Below are positions 1 to 64,000 of a stretch of DNA of 64,000 nt, one piece after another. Position 1 is the stretch's first letter, and every line of letters begins with the position of its first letter. The notes beneath the pieces were generated by a model, which ran no database searches, was not told the origin of the DNA, and saw only the letters and a program-made list of their open reading frames with translations. Origin of the DNA: Diphasiastrum complanatum (taxonomy: Eukaryota; Streptophyta; Lycopodiopsida; Lycopodiales; Lycopodiaceae); NCBI GenBank assembly GCA_029204225.1, contig CM055095.1, positions 68,841,039 to 68,905,038 on the forward strand, given 5' to 3'. Position numbers and translations under genes: made by a program.

Positions 1-718
1 CCAGTATTTGATGGCCGTATGGCCTGGTTTGTGGCAGTGATCGCAGGAAGAAGATTGTTGATTCGAGGACTTCATCTTTTCGAATCTTGGCTTGTTCTTG
101 TTCTTCCTCTTTCCTTTCGTGAAGAGAGCTCTCTCTTGATCACTGCTTCCCTCTCCTTCATCTCTCATCAGTGACAAGACTGATTGCTTTGTCGAATGTC
201 CTATCTGGTAGACTCAGTATGAGCATTCTCAGCGACTGATAGGGCGTCGGTAGAGATTTCATGAAGTACATCAACTGATGTGGTGCTAGGACCTGGTGCT
301 CCTGTCCTTATGCAGCGAGTTGAGTGAAGATCGTTCTGATCTTCTCAATGTGCTAATCCAACTGGTTGTCATCCCACCATATGGATTGCAGTTGATTGTG
401 AAGGTGCATGACTGAAGCTGTAGTCCTCACTTCATACTTCTGCTTTAATCTTTCCCATGCTGCATGGCTGCTTTCGAGTCTTCAATCTGCATGAGTAGAT
501 CTTCATTTATGGATGAAATGATGATTGCCATTGCGCGCTCATCTTTTCTGATCCACTCTGCTCTCCTCAAATCTCCCTCTGGAGGCTGCACCTCTGAGAG
601 CTTGGTCACTGACCAGATGCCTTCGCCCTTCAGAAGCGTTTTGATTTTGAATTTTCAGATTCTGTAATTAGTGCCATCAAGGCTGATTGCCACTCTTGTC
701 TGGATTGTTATAGCCATA
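1..718 (-). pseudogene. Ty1/copia gag, 5' part, cut by window edge
   Basis: Read on the minus strand, an ATG at 718-716 opens a copia Gag: a DGTNYRIWKF-like start (the Trp codon is now TGA), then a KGEGIWSV segment and a helix-rich middle domain. A zinc knuckle CDHCHKPGHTAIKY lies near position 4-45, with its last Cys replaced by Tyr. Gag coats retrotransposon RNA and builds the cytoplasmic particle. Several in-frame stops interrupt it, so it is not functional. It lies just downstream of a primer-binding site (771-782) and an LTR (783-1552). The rest of the element is outside the window. Confidence 0.8.
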
Positions 719-770
719 TTGTGTTGTCTAGTAGAATCACTGCTGGGATATCAGTAGTGATAACCTATCA

Positions 771-782
771 GCTCTGATACCA
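771..782 (-). promoter_or_regulatory. Copia primer-binding site (tRNA-iMet type)
   Basis: GCTCTGATACCA here is the reverse complement of TGGTATCAGAGC, the usual copia minus-strand primer site. It directly abuts the LTR that begins at 783, which fixes the element's orientation as minus. Confidence 0.85.
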
Positions 783-1552
783 TGTCGCAAAAGCGAGACT
801 GTTTCGTTTTCGTCTTATGTCTTCTTAGTTGCGAACGATTTTGTGTCTTTGAATTTTCTTTTTTGCGGAAGCCTTTACAGGATCCTAGACACTCGACTAC
901 ACATCATAGAACATATTTTATTCTAGCAATCAAGACACACAGCGCAAGACAAAGAGATGCACGAGAATAGAGCAACTGTATAATTTTAGAGCAAGATTGT
1001 CAGTGTCTCGCTCGTTGGTAGAGTGACACTCTGCTCTTCCGCTGTTTTTTGCTCGTTGGCAGACTTTCATACACAACTCTAGTATTTTTACCTTTCTTCC
1101 CTACTCGCTACGTCTCTCTCTATCTCTTACAGATCTATCCACCCAGATGCTCATTATGATCCAGAAACGATAGTTTATACCTCCACTGTGTGGAGTTTAC
1201 AAGACGGCTAATTGTAGAATCACAAGACTAGTTAACGCTAATCAACTAGCTAGTTAGTCTTCGTTGTTGCCATTCGTTTCAGCTAGGCGTGAAGTCTACG
1301 ACTCCAAGCCCATTGAGCTTCCAGCTGGCAGCGTGAAAGATTTCTCTTCATTTGTTTCGTAATCTCTCGTTTGCTTTCGTTCTTTTCGTTTCTTTCTTAG
1401 TTTCTCCTTTTGCGTCCCTTTGTGGTTTGCGGTCCTGGAGGTGTGTTAACGATTCACGAATAATTCACGAATCGTTCATGCTTTGAGTCAAGGGACGTTG
1501 ACTGTCGCGAATTGTTCTCATTCGACCTTCGTTTCTTTTTCGTGCTGCGACA
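783..1552 (-). repeat. LTR of minus-strand copia element
   Basis: Bounded by TGTCGC at the left and GCGACA at the right, a perfect 6-bp terminal inverted repeat, and adjoining the primer site. About 770 bp. It contains no ORF of note. To its right (from 1553) the RT region of a different copia element resumes, so this LTR marks the edge of a nested insertion. The second LTR lies outside the window. Confidence 0.7.
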
Positions 1553-1599
1553 AAGTTGCAAGAGTTCACCATTTTTGACAATGCACTAGAAGTAGGAAG

Positions 1600-3830
1600 T
1601 TTTCGCTGTGATTTATCCATCTTATTTCCGTCAGAATTTAGAAATTATCATTTGTTTAGCATCCTTAACCAAATTGGTATTGTTGCTGAGAAAGCCACGT
1701 ATCATCCACGTATAAGGTGATGATAATGAAGGATTTCTATACCGACTTGGAATAGACGTTGCAATCAGCAGTGCTTGGATGGAAATCCTGTTGGATGAGG
1801 AATGTGTTGATTCTCAAAAACCAAGCTCTGGCAGACTATTTCAAGTCGTAAAGTGTTGTATGGAGTTTACAAACATGATTCGTCATACCTTCCAGAACAT
1901 ATCCTTCGAACTGGATCATGTAGATGTCTTCTTCAATAACTCCATTCAGATAAGCTGTTTGTACATCAAAATGATGCACTTCAAGGTCGGCTACTGCAGC
2001 ATATGATAGGAGGGCTCGGATCGATGAATGCTTGACTACTGAACTGAAAGTCTCATTGTAGTCAACATTGGAAATCTGAGTAAATCGTCATGCTACCAGT
2101 CTTGACTTCCTTCTATCAATCGTTCCATTAGCATTGTACTTGATCTCAAAGATCCATTTGCAATCGATGATATTGTAGCCAATAGGAGCTTCGACTAATT
2201 ACCACGTCTGGTTCTTGATTAGAGAGGAATACTCTTTGTCCATGGCTTTTCTCCAGAGATCAGAGTCTAGTTGGCGAAGTGCCTCTTTGACTATTGTCAG
2301 TTCCTGTATCAAAAGACAGACAGACTCAGGAGTATACCTTGTGGGATGTGTGTGCACTCGGCTTGATCTTCTTGGAAGAATTGACTGATAAACCACTCCT
2401 AGGACTTGTCGCTGGATAGCAACAACATCTTCATCTGACTCGTTGTCGAGTAGTAAATCAATGATGGACATGCTTGAGCTTGAAGCTCAAATTGGCGTGT
2501 CAATGGTAGGCATTGAAGGTTCTCTTGGAACGATGTCTTTGTCTTTGATGACGATGAACTGATCCTCGATAAAGACTGTATCCCGGCTGAACAAATTTGT
2601 TGGGTATTGAGATCGTACAACTCGTATGTGTTGTCAGATGAAGTATAACCAATCAGGATGGTCTTGAGACCTTGGAAGTCAAATTTTTTCTTCGTCTCTT
2701 TCGGGATCTACGTGTAGGCAATGCATCTGAATACTCGTAGGTTCTTCATAGAAGGCTTAGAGCTATCCACACCTCATGGGGTGTTCTGCCTGAGAGGGCC
2801 TTGGTTGAACATCTGTTCTGGACGTAAGCTACAGTGGAGATAGCTTCGGCTTAGAAGCTCTTGGGCAGTGATGCATGCGCCATCATACATTTAGCTGATT
2901 CAACCAGAGTACGATTCTTCTTCTCGGCCAAGACATCTGATTGAGGAGAGGATTGCTGCTCAATGTCTTGGCTTTGGTAGTACTCCTTAAATTTGGTAGA
3001 AATGTACTCTCCACCATTGTCAGACCTCAAGGCTTTGATTGCTATCTCAGTCTCTTTTTCTGCATGCTCCTTGAAGATTCTAAAGCAATTAAAAACTTCT
3101 GATTTCTTCTTGATAAAATACACCATAGTTCTTCTGGAGAATTCATCAATAAAAGTTATGAAATACTTTGCATCCTTCAGAGAAGGATTCTGTATCGGAC
3201 CACAAATGACTGAATGTACGACGTCTAGAAATCCTCTAGCAGTATGCTGATGGCTTGATCTAAATGGTTTCCTAGTCTGTTTACCAACTAAACAGTCTTG
3301 ACAGACAGGTAATTCGACTTTTCAAGATAGTCTAGATCAAGAACAATAGAATGTTTAGACATTTGTTGTACAGAAGCATGACTCAAGTGACCAAGTCTAT
3401 AATGCCAAAGTAGACATTTATTTGCTTGAATAGAAGTACTGAGCACCTGACTAGAGACATAAAAGCAATGAGTCAATCTATAGAAGTATCCATGTCTCTT
3501 TTCGAGTGCTAGAATCTTGTTTGTCCTATCACCTACTTTGCAATGATCACATTCGAATTCTACTTTATGTCCTAGATCTGTGATTCTGCTTACAGAGAGC
3601 AGATTTGTAGACATATTGGATACATATAGGACTTTAGAAAGTAGCTTAGGCTGATCATTTGCAAAGCTTAATCTTATAGTACCTTCACCTTTAATAGCCT
3701 ATGTGCTATTGTCACCAAGGTGAACATATTTTTGGTACTATCGGGTGTATAGGACTCGAAACAGCCAATGAGACTTAGTGACACCAAAATCCAGGAACCA
3801 AGAACTGTCATTGAATGCTCCTTAATGGCT
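1600..3830 (-). pseudogene. Copia A pol: protease, integrase, RT
   Basis: The minus strand holds, in order, a degraded aspartic protease (around 3614-3830, WFLDFG in place of the D-S/T-G triad), and a GAG-pre-integrase region (LLWHYRLGHLS, 3288-3614). An integrase core with LRSDNGGEY follows (2851-3126), then the RT start (DLWRKAMDKEYSSL, around 2240). Next come an RT palm segment ending in the catalytic YVDD (1701-1712) and a short stretch of the RT thumb. Integrase joins cDNA to the genome; RT copies the RNA. Stops and frame changes show this copy is dead, and RNase H is missing because of the insertion at 1552/1553. Confidence 0.8.
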
Positions 3831-3929
3831 GGTCATGAAACCATCATGATCCGCTTCTTGAATGGGTAGTGGAACTTCTGTAGCTGCATTGGCCACTTGA
3901 TTTGACTGTCCCTTGTTGTTGTTCTTTGT

Positions 3930-4600
3930 TTATAGTATCCGACAGTCTTGAATCTCGTGGTTGTTTCTCTTGCAGTATCTACAGAACAACTTCTTCTTAT
4001 CGGCTGAGGAATTGGAGGCTTCGTTCCTCTATGTGTCTTTTTGCAACAACATTGCAATGACAGTCACTCTTGAAAGAGTCAACTCTGAATGCGTTGTGAT
4101 AATCATCACCCAGCTATCGCATGAGCTTGGCAAGCTTGTAAGCAATTGCATTACTGTGTCTTCATTGTCTATGATAAATCTGACAGCGGTCATTTGCTTC
4201 AGCAGGTTCTTGAACTGATTGATGTGATTCTGTAGGGAATCACCATTTGTCATCTTGAGGGAGTCAAATTTCTTCCCGAGATGTAGCTTCTTGGAAGCTA
4301 TATCTCGCACTTTGTAGAATGTGCTCAAGATGTCCTAGACTTCTTTGGATGTCTAAGCTTCGAACAAATGGCCAATTTGAGTATCCAAAATGTTGAGAAT
4401 GATCAGCGCAAGTGCTTGCCATCCTTCAGCTTCCATCTGGAGATTGCTACGTCGTCAACTTTAGGTATTCCCTCTGAACTTGTAATAACATCATACAACT
4501 CTTTAGCCATTAGCACAGTTCTCATCTTAAATTTCCACATATGGTAATTAGCTCCATCAAGCTTGTCCATGATAGGACTGGCTTTCCCTTGGGAATCCAT
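3930..4600 (-). pseudogene. Copia A gag with CCHC zinc knuckle
   Basis: Starts at an ATG (4600-4598) with KLDGANYHMWKFKMRTVL, the typical copia Gag opening. It continues through a middle domain (4029-4328) with a typical NHINQFKNLLKQM helix, and then a zinc knuckle at 3942-3985: CRYCKRNNHEIQDC, which keeps the CX2CX4HX4C spacing. Gag packages retrotransposon RNA. A frame change lies near 4330-4400 and another near 4030, with a stop soon after the knuckle. Confidence 0.8.
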
Positions 4601-4791
4601 GTGGAAGATTAGTCTAGGTGATAGGAGAAACTATCAATGACTTAAGTATGAAAATTCGGTGCTAAATTACAGAACAAGAAGACAATCACTCTATCGGCTA
4701 GTAGAGTCTTGTTTCTGTGGAAGCTTATCATGCTATAGAAATAGCTTTAAATATAACCGCTTAAAGAATCAGATTGGTTCTAATATCTTTG

Positions 4792-4803
4792 GCTCTAATA
4801 CCA
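4792..4803 (-). promoter_or_regulatory. Degenerate copia primer-binding site
   Basis: GCTCTAATACCA, one change from the complement of TGGTATCAGAGC, immediately left of the LTR that begins at 4804. Confidence 0.7.
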
Positions 4804-5163
4804 TGTCAGAGAAATTGGAGGAAACGATAGATCGGTCCCCTTCAATACTCTCGGTGCGTGCACTACTGGTAACTTAGTAGGCAAACACAAGAACATAATA
4901 ATTTTAAAGCTTCTAATGTGCGGTGGTAGTGGAAGCGATGAGCAGACAACCAAACAAATCAATTAGATAGTCAGATAGAACATGGAAAAGCATTACAGTA
5001 TTGACACAAATCTGAACGCAGAACCAAACAAAGTTGTAATCAGATTAAGTATAATGAAATATACAAGTCAATAGTGCAGTTGAGCACAAAACAATAGTAG
5101 ACGTAACCGTGTGCATCACAAAGCTAATCACAATCTATGAAGGTTATGAACCTATTACTGACA
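4804..5163 (-). repeat. 5' LTR of copia A
   Basis: 360 bp bounded by TGTCAG and CTGACA, a perfect 6-bp terminal inverted repeat, directly right of the primer site. The partner LTR is not in the window, so target duplication cannot be tested. Confidence 0.7.
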
Positions 5164-6300
5164 ATCTGTCTGAAAAGCGAAATCAATGTGTGAAAGCATC
5201 TACAATGTCTGTCTCACATGTTACAAATCATGCTTCGTTCTCTATCTGTGAATACTGAAAAAGTTATTCACTATACACAAATTTTACAGGTGTGCAGATG
5301 AAGAAGGTACAAAAGTGGTTGTGCCATCTGTAGGAGATCGTGGGTGGCTGTTGTCATTGTCAAATTTGATTGCACAACGCATAGAACAAGCGTGAGGAGG
5401 CCACAATGTCGGGCTTCGCTAAAATTGACGCTAGTGAAAATGCAAAAATTGTGACATTTTGTCAAATTTTTTGCCTGTCATAAATTGCAAGTAAAAAATG
5501 CAGACTGTTGCATTGTCACATTTTTCGCCTATCATAAATTGCATGTAAAAATGTAGACTGTTACATTGTCGCATTTTTTGTCTGTCATAAATTGCGTGTA
5601 AAAATGCAGAGTTACATTTTTTGCCTATTTAAATTTACTTGTATTTATGCAAACTGTGCAATTGTAGCTTTTCTAGAAGTGCTGCAAAACACTTAGTTGC
5701 TCAGGATGGCCTGAAGGTGAAAAGACGACAGTGTCGGATTTTTCAACGACAGTGTCAGGCTTTTTCGCTTGTGAAAATTCCTGAGTAAAAATGCAGATTG
5801 TAGTGACAAACAGTTCAAATATGCAGACTATGGGACACACAAGTAAAAATGCAACAACATGAATGGAGACAAATTAACATAGGATCTAGGAGAGTAGAGG
5901 AGATAAATCCAACACAAACATGCATAGATGACCATAAAGCCATTCATAGATACGACCAATGAACACTATTGGACCCATGATGGCTATTTATTAGAATGCA
6001 TCCACAATCCTATTATCCATGCCACTACAAAACTACTGAATAACTTTCTAATGGTTGGCAAACTTAGGAAGAAGTGCATCTCTTCTTAGATCCTGCATTG
6101 CATAGTAGAATCCAACTACAAGTTAGGATCCGGACTATTAGAACCCTATAATTGGTTCAAGATGGTACTTGGTGAGCTTAAGCAGGCCATTAAAAGCAAT
6201 ACCAAGCAATAGTTTGTGGCTGACCCACTTTTGTCCTTCTTTTCTGTCTCCTACCTCAATAATAGGATTCATGGTTTGTTCCTAACACCGTATTTATCTA
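5164..6300. other. Non-coding stretch with a 53-54 bp minisatellite
   Basis: No convincing gene. It contains the tandem repeat listed at 5473-5650 and many scattered copies of short words such as TGCAGACTGT, GTCGCATTTTT and their complements. The same words recur near 8470-8960 and 32490-32700, so this is probably old LTR or satellite-derived sequence. Confidence 0.5.
5473..5650. repeat. 53-54 bp tandem repeat, about 3.3 copies
   Basis: Units begin at 5473, 5527, 5580 and 5633. Each has the form G(C/T)CT(G/A)TCATAAATTGC, then GTAAAAATG, then a short run to a CATTTTT tract. The copies differ by a few bases. The last unit breaks off after about 15 bp. Confidence 0.8.
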
Positions 6301-6301
6301 T

Positions 6302-7745
6302 GTATGAAGACACATATGTCGAGTCCTCGCAATAGGCTTCTAGTTCTCATAGTGATCGATTGTGTACACAACGAAGTCGTCATTCTTGACTCGCCTCCTG
6401 CGGCCCGACATCGTACTAAGCAAACATCTTCAGCTACGCTACCACCCCCTGCTGCAATTCGCACTGAACTACCCATCCTCCGAATCCACCTCCGCTTCCT
6501 CACAGGGACAGTTTGTGACCATTGGAGCCACCATTCCAATAAGAACTACCCAAGCCGCCTCATCCTACAAACTCAAGCAATTTCACCAAACACCCAGGCT
6601 TTCATGGACATATTTGATGATTTCAATTCCTTAGGCCAGATGAAATTTTTGAGATGCCCAAGAGCCTAGGGCCCTTTGATCCCCAATCCCCTGGAAAAGG
6701 ATTCGAACATTCCATGATAGTTCTACCATTGTTTATTTATCATTTTAGACTAATCGGCAAGATCAAGCCGAAGTAGCACCAGATACCATTAGGGTCGCCC
6801 ATGTTGTTCAATCACCAAAGCAATTTGATGCCACCATATCTGATGGTTTTGAAGAAGATGATGTGTTCGAGGAAGAAGATACACAGCCAAAACCTCAAGG
6901 CAACCCAACTCAAGCTTCTGGATCAGGATTACCAGGCTTGCTGCTACTACCACACCAACCATGGATTCTGGTGATGCATTGAGTTTAGTCACTAACCTTA
7001 CACAAGTGACCTATACCATCTTAGATGAAAAGAAAGACATGAAAAATGCATATCAAGACCAAGTGGACAAAGCTGTCCAAGACGCCAAAAACAATAGGTG
7101 TTGTTGATTGTTGGTCAATTGGATATGGCTGAGCTTGAATGAGAGTGCCTACAAGGTAAATTGGATGTGAGCACTCTTGAACACGACTCTTACCTCCAGA
7201 CACAAATACCTGACCGTCTAGTTTCACGGGAAGAGATCATATACATGTTCATGAAGGTTGAAACCTACCAAACTTTATTGGTAGGATTTCAATAAAAATT
7301 TGATAAACTCAAATGTACGACAACAACTGAGCTGGCAAAGGCAAAAGCAATCATTAAAGATTATGAAAAGACAATCGCTCAAGTTTTGGAAGCCTAGCCT
7401 CAAATTTCATTTTCCAAGATGCTACAGTTCTCGCCTCAGCACCAAGATCAAGGAGGCTTGGATACAAGTTTGTACAGATGAGAAATACAAGACATACCAG
7501 ATGACCAAACCATGGAAGAAGGTCCGTCAACTTCAAGGCCCAGGCCATTGTTTCAGAAACCAATCACCATCGAGGACCAGATTCAAGCGTTTCTACAACA
7601 ACATCCGCATGAGTCCTCGAGAGGTGGATGGGTGATTAAATTCAAGACCTCTAAGATAGAGGAGGGAAAGGAATTGGACAAGCTACCAGCATTGGGAGAG
7701 CAGCCGACATGGAGAACAATAGTTTTTTAGAAGACTCCGAATTCT
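6302..7745 (+). pseudogene. Degenerate coding-like region, family not recognised
   Basis: Several overlapping short plus-strand frames, some proline/serine-rich (6302-6669), are followed by an acidic stretch with FEEDDVFEEEDTQPKP near 6845-6890 and a last piece at 7512-7730. Codon-like quality comes and goes between stops and frame changes. A Gag-like or other low-complexity retroelement protein would fit the context, but I see no zinc knuckle, protease or RT motif. I do not assign a function. Confidence 0.3.
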
Positions 7746-7805
7746 ATTAGGAGTTATGTTGCCAACCCTCGTCAATTGTGGGTAGATCCCTATTATTTGT
7801 CAATG

Positions 7806-8290
7806 TTCTGCACAAAACTTTGTGTCCATCCAAGCTTAGTGCCTTAGTGAAAACATCAGTTGTCATTAGAGGAGTTTTGAGCTCCAAAAGGAACTTATAA
7901 GAATTTGTACAAAGATCCCTTTTGTATTATCAAAATATTATAACACTATTTTCAACTAATACCTTTGACTTGCCATAATTTTTTAATCGTAGCTTGGAAG
8001 TACATCATGTAAGATATCATTGGAAAGTGCTTGTAAACCTTGACCTTCAAACTTAGTTCTGCACAAAACTTTATGTCCATCCAAGCTTAGTGCCTTGGCA
8101 AAAACATCAGTTGTCATTAGGAAAGTTTTGAGCTCCAAAAGGACCTTATAAGAATTCGTGCAAAGGTCCATTTTGTATTATTAAAATATTATAACACTAT
8201 TTTCAACTAATACCTTTGACTTGCCATAATGTTTTAATCGTAACTTAGAAGTACACATCATGTAAGATATCATTGGAAAGCGCTTTCCAA
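7806..8290. repeat. Tandem duplication, about 251 bp unit
   Basis: The words TTCTGCACAAAACTTT, CATCCAAGCTTAGTGCCTT and CTAATACCTTTGACTTGCC occur in the same order at 7806 and again at 8057, a period of 251 bp. The copies are about nine-tenths alike by eye. No gene is evident inside. Flanking text around 8300-8420 (AAGTTACGTTACGTAGATTTC) resembles sequence near 56425-56480, so the block belongs to a dispersed family. Confidence 0.8.
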
Positions 8291-8655
8291 CAAACCAAAC
8301 TCCGCTAAAATCGGACTTAAAGTTATGCCATTTTTTTTTCTCAAAAAGTTACGTTACGTAGATTTCAAGTTTGAGTGTTTTGATTGGTCCATGTGAAGAA
8401 ACTAAGAGTTTCTATCTTTCAAAGCCTTCGAATTTTTACTTACTTTTTCCTTTGCTGTTTTAGGCAACTATGCATTTTAAACTATGTTTTGCACAGTCTG
8501 CATTTTTGAACTGTTTTGTCGCATAGTTTGCATTTTTGGGTCATGAGAAAAATTCATTCATAGGTCTAAAACACTTAGAAAATAACTCTGGCAACTTTTC
8601 TCGACATTGTCGCATTTTTAGGCCTATTGTCGGCATTTTGGCCTTTCGGGAAAAT

Positions 8656-8930
8656 GTGAGACTTGCCCTTAGAAAAGCGACACTCGCCCTTAGAAATGCA
8701 ACACTGCTCTTAAAAGTGGTTTTTGCCCTAAAGTCGGCTTTTTTGTCCTTTGGAAAAAAACAACTCCAAATGCCTTAGAAATGTTTTTTCAGCCAACTGT
8801 CAAATTTTTCACCTTTCGGAAAAAAGCGACACCTGCCCTTGAAAAAGCGACACCTACCCTTGAAAAAGCGACACCTGCCCTTGAAAAGGCGACACCTACC
8901 CTTGAAAAAGTGACACTTGTCCTTAAAATC
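8656..8930. repeat. 21-bp minisatellite
   Basis: Five units of the type GCGACACCTGCCCTTGAAAAA run at 8826, 8847, 8868, 8889 and 8910. Looser relatives (CGACACTCGCCCTTAGAAA) begin near 8656. The 21-bp period would keep a reading frame, but no long ORF covers it. Confidence 0.8.
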
Positions 8931-9049
8931 ACAAAAGTGTCTTTTTAGCAAAATGCGAAGGTCTGCAGCGTGAAGACAAGGTGTAACGGGCAGAAGGCAA
9001 CTAATGAACGGAGGACAGCGACGGGAAACTAGAATCAGTTTTGTTTAAG

Positions 9050-9584
9050 GCTAAGGCTTTTTCTTTTGATTAGATCTTTTAAACTTAATTAGTTCTCTGG
9101 ATTGATCGCATAAAAAAGAGATCACAGATACAAATATATATAGTCACGGATACATAATAGATAAAACTGTAAGAGTTTGATATAGCGTTGCATTACTCGT
9201 GAGAGAGAACACCTCTCTTGCACCAACACGCTGATCTGGGAAACAGACAATGCTCAAAAAAAACATTATATATTCAGTTCTGACAATAGAAATGATTTTC
9301 GCAATACTCTGTTCTGTAATGTGTATGATTTGCAATATTGGAATGCATGCTAGGAATAGATATCTTTCCGCTGTTGTTTTACTCAACATTATCTGTTGTG
9401 TACAAGTTTGATTTTATATCAGATCTGTAGTAGCGATCTGGGGCTTGGAAGAGAATTAGACTGCAATCAGTAGCAGTAGCTACTCTTGCCAAGTCGGCTC
9501 TATCCGACTTTCATCCTCGAGAAGTCCCATTAGCACTATCATAGCATTTCTAACATTTCACGGAGCATAGAGAGATTCCCATCA
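9050..9584 (+). repeat. Probable 5' LTR of copia B
   Basis: Sequence directly upstream of a plus-strand copia primer site, ending in CCCATCA at 9584. It holds AT-rich, TATA-like sequence (ATATATATAG near 9135). I could not fix the left boundary: no TGATGGG start is visible, so 9050 is only a guess. Confidence 0.4.
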
Positions 9585-9585
9585 G

Positions 9586-9597
9586 TGGTATCAGAGC
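9586..9597 (+). promoter_or_regulatory. Copia primer-binding site
   Basis: Exact TGGTATCAGAGC, the standard copia initiator-tRNA primer site. It lies 50-odd bases before the Gag start at 9650 and fixes the orientation of copia B as plus. Confidence 0.9.
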
Positions 9598-11805
9598 AAT
9601 GAGTTCTATCAGAGCCCGAAAAACTCTATCAGAGCTGTGTCTTTAGGCAATGGCATCCATCAGCATCATTCAATCAAAGATCTGCTTGATCCTTGACTCT
9701 TCAGGATCAAACTTCCTAGCATGGAAAGCGAAGACTTCTCTTATACTGAAAGGAGAAGGTCTATGGCCCTGGGTTGATGGCACAGAGAAAATGCCCACTA
9801 GCAAGGAGCTACGGGAATGGAGAGAAAGAAATGACAAGGCAGTAGCCATCCTATCTTCCTCCCTTAGAGACAGCTTGACACTTGATCTAGCCACACTTTT
9901 CAATGCAAGAGACATGTGGGACACCTTGCTGACCAGATTTCAAACGAAATCATGAAGCCAAATTATGCTTCTTGAAGATTAGCTGACCAATCTGAAATGG
10001 GATGGTAACACAGCCCTTGACTGCAACCAAAATCCTAGAAACAAGAAAGATCAGGGCAGACAGGAGAGCGACAATAGCTCATCCTACGTGGAGGAACTCG
10101 AGTCCTCCAAGATGGCTGAAGACAGAGCCAACAACGGCAAGAACACTTTCATCGACGACTTCAGCAAATTTGCAGCCGTGTACTTTATCCACAACAAGTC
10201 AGAGGCCCTGGACAAATTCACAGAGTTCGTGAATTGGGCTGAGAAATGGACTCACAAGAAGGTGAAGCAGCTGAGAACGTACAGAGTAGGAGAATACATC
10301 TCCAAACGCTTTGCAGAATATTGCACCAGCAAAGGCATACTTCACTTGAAGACTACAGCCTATACACCACAACACCATCTCAGCCTCTATGTTAGAGGAG
10401 TTCTGTGGATTTGGCAGAAAATCTCAAACATATGAGAAAGCTATCAGTTGTCTAGATAAGGACAAGTGGATTAAAATGATGGAAGATGAGATAAATTTCA
10501 TGGAGCAGAACAATGTCTGGGATCTGGAGCCATTACCAACAGACAGGAAGACTGTAAAGTGTAAATGGATTCTCAAATACAAGTATGGACCTAATGGCAA
10601 TGTATCAAAGTATAAGGCCAGTTTGGTAGCAAAAGGTTTCTCTCAGAAGTATGGTATTGACCATATTGAGACCTTTTCTCCAATCGTAAAGCATTCGTCC
10701 TTGCACCTACTATTTGCATATGCAACAACATACAATCTCAATATCCACATAGTGGATGAAAAGGCCGCCTTCCTACACGACGAGTTGAATGAGGAGGTCT
10801 ATATGGACCAACCACCAGCATTCATTTGCTCACACTTTTTCAACTACGTCTGTCGAATGCAAAGAAGCATATACGGACTGAAGTAGTCTGCAAGCAGTGG
10901 TATAAGAAGAAGGATCACACCTTCATATCCTTAGGATTTCAACCATTGATGGTCGACTACAATGTCTATACAAAGGTCAAGATGGAGAAATCATAATCAT
11001 TGCTGTCTACGTTGATGACACCTTGATTTTGTCCAGAACAGATGACCTGATTGCTCAGATAAAGCATGATATTTCACAGTATTTTGAAATATCAGACCTA
11101 GGGGAAGCAAGATGCTACCTAGGATTGCAGATTCATAGAGATCTTGACAAAGGAAAATTGTATATTCACTAGTCAAGATACATCTAGAAAATCATTGACG
11201 ATTTTCAGATGACAGATTGCAAGGGAGCTAATACGTCGATGGTGGCTGAAACAATCCTGACCAAGCAGGACTATCCGTAGGATGTAGAAGAGCAGGAAGC
11301 CATGTGGAACGTGCCCTATAGGAGGTTGATTGGATCACTCATATACTTGGCAGACGATACACGCCCTGACTTGCTTATGCAATTTTTAAAATGAGCCAGT
11401 TTAATATCAATCTAGGCCCTATGCATTAGAAGATAGCCAAAAAAATTCTGCAATAGCTTCAATAGACGAAGGATTATGGGTTGTGTTTCTCTCAGCATGA
11501 AAGATTCCAGATCAAATCCTACAGCGATGCAAGCTGGGCATCCCTGAAAGATGACTGCAAGAGCGTCTCAAGAGGATGCACAATAGTAGTCAAAGCAGCT
11601 ATGATATGGATCAGTAGGAAGCAGACCATAACTATGAAATCATCTTGTAAAGCAAAGTATGTTGCAGCAGCCAAGATTTCGAACGAGCTTACATGGCTCA
11701 AGCAGTTCCTTGACGAACTAGGAGAGAACTCCAATGAGCTGCTGCAACTGTTCATGACCAACAAAAGATCTCGGCCCTTTTCAACGGATTGCAAACTCAT
11801 CAAGA
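9598..11805 (+). pseudogene. Copia B gag-pol with internal deletions
   Basis: Gag begins at 9650 (MASISIIQSKICLIL, then FLAWKAKTSLILKGEGLWPW) and stops after about 100 codons. By 10130 the frame is already integrase core (TFIDDFSKFAAVYFIHNKSE), so the zinc knuckle, protease and pre-integrase parts are deleted. By 10430 it is RT (DKWIKMMEDEINFMEQNNVW), so the second half of integrase is also gone. RT keeps KCKWILKYKYGPNG, VKHSSLHLLFA and the catalytic YVDD (11008-11019). RNase H follows at 11481-11805 (YSDASWASLKDDCKSVSRGC). Many stops. Such internally deleted copies can move only if helped by a full element. Confidence 0.85.
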
Positions 11806-11872
11806 TAAAAAAAATTTATAATAAAAAGGAATGTGAGCTCCAATATAAAATTTGGATTAAAACATCAATTAG

Positions 11873-12480
11873 TCACAATAACATATCACGTGGATTCCGA
11901 CGTGGGGCCATGATTATGCTACCTCTAGGCAATGGTCTCTGACATGCACTCAAGGGCAAAACCTCCTTATCATATTTAATGTTAAGGCGAGAGCTGGCTG
12001 CATCAATATTTCTATGATGAACACCCAAAGCACCTGCAATTATCAAATGAGGGAGATTCGTTGTGCCATCAGCTTTATTTAGTACCATCACAAGCAAAGA
12101 TCTCTTCACGAAGAGTTCATCCGCCGAGTGGGGCACCTTAATTTGACTGATGGTGTTACGGATGTTAGAAAGAAAATTGTTTTCAACAATATTAGATGAT
12201 ATTTGCAGCTCCCAAAAAGTTGGTTGCAGAAGTAGTTCCTAGAATATCTCCCTTTGAATACCTATTGAAAATTGTTGTGTATGTCTTCGCCAATATTTTG
12301 TTGTCGCTAGGCAGATTCGTTTTCTTGATTTGATGTCATCTACTGAAGGTTGATCTCCAAGTCTCCTAAAAAAATTTCTTTCATTCTTTGTTCCCATTTC
12401 TGACCAGTCCAATAGTCTCTCATTGTAGCTTTGTCGGCGTAGAGACGAGGTTCCATGCTGGGATCAATTGCGTACGTCTC
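11873..12480 (-). pseudogene. Unknown protein-coding remnant
   Basis: On the minus strand a coding-like frame runs from about 12450 (YADKATMRDYWTGQKWEQ), shifts at a T-run near 12370, then reads SVDDIKSRKRICLATTKYWR and TISQIKVPHSADELFVKRSL. It then passes VLNKADGTTNLPHLIIAGAL and LGVHHRNIDAASSRLN to RRNPRDMLL and a stop at 11873. One TAG interrupts it near 12245. The GALGVHHRNIDAASSRL part looks like a helix-turn-helix. I do not recognise the family; a DNA-transposon protein or a host gene piece are both possible. It abuts the truncated end of copia B. Confidence 0.5.
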
Positions 12481-12757
12481 ATGCATTGTAGAAAAAACTA
12501 CTGGAATATCCGGAAATATATTAAATGTCCTGCAAACTATCCATGCTGGAATTTTTTGTTATTCTGCGCACAAACTAATCGATCAGACAAAGAGCTCAAT
12601 AAAATAGATCACGGTCAGCAAGAAAGACCTGGATCAGCCACAACGTGATTAGAAAGAGCATGATCATCAAGAAAGAGGTTTATCAAACCAATATTGAGAG
12701 ATCTTGTGAACACGAGCAGAGAGAGAGCTAGAGCTGGAGATCTTTTGAACGTGAGGG

Positions 12758-12759
<2 letters not shown>

Positions 12760-12850
<91 letters not shown>
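12760..12850. repeat. (AG)n microsatellite
   Basis: About 45 uninterrupted AG units, followed by a shorter impure GA-rich tract to about 12905 (GAGCGAGAGCGAGAG). Confidence 0.95.
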
Positions 12851-12854
<4 letters not shown>

Positions 12855-12905
12855 GCGAGAGAAACAGAGCTAGAACTAGAGCGAGAGCGAGAGCGAGAGA
12901 GAGAA

Positions 12906-13255
12906 GTCAGCAGCCAGTTGTCCCATAACAGAAGTAATTATTAAGCGATTATTAGAAATACACACTTGCAAATCTGTTACAAATAATCATAGTCTCTTCA
13001 TCTCTAGTGGACCCAGTTTAGAATGTTAAACAATAAACTTTTTTTTGAGTGTATTTCTACCCAAAAAAGGAAGTGTCCTTGACAGTCCATGTTGTACCAC
13101 CAAACCATGCTTTTAGCCCATAAGCTGTATATTCACAATCATACTAAAGTACAAGGAGAAATTTCTTACGAACTCTACAAGAGCTCGTAAAAGAAATGGC
13201 CCGATAAATCTAGAGCTAATACCATCAAACTTAGAAAGAAACCATGAAACTTACA
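12906..13255. other. Non-coding, probably copia LTR remnant
   Basis: No ORF of interest. It lies on the 3' side (minus sense) of the copia RNase H fragment at 13300-13870, where the 3' LTR of that element would be expected. I see no matching LTR copy in the window. Confidence 0.35.
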
Positions 13256-13297
13256 TGTTGATTATTGTTATTTAACTCTCTCCCCCAATAATCAACA
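13256..13297. repeat. 12-bp perfect inverted repeat
   Basis: TGTTGATTATTG at 13256-13267 and its exact complement CAATAATCAACA at 13286-13297, with an 18-base spacer containing CTCTCTCCCCC. The right arm is where the 3' LTR of the neighbouring copia remnant should begin. The left arm could be the end of a different or shortened LTR. Confidence 0.7.
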
Positions 13298-13299
13298 CC

Positions 13300-13870
13300 T
13301 CACTTGACCTTAAAGTCTACACTATTCATGGAACATACCTCCATGACAGTATCAACAAGTAAGACTTGTTACATAACTCCATCCAAGCCAAGTTTAACTC
13401 TAGAAGTTTAAAACTTTTGCTTACTTAGAGCTTTTGTAAATATACATCAGCAAGTTATAACATCGTAGAACAGTGTGTAACACCTATATCTTTACATTGT
13501 AGCTTTTCACGCACAAATTGATAATCTACTTCAATATGCTTTGTTCTCGCATAAAAGACAGGATTCTTAGCCAACTGTATTCCACTTTGGCTATCACAAA
13601 AAATAACGGTAGGATGAACTTGCTTTATGCCAATCTCACTCAACAACTTAAGAAGCCAAACAACTTCTTGAGTAGCAGAACTTAACGCTTTATACTCAGC
13701 TTCCATAGAAGAAAGAGAAATAGTGTCCTACTTCTTGCTAGTTTTTCAACCACTACCAAAACTAAAAGCATACCCTGTAGTTGACTTTCTATCATCTACA
13801 CTTCCTGCCCAATCAGCGTCAACATAGCCTTAAAATTTACGTAAAGCACTTTGTTTCTTATAGACCAAGT
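13300..13870 (-). pseudogene. Copia RNase H remnant
   Basis: The minus strand reads ADWAGSVDDRKSTTGYAFSF near 13760-13820. An ORF at 13706-13455 then carries MEAEYKALSSATQEVVWLLK, TVIFCDSQSGIQLAKNPVFY and TKHIEVDYQFVREKL, the conserved C-terminal half of copia RNase H. Only this 3' end of pol remains, and it breaks off at about 13870, just before the CACTA-like terminus. Downstream (13297 leftward) a TGTTGATTATTG sequence is a likely 3' LTR start. Confidence 0.8.
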
Positions 13871-13888
13871 CCCTTCATGTACTCAAAA

Positions 13889-14425
13889 CACTACAACACC
13901 CGCCGCGATTTGTGACGTGAATCAAGACGTTAAATTTTTTTTTCATCGTGGACGTTGCAAAACACGTCGGAATGAGGTCATCGGAATACGATGAGAATAA
14001 ATTACATCAGAATCCGACATTCATAAGTTGTCAACTTCTCGGACCTCAGGTCACGTTGATTGATGTCGGGTCTGACGTGGACGTCAGATTCCGACGTCCT
14101 ACGTGGACGTTGGAATTCGATGTCCAAGCTAGATGTCGGAATCCGATGTCCAAAGACGTCATTTCGGATCCGACATGGATGTTGGATTCTGACAAGCATA
14201 CAAGATGTCATAATCCGACATCTGTTGAAATAGAACCACCCCAAAAAACATCCACAACGTTCATCCGACGTCTACATGGATGTCGAATTTTGACATCCCA
14301 AAAAATGTCGGAATTCGACGTCTGTTAACAAAACCATCCCAAAACATGTCTGACGTGTGTGTACGACGTCTATTCGACTTGTGTCCAACATGTTTTGATG
14401 TCAGATTGCGACGTCCCTGATTAGG
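13889..14425 (+). mobile_element. CACTA-like transposon end with subterminal repeats
   Basis: Begins CACTACAACA at 13889, matching the start of plant CACTA (EnSpm) elements. About 500 bp follow that are packed with short related words such as GACGTC, GTCGGAATTC, TCCGACATC and their complements. Clusters of subterminal repeats of this kind are transposase-binding arrays in CACTA elements. I found no matching TGTAGTG end in the window and no transposase, so this is one terminus only, perhaps separated from the rest by the LTR element inserted at 14534. Confidence 0.5.
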
Positions 14426-14533
14426 TTAAAAAAAAAAAAGGGTGTACAAAATAGCATGCGCATTATTATCGGGTTATTCTTGGAGTGGTGTTCTTGGAGA
14501 AGCGATGTTCATGAATTGTTTTTTAAACAATAT

Positions 14534-15188
14534 TGTGAAAATTGTCAACATTTCCTAGCTAGTTTGAGGCCTAAATTGGCAATTTTTGTACATAGTTTTG
14601 GATCTAACCTTTCACACGTGTGAAAGAGGTCTAGATACTCTTATTTTAGTATACATCTCATATTGAAGAAGTCTCAAACTCCAGGACCTTCGAAATGACA
14701 CCAAAATCATGTTATTTAGACAGATAGGCCAAAATTGGCTATTTTAGGCTACTGGTGCCCTAGAATTGGGTCCTAAGTTCTAGAGAGAGAAGAGAGAGTC
14801 ATCTCTCTCACCTATATTAGGCTGAAATTCGTGGAGAATAGGTTGGAGAAACTTATTGTATTGTTGAGAGAGATCAATAGATCATTGTCACAGTTTCTTC
14901 CTCCATTGAGGGCATTGCTTTGTGTATTGTCTTCAAGCTTTTGTGTATGATCTTAAGAGGTTTCCAAGAGTGGTAGGCTATTGTTGTAGGGCTGGTATGT
15001 TGTTGTTTTTGGCTAGCATCAGTACCTTTTATTAGTTTCTTTTGTCTCTTGAATGCTTTGTCAAGTTCATGTGTATCAAAGGTAGTATTAGGATGCCTTG
15101 CCATTTCTAGCTTTTGTAGCTTGTTGTGCAAAGATCTTAGCCAAGTATTTTGGGAGTTTAGATCCATTCAAGATCCACTTTTTGCACA
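14534..15188 (+). repeat. 5' LTR of the TR-GAG-like element
   Basis: Starts TGTGAAAA and ends GCACA just before the primer site. It contains the 18-bp palindrome CTTTCACACGTGTGAAAG at 14609-14626, which includes a CACGTG core. The same palindrome, trimmed to 16 bp, recurs in the 3' LTR at 21961-21976. The promoter should lie here. Confidence 0.8.
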
Positions 15189-15200
15189 TGGTAACAGAGC

Positions 15201-16318
15201 TAGTTGGCTGCTAATTTTTAGTAAGATTTCCACTTATGGTGACATTTGGTTGTTTGATCAAGTTCTAGCATGATTATGCATTGCACTGTTGATCAAATCT
15301 TACTAACCTTCATTTTGTGAGTTGAACGTGTGGATCAAAAGCATATTGCAGGTCTATCAAAGATCAGAGGCTGAGAAGAAGCTATTTTGGATCAGATCAT
15401 AGCACCTAATCATTTGTTGATTGTGAGGCTTGTGCATATTCAATACTAACAATGTTCTGTTCAATGTATTGTTGACAATCTCCACTTCTGTGGATGAACA
15501 CTCTCCTTAAGTGGATGAACCTTCTCCTTAAGTGGATGACAAATACTCTTTGAATGATTTTGTATTTCTCCAAAAGGTTGAGAAAAGCTCCCACTTGGAT
15601 GAAAGATCCCCTTTTGGGTGAACAGATTGTCAACAATCTTTTGCATAAATTTTGGTGTACTTTGTTGAGCATGTAAGTAACTCTCCTTATGTAATTTGAT
15701 TGGAGCATTTGTTGGAAGGTTTTAACCATTATGCAAATGTGTTTTCAGGTTCTTAACAGGTTGAGGAACATTCTCATGAGAAGTGATCTTAGATCTACAT
15801 CTAAACACCAAGATTTGACAAGCTAGTGAAGCTAGTCTTGTGATTCACTAAGTGTGCTCTTTCATTCACCTTTAAAGCTTGTATATATCATTTGCTGGAG
15901 TTTATAAACTCTTAGAAGTGTGGTTTACATGTGGTTTTACATGTTGAATCAATATCTTAGTGTGTTGATCATATGCTGATCAAGTTTGTTCAATTCTAGG
16001 TATTCTTGGCTTGTGTATTTTCTAAGAATGCAAGTAACTCTTCACACCATAACTTGATTTGGTCACTTGCTGGAAAGTTTGATAGCTTAAGCAAGAGTGT
16101 GTTCAATTTGTTTTGAGTTTTTAATCCATTCTTAGTGTGTGCAAAGTGTTGCATGTGTTTCAATCTTCTTTTCTATGCTTGGAAACCAGCCAGGTTCAAG
16201 ATAAAAGTGTTTTAGGGTCCTAGATCTTCTGAGATCTCCTTATCCATCATTTGTTGAGAGGAAAGTGAGTGCTAGGTGCATTAGGACAGAGTCTAAAAGT
16301 TGAAGAATCATTATATTC
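15201..16318 (+). other. Leader between primer site and gag
   Basis: About 1.1 kb without a credible gene, made of T/G-rich sequence with repeated words such as GTGGATGAAC and AAGTGTG. A small local repeat of CTCCTTAAGTGGATGA occurs at 15500-15540. Long untranslated leaders are usual in non-autonomous LTR elements. Confidence 0.5.
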
Positions 16319-17190
16319 ATGGCTTCCAATGGTGGGATCATGTTAGAAACTAATGATAGGTTGAGTTCATCAAACTACTCTACCTGGAAAGTGAGGATGG
16401 AATCCTTACTTGAGTTGAATGAACTCATGGACATAGTTGCAGGAACTAAAGAGAGACCACCCACAGTTCAAGAGCAACAAAGGTTTGGTAAGAAGGCCAA
16501 AAGGGCTCTTCATAGGAATGTTACCAATGAACTTCTCAAGGAAGTTGGTAATAGTCAGAGTGCAAGTGAGGCATGGAATGCCTTGAAGAAGCTCTTTGAA
16601 TCAAAGTCCACATCTAGGGTATTGACCTTAAGGAGGCAAATATTTTCTAGTAGACAAAGAGAGAGTGAAAGTGCTCATGCATTTGTCTCGAGGGCTAAGT
16701 CCTTAAGTGATGATATAGCATCCATTGATGAAAACATAAAAGATGGTGAAATAGTCCAGGTTATGTTGAATGGTTTGCTAGATGAACATGCTAAACCTTG
16801 TGCAAAGTTTTTCCATTCAAAGAGTCTTGCCAAGTCTGGTTAACTTGCAAGAAATCCTATTGGCTGAAGAACATAGGTTGCAATCAAAGCTTGATGGTGC
16901 ATCCTTGAAAGGTGGAGATGAAGAGGCTTTCTTCACAAAAGGCAAAGTCAAAGGCAAAGGTAAAGGCAAAGGGAAATGGTCCAAAGGTGGTAACTCGGAT
17001 CATGATGATCACTCTTCCTCCTCCTGTTCTACTTCTTTTAGAAAGAAAGACAAGTCAAAGTTCAAGTGCTTTTATGGTGGGATAAAAGGTCATTTTGCAA
17101 ATGAATGTCATAAGAAGCAAAGTAATGAAGGTAGCAAGCAAAACAAATTTTGTACTTCTAATGAGGATCTAGATTCTTGTGATTCTCTCA
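16319..17190 (+). pseudogene. Copia-type Gag of the TR-GAG-like element
   Basis: ATG at 16319 opens MASNGGIMLETNDRLSSSNY, STWKVRMESLLELNELMDIV, a full Gag domain of 174 codons to 16843. A frame change near 16820 leads into the next frame (from about 16830) with a lysine/glycine run (KGKVKGKGKGKGKWSKGG). A zinc knuckle follows at 17067-17108: CFYGGIKGHFANEC, where the second Cys has become Gly. Gag alone could form particles and pack RNA for reverse transcription by another element's enzymes. The N-terminal domain looks well kept. Confidence 0.8.
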
Positions 17191-17273
17191 TGGTGTGTCT
17201 TGATTGCTAGGGGCAATAGACAAGGTAGACTTTACAAGCTTGATGCATTTGTTATGTCTAAAAGAGGAATAAA

Positions 17274-17811
17274 ATGGATGTTGGTGGTTCTCTCAACTTT
17301 CAAAAGTCAATTCCTAGCATCAATAAGATTGGTAGATCTTATGCAAAGTCTAAAGAACTTCCTTATGCTAGATCTAGGTTGAGATCTAATGAGCTTCTTG
17401 GAGATAGTTATTGTTGTGCTAGCTTGGCAACTTTTGGTGAATCTATGATCAATGTTTTGGATCCATTGGATCTTGAAGATGGACTAGTGCTACCTACTAG
17501 TCAAATGGAGTCATTTGGTGCTAAATCTGTATCATGTTTGAACTCTTCTACAATTTCAAAGTCTTGGTGGCTCTTTAATGGAACTACATGGCAAGTGCAA
17601 AAATGGAAAAGGTAATAAGAGAGCTAACTTCATCAATGGTGGTGATGAAAACTCTTCTTTGAAAATGGTTGTTGCTAATGACTTATTTACTCATTTGGAA
17701 AAAGATGGTGCTTTGAGCATGATTGAAGAAAAAGTTTCCGTTGCATCTTTATTTGATGAGTCCAAGAAAGTCATTTGTGCAACAAGTGATGTCACATGTA
17801 TTCATAAATAA
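17274..17811 (+). CDS. Unrecognised ORFs downstream of gag
   Basis: Two overlapping plus-strand frames (17274-17615 and 17578-17811) of about 113 and 77 codons. They include FGESMINVLDPLDLEDGLVL and, later, KMVVANDLFTHLEKDGALSM. The DPLDLEDG-type motif returns as LHPLDLGDGIVI in the ORF at 21096, so these ORFs may descend from one duplicated or interrupted gene. No retroviral motif, no membrane segment. Whether they are translated is unknown. Confidence 0.35.
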
Positions 17812-17832
17812 AGTAGATCAAAAGGTTCTATC

Positions 17833-18561
17833 ATGAGACTTGGTGAGGAAGATCTCAAGTCAAAAGGGAGAGATGAATGTGAAGTGTTCAAAGTAGGATG
17901 TACTTTGAATGATGTTTTTGTGAATGATAGTGAGGGTTCATTATCATTACCTATATCATTGATTAGAAGTCCAGGTTTGACAAGAAAAAGTTATTCAATC
18001 ATTCTTATGCTGAAGGTACAATGTATTCTTTTCATGGCTTCTAATGTTCGAGATTCTTCCATTTCTTATTATGCAACTATCAAGAGAGAGATTGCTAACT
18101 TTTGTGGTGTGATCATTAAGAGGGAGTCTTGTGAAGGAAAGGGCAAAGGAAGAGTGACTCTTGGGAAGATCCAAGGCATGGATCTTACATCTATTCATCA
18201 ACTCAAAGGATGCTATGATTGTGGTGGAGTGTTCATGCATGATCAAGATGGCAAAAGGTTGGATGAAGAAGACTACATGGAGCAACTCAAGTGGCAATTT
18301 CTTCAAGGCAAGGAAGATCTCATTGGTGAGCTCATTGAGGTTTGGTTTGAACTCAAATGGTCTGGTTTGATTAGGTTTGATACTCAACTTCATCTACTCT
18401 ACTTCATGTTGGATAGAATTGTAGAAATCTATCTTTTGGTTTATGATGGTGACATTGTTTTCACCTATAGTGAAAGGTTGAAATCAAGCAATGATGAGAT
18501 CTTGTGGGATGTTAATCATGTGTTTGAGAGAAAGTATCTTCAGAGATTCAGATCTCATTGA
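17833..18561 (+). CDS. 242-codon ORF of unknown function inside the LTR element
   Basis: Open from an ATG at 17833 to 18561. It contains a basic stretch (CEGKGKGRVTLGKIQGMDL), a pair of cysteines (GCYDCGGVFMHD) and an acidic C-terminal half ending ERKYLQRFRSH. Nothing matches protease, integrase, RT or RNase H. It sits in the internal region of the TR-GAG-like element between gag and the 3' LTR. It may be a captured host sequence or element-specific accessory protein. Confidence 0.45.
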   Translation: MRLGEEDLKSKGRDECEVFKVGCTLNDVFVNDSEGSLSLPISLIRSPGLTRKSYSIILMLKVQCILFMASNVRDSSISYYATIKREIANFCGVIIKRESCEGKGKGRVTLGKIQGMDLTSIHQLKGCYDCGGVFMHDQDGKRLDEEDYMEQLKWQFLQGKEDLIGELIEVWFELKWSGLIRFDTQLHLLYFMLDRIVEIYLLVYDGDIVFTYSERLKSSNDEILWDVNHVFERKYLQRFRSH

Positions 18562-20890
18562 TGCTGATTTTCTAGAAGAAAATGTGCTAGATGTATCTCA
18601 TATGTGCAAAATCTGCTATTATGCACGAATGTGGCTATGTTAAAGAGTAGCTATGAAATTCTATGGCATGTTCAAATGTCATAATCAATTTTCAAATGAC
18701 AGTTATAGCAGACAAATTAGAGCTATTTTTACTACGTTACTATTTTCAGTAAGTTTGTTAAATAGCAATAAGCTATTTTTTGCAACACTCATAAGTGACT
18801 TTGATGGATGATAATATCGACCGTTGCTAAGTAGTTTTATTAAATGGCAATTTTTCGCCATATTGTAATGATGAAATGTACTTTATATCATGATTAATAA
18901 AAGATGCCCAGGTACCTTTAAGGCACTGACTTAAGTTTCGAGGAAAGGTCCTAAGGTTAAGGATTCGACGACGATCAGTTGCGGTTTCTAGTGAAGAGCA
19001 GTTTGTGACTTAAAAAATCTTGTTACTGGAAGAAGTGGAATGAAAACGGTAGTTAAAAAAAAATTGTTGATGCAAAGTACAGTGCAGACTTACAAATCAA
19101 ACTTGTTGGGTTGATGTCAAACAAGTTTTCCGAGTTCAAAGTATTGATATTTTGGTGATTTTCCTTGGTGGGGATGACAGTTGATTATACTGAGTGTTGG
19201 TTTGTACGCGATGCTGAGTTGCCAGTTTTATGATGGTTCGTGTTGAATACGAAGTCACGGGTAACACAGACAAGAATGGAAGTAATGGTGATACCTATGA
19301 GACAGTTCGACATCCGGAAAAAAATCGGAGTTTCGAAAACCCCAAACTGGAAAAATGGTTTTGGAGGCCAAAATATTCAAGATAGGCCTTTAGTGAAAAG
19401 TTAGTTATGAGGCATCTCCTCTCTCACGCGAAGAAGGATGGAGAGAGAGAAACGTTAGGGGTTCATTTCTGTTTGGAAGAGAGAGAAAAAGCTTTGCTGT
19501 CATAGCGATGTCCGATAGTTCGACATCAGCGTAATGGAGTGAATGCTTAGTCCTTGCTGCGAACAGAGTGCTCCGCAAGACATTCGATTTACGATTTCAA
19601 CATATTTTGTGAAGTTTCTTGGCAAGAATCTACTGCTACAGACGGCCAGGTTATGAAATAGCTCATTGATAAAAGAGTTTTAATCTGAGCGAAATGTACT
19701 ACAATACGTTCTGTGGAAAAGAGGTGCAAGAACTTAGGATAATGAGAGTATCCAATCTTTGCTGATAGTTTGAGTCTGAGGAGCGCATTCTGATTTGAAG
19801 AAGGTTGTTATGATTGTGATCCTTGTGAGGAAATGGTTCGCTGCTAGGGAAGAGGGCACATATCCGCCTGTGGTGATTGAACAGACAGATCCCCGTAACA
19901 AAAGCGCGAGGCAGGATTGAGAGGAGCGAAACAGTCCCTGTTTGTTCTGAATATTCAAGAGAAGTCAGATCCCTGCGACAAAAGCTTTGAATGCAATCGT
20001 TTTATCTTGTTGGAATCACCACTCCTATGGCAGTCCGTCTCATTGCTGTTTGAAGGAAAGTGAAAAGCCAGCAACAGTGAAGACATAACGAACCAGTCTT
20101 TCTGAACCAGTTGTTGAAGACCGTTCAGTGAATTGAAAGGAGCGATCTGCTGCTGGAGCCGCTCAAACCTACAATTTTATGGAAAGAACCCAATCGAGTC
20201 CATTGATCGTAGACTGTCAGCGCTGAAGATCAGAGAATTTAAGACAGTAATGAGAGGGCAGTCAGCCGTGAAGTCCCTGAAGGCCATCTGTGTTCTGTGA
20301 TCAGAAAGGGAGGCCCGCTAGACCACCATCTGCGATTCTGATCGCAGATGCAACCCTGTGTGTATCCGTGAAGAGAAGCGACCTGTTTCAGTGGAAGGGA
20401 GGCCCGCTAGACCATCGCGTTTCAGTGGAAGGGAGCCCCGCTAGACCATCGCGATCTGTGCCATCGCGATCTGAGCCTGAAAAGAGTGAAGGGTGAGAAG
20501 ACCTGCTTCCACATCGCGACCCAGCCCACGCCTATTTCTGGGTTGTGTGAGAGAGACTACTCTGGTAAAGGTATTGATGGAACCGGCAGTCTGGCAGTAA
20601 AGTATGTGGGCCACTGAAGAAAAATGCAGAGTGACTCCAACCTATGGACAGTCTCCTTGAAATTTAAGTCAGAGCATAAGGATCTGAGGTGAAATCATTT
20701 ACCTTTTTATTGTCTTTTACTATGAGTTATAGATTCAATATGAGCACATAAATCCATTTTTTTTTTAGGTTCATAAAAACATATACTTAGTATTTATAAT
20801 AATCGAAAAAAAAACCCTAATAACCGAAAAACAGTCCCGCTATAGTGTTATGAACATTATTAAGCAACACAACAAACGTACCACAATGTT
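18562..20890. other. Non-coding interior, possibly a nested insertion
   Basis: No coherent ORF. An AATAAAAG motif (about 18896) follows AT-rich text, and a GC-richer part (20240-20540) has the 34-bp duplication described separately. The change in composition suggests another element was inserted between the 17833 and 21096 ORFs, but I could not find matching ends or a target duplication. Confidence 0.4.
20385..20452. repeat. 34-bp tandem duplication
   Basis: GTTTCAGTGGAAGGGAG then (G/C)CCCGCTAGACCATCGC occurs at 20385-20418 and again at 20419-20452. A third partial copy (AAAGGGAGGCCCGCTAGACCA) lies upstream at about 20306. Confidence 0.8.
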
Positions 20891-21095
20891 TTATTGGAAG
20901 ATCAAGATGTTGATCTTGAATCGCTTCATCAACACCAAGAGACAAGTAGCAATTGGAAGCTAGTCAAAAGCATCAAAGGGGAGCCACATGGAAAAATCAT
21001 TTTGGATCTGTTTTTAAGGTCCTTGAGGGTTCAAGTAAGGTTCTTGAGGGTTCAAGTAAGGTTTTTGGAGGAAGTGTCATTTTACTCTACCTTAC

Positions 21096-21818
21096 TTGTT
21101 TAATCTCATGTATGAACATTGTCATGTCAATGTGTTGGAATTGTCAAAATTCAATGAAACTAGTTCCATAGTCTTGCATCCTTTGGATCTTGGAGATGGA
21201 ATAGTTATCATTGCTGGTTTTTATGATCAAGTACATGCATTCATTCAAATCTTGAAAGATATTGAGGTGGTCAATATGTTTACTTTTGAGCAAAGTTCAA
21301 GATCTAGCATCCTAGTGTTGGCAAATTGGCAAATTGTTGACAATGTAGGATCAAGGTTTGTATGCAAATATTGTGGAGATACTTCAAGTATTTCAAGTTC
21401 AGGTTTTGCTCATTCAAATGCAGCAGAGAACACATCATTTTGGCATTCATTCACTCAAGGGCTTTCATGGATTGGAGATCTACAAAGGCAAGGTGGTGAT
21501 GGAGGTTCATTCATGGAGATACATGGTGCATTCACTATGGGCATAGTGGAATGTGGAGGAGGCATGCAAACATTTGTTGGTTACTTTCACTTACAACTTG
21601 TTTCAATGTTGTTTTACAAAGATTCAAAGGTGGATGCATGGAGGAATCCTTTCATTATGATTCTATATTCTTTTACATGTATCTTGTTCACCATTCTATG
21701 TAAAATTGATGTAAGAAATAGTGAAGCATCCTATATGGACACTATTATCTATATCATTGTTATGTTGTACTTCATATTGTACATATTAGAACACTTGAGA
21801 AGAGATCTATTATCATGA
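21096..21818 (+). CDS. 240-codon ORF of unknown function near the 3' LTR
   Basis: Open from 21096 to 21818. It starts MFNLMYEHCHVNVLELSKFN and includes IVLHPLDLGDGIVIIAGFYD and CKYCGDTSSISSSG. It ends with two hydrophobic runs (PFIMILYSFTCILFTILC and IIYIIVMLYFILYILEHL), which look like membrane segments. The polypurine tract and 3' LTR follow 66 bp later, the position where an env-like or accessory ORF would sit. I do not recognise the family and do not call it an envelope gene. Confidence 0.4.
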   Translation: MFNLMYEHCHVNVLELSKFNETSSIVLHPLDLGDGIVIIAGFYDQVHAFIQILKDIEVVNMFTFEQSSRSSILVLANWQIVDNVGSRFVCKYCGDTSSISSSGFAHSNAAENTSFWHSFTQGLSWIGDLQRQGGDGGSFMEIHGAFTMGIVECGGGMQTFVGYFHLQLVSMLFYKDSKVDAWRNPFIMILYSFTCILFTILCKIDVRNSEASYMDTIIYIIVMLYFILYILEHLRRDLLS

Positions 21819-21884
21819 TGGAGATCATTCTTAGGTTGGATCAAAGTAGTGTTGTAAAATTAGCAAGCTAAGTTGAAGAGGGAG

Positions 21885-22538
21885 TGTGAAAACTGTCAAC
21901 ATTTCCTAGCTAGTTTGAGGCCTAAATTGGCAATTTTTGTACATAGTTTTGGATCTAAGTTTTCACACGTGTGAAAGAGGCCTATATACTCTTATTTTAG
22001 TATATATTTCATATTGAAGAAGTCTCAAACTTTAGGATCTTTAAAATGACACCAAAATAATGTTATTTGGACATATACGCCAAAATTGGCTATTTTAGGC
22101 TACTGGTGTCCTAAAATTAGGTCCTAAGTTCTAGAGAGAGGAGAGAGAGTCATCTCTCTTACCTATATTAGGCTGAAATTCGTGGAGAACAGGTTGGAGA
22201 AACTTATTATATTGTTGAGAGAGATCAATAAATCATTGTCACAGTTTCTTCCTCCATTGAGAGCATTGCTTTGTGTATTGTCTTCAAGCTTTTGTGTATG
22301 ATCTTAAGAGGTTTTCAAAAGTGGTAGCTGTTGTTGTAGGGCTGGTATGCTGTTGTTTTTGGCTTTCATCAGTACCTTTTATTAGTTTCTTTTGTCTCTT
22401 GAATGCTTTGTCAAGTTCATGTGTATCAAAGGTAGCATTAGGATGCTTTGCCATTTCTAGCTTTTGTAGTTTGTTGTGCAAAGATCTTAGCCAAGTATTT
22501 TGGGAGTTTGGATCCATTCAAGATCCACTTTTTTCACA
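21885..22538 (+). repeat. 3' LTR of the TR-GAG-like element
   Basis: Begins TGTGAAAA right after the purine tract and ends TTTTTTCACA. It matches the 5' LTR along its length, including the CACACGTGTG palindrome and the CTTCCTCCATTGAG block. Confidence 0.85.
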
Positions 22539-23189
22539 TATTTTTGAGTTGCATTGAACATTTGGATCAAAGAACAAACTAAGCATGAGGTACTTTTCAT
22601 TCCTAAATTACTTAATGCACATAGATTACTTTTCATTTCTATATTTTATTGCATTACTTTATGTGCATTATGAATGACAATACTTTATTGCATTGCTTTA
22701 TGCACATCATAAATTAGATTTGTATATGTAATATTGATTTTTGTTTTTGCACATGGTTTTGAATTCTTAGGAAGTTATTACGTCAATCCACATCTCAAAA
22801 TTCGACATTGCAATTTTTGAAAAAAACATTGCACATACAAAAGCAATGGCAATATAGCACGATCATTTGCAATAATAATATATTCATAATATCAATCATT
22901 GTATTACAAAATTGGTGCTTTAATTTCGCATGAGTCTCTTTAAATCTAACATCAACTAAAAACCTAATCAACTAAATTGGTATTTCGACTTTAATACTTT
23001 ATAAAAATTCTATTGACTTCAAGATTCATATTTTTTGTATCGTGACGATAATGCTTAGTTTTGTTTAGAAATGCTAGGTTCAAATGCACACACTCACCAC
23101 TCATGACTTGGATTTCCCTCAAGAATCCAACCACACTTGGCTGAGTTTGTCTGATAACATTTCGCCAACAATACTGGTTTTTAGTATTT
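22539..23189. other. AT-rich sequence, nothing recognised
   Basis: About 650 bp with no ORF and no clear repeat apart from short direct repeats around 22600-22690 (GCATTACTTTATGTGCAT and GCATTGCTTTATGCACAT). Confidence 0.5.
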
Positions 23190-26140
23190 TATCTCCTGAA
23201 CTCGACATGGACAAATGAGCGTTTATGGTCAAAGACCAAAAGGCGTGATTCGATAATTCTTGGTTTCTGGATTCTGGATCTAACTCAACATATGACTAGT
23301 CATTGTGAGCATTTTCACTCCTCTACATCTTACAATACAAAGAAATTCATTATCTTGGCGACGATAGTACACACACTATCAAAGGTGAAGGCATTGTAAG
23401 ATTGAAGTTCCAGCATGATCAATACAAGCTACTATCAAATGTTTTGTATGTACCTAAACTCTTTACGAATCTGTTATCAATAAGTAGAATCACTGATTTA
23501 GGTCGTAGGGTAGAGTTTGAGTTTGATCAATGCTGAATTATCAATAGGACAAATAAGATCCTTGCACTTGGCAAGAGGCATGAATACTTATATAGATTGG
23601 CGCATTGTTATTCTATCAATAGCCAAGCTTTGAAAATCTCCGTTCTTGTCAATACAGCATTACTTTGGCATTATAGATTAGGACACTTGAATCAAACATC
23701 TATGTTGAACATGTCCAGACAATTCCTAGCACTCAATCTCGACTATCCAACCAACAAAGTCGACCTCCCTATCTGTCATAGCTGCATCCTTGGAAAGAAG
23801 ACTAGGATTTCTTTTAGATCGATCAAATCATGTGCATGCAACAAAAGATGTTCTGGATGTTGTTCATTCAGATATATGTGGTCCAATGCAAACTCCGTCG
23901 TTGTTTGATGCAAAGTATTTCATTACTTCATTGATGAATGTTCGACAAGAAGAGCTGATTATTTAATTAGGCAGAAATCAGAGGCTTTTAAAATATTTCG
24001 ACAACTCAAAGAGCGTGCAAAAATGGAAACTGGTAAAATAATTAAAGCACCGATGTCCTACAACGGGAGAGAGTACATATCTACCAAATTCAAGGAGTAT
24101 TACCTTAACAACGGCATTGTGCAACAATTATTATCTCCTATTCGCCTCAGTCAAATGAATGTGTTGAGCGAAAGAACAAGACCTTAGTTAAATCAAGTGT
24201 ATGTTTGCTTATGCGACACTTCCGAAATCCTTCTGGGCTGAAGTTGTTTCCATCGTACCTTATATTCAGAACAAATGTCCGACCAAAGGTCTCTTAGACA
24301 AAACACCTTATGAAGTTTGGACAGGCTCCAAACCATCATTATCAAACCTACGAGTTTTTGGATGTATCACTTATTTGCAAATACTGCAAGATCTTAAGAA
24401 GAGGCTCGACTTCCAGAGTATCAAATCTATTTTCATTAGCTATACTACTTCAGATAAAGCTTATAAGCTGTATGATCTTGTCGAGTCAAAGATATTCACC
24501 AGTCGAGATATCATCTTCATCGAAGATCAGTTTACCAACCTCAAAGACAAGGGCAAAGCTCATATAGTCAAACTATCGGACTCGCTTGAGCTATCCAACA
24601 TTTATGTTCTCAAGTTGACTATTTTTATTAAAGTTCCTAGCTCGTCTACTTCAGATGAATAGCTTATCAATAACGAATCCGACGAACAGTTTAATTGACA
24701 AAGGTTGACAAACGAAGTCAAACTCGATACATTTTTATTCGTGTTGAAACTCAAAAGATTCGTGAACAATATCTTGTTGAAACTCGAAAGATTCGCGAAC
24801 AACAAATTGTCGTGAAATATTTTGATTCGTGTTCAAACTCAAAACTGTCAACTGTCGCAAAACACGAAACTATCGCAAAACTCGAAATTGTCGACAGAGT
24901 AACTGTTGCGAACAATTTGTAATTCGAGTCTGGTAACAGAACGTTTGTTGAATATCAACCGTCTTACAAAAGTAAAAGGCCAAAAGACCTATCCTGTAAC
25001 AATATAAATACATGTGCACTACTCGTTGTAATACAACAAAGAAACAAGATAGCAAGAGATGTATACTGAAGAATCAGAACCAAAATTATAAAAATTCATT
25101 TTTGATCAAAGTTTCTCAACCAATGATTTTATCAGTTGTTTAGATTGTCTAAAATTGTCTATCACACTCACGCAATATATCTCTTAAATCTGCATGTTTT
25201 ATTCAATCAAGGTAAAAACTGTTCTATTAGTACATAGACCAGAATCAGACCCGATTGAAGACACTGATATTAGTTTGATTTATGCAAACTTTCATCGTGT
25301 TCTCTGAAGAATAATTCTTAGCAATTTTCCTACATACATTACTAGAGGTACTTGTATAACTTGTTGATAAAATTCAATTTTATGAATTGCAAGCCTATAC
25401 ATAATCCAGTTGATCTCTCAAGTTATCCAAGGAGGAATGCCCTCAGACGCAGAAATGAAAGAATATCCATACCAATCTATTATTGGATCTCTGATGTATG
25501 CAATGATCTTGACCAGGCCAAATCTTGCATACGCCATTAGTTCCTTGAGCCAGTATATGGCCAATCCTAGCATGATCCATTGGAAAGCTCTCATTAGAGT
25601 AATGAGATATGTACGAGCCACTATCGACCTCTACATTTACTATGGTGATGGAGATCCATCCGATATCCATACTCTTCATGGATATACAGATGCAAATTGG
25701 GCAGGTGATATCGAGACCAGATAATCAACTTCTAGATACATTTTTCTACTCAACAATGGTCCAATATCTTCGAATAGTCATAAGCAGGCCTCCATTGACA
25801 TGTCTTCGACAGAGTTAGAGTACATTGCAGTCTCTCAAGCTACTAAAGAGGCAATTTGGTTGAGAAATTTATTGTTTGATATTGGTCTCAGACAATCTGC
25901 TCCAACAATGATCTAGTGCGACAATCAAAGTGCAATTGCATTATCAATTAATCCTAGATTTTAATCTAGGAGCAAGCACATCAAGATCAAATACCACTAC
26001 ATCAGGAGTAAAATACTCAACAAGAAGGTAATTCAGAAATTTTGCAGAACCCGGAAGGATTACATCAAGAAGCACACGACAATTTTTGTGCTATCTTGAA
26101 TTTGAGAATCAAGACATTTAAGGATCCAGATTAAGTGGGG
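23190..26140 (+). pseudogene. Copia C gag-pol, truncated and interrupted
   Basis: The plus strand starts within protease (WFLDSG at 23261-23278) and passes GAG-pre-integrase (LLWHYRLGHLNQTSMLNMSR). It continues to integrase (FWAEVVSIVPYIQNKCPTKG; YEVWTGSKPSLSNLRVFGCI). Most RT is gone, replaced by an LTR-like insertion (24700-25320). The text resumes at the end of RT (NLLIKFNFMNCKPIHNPVDL) and RNase H (GSLMYAMILTRPNLAYAISS; DNQSAIALSINPRF). Stops occur throughout. The polypurine tract AGTGGGG (about 26134) leads to the 3' LTR. Confidence 0.85.
24700..25320. repeat. LTR-like insertion inside copia C
   Basis: Breaks the pol reading between integrase and RNase H. It has a TATAAATA box at 25013-25020. 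A 33-bp direct repeat at 24743 and 24776 reads GTTGAAACTC(A/G)AAAGATTCG in each unit. It looks like a solo LTR, but I could not pin down its ends or a target duplication, and the RT loss may be a separate deletion. Confidence 0.45.
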
Positions 26141-26697
26141 CGTTGGATTTCTATCCTCTCCATCCTTATTTTATGTTAATATAGATCCATTCATTAGTTG
26201 TTGTAAATATTTGTATGGTTACGACATCTGTTGAATTACACTTGTTTCTTGGCAACTTGTAGAATTATAAAGAAAGTCGATGACAATGTTCTTCAACTTT
26301 CTCGACATCAACTTCTTCGAAGTCTCCGACCTCGTCGACTTGTCCATGATCTTCGACTAGCTCGACGTTATTGATTTGATCGACATCTCTAACTGAATCA
26401 GATGTTGTCTGAAAGCGACATGCAACAGCATGTAGTGCCTTAATCTAATTTGTAAAATATGAGCCAACTATTCTTTTAATCAGTTAGCCATGTGTATATA
26501 TTAAGCAACTTATTAGTTGCTCAATAAAGTCGAATCAGTGTAATCAGTACAACCAGTGTGATTGAATCAATTCATTCATAGCTCAATTTCATCGTCCTTC
26601 CTTTCTATTATTATAGAGTATTGTATCAGGGAGAACAATCCTCTATTCTGAAAATCACATTGTATTTCTACACGACTAATCCATCATTGCTCCAACA
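26141..26697 (+). repeat. 3' LTR of copia C
   Basis: Follows the polypurine tract. The start CGTTGGAT is a one-base change from TGTTGGAT and the end CTCCAACA is nearly complementary to it. About 557 bp, with an AATAAAG polyadenylation-like signal near 26522. Confidence 0.65.
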
Positions 26698-27051
26698 ATT
26701 TAGATCATGTATGTTGATTCTATGTTCAGACTGATTCATATTCGTAGATTGATTGTTTTGTAGATTTAATTGTTTTTATATGACTGATAGCATTGGCCAA
26801 TTTCTTGCTCTGATCATTACACTTGAGACAATGCTTCCGCAAAGCTAAACTCAATTCACCATGGTTTTGTACATGGCTATGGAATCAATTGCATAGATCC
26901 AGCAACTTCGAAGTTGTGATCAAGTAAGACAGACCTGATATGCCCGAATCTGATAAACATAGCCGGTCGATTTCCAACACCTCAGAGTTTGTCGGCAACG
27001 GAGAGCGGTCCAATAGATAATGTGGCGAATTGTGCACACCTGCAGGCCTCG
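26698..27051. other. Non-coding, nothing recognised
   Basis: Short spacer between copia C and the TRIM-like remnant. The only structure seen is TCCAACACCTCAGAGTT at about 26973-26989, which shares CCTCAGAGTT with the right edge of the TRIM-like remnant. Confidence 0.4.
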
Positions 27052-27335
27052 TGTTGGATCCCATCCTCATTGCCTAGCCACCCACTATCATTCCTCTCTC
27101 ACCCCAAAAGGGTTGGTACCAGGGGACAAGGGTACATTGTCTATAATGAGCTTATATGTAGGTGGTGTTTTAGTCTCCATTTACTTATGGGAGGAATGCA
27201 CTCTTTTTTGGTGACTTTATAGACACAACTACTTTGTGCGTAGCTTGCATCCTCCAACACCCCCAGTCATGTGAGCACAGGGTGAAGGATATTTCCAGTT
27301 GCTCATTCGGGACCAGGACCATGGCTCTGATACCA
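27052..27335 (-). mobile_element. TRIM-like miniature LTR element remnant
   Basis: A 208-bp LTR (27052-27259) with TGTTGGAT/TCCTCCAACA ends is followed on its right by CACCCCCAG, a G-rich polypurine tract on the minus strand. After only 64 bp comes the primer site GCTCTGATACCA (27324-27335). Short LTRs with almost no interior define TRIM elements, which have no genes and borrow copia enzymes. The second LTR is missing. Confidence 0.55.
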
Positions 27336-27345
27336 CCTCAGAGTT

Positions 27346-28039
27346 CAAATCTTGTAAATACCATAATGACTTGTACCTATCATCATTAGACATGTGTGGA
27401 GCCTATTTTCACATGTGAAATCTATGCCTAAGTCATTTAGATAGCTCATATAGGTTGTACATCTCATTTAATTTGGAAACTAGTGGTTAAATTGGCCAAA
27501 AACTAGTTTAGTAGTATTATGCCACTTCACCATTCTAGTGGTATAAAATGTTATATCACATGGGTAGGAGTGGTCTCCCACGTGTGAAATGTCAAGCATA
27601 AAGTTTAGATCCATTGTATGTAGATTTCATTTGAGTCAAATTTCAAATCTCCAAAATTGTAGGAGTTATCTCCTAGATTATAAAAATCTAGAAGGTCAAC
27701 ACTAGCCACAAATGATGATGTGGCAAATTAGTGGAATCTTTGCCAAAGTGGATATGGATAAGCATTATGAGCTATCTCACACATGCTGGATGCCTTAGAG
27801 AGACGTTATGAAGATTTTGTATATCATCCATGTGAGATCCATTTGAAGGCTAATGATGAGAAACATTGATTCGGGAGCAATTTGGTGTTTTCACTCTCTT
27901 AAGCAAGTTCTTTGTGGATGAATGCTTAGGATTTCTTAAGTAAACTTATTTGTTGTTATCAGGTTGTACAGTGGCTGTAATTCACATGTGTGAAGCCTTT
28001 GGATCAATATTTTTTATTATTCTTGTTTGGATATATAGA
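27346..28039. other. Non-coding, with CACATGTG-type palindromes
   Basis: No ORF. Palindromic words such as TTCACATGTGAAA (about 27408), CCACGTGTGAAA and TTCACATGTGTGAAG recur. Similar words occur in the LTRs at 14609 and 21961, so this is probably related LTR or leader sequence of the gag fragment that follows. Confidence 0.4.
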
Positions 28040-28745
28040 AATTGTCAAGTAGAAGCTAGATTTGGGTAGTTTTGCCATACAAGATTCCTTACCTTCTATT
28101 GACAAGCTTCATAGTGTGCTTGTGGCCGAGGAGAGTAGGATCCTACATGTGAGACAAAGGATTGGTTCCTTGAGTCTATATGATGGAGATGAGAAGGTCA
28201 ACTTCTCAAGCAAAGGCAAAATGAAGTCCAAGAAGAAGATCCAAAACATGGAGGCCGAGAGTGATGATGAAGCATCAAGCTCTAAAGGAAAGAAGAAAAA
28301 CACAACCAAACAAAAGTGCTTCTTTTGTTGAAAGAAGGGGCACTTTGCATCCAAGTGTTACAAAAAGAAGAATGCACAAAGTGAGAGCAAGCAATAAAAC
28401 CTTACCCTTGAGGAGGAGGAGGATTATGAGGATGAAGTTGATTCATCCTTTATGGCATCTACACCAACAAGCAAGAGCTACTCCAATGACACATGGTGGA
28501 TTGATAGTGCGGCTAGTTCCCACATGACATTCCAAAAGGATTTCTTCTCAACTCTTGTACATTTTGTAGGTTGTAAAAAGTCTATTCTAACAACAAGTGA
28601 TCAAGAATGTAGTGGAGTGCGAACAATCTCTTTAAGTGTTGCATCCTCTAAAATATTGGATCTAGAAAATGTACTCTAGGTTCCTAATCTTACTAAGAGC
28701 TTGCGAAGTATTGGAAAACTAATGGATAGTGTTTTAGATGTCCAT
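28040..28745 (+). pseudogene. Copia gag C-terminus and protease fragment
   Basis: Reads SIDKLHSVLVAEESRILHVR, a lysine-rich linker, and the zinc knuckle CFFC(stop)KKGHFASKC. The protease start WWIDSAASSHMT (about 28495-28530, with DSA replacing D-S/T-G) follows, then a strand rich in serine up to about 28745. It lacks integrase and RT and ends at an AT-rich region. It resembles the Gag type of the 16319 element more than copia A or C. Confidence 0.75.
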
Positions 28746-29377
28746 TATTAAAATCAACAAAAAAAAGTTATTTTACTTATTTGAGAGATTATTTGGTAGC
28801 AAATATTTCAAAATATTAAAATATTTTTGTATGTCATTGAAATAATTTTGCATGAACACAATATAAACTCAAATCAATATTTTTTAAAAACTTTAATTTT
28901 TAAAAATAATAATTTGTTCAAATTCAAAAAAGTTTTCACAATTTAGGTCTACAACATAGAAATTCTAATTATAAAAATTTACCTAAATATACATCTAAAA
29001 TTACATGACTTTTGAAAATATTAAAATTATTTAAAAAAGAATTTTGTTCTTAATATCATCAAAATTAATAACTTGAAATTTTATTAAAAAAAATTTATAT
29101 TCTAGAAGATGAAATGTATTAACAATTTCAATAATATTCATTAATTTTTTGAAAATACGATTTTAGAACAAATTCAAGACAATATTGTCATTCTAGAGCA
29201 ACATTCATTAAAATAAACATTTAATAATTTACCTTACAGAATAACATTGAGAAATAAATTTTAATATATATAAAAATATTTCAAGTAACAAATAGTATTA
29301 AAAAATGTAAATCAACTTAAAAACTTCATGCCAAAAAAGTTTGATATTCATATGTTCAAAATAGTCAGATGAGTAAA
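28746..29377. other. Very AT-rich non-coding stretch
   Basis: About 630 bp of A/T-rich sequence without ORF or recognisable repeat. It lies on the 3' side of the methyltransferase gene and may include its 3' untranslated region. Confidence 0.5.
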
Positions 29378-30000
29378 CTATTCCCAAAAGTCATCAAGGT
29401 CATTGACATCTTTGGGCTTTTTGGGAGGAGCCTCAGTAGAAACAACGACAATATCTTCCACGGTTTCCTCTACAATTACAACATTGTAATTTTGAACTAG
29501 TGCATCTGCAAACTCTCCTGTGTCACCCACTTTTCCGCTAGCGGGAGGTTGTGGTTCTTTTGACAGTGGAATTACAGAGTCTTCGTCAGATTCTGTAGAC
29601 TTTCCTACTTCAGCTAATTCATCCGACAAAACTAAGATAGACTTCATTCACATTTTTATAAATTCTACCAAGCTAGAATCTAATTCTACAACAGCAACAT
29701 GTCTGCCTTTTTGCATAGCGCATGCACTTGTAGTGCCGCTACCGCTAAACAAATCCAAAACCCAATCTGATGTGTGTGAAAACATTTTAACAAGATGATT
29801 AATTAATTGTTGTGGCTTTTGATAAGGACAAGACACAGAACTTGTCATCAGATTTTTCACCTTCTTTGTTACTGTTGGAAATTGAAACAAGTTCCCAAAG
29901 CTGGTAAGTTCGGTGGTGTTATAGTGCAGTATCGAACATTTGTCATCTAGTGAATAATAACCAATGGCTATGTATTCAATCTTGTTGCACAATCGTGCAC

Positions 30001-30160
30001 CGCCAGCATTGTGAACATTGTTGGGCTTGTATCTACAAAAAAAAAAAAGTACATTATTATTTTAAACAATGATCTATGCTAAGCATAGACTATTTAAAAA
30101 TTAAAACAAATAAAGTTAAGTTTTAAAAAAATTAAAGACATACCATACAGCATTTTCAAT
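30001..30160 (-). other. Intron of the methyltransferase gene
   Basis: On the minus strand a donor GTATGTC follows RIENAVW (about 30155). A poly-T tract and acceptor TTGTAG precede the exon starting YKPNNVHNAGGARLCNKIEY (about 30037). With this junction the shared codon reads TGA where TGG would be expected, so either the junction is slightly different or the codon has mutated. Confidence 0.5.
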
Positions 30161-31374
30161 CCTAGCATTGCAACAAGTTAAAAGAGCTTTTTGCTGAAGC
30201 TGACTGCCAACTTGAATGGAATATTACAACTCTCCAAATAAGAGTTGTGATTTCAAGAAATCCTTGCATCACACTATGGAGCTCAGTGAATTTGAATGGA
30301 AAATCATCATTTAGAAAATTTTTCATCTGAAATCCATAGGGGATGTCTGCTATGCAAAGAGTCTAGGGTCCTTTTTTTTTTAATTTTGAGATTTCCCTAC
30401 AATCTCCTTCTTCCACAGTGTAAAAACATGGTTGATCATCGACACATTTCGGGAGGAAAGTCTCTCCTGAATCCTCCTCGACAATAGTCCCACCCCGTGC
30501 CAATCTTTCTCTGTCTCTTTTTTCTGCCTTTGCTTTAAGAATATGTCGTTTAAATTGCTCTAGAAGGACTTTATTTTTCTTGTCTTCAGTCGACTAAAAC
30601 AAGAGAGAATGCAACTATGCTTAGCATAAGATGTACAAAACAAGTAAGAAAGGTACTAAGGATGAACATAATAAATAATTAGTAAATTAAATCTATGCTA
30701 GGCTTGAGATCGGGCTAGCAAAGAGAATCTAATTACTATGCTTAGCATAAGATATGAATGTTCAAAATAAAAATTAAGATATGGATGCTAACTTGCATGA
30801 GTGAAGTGAATACCATATCTCTAGATAATATCAAAAATTGAGTGAGAGCTTCATTTTTACTGCTCAAAGGATAAGCCTCTGGCACTCGTCAAAATCATTA
30901 TAGTTCAACCTTGTTACTAGGGCCTCTTGAACTTTCATAAATAATTTATGCTTATATTAAAAAACAAATCAATGATCAGTATCACAAAAAAATAACAAAA
31001 CTTGCAATTACTATTAAAAAATGTTAGTTAAAAGTTCATAAAAAAAATCTGACCTCTGAAATTTCTTGCCCATTTCAGCAAGGGAGAGCTGACCATTAGC
31101 AACCCTCGAGAGGACACAGATTACGAGCTTCAAAAATACCCATTTCTGTTGGTATGGGTTTTAGTGTGTGAGTGGTGGCAACAACATTTTTTTTTTTTTG
31201 AGCCTCCTTGAGCTGGCTGGCCCTTTATTTCGAAATTTTCTCATTTTTCAAAAAATTTATCCACAAGCGTCCTAATTCGAAAAATAATATTACAAAAATT
31301 CAATATTAAAAGCTTTCTGAATTTTATTTATTAATTTTGAATCCTTTTAACCAACCATTCTATGCTAAGCATAG
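30074..31374. repeat. Scattered palindrome CTATGCTWAGCATAG
   Basis: The near-perfect palindrome occurs at 30074-30088, 30615-30628, 30737-30750 and 31360-31374. Weaker forms lie at 30693 (CTATGCTAGGCTT) and 31638 (TTATGCTAAGTATAAT). The clear copies fall in non-coding parts between the exons of the methyltransferase gene. Confidence 0.75.
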
Positions 31375-31522
31375 AAAAACATTTACTCGGGCACTGCGAA
31401 ATGCCAGCTGATAAAAGTTATCATATTTAATCAAGCTCTGCGTTGGATTCTTAGAATCAAATGGCAGGCCTGTTTCTTGGGCACAAAGTGCCTTCAACTC
31501 CAACTGGTTAAAATCTTCAGCT

Positions 31523-32907
31523 TGATGGGGCAAGGGAGATAGAAGAACACGAACGGAGAAAAGAGCAAGGATATTGCGAAATAGCTCTCCCGTTACAATC
31601 AGCTACTAGATGCAAAAAAACAGTCTAATAGAAAGCTTATGCTAAGTATAATCACAGCTTTAAGTGTTCTAATTGTCCAACAGAATTTTAAAACTTAATT
31701 CATACTCACAAAAACAAGAGTACAATCCACCGAAGAGATTAGAAATGGTTTGTGTGTGGTATTACTAAAAAATGCATTCAATATGAAGTTTAGTTTTGAA
31801 ATAGATTGAAATAGGCGTCAAAGACAACCATCGTTTGATCAAAAACTAAGGAGTCATAGACGTATATGTTCTGATCAGAGTGAGTGAACAAATGTTATCA
31901 AACAACAATAAAGTGCATTCAATCACAACAAGCATTCATCTAGGTTATACATAGATAGAAAAGCAAGTTGCTGCTATATTACACTGAAGCACAATAAATT
32001 AGCAATTACAACCAAAATGGTGACATAACTGGGAGGCTCAAATAATACATCTCATGGAAGGAGCTTTAAGTAATCTATGCTGGGATGATTTAATTATAGA
32101 TTGCATCCATGCATTAACTACATTAAATGTTTGTCACCTAATTAGGTAAGCCGTTGTACTTGGAAATATATGGCTTTTGTGACAAATGTACATTGTGTAT
32201 ACTGTCAACGAATTAAAAATGTTGACACAGACGAGGATGTCGCAAATTCTCTCACTTCGCATTTTACGTGAAGTGGTTTTCTCTCACTTTGCAAATTTCG
32301 AGAAGGGTTGGGATCGTCCTTCGTTCAAAATAGACGACCTTCACTTTTTCTCTCGCTTCAGGTTTTTCGTGAAAAAGTCGAAGGCGCCCTAAGCAGTTCA
32401 AGTCTTGAAGTAGATGACCTTCGTAAATTTTCTCTTTCTTTTCATTTCACGAAAAAGCCGAAGGTGCCCTAAACTAGTTGAACTTTGAACTGTGCCTAAG
32501 TGTCGCATTTTGGGAAAATGTAAAAAAGGCGAAGCTATTGCAAAATAGTTTAAACTGTTGAAGTATGCTAGTTTTGCATTTCGAGAAAATGCAAAAAAGA
32601 CAAAACTGTCGCGAACATAGCTTATTTTTACAGACTGTCACGACACTTAGAGTATTTTTGCAGACTATCACGAAAGTAATGTATTTCTGCAGACTTGTTC
32701 TAAATGCTAATTATGTGAAAGTCCTTGAAGATGGCCAAGTCTTCAATGACTTCAAATTATTGAACTTAACATCGGAACTTGAAATTATAATAGGATTGGT
32801 TACCCTTTGCTGGAGATCAGCCAGAAGCCCGTTGTAGACGTTCTTCAAATAAATTGGCTGTCTGAGTTGTAATTCCAAAGAGACAACTATGGGCTTATTT
32901 TCCAACA
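31523..32907 (-). repeat. 3' LTR of copia D with a 370-bp insert
   Basis: Left edge TGATGG and right edge CCAACA. Positions 31523-31626 and 31997-32470 match the right LTR at 35992-36552. The 370 bp between them do not. The insert is flanked by TA on both sides. The distal part (32490-32700) holds repeated CGCATTTT/GAAAATGC words shared with 5450-5900 and 8470-8960. Confidence 0.7.
31627..31996. other. Insert of unknown origin within the copia D LTR
   Basis: Absent from the other LTR copy. It contains TTATGCTAAGTATAAT, a weak form of the palindrome common in the neighbouring gene, and on the minus strand an exon-like piece followed by a GTGAGTATG donor-like sequence. It shows no terminal inverted repeats, so either a small transposon or gene-derived sequence is possible. 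Confidence 0.4.
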
Positions 32908-33666
32908 GTCCCCCTTAAGATCACAGTTGGTGCCTTGGTATCTTCGTCAGGTTCAACATGTTGAAAGACTTTTGATGCTTGATCTTGGGAAGCGGTTTGG
33001 TGAAGATGTCTGTGACCATTTCTGTTGTGGAGCAGTATTGAAAGAATCACTTGCCCTGAGAAAACTTTTTCTCGAATGAAATGATACTGGATTTCTATGT
33101 GCTTGGATTTGCCATGAAATCTGGGATTCAGTGACAGTGAAATACAGCTCAAGTTGTTACACAAAATGGTGGTAGCATTGAACTGAGTGTGATGTAAGTC
33201 GTGAAGTAACAACCTGATCCATATAGCCTATTTTGAAGCTTGACATGCTGCGATGTACTCTGCCTCGGTCGAAGAAAGTACAACTGATTTCTGCTTCCTT
33301 GAGCTCCACAAAATTGGTCCCCCTGCCAAATAGAAACATAACCCGGAGGTAGATTTTCTAGTAGAGACTGTTCCTCCTCAATCGCAATCGGAGTAGCCTT
33401 GCAGGACGAGTGGGTCAATAGCATTTCCATCATAACATAAAATGTGATCTAAGCTTTTCTAGAATATATCTCATCACTCTCTTTAATGCTTTCCAACGAG
33501 AGATCCTAGGATTAGACATGAATTGATTTAACGTGCTAACAGTGTACGCTAAATATGGTCTAGTACATAGCATTGCATACATTAAAGATCCGATTAGTGA
33601 ATGATAAGAGTACTTCGCTAAGACGAGTACTTCACTATCAGTCTCAGCACAAGAAGTTTTAGTCAA
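32908..33666 (-). pseudogene. Copia D end of RT and RNase H
   Basis: Frames at 33666-33430 (YSYHSLIGSLMYAMLCTRPY; LNQFMSNPRISRWKALKRVM) and 33212-32895 (HTQFNATTILCNNLSCISLS; HGKSKHIEIQYHFIREKV). These are the conserved end of RT and the C-terminal half of RNase H. They join the integrase C-terminus with no RT palm between, so the catalytic YVDD region is deleted. Confidence 0.8.
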
Positions 33667-34900
33667 TACGTAGCTGTAGCTACAGGTTCTGTAGAAGAAA
33701 CACTATCGTTGGAAGATTCCATGCTACGTAAAATAGGATGAAATGACATAGCATCGTTTATCGATGGTTGTTTGAAATCATAGTATGTATGTTCTTGAAA
33801 CATTACATCCCTAGAGACAAATACTACATTAGTGGATGGATCATAAAGTTTATAAGTTTTATGTTTATCAGGATAGCCAATGAAAATACATTTATTTGTC
33901 CTATGATCCAGTTTCTTCCTAAGCTGTTTAGGAATGTGAACAAAACATATACAACCAAAAAATTTTAAATGGATGACACTGGGCTTGTGCCCATGCCAAA
34001 CTTCATGAGGAGTTTTGTTGTTGACCTTTGGTGCTGGATCTATTCTGCGCGTAACAGGTTGTGGCTGTAGCTTCTGTCAATAACTTCGTAGGTAGGTGTG
34101 CTTGATGTAGCATGGATCTGGCTGAGTTGAGAAGAGTTCGATTCTTCCTTTCTGCAATCTCGTTTTGTTGAGGTGAATAGGAAGTGGTGAACTGTCTTCT
34201 AATGCCATGTTCAGCCATGTAGTTGGACATCTCATTAGAGAGGGTATTCGTCGCCACCATTAGTTCGGAGTGCCTTCACTTTTGTAGATGTTTGTGTCTC
34301 AACCATGGCCTTGAATCTCTTGAAGCATTCAAAGGCTTCAGATTTGTGCTTAATAAACATGGTTGTAGACCATCTAGAATAATCATCTATGAAAGTGATA
34401 AAATAGATTGCATCTCCTAAGGACGGAGTTGGCATTGCACCACGGAGATTACTATGTACAAGATCCAATACATGCTTTGTTTTGATGGAATGTTTGGAAA
34501 CTTGTTTCTAGAGTCTTTGTCATAGACGCATGATTCACAAAAGATAGATTTCCTATCTAATGAAGAAGGGAAATACAATCCATCAACTAAGTTATTACAA
34601 CACATATAGGAAAGTGATCCTATATTCACGTGTCCAAATTGACTATGCCACAAAATAGCATTATCGTTTACATGAATTAGAGAGTACATAAAGATTTCTG
34701 ACTCTAGTGCATGTAGTTAGATTAGTATCTTCCTCGAATATTGTACATTGCTCAGATGAGAAAGTAAGAGTGTAGCCCTCATCAGTTATCTTAGAAACTA
34801 ACAACACGCTCTTTGAAAACTGAGGTACATGAAGAACATTTGTGACATAAATAGAAAGATCATTGTTGAAAGTGATCTTCACTGTTCCTTTGCCTTCCAT
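33667..34900 (-). pseudogene. Copia D protease end and integrase
   Basis: The minus strand reads VLHVPQFSKSVLLVSKITDE (34850-34780), GAG-pre-integrase (ILWHSQFGHVNIGSLSYMCC) and CESCVYDKDSRNKFP. The integrase core follows: FITFIDDYSRWSTTMFIKHK, KALRTNGGDEY (where NGGDEY replaces DNGGEY) and SPQQNEIAERKNRTLLNSAR. The C-terminal GYPDKHKTYKLYDPSTNVVF lies near 33800-33870. The altered NGGDEY changes a catalytic region. Frame breaks at about 34240 and 34420. Confidence 0.8.
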
Positions 34901-35085
34901 GCATATGGTGCATGAATCTCCAAGGTAGATGAATTAATCTCTACTATAAGCTGCATACTCGGTAAACCATTCCTTGCGAGAGGTCATGTGTTGGGTAGCA
35001 CCACTGTCCAGGTACCAGCTATCACAGTCTTCGTTGTTGTTGTTATAAGCCATTAACAAATGTGTATCTTGCTCCTTGAATTTTG

Positions 35086-35924
35086 TCATGTTGGAGGAGT
35101 CTGGCTGCTGCTACTGTTGCTTCTTCGTCTCGTTGTAGATCCAGATACGACACTCGTTGATGTTGTGATTGGCTCTCTTGCAATATCTGCAGAAAAACTT
35201 CTTTCGTGATCCACTATTCTCGCCTTGAGTATGAGGCTTCTGATGTTGCTATTGCAGTTGATTCTTGCCCTTGGAGTAGTCTTTCTTCTTCGTGTATGAA
35301 GCCATAGATTTGTCTTTGATAGACAGGCTGCTAGTCTTTCTGTGCATTTCTTCTTGAAGTAGGTGACCAATCACCTTTTGAACAGTGAGGTTGGGTTGTG
35401 TGGAGATCATCACCACAAAGTGCTCATATGACTTTGGAAGAGAAGAAAGCAAGGTCATAACAACGGCATCATCATCTTGAATAGCACATCCTACAACTGA
35501 TAACTGATCCAATAAAGACTTGAAGCTGTTGATGTGAGAAGTGATGGTAGTAGAATCAGACATGCTAAGAGTACAGAACTTCCTTCTCAGATGTAATCTA
35601 GTGGCTACATCATGAGTCTCATAGAGATTTGATAATAAATCTAATTCATCCTTAGAGGTTTTGCATGTGGTAACATGAATTATTTGAGAGTTAGCCAGAT
35701 TGAGTGTGATACATGCTAAGGCCTTCTGATCTTTGATCTTCCATGCCTTCGCTTGCACCATCTTCTGGTTTCAAGTCAGCACCTTCTACTACATCCAAAG
35801 ATCTCTATCTATCAACATCATCCGGAGTTTTTAACTTCTAGATGTAGAAGTTAGAACCATTGAACTTGTCAATGATTCTAGCTTTGCTGGATGATGAAGA
35901 TGAAGAGCTACCTATATGAGACAT
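35086..35924 (-). pseudogene. Copia D gag with CCHC knuckle
   Basis: An ATG at 35924 opens a serine-rich leader (MSHIGSSSSSSSSKARII) and DKFNGSNFYI, followed by a TAG where Trp is expected. The main frame (35761-35249) holds WKIKDQKALACITLNLANSQ and LDQLSVVGCAIQDDDAVVMT. The knuckle FCRYCKRANHNINEC follows at about 35155-35195 with normal CX2CX4HX4C spacing. Confidence 0.8.
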
Positions 35925-35976
35925 ACTAACAGTAATACAAATAGAACATACTTAATCTCTCGATTTATATGAGCTA

Positions 35977-35988
35977 CCTCTGATACCA
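35977..35988 (-). promoter_or_regulatory. Copia D primer-binding site
   Basis: CCTCTGATACCA, one base from the complement of TGGTATCAGAGC, three bases from the right LTR. Confidence 0.75.
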
Positions 35989-35991
35989 ATC

Positions 35992-36552
35992 TGATGGAGC
36001 AAGGGAGATAGAAGAATGTAAACGAAGAAGAGAGCAGGAATTTTGCAGAACAACTCTCCCGTTACAATCAGCTGCTAGATGCAAAAACAGTCTAGCAATT
36101 ACAACCAAAATGGTGGCATAACTGGGAGGCTCAAATAATACATCTCATGGATGGAGCTTCAAGTAATCTGTGCTGGGATGATCTATTTATAGGTTGCATC
36201 CATGTATTAACTATATTAAATGTTTGTCACCTAATTAGGTAAGCCGTTGTACTTGGAAGTATATGGCTTTTGTGACAATTGTACATAGTGTATACTATCA
36301 ACGAATTAGGAATGTTGACGCGGACGAGGACGTCGCAAATTCTCTCACTTCGCATTTTACGTGAAGTGGTTTTCTCTCACTTCGCAAATTTCGGGAAGTG
36401 GCTGGGAACGTCCTTCGTTCAAAATAGACGACCTTCGCTTTTTCTCTCTCTTCGGATTTTTCGGGAAAAAGTCGAAGGTGCCCTAAAGCAGTTCAAGCCT
36501 TGAAGTAGATGACCTTCGAGAATTTTTTCACATTTCGCGAAAAAGCCAAAGG
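35992..36552 (-). repeat. 5' LTR of copia D, truncated
   Basis: Matches the left LTR from TGATGG to the AAAAAGCC(G/A)AAGG word at about 36552. The final few hundred bases seen in the left copy are missing and new sequence begins. Confidence 0.75.
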
Positions 36553-36619
36553 AAATGCTATGCTCAACATAAAAGTTGGGAGATAGGATGATAATTTCTT
36601 ATGCTGAAACTGACAATAT

Positions 36620-36762
36620 GTTGTTATGGGGCAAACAGTTTTCAAGTTCAAAATCCAATGCAATGAAACTGCCATTACGTTGTTATGGGGCAAACATCAG
36701 TTCAAAATCCAATGCAATGACACTGGCATTACGTTGTTATGGGGCAAACAATTTTCAAGTTC
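36620..36762. repeat. 54-59 bp tandem repeat, 2.5 copies
   Basis: GTTGTTATGGGGCAAACA starts units at 36620, 36679 and 36733. Each is followed by TTCAAAATCCAATGCAATGA in the first two. In one plus frame it encodes a repeated QCN(E/D)T(A/G)ITLLWGK motif, just upstream of the BAH-like frame. Confidence 0.8.
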
Positions 36763-36832
36763 AGTTTCATGGTTACCTGTTGAAGGAATACGGTTTCTGC
36801 TCAATATGCCTTCTGGTTGAATCAAGCTTGTT

Positions 36833-37745
36833 GTGTTGTCTCCCTTGAAGTCCATGCTAGAAGAACAAAAAGCACAAAGGGAGCATCGTGAGGTTGACCC
36901 ATTTGCCTCGTTAAATTTTTTGGAATCAAGTATTCAAGCAGCTTTTCAATTTTTTGATGAGTTTGATCAGCATTGGTGGTTGGACTTTTTTGAGGAACAA
37001 AAAATCAGTTTGCTCAATCTTGAACACGCATCAACAACTGAAGAATTTCACTGGCCTCATAAATTGGGAACTTCAACTACAGTTGTTGAATCTTCAAATC
37101 TCTCTCAACATAATGATTTCTTGGAGCTTGTGCAAGGTCAAGAAAAAAAAAATTATGTGGGCTCAAGAAAAAGTAGGCAAAGTGTAAAAGTTGCAAAAAT
37201 GAAGTGGCGCGGTGATCTCAATGAAATTCAAATTGGAAGTCTTGTTGCACTTCTAGGTTCAAAAAACAATGAAGGACATCCATTTTGGATTGCGAAAGTA
37301 CTTGGTTTCATTCAAAATAGCAATCAGACAAAAGTACTAGGTGTCCATTGGTTGCGCACCACTTCAACAAATGCTTTTTTGGGAAGGTACGAACTTGAAA
37401 TGTCGCAAGTAGATCCAAAGGGCAAGAGAAAACGATTGCCAAAGAACCAACCGAGGGTTGATGATTTGGAGATGTTTTGGCTTTTAATTTTGAGCTAACA
37501 ATGTCCAATCATCTACGAAAATAAAATATAGCCTTACTGAATGAACGACTTGGATTAATGAGACAACCATCGTCGTCAACTCGTCAACAACAAAAGAAAA
37601 TTGACTTACAAAGTTTTTTATCAACATTGGATGCGGATTCTAAGGACGATATGCCAGTGGACTCTAATGAAGAAGACGGGTCTTCCACCTCATCGGCTGA
37701 AAACGAGTGTTCAAAATATGTCAAGTTCTGCATTGAGAGGCATTA
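36833..37745 (+). pseudogene. BAH-like chromatin protein, decayed
   Basis: The open frame to 37498 has an acidic/hydrophobic start (SIQAAFQFFDEFDQHWWLDF). It then has a domain with IQIGSLVALLGSKNNEGHPF, WIAKVLGFIQ, VLGVHWLRTT and LGRYELEM. This matches the bromo-adjacent homology or related barrel pattern (a G-x-x-V opening, W-I-A-K-V strand, V-x-W strand). A frame change near 37475 restores DVLAFNFELTMSNHLRK, a TAA follows (37524), then an acidic serine-rich tail to 37745 (STLDADSKDDMPVDSNEEDG). BAH domains bind nucleosomes or histone tails. Copia D separates it from the methyltransferase gene. Confidence 0.5.
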
Positions 37746-39000
37746 GTGAAAATTCCTTAGAAAATGTACTTTGAAAAAAATATATACATAATATAATTTA
37801 AGCCCTTTTGTATTTGAATGGCGTTTGGACTTTCAAAAATCATGTGTTGTCTTGAAATGTTATGCAGCATGTAATTATGATGGCTTTATGAAATTTGTAA
37901 AAAAAAAACCTGCAGTGCTTCATTAAAAATAGATACTTTCGACCATTTTTTTTTATTGCAAGTTAGAGAATCCTTAAAAAAAACCATGATTTTGGTCTAA
38001 AACTAGGACCATTAAAAAATATCAAAAAATGTTACTCTTTTTTGGGTCAAAGTCCCAAAATAAATGTCATCATGTTCTATGCATAGATGGCGGCATCCTT
38101 CCTCATTCCAGCAGCGACTTCCTTTTCAAAACTACATGAAAATTTTTAGAGGACTTGAGCGATTGAATGACATGATAGTTGTGGCAAGGGAGAAAGTTTT
38201 CAATTTACAACACTGGAACAACCATCATCTCCCATCTCGATAGCAACAACAATCAGAATTCTCTACATCTCTCTTGTGAATCCCATCAAACGTTCTAAAT
38301 AGCAACATCACGACCTAATGGAATAAGGGATCCCTTTAGCAACAAAGCAAGGCAATAAGACCGCTCTTTCTCTCTCTCTCAAAATATTTTTCTCATAGTT
38401 TTTGCAATAATATGGTAGTGTGAGCAAATTGATCAGCATATATAATAGAACCCCGTATCCGCTCCCTACCCCTTTGTAGCTCGCTCTCCCACCTCCCGGG
38501 TCGCGAGCCCGATTGGGGGTGCAGCGGCCCGGGGGCCCCATGGCACACACACGCCCTTCCAAGAAAGTGCGAGGGGGTGGGGGGTCCGGGGCAGCTCACG
38601 TTGTCCATGAAACACTAAAATTTTAATTAATATAGATAAAGATTGGCATAGCAATATGATCTTAGTTCACATATGAAAAGGGAATAAAGACTCTCAATGC
38701 TACCACTATCTTGTTCTCATATCATATATATGGAAATTAGAAAAAAGATTACCATAACAAAATCTTGTTTGCAAATGTAAAATAGAATAAAGATTCTCAA
38801 TGGTGAAATATAAAATAAAAGTTTGTAGTACTGAGATTTTGTTTGCATATACAACATAGAATAAAGGTTCTCAATACAAAAATCTTGTTTGTAAATGCAG
38901 AATAGATCAGAGATACCCATACCAAAGTCATGTTCTCAAATGCAAAACAGAATACAAATTTGTAGCACTGAATTCTTATTCACAAATGCAAAACAGAAGA
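37746..39000. other. Intergenic: AT-rich, GC-rich patch, degenerate tandem repeat
   Basis: 37746-38450 shows nothing recognisable. 38450-38610 is a sharply GC-rich patch (CGGCCCGGGGGCCCC). 38655-38996 is a degenerate repeat of about 45-60 bp with the recurring words CAAAATCTTGTTTGCAAATG and AATAGAATAAAGATTCTCAA. Confidence 0.55.
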
Positions 39001-39062
39001 AAGCGCGGACGCGAGGCTCCTCGCGAACACCCGTAATGCGCTAAGGCTCGAACGCCATCCCG

Positions 39063-39350
39063 ATGCCTCAGCTTGTACGGCGAAACATAAAAATCAACCT
39101 GCCAATCGTCCACACAATCATCGTCTATCAATTTCCGGATCCTTCGTCCACAATGAATAGTCTACCTCCACCTCATTTCTATCAGAGCAATCTTGGAGTC
39201 CGGAATCCTTGTGTAGGCACTCTCATCGACGTTCCCTTCACTATGGCCATGCCGAATGAGGATGATTTTTCTGCGACGAGGCGGGAGGTCACTGCCATGC
39301 CTGTGTTTGCCTTAAGCATTCAAACTGGCAATGAAGGGATTGGCATTTAG
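39063..39350 (+). CDS. Hypothetical short ORF
   Basis: 95 codons from an ATG, reading MPQLVRRNIKINLPIVHTII and later TMAMPNEDDFSATRREVTAM. Its base composition is more balanced than the flanks. There is no motif I recognise, and no intron or promoter that I can see. It could be an exon of a degraded gene or chance. Confidence 0.2.
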   Translation: MPQLVRRNIKINLPIVHTIIVYQFPDPSSTMNSLPPPHFYQSNLGVRNPCVGTLIDVPFTMAMPNEDDFSATRREVTAMPVFALSIQTGNEGIGI

Positions 39351-40860
39351 CCTTCCCAGAGCCATTCTGATACGAGGTTTTGTGAGAGTGGGGGATGATG
39401 ATACTGCGCTGCTGCGGTCAGTGGATGATGATGATGCTGCTGGCAGGAATTCTCTTTGACAATGCAAATGCAATATATTGCTCATACTGGATTGAATGCT
39501 TTCCCTCTGAAAATGCTTCAGTTTCTACGAGGAAGCCAAGGAGTACATTTGCCCGCCCAAGTGGGCGGGTAGCCAAAAATCGACCACCTTAAACACATTC
39601 CATAAAAATTTCTGCACCTGAAAGGATATTTATGTTATCCTAGAAGTATTGAGCTAAAAACCACCACAACTATGGGTTCAGTGTTGCTGTTGTAGCACAC
39701 AGCGAGTGTGAAAACTAATCAGAAAACCATAAGAAAAATATCTGAGCTGATATTTGCCGCATTAGGAACAGTATAATAAGTACCTCAAGAAGCTTTATAA
39801 GAATGTAAACTTCAGGAAGATCCCTCACCTCAACAATATGTGGTGCTTCCTCGTTGGAAGGTACGGTGCCTAAAGGTTGTCCCAACCACAAGGAAACCTT
39901 TCTATCCTCTCCTACACTCACCACCACCAAATCTACACCAACAGCTCTTAGAAAACACAAAGTATGTAAAACTCTTTTCAAAAAAATCATATATAAAAGA
40001 AATCACACAAGTGGAAGGAGATGAGAAGAGTGACAACAGAAAACCTAAAGCAGAAGAAATGCACAACAAGAATCATGTAGAGGATGCCAACAGACGTACT
40101 AGTGTGATTCTAGCGAGCATAATTGATGTGCAGGCCAGGGGAGGGCATGTATTGCAATGTGCCCCCCCCCCCCCCCTCTCGCACATCGAACAACTTGATC
40201 ATGTTGCCACCGCAGACTGCAAGCAACGCCCTCGCGTACCTCTCTCTCTCTCTGATGATTAAATTTTCAAAAAAAGAGGGTTCACGGGCAGTGCTCACTT
40301 TGCCCGTCACGTGTGAGCGGGCAGCGTGAGCGCTCACGCTCAAGCACTAATCTTTTAATATATTTAGATGATATGCAAAAGAAGAGGTGTTATTTAGAAA
40401 ACAATAAATATGTTCATCTCATTTGTGTTTACATAACAAATCATTAATCCTTTAAATAAGTGAGCAATTGAGCTAGTGACGTAAATTCTCCCTAGAATAC
40501 AGGTGTACTACATTTCCTTCCTCTCACAAAAACTACCAAGTTTAATAAAAAGGCAGGTACTAGGTACTAGTCTGGCTTGGATACTCAACAAACAGCCGTG
40601 ACCCGTCTTCAGGGTAAACTTGCAGCACAAGCATCCTCAAGATTTGATCATCTCCACTCTCTACGGCCTGAGGCACTCACTCATACGGTATCAGCACTAC
40701 AACCTAAGGCACCCATCCCATTTTTCTAGTTCCTACCCTCGGTGAAAAAATGAAAAGTTGTTACACTTTTGAAAGACATAAAATTAGCACGTTTTCTTCT
40801 GTTTTTACGGCACAAGGCTTTCTCGTATGTATCTTTCCATGATAATGGGATTCCAACCCA
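39351..40860. other. Intergenic with hairpins and low-complexity runs
   Basis: Contains CCCGCCCAAGTGGGCGGG (39553-39570 approx.), a run of about 15 C at 40163, and a CT-run near 40240. It also holds the 18-bp perfect palindrome AGCGTGAGCGCTCACGCT at 40323-40340. No gene. Confidence 0.5.
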
Positions 40861-40861
40861 A

Positions 40862-41095
40862 CGGGGTTGGTTCAGCTGGTTAGCTTGGCATCCGGAGTTT
40901 CTTTGGTCCTAGGTTTGAGCCTCCCCTTGGAATTGGCATCTGAATTTTCTTTGGTCCCAAGTTCGAGCCTCCCCTTCGAAACCAAGAAGCATCGGGTACT
41001 TGACTTTACGTGCAGGAAAGGAGCAATCAGTAGAGGGGTGGAGCAACTGGAGGGTGATCCCCAACTATACTCTACTTTGAGGTTAAGAAGTTAAG
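40862..41095 (+). mobile_element. tRNA-derived SINE with two B-box-like units
   Basis: TGGTTCAGCTGGTTAGCT (40868-40885) matches a Pol III A box. GGTCCTAGGTTTGAGCC (about 40905) and GGTCCCAAGTTCGAGCC (about 40952) both match B boxes, each preceded by GGCATC..TTTCTTT. The second copy looks like an internal duplication of about 47 bp. SINEs are transcribed by RNA polymerase III and moved by LINE enzymes. It cannot be an intact tRNA gene: no acceptor-stem pairing is evident. Confidence 0.6.
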
Positions 41096-41257
41096 AAGAA
41101 AGCTTAGATTATTATCATTTATGTTGATGAGCAATTCAGTGAAAGAATCATGAATGCGAAGCAAGCGATGCAATGCAATTCGGATGGAGTTCGGATCTGA
41201 TCGCTGGTCACTGCTAGCTGAATCGTTCCTACAGTCCTCCAGAATGTAGTCAAACAC

Positions 41258-41837
41258 TGTTGATCTACGTTTAGAAATTAATGTAGCATTCAACAAGATT
41301 ATACCAGGGTGCGGAATTTAGTAGACACTTATGGAAGACCCTCCTTGCCATAAAAGGAGAGGTATTTGCATTGTAACCAACACTTTTGAGATTAAGCTAT
41401 CTTGCTCTCTATTTTGGAGAATTATCATTCTATGTCATTTGTGTTCCCTTTGGAAAGGTGCATAGCTTGAGGGAAGGTGCTCGGGCCTCCTCTTGCCTCC
41501 TTTTCATTGGTTTATTGTGGCATGTTCTTTATTGCTTATTTATTTAATATTAGCCGCAATACAATTTTATTACCCTTTGAGTGTTAAGTAGAATTTACAT
41601 TAATCACCTTGCTAGTTGGATAAGCCTTAGCAAGGGTTTGTATATTGTCACCTTAGATAGTTTCATTTTCGTTTTGAGCACTAGTTGGGTAAGCCTTAGT
41701 GCTTCCGTCATTACTTCTTATTTTCTCAATTCTGTTTGAAACTTGGTAGAAACTTAAAAAGTGGACAAACCTCTACATCCCTATACTACACCCGTAAGTA
41801 GATCTAGCCACCGCACACACTAGAAATACTTTCAACA
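41258..41837 (+). repeat. Gypsy-type LTR
   Basis: Candidate ends TGTTGA and TCAACA are exact complements. The right end abuts TTGGCGTCGTTGCCA (41838-41852), which resembles the TGGCGCCGTTGCC primer site of plant Athila/Tat gypsy elements. A CATAAAAGG TATA-like box lies near 41348. Two internal words (GCTAGTTGGATAAGCCTTAG, CTAGTTGGGTAAGCCTTAG) form a local direct repeat at 41610 and 41682. Confidence 0.5.
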
Positions 41838-43300
41838 TTGGCGTCGTTGCCACTTTTTAAGTATTTTTTACCTAGCTTCTTCTCCTTTTTCTTTTGTTTT
41901 TGCTTCCGTGTTGTATGTTTGCTTGTGTGCTTGTCTCTATCTACCAACAAACAGCACGCGTTGTCTCTCCAGGTCTTACACGAGCTACGGAGCAACTTCT
42001 CAAACCGGAGGGAAGCAACAAAAGAGTCAACTTGGGCATTTTCTTCGAAAGAAGTGACCCAAGTGACCTTTTTCACAACCAAAAAGGTATATCAGAATTT
42101 GCCAACCTGTCTGCAGCCCTAACAGACCCTGATCTTTCATTTTATCATATCCGCAAATTTTGACCACAGTCAAGTTTTGACAAAACAGCCTGATATATTG
42201 TCAAAATCTCTTATTTCTCACCCAAATCCTTGTCCTAGAATTCTTCGGCTTCACTGAGGCTAGATCTCATCAAGATCAGTCCTCCAGTAGCTCCGCGAAT
42301 TCTATCTCACAGATTTTGCCCGTTTACTATTAGAAAATCACATTTTTTTCCATATTTCCTATCTGCCAGTCAAAATTCTCTATTAGAATTTGCCATCCAG
42401 CCTAAGAATTTGTTCTCAAAAAGCACAATTTTGTTGTCCTACCCTCGAATTTTGAAACTGCAATTTTTTCTCATAAAATCTAAAAAAATCACTATTCTGA
42501 CATTCAAAAATCTTTTCAGAATTCGTGAGTCTTACAATTAGCTTTATCTGTCTCTCCACAATTTGTCAGCCTGTCTGCGAATTCTATCACCACCAGAAAG
42601 ACCAGGTTTTGTCCTACACTATCCATTCTGCAAGCAAACTGCCCTTTTTGCCAAGTACAGTCCTACCCTGCTCATCTATATTCTACATCATGTCTCGTGA
42701 CTATGCTAAATCTTCTAATCCGACTCCTCCATTAATGGTGCTAGTTGTGTTGTCATTCATAAACAAAGATCAAGAGATGATTTTGGATCTTAGTGATTAA
42801 CAAAATCTTCACATGGTATCAAAGCTTGTGTTGCAGATTATTGAAGGATCAGCCATATTTAGCAAGCATTTGGAGGAGTTACCAATTCTAGAGTGTGCTA
42901 GATTGATTTCTACTCAAAAATCAAGCATTTTCCATGTGTAGAACTAATTTTTGTAGGTCAAAACTCAATATAGGATTAGGATCTTGAAGTAGGCCATTTT
43001 TCACTCTTCACTTATTGGATTTGGCCGATTTTATTGTATTAGGAAAGCTTCATTAGAGGCTACAAGATTCTAAATCAAGTTTTTGGCAATTGCATGTAGA
43101 ATTTGGAAGATTCAATTTTTTTGTGATTTTTTTAAAACCCTAATTTTTATTGGATCTCTATTTTTTGAGGTTTCTAGACTTCAAAATAGTTTGTTCCAAT
43201 CTTTAAAAGTGGAAAGATTCATTAGATTGTGGGTGGATCAAAGGTTGATCAAGATTTCTTTATTCTATGTGTTGATTTGCTAGTTATAGTGCTAGAAGAG
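41838..43300 (+). other. Internal leader of gypsy-like element; copia-like primer word
   Basis: Follows the gypsy primer site. A short frame (41894-42163, TEQLLKPEGSNKRVNLGIFF) is the only coding-like piece. TGGTATCAAAGC at 42814-42825, preceded by TTCACA, resembles a second primer site of another LTR element whose LTR would lie upstream, but I found no matching start. Confidence 0.35.
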
Positions 43301-43302
43301 AA

Positions 43303-46300
43303 TTGAGAGGATTTCCTCAAGGACTGAATATAGTCAGTCGAACTCTCCACAAGATTGAACAAATGACATACTTCAAGTTCATTGATCTCTCGGTAGACAA
43401 ATGGAAGAATAAAGACAACTATCTTATCAACACCGTAAACGATAATGAGTTGGCTGCTACTTGCGCATATATTACCCGATATACACAATGTCATAGCTCC
43501 TTGATCAGACGTATTCCCATGACACTATTCCACATGATAGCTGATTCCAGATGACACAACCTATGATTGAGCACAATTCGTTTCAAATTGTCTGCATGAT
43601 TGTATCTGAAGCAAGCAGCCCATTACCTACCTAGGATACCTTTGACAAATATCACTTTACAGCAGCTCAGTCACCATTCACATGTTCGAGATAACTTGCT
43701 GCTCGCTGACAAAGTCTGGGAGATACTTGCTGATCAGACACCCCAATCTACTACAAAGCTTGCATCACACGACACCATGGCAACATCGTCTCAAAAAAGG
43801 AAAGGTGCAGCCTCTCCTAAAGGACCAGTCTCAAAACATGTCAAGACAGGGCCAGCAAAGCTTCAACTACGCAAGGCAACCACCTCCTCTACGTCTCAGA
43901 CAAAGGATCCATCTGCAGCCAAGTCCTCGACTCAACCGCAATCCACCATAACACAAGTCCAACCACCACCACAATCCAGGTCAAAGATGCTTATGTCGCA
44001 CCATGCCTCACCTGACAAAATAGAATCGGACGGTACGGAGTCAGACAACGACTCCCAATACACAAGCTCGTCCACTCATACGGCATCACACCAATAGTCA
44101 TCACCACCTCACGACACAGATGCTGCAGGCACATCCTTAGCAACAGACACAACTGTAGTGGACTCCCAAGAAATTGCACCAAATTCAGTGGTGACTCCCC
44201 CACTACTCGTCAATACGTAGACACCACCACATGCAACACAAGAACTGTTAACTCTAGCAGCTCAAATGACAACAACCACTGACACACCACTTGAGCTACC
44301 CAAGGCCATCGACGCTGACACGCAACCCTACCACAAACCACCATTTGGGGTGGGGGGGGGGGGGGGGGGGGAGATGGGAAGGACATTCCCAAAGACACAG
44401 CAATGGAAGCAACTACAAGTCAATAGAAATTACTTCCATTCCATATCATCTTGGATGATTCAGCTTACTTCGATGCTGAAGACTTGATCTAGATAACAAA
44501 TGACACCAACGAGACGAATGCAAAACAGCCTGGGGGAAGCTAGTACTCACCAGTTATTTGTTGCCACTTCCACTCAACTTCCCAATCCATCGATCACTCA
44601 TGTTCCCACCACCACCATCTCTAGTCTTTCATCATTGCCTCTACCACATCCACCCACTCAAACCCCCTTCTTTGGACTATCGCCACTTGGCCACACCATC
44701 GATCATTACCCCATCATTCCTAACCCTGAAGAACTTCCAAATGCGACTAAGAAATCCATAATAAGCATATCTGAGACCATATACCAACTACACTGGTTGG
44801 TGAGCCAACACAAAGAATTGGAAAACCAAGTCAACCAGCAGGAAAAGTTTATATCAAAGCAGCAGCAGCAGATAAAAAAAAAATACGAGGTTGAGGAGAA
44901 AAAGATATCACTCATGGAGCTCTCATGGAGCTGCAAGCCACCATGGGCAAGCAAGCCGACGAACTCAATGCAATTCAAAATCAACTTAAGCAACAAATGA
45001 GCCAGATCGATCGTTTGATGCAATGATAGTTGACACGCCTCCTGTGAAGCCGAAAGACATCAAAGGTGCAGCTCCCTCAGGCCCTCGCAATACGAATGGA
45101 GAAATACATTAGGCTTATTCAAGAGAGAGAGACTGACAAGTTAAATTTTGAACGAGTTGCGGCGAAACAAGAGAAGGTCATTCTAGAGTCCCAGAAATAG
45201 TTGGTAGAAGTGACGAAGGCCCAGCAATAGGTTTTGGACAAAGTGAACCAGCTTTGGAACACTGCATGTAAAGCCCAACCAAGAATCTATGATCAAAAAC
45301 CAAGGGACAACGACAGAGATAACGATGATGCGGAGATACGATGGGCTTGCTCACTAGTTGGATGGTAGCTCGGGATCAGGTGAAAAGGATTCCAAAGATG
45401 CTTCTGGGAGTTTTTCAACCCCCCCACCTACCCACAAAACCGTCCAATTCTCCATATTTGATTTCTCCCAAACCTACGTACCCGCACATGATGTCCCACA
45501 ACCATCATTTTTCCATCTGAGCTGGCTTTTGAGACCACACCAAGGACCTCAGGCGACGTATAAAGCTCAATTAGATGAGTTCTTAAAGCAACTTAGCTCT
45601 CCCGACGTCGCATACAACTTTGTAGAGAGTCCAATTCCTGGTCAACCTCCTAAGCTCACGCCACTCTCACTAGCCACCTGATTCACTTGAATTTAACATT
45701 GATACTGGTGAGTTCAGTGACCCCCAGGATGTTCTACCATCCACGAGAAGTTTCTCACCGCCATCCGTGGGTTTTAATCCCGAAGAGGCAGGTCCCTCAA
45801 TGAGTGAAAGGGCTACGAAAGATGACAAAGACACAAAGGCATTGGATGAATATCTGGCCGAACCTCCGCAAATGTCAAGGGTGACACAACCAATCGAGCC
45901 TCAACCCAGGATGGCCGATACTAGAGAATCCGAGAGATTCCAAAGAAAATACCCTCGAAGCATGAGGGGTAGACGAGAGGACCTGGACTAGACTTTATAA
46001 TATCTTACGAGGTCAGATATAATTGTAGCCCTTCAGCCACAGCCAGAATGGAAAAACAAAGTCTTGAAGGACAATAGAAGACTACAAGAAAATATCTAAA
46101 GGCGTCTGTTTGGAAAAGAATTGACCTCTTTTACATGCCTATCATGAGGAGAAAACCATGGCTTGCAGAGCGAGGAATGAGGCTATCAATTGGCCAGTGA
46201 TTCCAAGACTACCAAAAATTTGTCACTTGACGAGATCACGCTACAGCTGCTAGACTTCGGCCACAAGCACAAATCCAGCGCCGACAGAAGTGTACAAGAA

Positions 46301-46438
46301 GCTGCGGATTATTGCCGATCCTTAGTCTTCCTCATGAATGAAAACTGTTACTGGGATCGAGGCCTAGATCCAATTCGGATCAATCCCAACAAGGCCCTAC
46401 ACTCAAAAGATGACCACCGAATGGTGGCCCGACTCTAG
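43303..46438 (+). pseudogene. Series of gag-like low-complexity ORFs
   Basis: Plus-strand frames at 43303-43554 and 43600-44097 (basic and Ser/Thr/Gln-rich), then 44500-45000 with a coiled-coil part (LVSQHKELENQVNQQEKFIS). 45358-45681, 45767-45991 and 46190-46438 follow. They read like one long degraded Gag-type or ORF1-type protein broken by stops. There is no protease or RT. It may belong to the gypsy LTR at 41258 or to the LINE that follows. A G-run of about 19 lies at 44351. Confidence 0.4.
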
Positions 46439-46569
46439 AGTTCAAGATGCAAGATCTACGAGAAATCCACTACATACTAGGCCTAGAGATTGACTTTCAT
46501 GATGATCAAGTTTTGAATCTCATGTTCAACACCTCCTACACGTCTTCTCTGAATTTTGTTTCTGTTTTT

Positions 46570-47690
46570 TCTCCTATTTGAATAAGAAAAAGTTTGAGCT
46601 CCACATTGTTGCTCCCCATCCCCCTCCCTATGTTTTCACCTTAGGCATTTCATTTGTGCCCCATGGTACAGTCACACGGCATTTGGGCTTCAATGTTTTG
46701 TCTATAAGCTAGTCTTTTAGGACTCTCACTTCATGTCATTTACGTCCATGGTTCTAGTTGTCCACCATATTTTAGTTACCTATTCGGTCTTTTTCCCTTC
46801 CATCTTTGTTGCCCCCAAAGCCCTCCACAATCCCCTCCCTACTCTCCTTCGTCGCTTCCTTTGGGCTGGCAAACATCCCCTTGTTTCTTGGTCGGTCTGC
46901 GTGGCCACCATGGTTGATGGCATCCTCGACATTCTTCGTGCTTCGTCGCATCTCCTCCTTGGTCCACCCTTCTCAACACTGGCACTCCCTTCTTCTCATC
47001 TATATGACTTATGTTGTTGCCATTTGTCCTCTCCTTTCCTAAGCTGCTTTCCTTTGGTTGCTCCTTCCACTTCAAAGGACCCTTTTGTGAAATATTACTT
47101 TAACCTTCATGGAGTTCGTCACCTCCTTTGTTGGTCCCCTCTTTTATGTCCATCCGCGCCTGTCTCTTGCCCTGTCTCGCAAAGGCCTCTCACCATGCTT
47201 CATCAGCTCATCCTTGTTCCCCCTTGACATCTCCTCTCGTCTTCTTCTCTAACTACTAATGAGCACTCTCTAGTCGATTATGCTTTCTTGTCTATTCTTG
47301 GCTTCCGTATTTCCCATGACTCAACCATCCTAGATGGCTAGGAGCCTTTTCTTGTGCTCCTTGGCTATCATGCTCCTCACTACCATCATTATCCTTCTCT
47401 CCTTCCAGACTTTTTCAATACTCGTTGGTCTGACTTTGACTCCTTTCCCATTTGGCACAAAAGATTTCTCACTGCCCGTTCTCTTCTGGTAGGAAAACTT
47501 AGATATTTTGCTTACCACATCCTAAACAAGTCTTTTTCTCTCTTGGCCAAATGGCCCTTCCTTTCTGATCACCTCTGCCCAGTTTGCCAACTAGAGGAGG
47601 AGCACCTATTCTTTCATTATCGCTGGGATCTATGCATTAGAGAAAATATGGGCCCCAAAGAGGGCCCTATAAGAAATGCTATGTAGGATA
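46570..47690 (+). pseudogene. LINE (L1-type) ORF2 3' end
   Basis: Reads GISFVPHGTVTRHLGFNV, LRRFLWAGKHPLVSWSV and a zinc-binding reverse-transcriptase tail (47505-47640). That tail has KLRYFAYHILNKSFSLLAKW, DHLCPVCQLEEEHLFFHY, the zf-RVT pattern of plant LINEs. The RT palm itself is not seen. Frames are broken and there is no clear poly(A) tail. The protein would copy LINE RNA at the target site. Confidence 0.75.
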
Positions 47691-47839
47691 GAGAAAAATA
47701 ACTATAAAGTAGTTATAGTATCATTTTCTAACTTCTTTATGCATCTGCCCGCACTCCTTTCCATGTAAATGAATGCACCTTAGTTTAGTCACATCAAACT
47801 TCACTGGTGCTTAGCCAAAGTTAGAATATAATTTTCAAA

Positions 47840-48600
47840 ATGATGAGATATTCCCTCCCAAAAGTTGGAAACACTCAAAAATTTGAATTAGGAGTGATCT
47901 CTGAAACAAAGTCTACGCCATCTCTATCTCCAGGGTCAAACAAGTGTTTAGCACCATCACTATCTCTAGCAGAGTTAGCGCCATCTCCAACTTTGTTATT
48001 GTCATTGTGTTGTTTGTTACTATACTATTGTATTGATGACAAAGCTTTATCATCTTCATGTGGTTTCAATCACCAGAATATGCTCCGCTCAAGACAAGAA
48101 ATTTAAAGCAACCCAAATTGACAACTTCTAATATGGTCCGATACAGAGAGGAAAAGCTAAAGCATGTAGATTTATGGTCATCGGGAACATTGTATCCTAT
48201 TGATCCATGTTCATTGCAACATCCGGATCTTCATTCAGTGAGTCAGTTAATAATCTATATGTGTCATGGGAAAAATGGTCTTTTGGGTTACTGTGAGAAT
48301 TTGATGCTCTATGGGAATGCACATTCAATGCAAAGAATACATTATTTGGAAAAGAAATCAAGGAAAATATCAAAGGAGTGCGAAGAAAAATCTACAAAGT
48401 TGAAAACTTGTTTGGATGAAAATGAGATGCTCAAGAAGGAGATCGCAAGGTTGAAATCTTCTTTGCATATGAGATAAAAACTGCATTTCAATCCATGCGT
48501 ATCTCATATTTGTCTCTTGTTAAAGATATGGATGTGCTCAACAGAAAGGTCCAAAGCAACAAGAGAAAAAGACTGTAACCAAGGATATATGTGATCTATT
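47840..48600 (+). pseudogene. First exons of the transposase-like gene
   Basis: Frames at 47840-48106 and 48058-48477. The second contains LDFG-free but coding-like text: DLWSSGTLYPIDPCSLQHPD, SQLIIYMCHGKNGLLGYC and a coiled coil (KSRKISKECEEKSTKLKTCL). A continuation after a frame change reads TKDICDLLSKGGHRKRQIRA to about 48645. It is placed and oriented as the 5' part of the gene continued at 48810. Confidence 0.45.
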
Positions 48601-48809
48601 ATCCAAAGGAGGTCATAGAAAAAGACAAATCCGTGCATTTAAGTAGGTTATAGCTTATTTGGTATTAAATATTGCTTGAACTTTTTGATTCATCTATAAT
48701 CTCTTGTTTTATTATTTATTCATTTCAACTTTCTATTGATTTTCTTATTATACTGCTGTGAATACTATGAGTGTCAAAATTTCTACTGACATTTTCATGA
48801 ACATTATGT

Positions 48810-50829
48810 TTGCAATGCGGATCAGCATTTGTTGTTGAAGACCATTTGGCTGATGAGATTTTGATTGGAAACTCACTAGGCTCTATCTTGACTTCTAAAT
48901 CTATGAAATCAATGTTAAACAATAACAAAATGAAAAAGATTAAGGCTTTAGTTATTGATAGCATTATGAATGAAGTTGAAAAAATATTAGACACAACATT
49001 GCTTCAAGGGGCATGTGACTTTTCTAGCATTAGTAGAGAAGCATATGCAACAATGTTTAAGATGATAAAGGAGGCATTTGCACATGTAAGTATTAAAAAG
49101 TTTCTAATCCCACGACCATTTCATCTTTTAAGAAAAAAAGACATGTTAAACCAAGGTATGCAAACAATAGTTGGTAATCCATCTCATATCAATGAAGTGT
49201 ATTGCTCAAAAGGAGAAAGTCTAGCATATAACAATTCCAATAATTTATTTATTGACATTAATCAGTTACTAACATTCATCATAAATTTTTACGGTATTAC
49301 AAATGAGAATGTCAATAACAAGTTGATAGTTGTTCTCAAGTTAGATGAGTCTGAAATCATAAAAAGACAAAAAATAGAAAGAGTCAATCTCACGATAATA
49401 AATGGAGCACTTTCAAATTCAGAAGACTTAGAAGGCCTCAATTTCAGGGTTCAATCAGAAAATGATATCTCGTGGTTGGCAGCATTTCAGGTATAGCAGT
49501 TCCTATCAATAGGGATAATCATTTTAATATGGATTTCATTTGGAAAATCTTCTCTTTGTTAATATTATGAGGCTAATCATGTTTTTGTATTCTCTTATAG
49601 GTGATGAAAGAAGACCATGACATTCTCTCGTGGATATTTAATAGAACATCATATCATGCCACCATAAAAAATCACATGGAGGGAGTTCCACTCAATATTC
49701 CTGGAATTGGCACTTTCAACATTGAATGGCATTTAACAGGAGATGTGAAGATATTAAAATATATGTTCAATATATCACATGGCACTAACTCTAAACACCC
49801 TTGTCTGTACTGCATGAAGACAGCAAAAGACATGACAAGGAGTACAGGAATATAAAGAGATCAAGAAGATCCTAATTGGAAACATGTACTACTGATTCCT
49901 CTTCAAAATGTTCATATCTGTACATTGCATGCGAAGGTGCGTATTATAGAAAAATAATCTATTTTCACATCTTGTTTGCATGGAATTTCGAGTCAGAGGC
50001 CTCTGCGAAGGAAGCTATTTCTAGATTAGAGGATGTGTTGTCCAAAGAAGGCTTACATAAAGGCCACATTAAAATTAAAAAAAAATGACAAGCTATCAGG
50101 TAAAACAAGAAATATTCCATGCAAGCTGAGCATTTGAGGACCTAAAGCTCGAATATTTTTATCAAATTATTCTGGCAAACAATCCAAGATTCAATACACA
50201 ATTTGGAAAGAAAATATTGCAACAACTCAAGATTTCGAAGAAGAAGGTTCTACTCGTATACACAAAGTAGAAGTTTCAAAAAAATTAGACAACATGGTGA
50301 AATACTTGAGAAAAGATAAATTTTCAAATACTGATGTACAAACGATACAGAAAACAACCAGTGAATTTGTGGATGTAGTTCAAAGTGCATGGGGTTTAGA
50401 TCATATAACACATTATATGGTAAAATTTCGATGTTACACTACTATAGACAAATATGTGCAATTAAATTAGATACTTTTGGTACTGATTTAGACTATGTTT
50501 TTATGACATGCAACACATATTACGACATCATTCGACATTCTTTGCAAAAAATAGTGAAAGTCTTAGCATTTGGTCATCGCAAGGAATGGAAAAATCTCAT
50601 TGAGCAAGAGCGGCATTTCATAAAAGTACACAACATGGCGGGACTAGCACAAAAAACAGTTATATACTACAACTTTTCCAATGATTTTATAGAAGAATCC
50701 AAATTCATCATAATACAAAATCGACGGATTATAAAAAATTTCAAAAAGCATGCAAATTTATACAAGCCAATAGGCAATCGACACACAATAAAATTTTGTA
50801 TATTAGATAAAAATATTTACAAATTATAA
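48810..50829 (+). pseudogene. Transposase-like gene, spliced, decayed
   Basis: Exon 48810-49490 ends LAAFQ. A 110-bp intron (GTATAG...TTATAG, 49491-49600) keeps the frame into VMKEDHDILSWIF. Candidate acidic residues and zinc ligands are VVLKLDESEIIKRQK and EWHLTGDVKILKYMF, then HPCLYCMKTAK. After two stops come HVLLIPLQNVHICTLHAK and RHFIKVHNMAG. The aspartate-rich blocks plus the CxxC knuckle and later histidines resemble the core of DDE-type transposases with a zinc insertion. I cannot name the family. At least three frame breaks occur. Confidence 0.5.
49491..49600 (+). other. Intron of the transposase-like gene
   Basis: Starts GTATAGCAG directly after a CAG codon and ends TCTCTTATAG directly before GTG ATG AAA. 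Removal is phase 0 and keeps an open frame of more than 300 codons across both exons. Confidence 0.75.
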
Positions 50830-50843
50830 TTGAACAGTATCCA

Positions 50844-52155
50844 CTATGCTTTCGATACTTTCTCTAGTGAAAGTTGCAACTTAGAATCATGCAACAATTT
50901 GCTTCTTTCGTATGGATCCAACAACTCATAGTTTTCATGCTTACTCAGATCAACGTAAGCAGCATACAATACAAAATGAGATGATCTGAACATGAAATTC
51001 ACTGGTCCATATATTAAAATTTTAACCGCAATGGTTTTCTTTACAAAAATAATTTTATGCACCTTATTAAAATTATGTCCTCCAATAAAATGAGACAGTG
51101 CCTTGATTGTCATAATCATAGTCTCACCATGTTGATGAAATTTTGAATGGACAACACTTATCTCATTATTTTTGAAGAACTTCAGATAGTGTCTCAATGC
51201 ATGATCTCTTGAAAATTCTCAAGCAGAAGATCTTTGTCCTCCTCGACGAATTGTGAAATCATCAAGGAAAATTGTTTTCTGAAATGGGAAAAAAAAAAAA
51301 TAAAGTAAGCTTTAGTATAGTCTGACATAATGAATCTACTAGTACATGATAAAATACAAAAACTTACGCATTCAGCTTTGTCTTCCCTGATTACTGTCTC
51401 TCCATCAATATTATGTCCACCTTTCTATGTCAATATTGTTGGTGAATAGACATTTGGTTGTGGAAAACCAAGTTGACTTTGGATTCTGAAAAACTCCTCC
51501 TCAAAAGATAGATCACCTTCTTTGTTGCACGTTTCCTCCACAGCCATTTTCAAGCAATCTTTCCTTGAATAAAACTTATCATTATGTACATCGTCAATAC
51601 CAGAGAGAAGATCATCAGTATCAAAATCAATTATATCCAAAAATTCATCAAGCTCTTTGTTCAAAATGCAAAGATTCTCAACTTTAGTGAAATAAAAAAG
51701 ATCCGATATATTTGATATTATCAAAAAAGAATTATTATCTATATTATAAGTAGGCAAAGTGATCAAAGATGTATCAGAAGGAGAAAGGATAGTGGGTGTT
51801 TTAGGGCCTATAAATGATGTCCTATTTCGAGCAGGATCAAAATCTGAACAATCATCTAAATTAATGCTTGTATCAATAAAAAAAAGTATGTATATCTACA
51901 ATGTTTGACTTTTTAAACTTTGTACCATTGGAAGAAGCATTTTCAGAAGTGGAAGTCCCAGCTTCCGAATCGTCAGAAATATTTAACAAAAGAAAAAACA
52001 AATGCAGACCGAAAATCAACAAATCTACATTTTTTATTGTGAATTGGACACTCGTCTACAGACTTGAAATCATTATGTAACTTGGTGAATATTCTGTCAA
52101 GCTTAGTTTTATAGCTATGCTTGTCGAGTGCCACCAAATCTTGATAATGAATCAT
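50844..52155 (-). pseudogene. Unknown minus-strand gene, at least two exons
   Basis: An acidic exon (about 51870-51368) reads DFDPARNRTSFIGPKTPTIL and ELDEFLDIIDFDTDDLLSGI. One TAG interrupts it near 51425, and it ends at a GTAAGTTTT donor. After a T-rich acceptor (CCCATTTCAG, about 51279) the next exon reads KTIFLDDFTIRRGG. It continues RHYLKFFKNNEISVVHSKFH, FIGGHNFNKVHKIIFV and SSHFVLYAAYVDLSKHENYE to 50844. A short 5' piece may be 52155-51973 (DECPIHNKKCRF). I do not recognise the family. It is convergent with the transposase-like gene. Confidence 0.45.
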
Positions 52156-52437
52156 ATCCTTTTATTCTGAGATCTGAATAACGGAGTATTGAACAGAGAC
52201 TTAAATCTGAGATATATCTCAGAAAATGTCTCCACACCAAGAATAACAACGGTATCGGTATCGATACCAGAACTGAATATCGGTTTCTTTTATGAAAATA
52301 ATTTGTGTATATCTTGCGCTCAAAACCGATATTCAATTCTGGTATCGATCTCAAACGCTCTCTGATCGCAATCTTTTTTTGTTTTCATTCCATGCGCTTT
52401 TGTTCAAAGTTTATTTTTTTGATTTTTTTTTTTGAGA

Positions 52438-52915
52438 ATGATGGCCAGGACCAAATCCACTGCCCGTGCCATAACCACTGTACAGCCATCCCATGCCCGT
52501 GTTTTTCCTGGTACTGGCCGTAGACGTGGCAAGAAGCAGGTCTGGATGAGGGAGATTAGAAAACTCCAGAACTGAACTATTGATCCCTATAGCTCCTTTC
52601 AGTCGATCTATCATAAATGTCACTCTGTCACTTGGGCTAAATTTTTGTTCTGTCATGACAGCCATGCAAGCCTTACAAGGTGCTGCAGAGGATTTTTTGT
52701 CCCAATTTCTTGAGGATACCTATCTTTTGGTAGTACATGGTAAGCATGTCACCATCATGCCAAAAGATTTCATCATTCTCAGAAGACTTCGGGACCGTTT
52801 TTCTGGTCTGCATGTTGATAACGCCAGCACCTCCAGAGACCTGCTCTGGATAGAACCAACTTGCCGACTACCTCTAGCTGGAAAAGGAAGCAACCTATTC
52901 CCAAGAAAGCTCTAG
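52438..52915 (+). pseudogene. Divergent histone H3-like domain
   Basis: ATG at 52441 starts MARTKSTARA, the canonical H3 N-terminus. A short tail (GRRRGKKQVW) leads to MREIRKLQ, the alpha-N helix. A frame change at about 52570 (five bases fewer than H3 needs) restores TELLI, then IAPFSR in place of KLPFQR. The core reads MTAMQALQGAAEDFLSQ and VTIMPKD, a hallmark of H3, then LRRLRDR. The PF-to-ALQ distance equals canonical H3, not the longer loop of CENP-A/CENH3. Histone H3 packs DNA in nucleosomes. Lysines 9 and 27 of the usual tail are not in place. Confidence 0.8.
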
Positions 52916-52916
52916 A

Positions 52917-53370
52917 GTTATCCTGGCCAAGAGACCCCGGATCGCCTTGAGCTCTGAGTCAGATGCTGGAGAATCTGATTCAGATCGAGAATCGTCACCC
53001 CTTCCTTCTCCTGTTATTCGTTTAGCTCCTTAGCATGTTTCTTCACCAAAAGTGTTGATTACCCAAGAGGAGCTCAACAAAATAACAAAAAATTCTGTAA
53101 ATATTGTATCTACTCTTCTTTTTTCTCCTGTACATAATCTTTTTGTTAGAATTCCATATGATCCTGCCCAAGTTTATTTTGATTCTGAACATTATAACCA
53201 GTACGAGGCCTTCCTAGGTAATAAAATTGATCTTCTCAGCAATTTTTTTGATTTTTTTTTTCCAAATTTATGTAAAAGCTTTAGATTAGGTCCCAAATTT
53301 TGTGTCGAGCTGAAAGATAAAACATCAGAACTTTCAAAATATAATAGTAGAAGCCGAAGGATTTTTTTTG
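52917..53370 (+). pseudogene. Basic/acidic linker between H3-like and Ulp1-like parts
   Basis: Frame 0 reads VILAKRPRIALSSESDAGES and DSDRESSPLPSP, a basic nuclear-signal-like patch followed by an acidic serine stretch. A TAG at about 53031 interrupts it. Then come VLITQEELNKITKNSVNIVS and IPYDPAQVYFDSEHYNQYEA. A GTAATA donor-like site lies at 53218. It may form a linker of a single long protein, but the frame changes stop me proving this. Confidence 0.4.
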
Positions 53371-53373
53371 CAG

Positions 53374-54364
53374 AATAGTATTAGTTTCGATTCTCATGGT
53401 ATAGTTTTTGTTCTTAGTCCATTTTTCATGGAGGCAATAAAGGCAAAAGAAGCCGATTTTGAGAAGGCTGTATATTATATCGAATGCAGTCCTGTGGCAA
53501 AATTTTATTTGATTCCATATGAAAATAAGTAAGGATTGCTCTTTTGTTTTTGTTGTTTTAATATGGATTGTTGCATGTGGCATTGCTTTAATAAGTACGG
53601 ATTGCTTTAATAAGTTTGGATTTATCGATATTTGTATTTTGGTTGTTGCAGTCGGCATTGGAGCTTGAACATTATATTAGTAAAGATAAATAAGGAGGGA
53701 GTATCAAATTTCTATGTATAAAATTAAACTCAGCTGCAAATACACATAGAGAATTTGATTCTCTACTTTATAATGTCGTTCAGAAAATACCGACAACGGC
53801 AACCTCAATTGGAGAGATAACCATAGATCTCTCAAGGTATATTCAATTTATCTTTGATATACATGTATTCTTTTTTAGTTCAAATCTATCATCATAGCAT
53901 AAATAAATTTTCTATCATAATATTACTAATTTTCGTTCAATATATGTAGTGTGTATAGCAAAAGAACTCTTTTAGTTGTGCATGGTTCGTCCTGTACAAT
54001 ATGAAGTTATTTTTTGAGTGGTATACTTTACAAGTGGATGTAGATATTGAAAAGGTAATATTCTATTCATTTGTAGATCCTTTCATTCTAATTCATATTT
54101 CTTTACTATCATTGTTTGTAATTTGCTGATTCTCGTGTTTTGTGATGACATTTCACTCTTGAGTCGTATACTCCTGACGATGTATATAGATTTCGACAAG
54201 AGTTGATCAAAACCTATGCTCAGAACGGTGTAAGCGTTGCACCTAAGATCGAGGGCCCTAAAAAACAAGCTACTCCTGCCTTAATAGCCTTTCAGATTGT
54301 TCAGGATGTAGATCTTATTATATATGATAAAAAAGGAATAGAAGTCCTTCCTAATACAGAGTAA
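53374..54364 (+). pseudogene. Ulp1/C48-type cysteine protease, multi-exon
   Basis: Four exons can be traced. 53374-53528 (acceptor TTTTGCAG; SPFFMEAIKAKEADFEKAVY) ends at a GTAAGG donor. 53652-53836 carries NRHWSLNIILVKINK, the catalytic His, and after a frame change near 53715 EFDSLLYNVVQKIP, the catalytic Asp. 53959-54054 carries QKNSFSCAWFVLYN, the Gln and catalytic Cys. 54164-54364 reads SYTPDDVYRFRQELIKTYAQ. The order H-D-Q-C is that of SUMO-protease-type enzymes, which cut SUMO from proteins and are common in plant and fungal DNA transposons. The splice into the Cys exon is not in phase. Confidence 0.65.
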
Positions 54365-54720
54365 GACGATATTATAGTAGAGAGTCCTCTTGTCTTAAAA
54401 GGCATAGAGGCTCTTCCCGAAATAGAGACAAGATTATAGAAGGAGCTATTCCCTTATCAGTTCCTAATACTAATAAAGAAAGTATAGAAAAATTGACTAA
54501 ATAGAGATCTATTTGTAAATAGAGATACATCAAAAAAAAAAAAAAAAGATACATGTAAACAACCCGTTTATGAATTTTTTTTTATTGATATCAATATAGA
54601 TTCTAACAATCAGGTTGTGTCCATAGTGTAATACTGGAATGCAATTTTCTATATTGATAAAAAGACATGATGATTGGCATGTATTTGCTGATAGTGAATC
54701 TTAGTGATCTTCCATAAGTT
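54365..54720. other. AT-rich spacer between convergent genes
   Basis: Follows the protease stop. It contains a frame remnant (SPLVLKGIEALPEIETRL) just after the stop codon and a run of A at 54532-54546. No further gene seen. Confidence 0.4.
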
Positions 54721-54739
54721 GGATTGTTTCGCCAATATC

Positions 54740-55348
54740 TCTGCATTTGATCTCGAGCTCATGTCCTTTACGTACCTACATAAAACTAATACAAAGTGAG
54801 TTACAATTAGTACAAAGATTGTATTAGAAAGTTTTGATTGAAACTATTCATAAAGGATCAAGTGTTTACAGTTACTTACGAGTTTACCATTGAAAATGAA
54901 TCTGAAGTCTGAAAGTACATCATCTTGTAGGAGCAATAGTTCCCACCTGATGTAATTTAGACTCCAATTTTCTTCCACCTCAACACACGTCGAAACGGCA
55001 TCATTGTATATAGTTTTAATGTTTTTTCATTTTGAATGTCCACTGGCTTCCAAGTCTTGATCAAGTGGCACCCATTTACCTTTATTTTTTTTTCATCTTT
55101 GATAATGGAAGCATAAGCTCAACATTTGTTTTTCAATTTGATAATGGAAGCACATGAAAGACATTTTAATTCTGCATTCTATTTCTCCATCTGATCTTTT
55201 TGTCCCAACCTTCATCCATAAGTTCAGATAATAAACTATTTGATAAATTTTTGCATACAAACATCGTTAAGGTTTTGTGTACATTGACACTTGAAAAGAA
55301 ATCCACAAATATATTCAAGGAAATAAACCAACTCAATCTGACTGTTTT
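54740..55348 (-). pseudogene. Downstream continuation of the Tudor-knot-like gene
   Basis: In the same frame as the exon ending at 55349, and past its TAA, the minus strand stays open for about 60 codons (VRLSWFISLNIFVDFFSS; LLSELMDEGWDKKIRWR). A shifted frame then reads KVNGCHLIKTWKPVDIQNEK near 55020-55080. The TAA may therefore be a nonsense mutation in a longer protein. Confidence 0.35.
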
Positions 55349-56067
55349 TTATTTTGTGCTCATTTTTAATGAATTTTTTACATCATTATATATCTTGCAA
55401 CGAAATGATTCTGAAACTGTAGCATCTGGTGCAATCCATTCATCACTTTCAAAACTAGGTAATGGAATTTGGACTATTTGTCCAAAATTTTCTTTTGTAT
55501 CAAGAATGTACATTGATTCGTAAAAAAAAATCTCACTATCAACTAGATTTTTTGCAGTTCTACCTCGATATTGCAGTTGTCCAATATCAGTGTGAATAAC
55601 ATCTAGCACATCTGCTAAAGATCCATTGGGCTCCCATTCATTTATGTTGGATGGATATAAATCTACAAGAGAAAAATGATCAGATTGGCAAGTTTACTAT
55701 TAGATATTAATGAATGACAAAAATCTAACTATCAAAAATATCAATACTCACAATTGTTTTTTTTGTGATCTTGACGGTTGAATCCTTGCACATTTATCTC
55801 TGAATGCATATGTACATATTGGACTAGAATTTCAAAAATAGATTTTCCTCTTGATGATGTTCTGAAATCCAAAATTCTGGCCTTCCAATAAGATCGAAAT
55901 GATAGTTTTGATCTTTTGCTTTTTCGAAATGCTCCTCTTGATGATGGATGCATCAAAACCCAAGAGTTTTTTGAATATTTTCTTGGCACCCATAATCCAT
56001 TATCATCTTTCTCGTTGAATAGAAGCACAGAGTCGATTGAGGAGCACGACTTCCTTGATGGCACCAT
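55349..56067 (-). CDS. Two-exon gene with Tudor-knot-like segment
   Basis: Exon 1 (56067-55752) starts at an ATG (MVPSRKSCSSIDSVLLFN) and has a basic patch (FRKSKRSKLSFRSYWKARIL). DFRTSSRGKSIFEILVQYVH follows, a pattern like chromo-barrel/Tudor-knot domains (W-K-A-R-I-L-D-x-R ... I-L-V-Q-Y). A GTGAGT donor and TTCTCTTGTAG acceptor bracket an 89-bp intron. Exon 2 (55662-55349) reads YLYPSNINEWEPNGSLADVL and IPLPSFESDEWIAPDATV. The splice leaves an uninterrupted 209-codon frame. Such domains read histone marks. The protein may be truncated. Confidence 0.45.
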
Positions 56068-56069
56068 TC

Positions 56070-56587
56070 GTAATGTGCATGCAAAAATCTAAAACACTGA
56101 ACTATGAATCTGAAAATTTGCGTAGACAAAAAGCCATGAATCTGAAAAAATGTGTTGGCATAAATTTGAAACACTGATCTGTTTGGCGCCACAAATTAAC
56201 TCTGGTTAACCATGTTAACCATGATTTGACAATGCATATACATTAATGGTACATCGATTTTCTCATCTCAACCATCTGTCATATTCATTTTCAATATTTT
56301 TGGGTCTCTTCGGGTAGTGATGAGCTGGAAGGGCAGGCCTCATCAACCAGTAGCATTTCCACATGTTGCCCGACGAAATAGCAATATATTTTAATAGTTT
56401 TTATTTTATTTATATTTGGAAAATTCTACGTTACGTAGAACCCCGATTTCAAGGTTTCAATTGGTCCACATGGCAACGAAATAAGAAAAATAAAAAATAA
56501 AGCATCTTTTTCAAAGGCCCTCTTTGGGCTCTAAGTTTCTCTAATGGTTGGAGGTGGCACATCTTCTTCGTCGTTGGCAATTCCCCT
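56070..56587. other. Non-coding; dispersed repeat fragment
   Basis: No gene. GTTAACCATGTTAACCATG at about 56210 is a short direct repeat. TTCTACGTTACGTAGAACCCC with GATTTCAAGGTTTCAATTGG (56425-56465) resembles 8340-8390. Confidence 0.45.
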
Positions 56588-57058
56588 TTGGCAGTTAGCA
56601 ACATTCTCACATATTCAAAAGCACTCCTCACTTATGTTTTGGCATTTTTGCAGGCTCACGGTTCTTTGGCAAATATGATTGATATGGAATCAATAGGTTT
56701 ACTTCCCCCGATCACATCAGTGTGCTACTTCTGGCTTGCTATGTACTTGTTTTGCCATTTAGCTGTGTTGGTAGGGTGCGAATTGTCCTTTTCTCTATTG
56801 TTGTATAGTAAACCCTTACGGGTTCTTTCACAGTTTCACCCATGGGTTGCTTGCACTCTTTGTACTTGTTCATTTGTGAGTATCTTAAAGTTTTGCAAAA
56901 AAAAAAAAAAAGCTAAGCAATTTTATTCTATGTATTTTGACCTTCTAAACAAATTTTGTATAACGAACTCTCAAACTATGTACTCTAGAGATGTGCTTCT
57001 TGGAAACTGCCGAATGCTTTGTTGCATACCAACTTATCGAAGCATCTTTCATGCATAG
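56588..57058 (+). CDS. Hypothetical ORF, 156 codons
   Basis: Open plus-strand frame rich in Cys, Leu and Phe (YFWLAMYLFCHLAVLVGCEL), with a lysine run from an A-tract (CKKKKKAKQF). Hydrophobic segments could be membrane-spanning, but the A-tract and the lack of any recognised motif make chance likely. Confidence 0.2.
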   Translation: MAVSNILTYSKALLTYVLAFLQAHGSLANMIDMESIGLLPPITSVCYFWLAMYLFCHLAVLVGCELSFSLLLYSKPLRVLSQFHPWVACTLCTCSFVSILKFCKKKKKAKQFYSMYFDLLNKFCITNSQTMYSRDVLLGNCRMLCCIPTYRSIFHA

Positions 57059-57361
57059 ATGAAGCTTCGTATTAGAAACATTTAACATAACCACACCATT
57101 TTTTTAAATACTTGCTACCAATTACTTATTCTAAATTTTCCAATTGTCTTTGCCACTTCATGCACACAAGCTTTTTACAAAACAATAATCCATACTTACA
57201 AGGATAATCTTCTAAATGTCAAACTTTATAGAGCGTAATATCATAAATCTAGGAAAATAGTCTTCTAACCTTCATAAAAGAGAAGCAAATCATCGGTTCC
57301 TTTGAAACTATTAGCCATTATTTTGCTAATATCATAAATGGGTATGTAGATGATATGGTTA

Positions 57362-57582
57362 CGTAATGGATTTTTGGTGACTATTCTGCCCATTTCTGAA
57401 CAGATTAAAAAGCAGAATAGTCACCTGTTTTTTAAAAAAAAAAAAATTAGTGCAGATTATGCCTGCCATCTACCACGTGGCAGCATTGGATTGGTCTCAA
57501 ATTTTTTTAGTGCTGATTCTGCTTGCACCTGCCACGTGGCAATTAAGGATTGAATTAAAAAGGGGTCCAAAAATCCATTACG
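57362..57582. mobile_element. MITE-like element, 16-bp terminal inverted repeats
   Basis: CGTAATGGATTTTTGG at 57362-57377 and its exact complement CCAAAAATCCATTACG at 57567-57582. Inside is a second perfect inverted repeat (GTGACTATTCTGC at 57377-57389, GCAGAATAGTCAC at 57412-57424) and two CCACGTGG palindromes. It is 221 bp with no ORF, as expected of a non-autonomous DNA transposon. Target duplication is unclear. Confidence 0.65.
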
Positions 57583-57585
57583 CAA

Positions 57586-57686
57586 TGGAAGGGGCCGGGC
57601 AGAGGCCATTCTGCCCGGTACGGGCCTCGCCTAAAAAAATTCTTGAAAACCATGAGGGCAGAATGGCCTCTGCCCGGCTCCTTCCA
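57586..57686. repeat. 31-bp near-perfect hairpin
   Basis: The left arm 57586-57616 and right arm 57656-57686 pair along 31 positions. The only non-Watson-Crick pair would be a G:U in RNA. The loop is 39 bases. It begins four bases after the MITE-like element. Confidence 0.8.
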
Positions 57687-57863
57687 TAATACATCATATT
57701 TATAATGAAAGTCAGATCTACTCACAATTAAAATCGTTATCGGCTTTTTGAATAACTTTATCACTTTTTCAATATTCTCACAAACTTCAAGGTGATATAC
57801 AACATCAAGGTAAACCAAACATTTGAATTAGATGCATGGTGACAAGAGTACTTTTTCAATGAC

Positions 57864-59198
57864 TTAACACTCCACACCATTGACAACTGCATCCTCTATG
57901 TGCAACTCATATACAGGAGGAAACCCACTATTTGAATAGCACATAACAGATTTCCTAAACCCACGAACATGTACCTTATTATTGCGATCACATGTTTTTA
58001 AGGAACCTGAACGATGTTTTGCTACTTGAGAAAGGAATGTCTTTATCCTCAAAAATTCAGCCTCACTACACTCTACATCAGCTAGTGCAACGGTCCTAGC
58101 ACGCAAATGGCATTTTCCTTCCTTAGGATTGAACCATGCTTCAACTATTGGGTTACTTCCAAAGCAGCATGAGGTTTTTCCATTTTCTTCTTGCACTAAG
58201 GGGCTCATATCATCAGCACAGGCCACCGCCCCTTCCTTGTGGGTCTTTGCACCTCCACCTATGATCACACATATACTACCTCTCACAACCTTGAGAGCTA
58301 TGTCATTGCAAGGCTTCAAGTTCTCCACCCAGCATCCAAAAGAGTAAATCTGTCTCCTTGTTGGACGAGACAGTTTGTCACATACGAGGTGCATGGCAAC
58401 GCAGAAAAGCAGATTGATGTTGTTGTAAAGCACAACCCTCAGCGTTGTGCTGAACTCCAAAATTGCTGACGTTAGACTCAACATGGTCGGATACAACCAA
58501 TGCACTTGTTTTGTTTGCAGGAACAAACCCAGCAAATTCAAAAACTTCAGTAGTTTCTCCTCGGAGACTGACAGGTTCACTGGCAGAAGCAGGTCATTGT
58601 CTAAACCCCTGATGATCTGGTTCTCTAATATTAAACTGTCAAGCACTTCTGTTAAGGTCATGACACCTCCAGTTGCCACTTGCTGCCAAAACTCTTTATA
58701 ACCTTTTAGAAATGCGGTAGTGGGAGCTACTCTCTCCATTTCCAGAAGAGAGTGCCATATTTTCTCTGTTATGTAATATGACATGACCCCATTGAGGAAC
58801 AACATATTTTCTCCCCTTCTCTCCAGAACAAAATCAACCTTCAAGTAGGACGACTTTATCTGTGTTCTGCCCTTACCAGCTGCGGATTCTTCTGCCTGTC
58901 TCCATTCGCCGGTACAGGTCACATGGCAACGCACCGTCTTGTATATCCGACCCTCGAACCCTTTCAGTTGAGCGTACGCTCGGGACAGGCCGAAGGGCAA
59001 CAGCAACCAGCTCGCAACAAAGCTTTGTATGAGCGCCCCGACGGGTGTGAACTTACATATCTGCCAGAAACCAAGACAGAACTGCAAAGCCAAAAGCACG
59101 CTAGACAAAATCGTTTTTGCTTGAGATGGCGCCATACTTGACTGGTAGTGCGTGAGAACAACACTGAGAGTCTGGACCAAACGTTTGTTCCAGTAGAT
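57864..59198 (-). CDS. Long open frame, possible host gene (last exon)
   Basis: The longest ORF in the window. The first ATG is at 59135 (MAPSQAKTILSSVLLALQ), giving about 423 codons, but the frame is open to an acceptor-like CTTCTTCTAG at 59198. The N-terminus is hydrophobic (FVASWLLLPFGLSRAYAQL) and looks membrane-associated. Later parts include LKVDFVLERRGENMLFLNGV, FGCWVENLKPCNDIALKVVR and GFRKSVMCYSNSGFPPVYEL. I recognise no family. An upstream exon candidate (59251-59424, VIPCTRLLVKKMLNQQ) has good splice edges but joins out of frame. The low number of stops suggests recent or current function. Confidence 0.55.
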   Translation of the reverse strand: MYWNKRLVQTLSVVLTHYQSSMAPSQAKTILSSVLLALQFCLGFWQICKFTPVGALIQSFVASWLLLPFGLSRAYAQLKGFEGRIYKTVRCHVTCTGEWRQAEESAAGKGRTQIKSSYLKVDFVLERRGENMLFLNGVMSYYITEKIWHSLLEMERVAPTTAFLKGYKEFWQQVATGGVMTLTEVLDSLILENQIIRGLDNDLLLPVNLSVSEEKLLKFLNLLGLFLQTKQVHWLYPTMLSLTSAILEFSTTLRVVLYNNINLLFCVAMHLVCDKLSRPTRRQIYSFGCWVENLKPCNDIALKVVRGSICVIIGGGAKTHKEGAVACADDMSPLVQEENGKTSCCFGSNPIVEAWFNPKEGKCHLRARTVALADVECSEAEFLRIKTFLSQVAKHRSGSLKTCDRNNKVHVRGFRKSVMCYSNSGFPPVYELHIEDAVVNGVEC

Positions 59199-59250
59199 CT
59201 AGAAGAAGATTCAAGCGTAACTTAAGCTATGATCTTTTCAGCATGCAAAC

Positions 59251-59424
59251 CTGAGTAGATTATACTTAGGCCCGCTCAAATCTGGTTCTTCCATCTGCTG
59301 ATTGAGCATTTTCTTTACGAGGAGTCGAGTACAGGGAATCACACTACCAGGTAAAGTTACAATATACGAAAAGGCAGTGATGATCTTGGCTCTGCTGATC
59401 GCATTTGTGGGAACCACTGTTGGC
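59251..59424 (-). CDS. Candidate upstream exon of the long minus-strand gene
   Basis: On the minus strand: acceptor TTCTGTGTTAG, open frame TNAISRAKIITAFSYIVTLP, GSVIPCTRLLVKKMLNQQ, donor CTCAG/GTTTGC. The 52-bp interval to 59198 ends in CTTCTTCTAG. The splice gives a phase that does not match the long frame, so the true junction is unresolved. Confidence 0.4.
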
Positions 59425-59849
59425 CTAACACAGAATCAAATTAATCAATGGTAGAGTGGTGATTTACATGAGAATCGAGCCTTATGCTTTGCTGGTAATT
59501 AGATCACAAAGGGTAGTTTCTCATGCAAAATAGCTAGTTTTATTGTGAATATAAAGCTTAACATAAAGATGCGTACTGCATACGCTGGTGGAGCAGGCTG
59601 TACAAGCTGCTCAACATAAAGATGCGTACCGCATGGCATCCACAAAAGCCTCAAAGTTCAAATTTCTCTTTTGCTGTGGCTGTGGCAGTAGAACATTCGC
59701 AGAGGCCAAAACCTGCCGGCTACGTACTCATCAGCATTAGCAATTACCAAATAGTTCGATGTTGGCTAGTATTAGGTAGTTCGTAACTGGAAAATGTATA
59801 GCATCAAGAAACATGTATAGTGATCACTTATAAGTAGTAGTTTGATGCA
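59425..59849. other. Non-coding, nothing recognised
   Basis: About 420 bp upstream of the candidate exon. It holds a short repeat AACATAAAGATGCGTAC(T/C)GCAT at 59558 and 59611. Confidence 0.45.
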
Positions 59850-62180
59850 GGCTAGTAACATAGGAGGACTACCCAAGGGAATCAACCCAAGGGAATCAGA
59901 CAACAAATGAAGAGAAGAGACAAGTACATCTCTTTTTAAGCGACTTTGCACAGATGTCATCAAGAGAGTCGACGATAGTGAAAGCACTAGCTCAGACTCT
60001 GATAACTCAAAGGTTTCTGCCCCGCTGCACGTAATGAGTGTGGTAGGAGAACCCAAGGCATCTACGATGCATGAATACATCCAGACCAAAGTGCAGAAAA
60101 GACTAGAGAAAGGACCAACCAAATCCGTTACTATAAGACCTGTTAGTGGCTCATCGAAATCTTTATATGGTGGTGAATACCACAATCCCACTGTTGAACA
60201 AGGGAACTTTAGATGAATGAAGAAATTGATAAGAGAAGCCCAAGCCAGAGAGACAGCCCAAGAGCATGACAAGGTCCAACCCAAGGGTGAAAACGATCGA
60301 CGACCGAATGCTTCCCCCCGTTTTCCTAGTGAATCCAAGGTTACTGTAGTTCATTCATGAGACCTAATAGAATGCACATGAGCATTCTAGTTTGGAGATC
60401 TCTTTATATAACAAGGAGGTGGAAAAGGACCATACGAATGTCTTAGTCAATCTATTGAGAGGAGATGTCTGATTATCATCGGGCACCTTGCTCAAAATGC
60501 ATCCGACCCTCTAGGAAGGATTGAAAACATACATAGATGGACCAAGCAGTGATAGATCAAACATGCACCCTACCAATCTGGTGTCAGCGAATGAAAGAGT
60601 TGAAGGATCACAACCAGCCCACCAAGTAGAAGTAGGATGAGAAAAAGATACGAAATACATCATGATCACAATCATGCATTGTGGGTTTCCACGAGAATCA
60701 GCCATAGTTGATAGAAGATCTGAAGTGAACATCATCTCCTCCAAGCTATTCCATGCATGGAGACTCACTCATATGGTGAGTGCTCTTTTTACGACAACCA
60801 AGTGTAAAATAATTAGGCATCACCAAGGAGGTACATATCAAGGTAGTAGGAATCTGATTCATGCTGGATTTTGCAGTCTTGGACTTGCTTGAATCCCCCC
60901 AATTCTATAGTGTCCTATTGGGAAGACAATGTCTCAGAACGTCACAAGCGCTTCTTCACGATTGGGGACAGAATCATATCATCTTGTAGAATCACAATTT
61001 TGTAGTAAAGATCGATTCCAATATCTGGCCAAAACCAACCGACCAAAGAGCCATGGTTGCCAACTCTACCACAACAAACCATTTTGATGAGGAATCAGAT
61101 GATGGATGTCATTGGAGGAGAATTGTCATACATGACGATTTGCAAACCGATGTAGTAAACTGGACCGAAGCCTTGACTATGATGGATTGTTTGCAGTTTG
61201 ATGTCACATCTAATGAATAATCGCCAAGCAAAGGTCAGCCATAGACGCTTCCTTTGATGAAGATGATATTCCGTTGAACAGACGAGTAGAGCAAACGAAA
61301 AAGTCCAGTGAAGAGCATCAAGATTCCGCACTGTCACACTTTATGATGAGCCTAGAGACTATATCCCATGAACCACTACTATAAAATTTGCAATGAAAAG
61401 GAAATAGAAGCTCTTCAGGTGTCTAGCTTGGAGGAAGGTTGTGAATATGAGGATGAATATTTTTTCAGATATGTTGATCCACATCATTTCAAGCCTGTCC
61501 CAAAATCACAAGGGAACATATCCACAAAAGGCTCCAATGAACAAAAATCTCATAGAAACAACTGAACCCCTCAAGGCAATGTTGTAGCAGCCGAATGGAC
61601 ACGGTATCTGAAGGATATATGACTAGTGTCCCGATAACCATGAACGATCTCTTACGAGAATGCATGGACTGGGACCTAGTCAAGGATGAAGCTCTATACA
61701 AGCTAGAAGTTTCACTGTGGGACAACAGTATCAAGATGGTGAAAGACCCAACCACCAGTCATCGTTCGAATTCACTGAGGCATGCCAAAGGAAAAGGAGC
61801 CTATCACTCTGGATCCCCTATTTGGAGGCTCTTAAAAAAGAAAAGCTCATGTCCCCATTGCAGAGTTGAGTCCGAAGGCATCAAAGATATCAAGACTCCT
61901 GACAAAGCCTTGAAAAGGACAAGAATTAACAATGATAAGCCAACCACCAAGACGTCCCGAGAATGTAAGCCTCTCTACAAGGCTAAAACTGATGAGTGGA
62001 AGGCCAAGAGTGACAAACGAGGAATCAAGACGAAGATAATGACCTCCCACCGAATGCACAAAAAATATGGCAAGACATCGTTGAAGAAGCCAAGCCTATG
62101 CACGATGTACCACAATACTTCAAGGACTATGAAAATGACACAGCATAGACGATGTCATATTATGGAGAGAAATATTTAAA
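59850..62180 (+). pseudogene. Ty3/gypsy-like gag-protease region
   Basis: A plus-strand coding trail begins near 59900 (KRLCTDVIKRVDDSESTSSD; YIQTKVQKRLEKGPTKSV). It then gives a retropepsin-like part at 60662-60892 (AIVDRRSEVNIISSKLFHAW, where DRRS replaces D-S/T-G). FAVLDLLESPQFYSVLLGRQ and ALLHDWGQNHIIL follow near 60870-60990, which fits the second half of the protease and the LLGR linker. Later frames (61368-61565, 61595-62179) are lysine-rich. Frames break often and no RT is seen. Confidence 0.5.
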
Positions 62181-62779
62181 CAAATAAAATGTATATCAAA
62201 TGAGAAAGCTATACTTCTAGAGAATATTTTCTTTGAAATAAGTCTAATTTTATTGCTTCCAAGTAAAGTAAAAACATACAACATGATCTAAACGAAAGTA
62301 ACTAATTTTGTTTGTATTCTCACATTTTGCAAAAATGTAAGACTACATAGAAAATTAGACTTTGATTCAATCTCTCAATAAACTATCTTTTTGTAGCAAC
62401 ATCTATAAGAAGTGTACGCATACATGTGGACATAATAAGTCAATGCAAGACATGAAACAAACTTATTGACTCCCCAGGCCTGCCTCCATAGAAATAGTGT
62501 AACATAATTAGTGGTGGGTTGCATCCAATCTTTATGAATATAGTGAGTTGATTTCTTTCAAAGTCCTACTACTATAATTGTTTGTCATTTTATTCTAGTA
62601 AATGATGAAAATAATTCACCTTAAACATGTAGAAAACACATCAAAAGTATGAGTTGTGAGCTACAAAACTGCACTAGAGCATATGCACTTATGGACTTTG
62701 TATTATATGATCATCAACAAAGTTTAAATTTGAAAATCCATAAAGTTAAGGTGTAGATCCTCCATACATCATGCCAAAA
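62181..62779. other. AT-rich, nothing recognised
   Basis: No ORF or repeat of note between the gypsy-like remnant and the copia RT fragment. Confidence 0.5.
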
Positions 62780-63601
62780 TATCTAGATCCCGAGATGTAT
62801 CTCAATATACTTTTTCCTAGCTTCCAATGAGCCTCACTAGGATCTTGTCATAAATTGGCTTAATCTAACACAATAGCCTAGATTGAGTCTTGTGATGGTT
62901 AGATATATAAGAGATCCTATTAGCCTTATATAGAGATTAATGTCCTTGAAGGATCTTTCATTATGTCTTATAGTTAGCTTTACATTAGATTCCATAGGTG
63001 TCAGAAACAAGTCTGTAAGTATCCATATGAAATCTTTTAAGAATAGAATTAGCATGCTTCTCTTGACAAATGAAAGTGGTTATGGAAGTTCCACTCCTAT
63101 TCTAAGGATATATTGCAAGTAACCAATATCTTGAACCTCAAACTCATTTTTGAGAGCTATCTTGAGATCATCTATATCTTGCTTATTACAACCACTCAAA
63201 ATAATGTCATCTACATAGATTAAGAGGATAGTAACATCACTATCATTCATTCCAAAGTAGAGTGAATGATCATACTCACTCATTATGAAGTTTTGAGAGA
63301 GTAGAAAAGAATTAAGCTTAACATACCAGCTCCTTGGTGCTTGCTTAAGCCCATAAAAGTCCGTTGAAGTAAGCACACCATATTAGGCTTGTCTTGAGAT
63401 GTGTAGCCCTTGGGTTGCTCCATGTAAAACATTCCAATCAAAAAGTTTAGCAAGAGAAATGAGTAGTCGAATGCTTACCATATGTGCCTCATGTGCAAAG
63501 GTCTCATCATTGTCAATACCATACTCTTGGGCATATACTTTCTTTTGGATGATTAGGAGATGCATGATGCAATTCCTTGATCCCTTTTGATCCACTATCA
63601 T
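62780..63601 (-). pseudogene. Copia RT fragment
   Basis: The minus strand reads YAQEYGIDNDETFAHEAHMV (63545-63485), FYGLKQAPRSWYVKLNSF and the catalytic YVDDIILSG (about 63195-63220). LYIRLIGSLIYLTITRLNLG follows at about 62900-62960. This is the copia reverse transcriptase from the palm to the start of the connection. Frame breaks lie near 63380 and 63070. It stops at about 62780. Different in sequence from A, B, C and D. Confidence 0.8.
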
Positions 63602-63639
63602 TTAAAGATTGAATTTTTTTTTTTTCATACCATCACCTT

Positions 63640-64000
63640 TGTTGGAGGGTTTGCAGATCCCAAGGCAACCCTAACCCTAGTTAATAAGTGAGAGGGATTT
63701 GGCACCCTGCATGTGTAAGTCCAACCCGATGATCACATAGTTATTTGATTAGTTACAAGTCAATACAAGGACTTTAGGCCTTTTTCCGGGACTTTTAATG
63801 TCGCATGGCCTAAATGTCAAGTTAGTGAATAAAGTTGGGTTTCCCTCCAGTTTGGATGGTTCCCACTCTTTTTTAAATTTGAATAATTAGGGAGGCAGAA
63901 ATGGACCAATAGGATTCTGAGGCTAGGGTCCTCCTCTCTACTATGAAAAGGGACCAACTCGAGTTCCTACATGTTTTATTTCTCCATTTCAATAAAGCAG
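63640..64000 (+). repeat. Start of an LTR, runs off the window
   Basis: Begins TGTTGGAGGG, a common plant LTR start, and has AATAAA at 63990, as in an LTR R region. The CCCTAACCCTAG word inside is too short to be telomeric. No second copy is visible. Confidence 0.4.

What the first reader, a model, noticed from the sequence alone, without database searches (positions are those of the whole stretch)
52438..54364. Histone H3-like domain followed by an Ulp1-type protease
An H3 N-terminus (MARTKSTARA) and H3 core (VTIMPKD) are followed on the same strand by a basic/acidic linker and an H-D-Q-C cysteine protease. I know of no described plant gene or transposon with this pairing. Ulp1-like proteases are known cargo of DNA transposons, but an H3-like partner is not known to me. 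If they were one protein, it could target chromatin and cut SUMO there.
Basis: partly seen in the sequence, partly recalled or inferred. Interest (0 to 1): 0.88.

Follow-up and report, generated by a model that had tools for sequence, protein, structure and literature searches.

The report
Transposon gene fusing histone and protease
The stretch is a decayed copy of a plant jumping gene that carries one protein made of a histone H3-like part joined to a SUMO-cutting-type protease, and less damaged copies in the same genome show that the two parts are read as one.

Summary
Window 52441-54364 encodes an H3-like histone domain, a basic/acidic linker and a Ulp1-type (C48) protease over four exons. 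All four H-D-Q-C codons are legible, but this copy is dead: frameshifts, stops and a lost splice acceptor.

The gene lies in an 8,912-bp terminal-inverted-repeat transposon (47635-56546) with three other genes. The 32-base left end of this family matches 1,274 places in the 1.74-Gb host genome (reversed-pattern control 0).

The fusion is a family trait. Of 112 matches to the 372-aa first exon, five span it without a stop. One natural copy stays open through four exons, 591 aa. Two relatives 35-40% identical keep the same order and pass Pfam's C48 cut-off. Histone and protease exons show signs of purifying selection.

Closest precedents: H3-like genes in a fungal hAT transposon, and Ulp1 genes in plant Vandal transposons. 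The H3-Ulp1 fusion itself appeared in none of the listings of nine literature searches.

Best mechanism (inferred): an anti-silencing protein that brings a SUMO protease to chromatin through a histone lacking lysine 9.

The parts
47635..56546 (.). Whole DNA transposon copy, 8,912 bp
   Evidence: Homology to other copies starts at 47634-47636 in four left-end loci and stops at 56546-56550 in eight right-end loci; TIRs at both ends
47635..47680 (+). Left terminal inverted repeat, begins CATTAGAGAAAATATGGG
   Evidence: TIR alignment score 38 versus maximum -3 in 2000 random pairs; the 32-base family sequence matches 1,274 places at up to 3 mismatches, reversed-pattern control 0
56500..56546 (-). 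Right terminal inverted repeat, ends TTTCTCTAATG
48801..50826 (+). Decayed spliced gene, transposase-like by eye (KLDES ... GDVKIL ... CLYC ... LHAKVRI); superfamily not assigned
   Evidence: Reading frames; no Pfam transposase match; a piece of it recurs upstream of the H3 domain in the diverged copy L048, 53% identity over 66 aa
50847..52161 (-). Decayed gene A, unknown, with a GT-AG intron at about 51285-51370 (by eye)
   Evidence: Open frames; no Pfam family above cut-off
52239..52286 (.). Deletion junction: 11 other loci have about 0.86-1.5 kb here, between gene A and the H3 gene
   Evidence: Gap in homology between 52237-52239 and 52284-52296 in L009, L010, L012, L014, L015, L016, L019, L020, L021, L022, L026
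52260..52349 (.). 27-bp near-perfect inverted repeat upstream of the H3 gene
52441..53528 (+). Exon 1: H3-like domain, linker, first half of protease; several frame breaks and one TAG
   Evidence: counterpart uninterrupted in L009 and L039
52441..52801 (+). H3-like domain (MARTKSTARA ... VTIMPKD ... RRLRDRF); small deletion near 52574
   Evidence: Pfam Histone E 3.7e-19 read with X; end coordinate
52802..53060 (+). Linker with basic clusters (WKRKQPIPKK, KRPR) and acidic/serine stretch; its open stretch 52878-53378 has no ATG
53061..53528 (+). First half of Ulp1-like domain up to LIPYEN; frame break near 53340
53529..53651 (+). Intron 1 (AA|GTAAGG ... TTGCAG|T), position and phase kept in relatives
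53652..53836 (+). Exon 2: RHWSLNIIL (His 53656-53658), Asn 53727-53729, Asp 53757-53759; frame breaks
53837..53949 (+). Intron 2 (GTATAT ... TATGTAG)
53950..54054 (+). Exon 3: CV*QKNSFSCAWFVLYN; Gln 53959-53961, Cys 53977-53979; TAG at 53956-53958
54152..54364 (+). Exon 4: YTPDDVYRFRQEL, to an early stop; homologous coding continues to about 54503; acceptor AG mutated in this copy
54700..56088 (-). Decayed gene B, unknown
   Evidence: no Pfam family above cut-off

Best explanation
SHOWN: the locus is a decayed copy of a high-copy, four-gene DNA transposon whose third gene encodes a single protein. That protein has an H3-like tail and histone fold, a nuclear-signal-like linker, and a Ulp1/C48 cysteine protease. 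INFERRED: the protein is a transposon anti-silencing factor. The H3-like part carries it to chromatin, by entering nucleosomes or by binding histone chaperones and tail readers. The tail keeps Lys4 but has lost Lys9, so it cannot take the plant silencing mark there. The tethered protease removes SUMO, or a related modifier, from silencing proteins nearby, which keeps the transposon's genes expressed. Identity and fusion about 0.95; anti-silencing mechanism about 0.4; actual nucleosome incorporation about 0.3.
For: Identity: Histone E 5.5e-19 and C48 E 0.021 in the intact L039 protein. In diverged relatives C48 E is 7.3e-7 (L048) and 2.6e-6 (L049), above cut-off, with Histone E 1.5e-25 in L049. 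The three-subfamily protease profile finds yeast Ulp1 first in the PDB, E 1.3e-4. hhalign score is 42.7 against at most 25.8 in 300 column shuffles, and probability 95% with three subfamilies. Fusion: one frame in L009, L039, L049; 112 and 119 listed matches to two subfamilies' first exon. Selection: dN/dS 0.43 (H3), 0.39 (protease part of exon 1), 0.42 (exons 2-3), against neutral simulations with medians 0.75-0.79 and minima 0.51-0.56. Tail: Lys4 kept in 24 of 24 readable copies, Lys9 replaced by Ala in 25 of 26, Ser10 by Ile in 26 of 26 (28 rows, some near-duplicates); Lys9 is Leu in L049. Analogy: Ulp1-bearing VANC genes of Arabidopsis Vandal elements are linked to hypomethylation of related elements (PMC13317346, passages).
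Against: No expression, protein or activity data. The Ulp1 Asp position holds Asn or Lys, so activity is not certain. The first family's own protease stays below Pfam's cut-off (L039 15.1 bits, window 18.8 bits). L048 and L049, which pass it, each have a break in the protease part. The linker (dN/dS 0.72) lies within its neutral range; exon 4 gave 1.00 but 0.48, so it is undecided. Arg83 of the L1 loop, a DNA contact (recalled), is Arg in only 16 of 27 copies, and Arg116 in 16 of 27 (many changes look like CpG decay). The SUMO substrate is assumed from the family and the modifier could differ.
Confidence: 0.5

Rival explanations
1. Self-processing or transposition role: the protease works on transposon-encoded proteins, or cuts itself from the H3 part, and the H3-like domain binds or compacts transposon DNA or chooses the target site, with no role in host silencing.
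For: The gene travels with three other element genes. Ulp1-fold proteases are maturation enzymes in some mobile elements and viruses (recalled). Histone and protease exons are under constraint but the linker is near neutral, as expected if it is only a tether or a cut site.
Against: A role in target choice would not need a protease. No capsid or polymerase gene was recognised by Pfam in the element. I did not look for a cleavage site.
Confidence: 0.25
2. Histone decoy: the H3-like part acts outside nucleosomes, titrating H3 chaperones, Lys4 readers or Lys9 methyltransferases, and the protease adds stability or removes SUMO from those partners.
For: Tail residues 1-8 are largely kept while the rest of the tail is lost and Lys9 is replaced. 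The H3 identity is only about 43-49%.
Against: The whole histone fold through helix 3 is kept and constrained, more than a tail decoy needs.
Confidence: 0.2
3. Neutral passenger: a captured H3-protease gene carried along without function.
For: Most listed copies are broken: only 5 of 112 matches span exon 1 without a stop, and 1 of 28 aligned copies is unbroken over exons 1-3. Gene capture by plant transposons is common (PMC13317346, passages).
Against: dN/dS of the H3 and protease exons lies below all 200 neutral simulations each. His, Gln and Cys are kept in subfamilies 35-40% identical.
Confidence: 0.05
4. Two separate neighbouring genes, or a chance insertion of an H3 gene in this copy only.
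For: In the window the two parts lie in different frames.
Against: One uninterrupted frame in L009, L039 and L049; no ATG in the linker's open stretch in the window; 112 listed matches of the same order.
Confidence: 0.02

Closest known systems
H3L gene in a hAT transposon of the fungus Pyrenophora tritici-repentis (PMC3538342; passages read)
   Same: An H3-like gene lies between the TIRs of a multi-gene DNA transposon and is amplified with it; it matches neither canonical H3 nor CenH3 completely.
   Different: There H3L is a separate gene, with no protease in the passages read, in a hAT element of a fungus with 26 H3L genes. Here it is fused to a Ulp1 domain, the transposase-like gene shows no hAT match in Pfam, and the host is a plant.
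Kaonashi / Ulp1-bearing VANC genes of Vandal MULE transposons (PMC13317346, a review; passages read)
   Same: A plant DNA transposon carries a Ulp1-type domain in an accessory gene, with a suggested anti-silencing role.
   Different: No histone domain is mentioned (the word histone does not occur in the review's text). Those are non-TIR MULEs; this element has TIRs and no MULE match in Pfam.
Ulp1 / SENP SUMO proteases (Pfam PF02902, PDB 1euv)
   Same: Start helix, HW box and Q-x6-C box in the same order; Q-to-C spacing as in yeast Ulp1.
   Different: Asn or Lys in place of the catalytic Asp; fused behind a histone.
Histone H3
   Same: ARTK(Q/S)TAR tail start, full histone fold, VTIMPKD.
   Different: About 43-49% identity for this family; short tail without Lys9 and most other tail lysines; no stop after helix 3 but an extension of more than 300 residues.

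Membership tests
Peptidase C48 (Ulp1/SENP) | Profile match above the curated cut-off | tested here: met
   Relatives L048 29.7 and L049 27.9 bits, cut-off 20.7. Not reached by intact L039 (15.1 bits) nor by the window copy read in the right frames (18.8 bits).
Peptidase C48 (Ulp1/SENP) | Catalytic His in an HW box and Cys in Q-x6-C | tested here: met
   His 23 of 25, second Gln 22 of 22, Cys 21 of 22 readable rows, window included (without it 22 of 24, 21 of 21, 20 of 21); invariant in three subfamilies. In the window the first Gln of the pair is a TAG.
Peptidase C48 (Ulp1/SENP) | Asp as third catalytic residue | tested here: not met
   Lys at the position aligned to the SENP8 Asp, Asn two residues on; an Asp 10 residues after that Asn is conserved, 24 of 24 rows.
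Peptidase C48 (Ulp1/SENP) | Cleaves SUMO or a related modifier | not testable with these tools
   No assay possible.
Histone H3 | Core histone profile match | tested here: met
   E 3.7e-19 (window), 5.5e-19 (L039), 1.5e-25 (L049).
Histone H3 | Conserved tail with Lys4, Lys9, Lys27 | tested here: not met
   Lys4 kept, Lys9 replaced, rest of the tail not alignable by eye.
Histone H3 | Forms nucleosomes | not testable with these tools
   His113 27 of 27, Asp123 25 of 27 and Arg129 27 of 27 kept, Arg83 16 of 27; position roles are recalled.
CENH3 | Longer loop 1 and sequence nearest to CENH3 | tested here: inconclusive
   Loop 1 has canonical length. The window copy alone is nearest to CENP-A (68.7 versus 63.9 bits), but the three-subfamily profile is nearest to H3.
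TIR DNA transposon | Terminal inverted repeats at precise ends shared by dispersed copies | tested here: met
TIR DNA transposon | Target-site duplication | tested here: not met
   No matching flanks in 3 of 3 copies with both ends in hand.
TIR DNA transposon | Recognisable transposase | tested here: inconclusive
   Gene at 48801-50826 looks transposase-like by eye; no Pfam match.
Vandal/KIU MULE | MULE transposase and no TIRs | tested here: not met
   TIRs present; no MULE match.

The most novel reading that the evidence does not exclude
A transposon lineage has built a chromatin-embedded SUMO protease: a histone H3 variant with Lys4 but no Lys9 that enters nucleosomes and, through its C-terminal Ulp1 domain, strips SUMO from silencing complexes at the element's own chromatin. 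It would be a self-targeting eraser of silencing, carried by a transposon family with over a thousand left ends in one genome.
Probability: 0.3. Interest if true: 0.93.

Novelty: new variant of a known kind. Interest (0 to 1): 0.82.

Why it matters
Transposons that fight host silencing are known, but here a core-histone fold and a SUMO protease are joined in one mobile gene, kept in the same order through at least three diverged subfamilies. It makes testable whether a parasite can change chromatin by supplying its own histone. It also offers a natural design for tethering an enzyme to chromatin, and it suggests that plant genomes hold mobile-element genes that protein databases miss.

Tried and rejected
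Separate genes or a one-copy accident: rejected. CENH3 origin: the window copy leaned to CENP-A but the family profile leans to H3, and the tree is weak (73/81); left open. Viral origin: four IMG/VR scans with single sequences gave no relative; the alignment scan gave two contigs with an H3-like protein of at most 129-171 aa, too short for such a fusion. GTDB scans: none, and one small match in a bacterial MAG, not followed. Relatives elsewhere: none at E <= 10 for residues 136-480 among 2650 candidates; H3 search hits shared at most 49% identity among the 120 listed of 3746; of the full-length search I checked the 120 listed of 1096, and none matched the linker-protease part better than E 3.1 in a direct phmmer test. 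These searches used the decayed window copy and word matching, so they do not show absence.

An error of mine, found on checking: I first read exon 3 of the window in the wrong frame and thought the Cys codon lost. The read-throughs carry that misreading; most of the query was the correctly read part. In one search, 5 of 5000 shuffles beat that reading. Read correctly, 0 of 5000 do (15.5 against at most 8.9 bits) and C48 appears at E 0.0016; the PDB still gives no C48 chain.

Transposase class: not found. Target-site duplication: not found. Structure prediction was not run. Supplementary files of papers were not read.

Literature: nine paper searches, listings with titles and abstract starts only (one search showed 20 of 20,613 papers, 20 of 115, 20 of 55), apart from passages of PMC13317346 and PMC3538342. 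None of the listings named an H3-Ulp1 fusion. Only open-licence PubMed Central papers are held there.

Full report
1. What is in the window. At 52441 an ATG opens MARTKSTARAITTV, then an H3-like core to VTIMPKD and RRLRDRF, then a linker with KRPR and an acidic serine stretch, then more coding to 54364. Read with X at the break, the H3 part matches Pfam Histone at E 3.7e-19. H3 and linker lie in different frames in this copy. The linker's open stretch has no ATG and H3 has no stop of its own at its end, which already suggested one protein. At first I read exon 3 in a wrong frame and got no Pfam or PDB match to the family and only a weak shuffle test (5 of 5000 above). Read correctly, with the relatives as guide, C48 appears at E 0.0016, 18.8 bits, still below the cut-off of 20.7, and 0 of 5000 shuffles reach it. 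The PDB search still gives no C48 chain.

2. The genome decides. The window is C4:68841039-68905038 of a 1.74-Gb assembly. I recall that this size and about 23 chromosomes fit the clubmoss Diphasiastrum complanatum; this was not verified. The 77-aa H3 core has 150 scored matches out of 5610 candidates, all at E <= 6.1e-30. With the 372-aa natural exon 1 of the C577 copy as query, 112 matches are listed (110 of 10,425 candidates scored), 73-100% identical. Five cover residues 1-372 without a stop; two of these five, C117 and C10:22.78M, have identical exons 2 and 3 as printed and may be one locus seen twice. Stops are common in the rest, so most copies are dead.

3. Fusion in natural copies. 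In C577 (L009) the frame runs from MMARTK through H3, linker and the first protease half to IPYEN with no break. In C4:40431820-40434220 (L039) all four exons, spliced at GT-AG sites shared with other copies, stay open for 591 aa. Among 28 aligned gene rows, window included and several incomplete, L039 is the only one with no stop, frameshift or missing part in exons 1-3. In L039, Pfam gives Histone 5.5e-19 and, as the only protease family, Peptidase_C48 at 0.021 (0.098 in the whole protein), below its cut-off. PDB search gives SENP8 first at E 0.36.

4. Diverged relatives settle the protease. A CENH3 probe listed 150 matches; I could fetch two of the unfamiliar ones, L048 (C7) and L049 (C6). 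They are 40% and 35% identical to L039 and of the same order. Their protease parts score C48 at 7.3e-7 and 2.6e-6, above the curated cut-off, and L049 scores Histone at 1.5e-25. They read PQQNDSFNCGW and AQQEDGHSCGW, with HW before. Each has a break of its own: L048 a TAG late in exon 1, L049 a frame break in exon 2. A profile of the three finds Ulp1 first in the PDB (E 1.3e-4), then SENP2 and SENP8. hhalign against a four-sequence Ulp1/SENP profile gives score 42.7 for the first family against at most 25.8 in 300 column-shuffled controls, and probability 95% for the three subfamilies. Invariant residues include H377, W378, N401, D411, Q440, Q441 and C447. The L049 subfamily is itself abundant: 119 listed matches (112 of 9,453 candidates scored), 8 of them full length (1-363) without a stop.

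5. The element. Homology between copies begins at 47634-47636 and ends at 56546-56550. The ends are inverted repeats beginning CATTAGAGAAA, scoring 38 against at most -3 in 2000 random pairs. The 32-base left end matches 1,274 places with up to 3 mismatches, and the reversed-pattern control matches none; how many of these are full elements with the H3 gene was not counted. No target-site duplication was seen in 3 of 3 copies with both ends. Four genes lie inside: a transposase-like one, two unknown ones on the other strand, and the H3-protease gene. Copies such as L009, L021, L022 and L026 match the transposase-like region as well as the H3-protease gene. Part of the transposase-like gene also recurs just upstream of H3 in L048 (53% identity over 66 aa). 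No Pfam transposase family matched. The window copy lacks 0.86-1.5 kb found in 11 other loci between gene A and the H3 gene. A 99.9% identical second copy at C4:43.44M extends beyond the right element end, so that pair is a segmental or assembly duplication, not a new insertion.

6. Selection. Across copies dN/dS is 0.43 for H3 (351 pairs), 0.39 for the protease part of exon 1 (325) and 0.42 for exons 2-3 (253). Neutral simulations using the intron substitution spectrum gave medians 0.75-0.79 and minima 0.51-0.56 in 200 runs each. The linker (0.72) is inside its neutral range. Exon 4 gave 1.00 with L039 as frame reference and 0.48 with L009, whose exon 4 is itself frame-broken, so it is undecided. 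An earlier run on 22 rows gave 0.40, 0.62, 0.32 and 0.41 for H3, linker, protease part of exon 1 and exons 2-3. Copies are not independent and the simulation is simple, so this is support, not proof.

7. The tail. In 28 rows (some near-duplicates), Lys4 is kept in 24 of 24 readable copies, Lys9 is Ala in 25 of 26 and Ser10 is Ile in 26 of 26. In L049 the tail starts ARTKQTARL, so Lys9 is Leu. Tail residues recognised by Lys4 enzymes are largely kept while the main plant silencing lysine is lost. His113, Asp123 and Arg129 are kept in 27, 25 and 27 of 27; Arg83 and Arg116 in 16 of 27 each.

8. Mechanism. Steps shown: fusion, multi-copy element, conserved His/Gln/Cys, constraint, tail changes. 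Steps inferred: nuclear entry, chromatin association, SUMO cleavage, anti-silencing. I prefer anti-silencing because histone and SUMO protease both act on silencing, because the tail lacks Lys9, and because a plant transposon gene with a Ulp1 domain is linked to hypomethylation of related copies (PMC13317346, passages). C-terminal fusions of H3 with fluorescent proteins are known to enter nucleosomes (recalled), so the order is workable.

9. Known and new. H3-like cargo in a DNA transposon is known from Pyrenophora tritici-repentis (PMC3538342, passages), and Ulp1 cargo is known in plant MULEs. One protein with both was not named in the listings of nine paper searches, which cover open-licence PubMed Central papers only. 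I therefore file it as a new variant of a known kind, transposons carrying captured chromatin genes, with a domain pairing for which I found no precedent.

Noticed in passing
L042-L047 (C10:47288600, C156:45900, C17:36125550, C12:9675650, C10:2472950, C6:51595150): A second dispersed repeat in the same genome encodes a different H3-like protein with a proline-rich tail; in 5 of 6 fetched copies a stop follows right after the histone fold, and no protease match follows within the fetched stretch. It groups weakly with the window family (73/81).
   Followed up: partly
window 29651-30061 (-): ORF resembling bacterial-type adenine-specific DNA methyltransferases (NCBIfam PRK11524, E 2e-11, below its cut-off) in a plant genome; whether gene, transposon or other piece is unknown.
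   Followed up: no
window 14534-22539 and 31523-36486: Two pairs of long direct repeats (mostly 91-96% alike, one stretch 84%) that look like LTR retrotransposons.
   Followed up: no
L048:1-1107: The N-terminal piece of the transposase-like protein runs in one frame into the H3-like domain, perhaps a deletion derivative.
   Followed up: partly
L050:4923-5309 and L051:4764-5276 (IMG/VR contigs): Short viral proteins with an H3-like histone fold, about 30% identical to the family's H3 part.
   Followed up: partly
window 57585-57687: A 32-bp, 97% inverted repeat, GC-rich, just outside the element.
   Followed up: no
L019:8928-9320: An inverted second copy of about 400 bases of the H3 gene region lies at the right side of this copy, a nested or rearranged element.
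   Followed up: no
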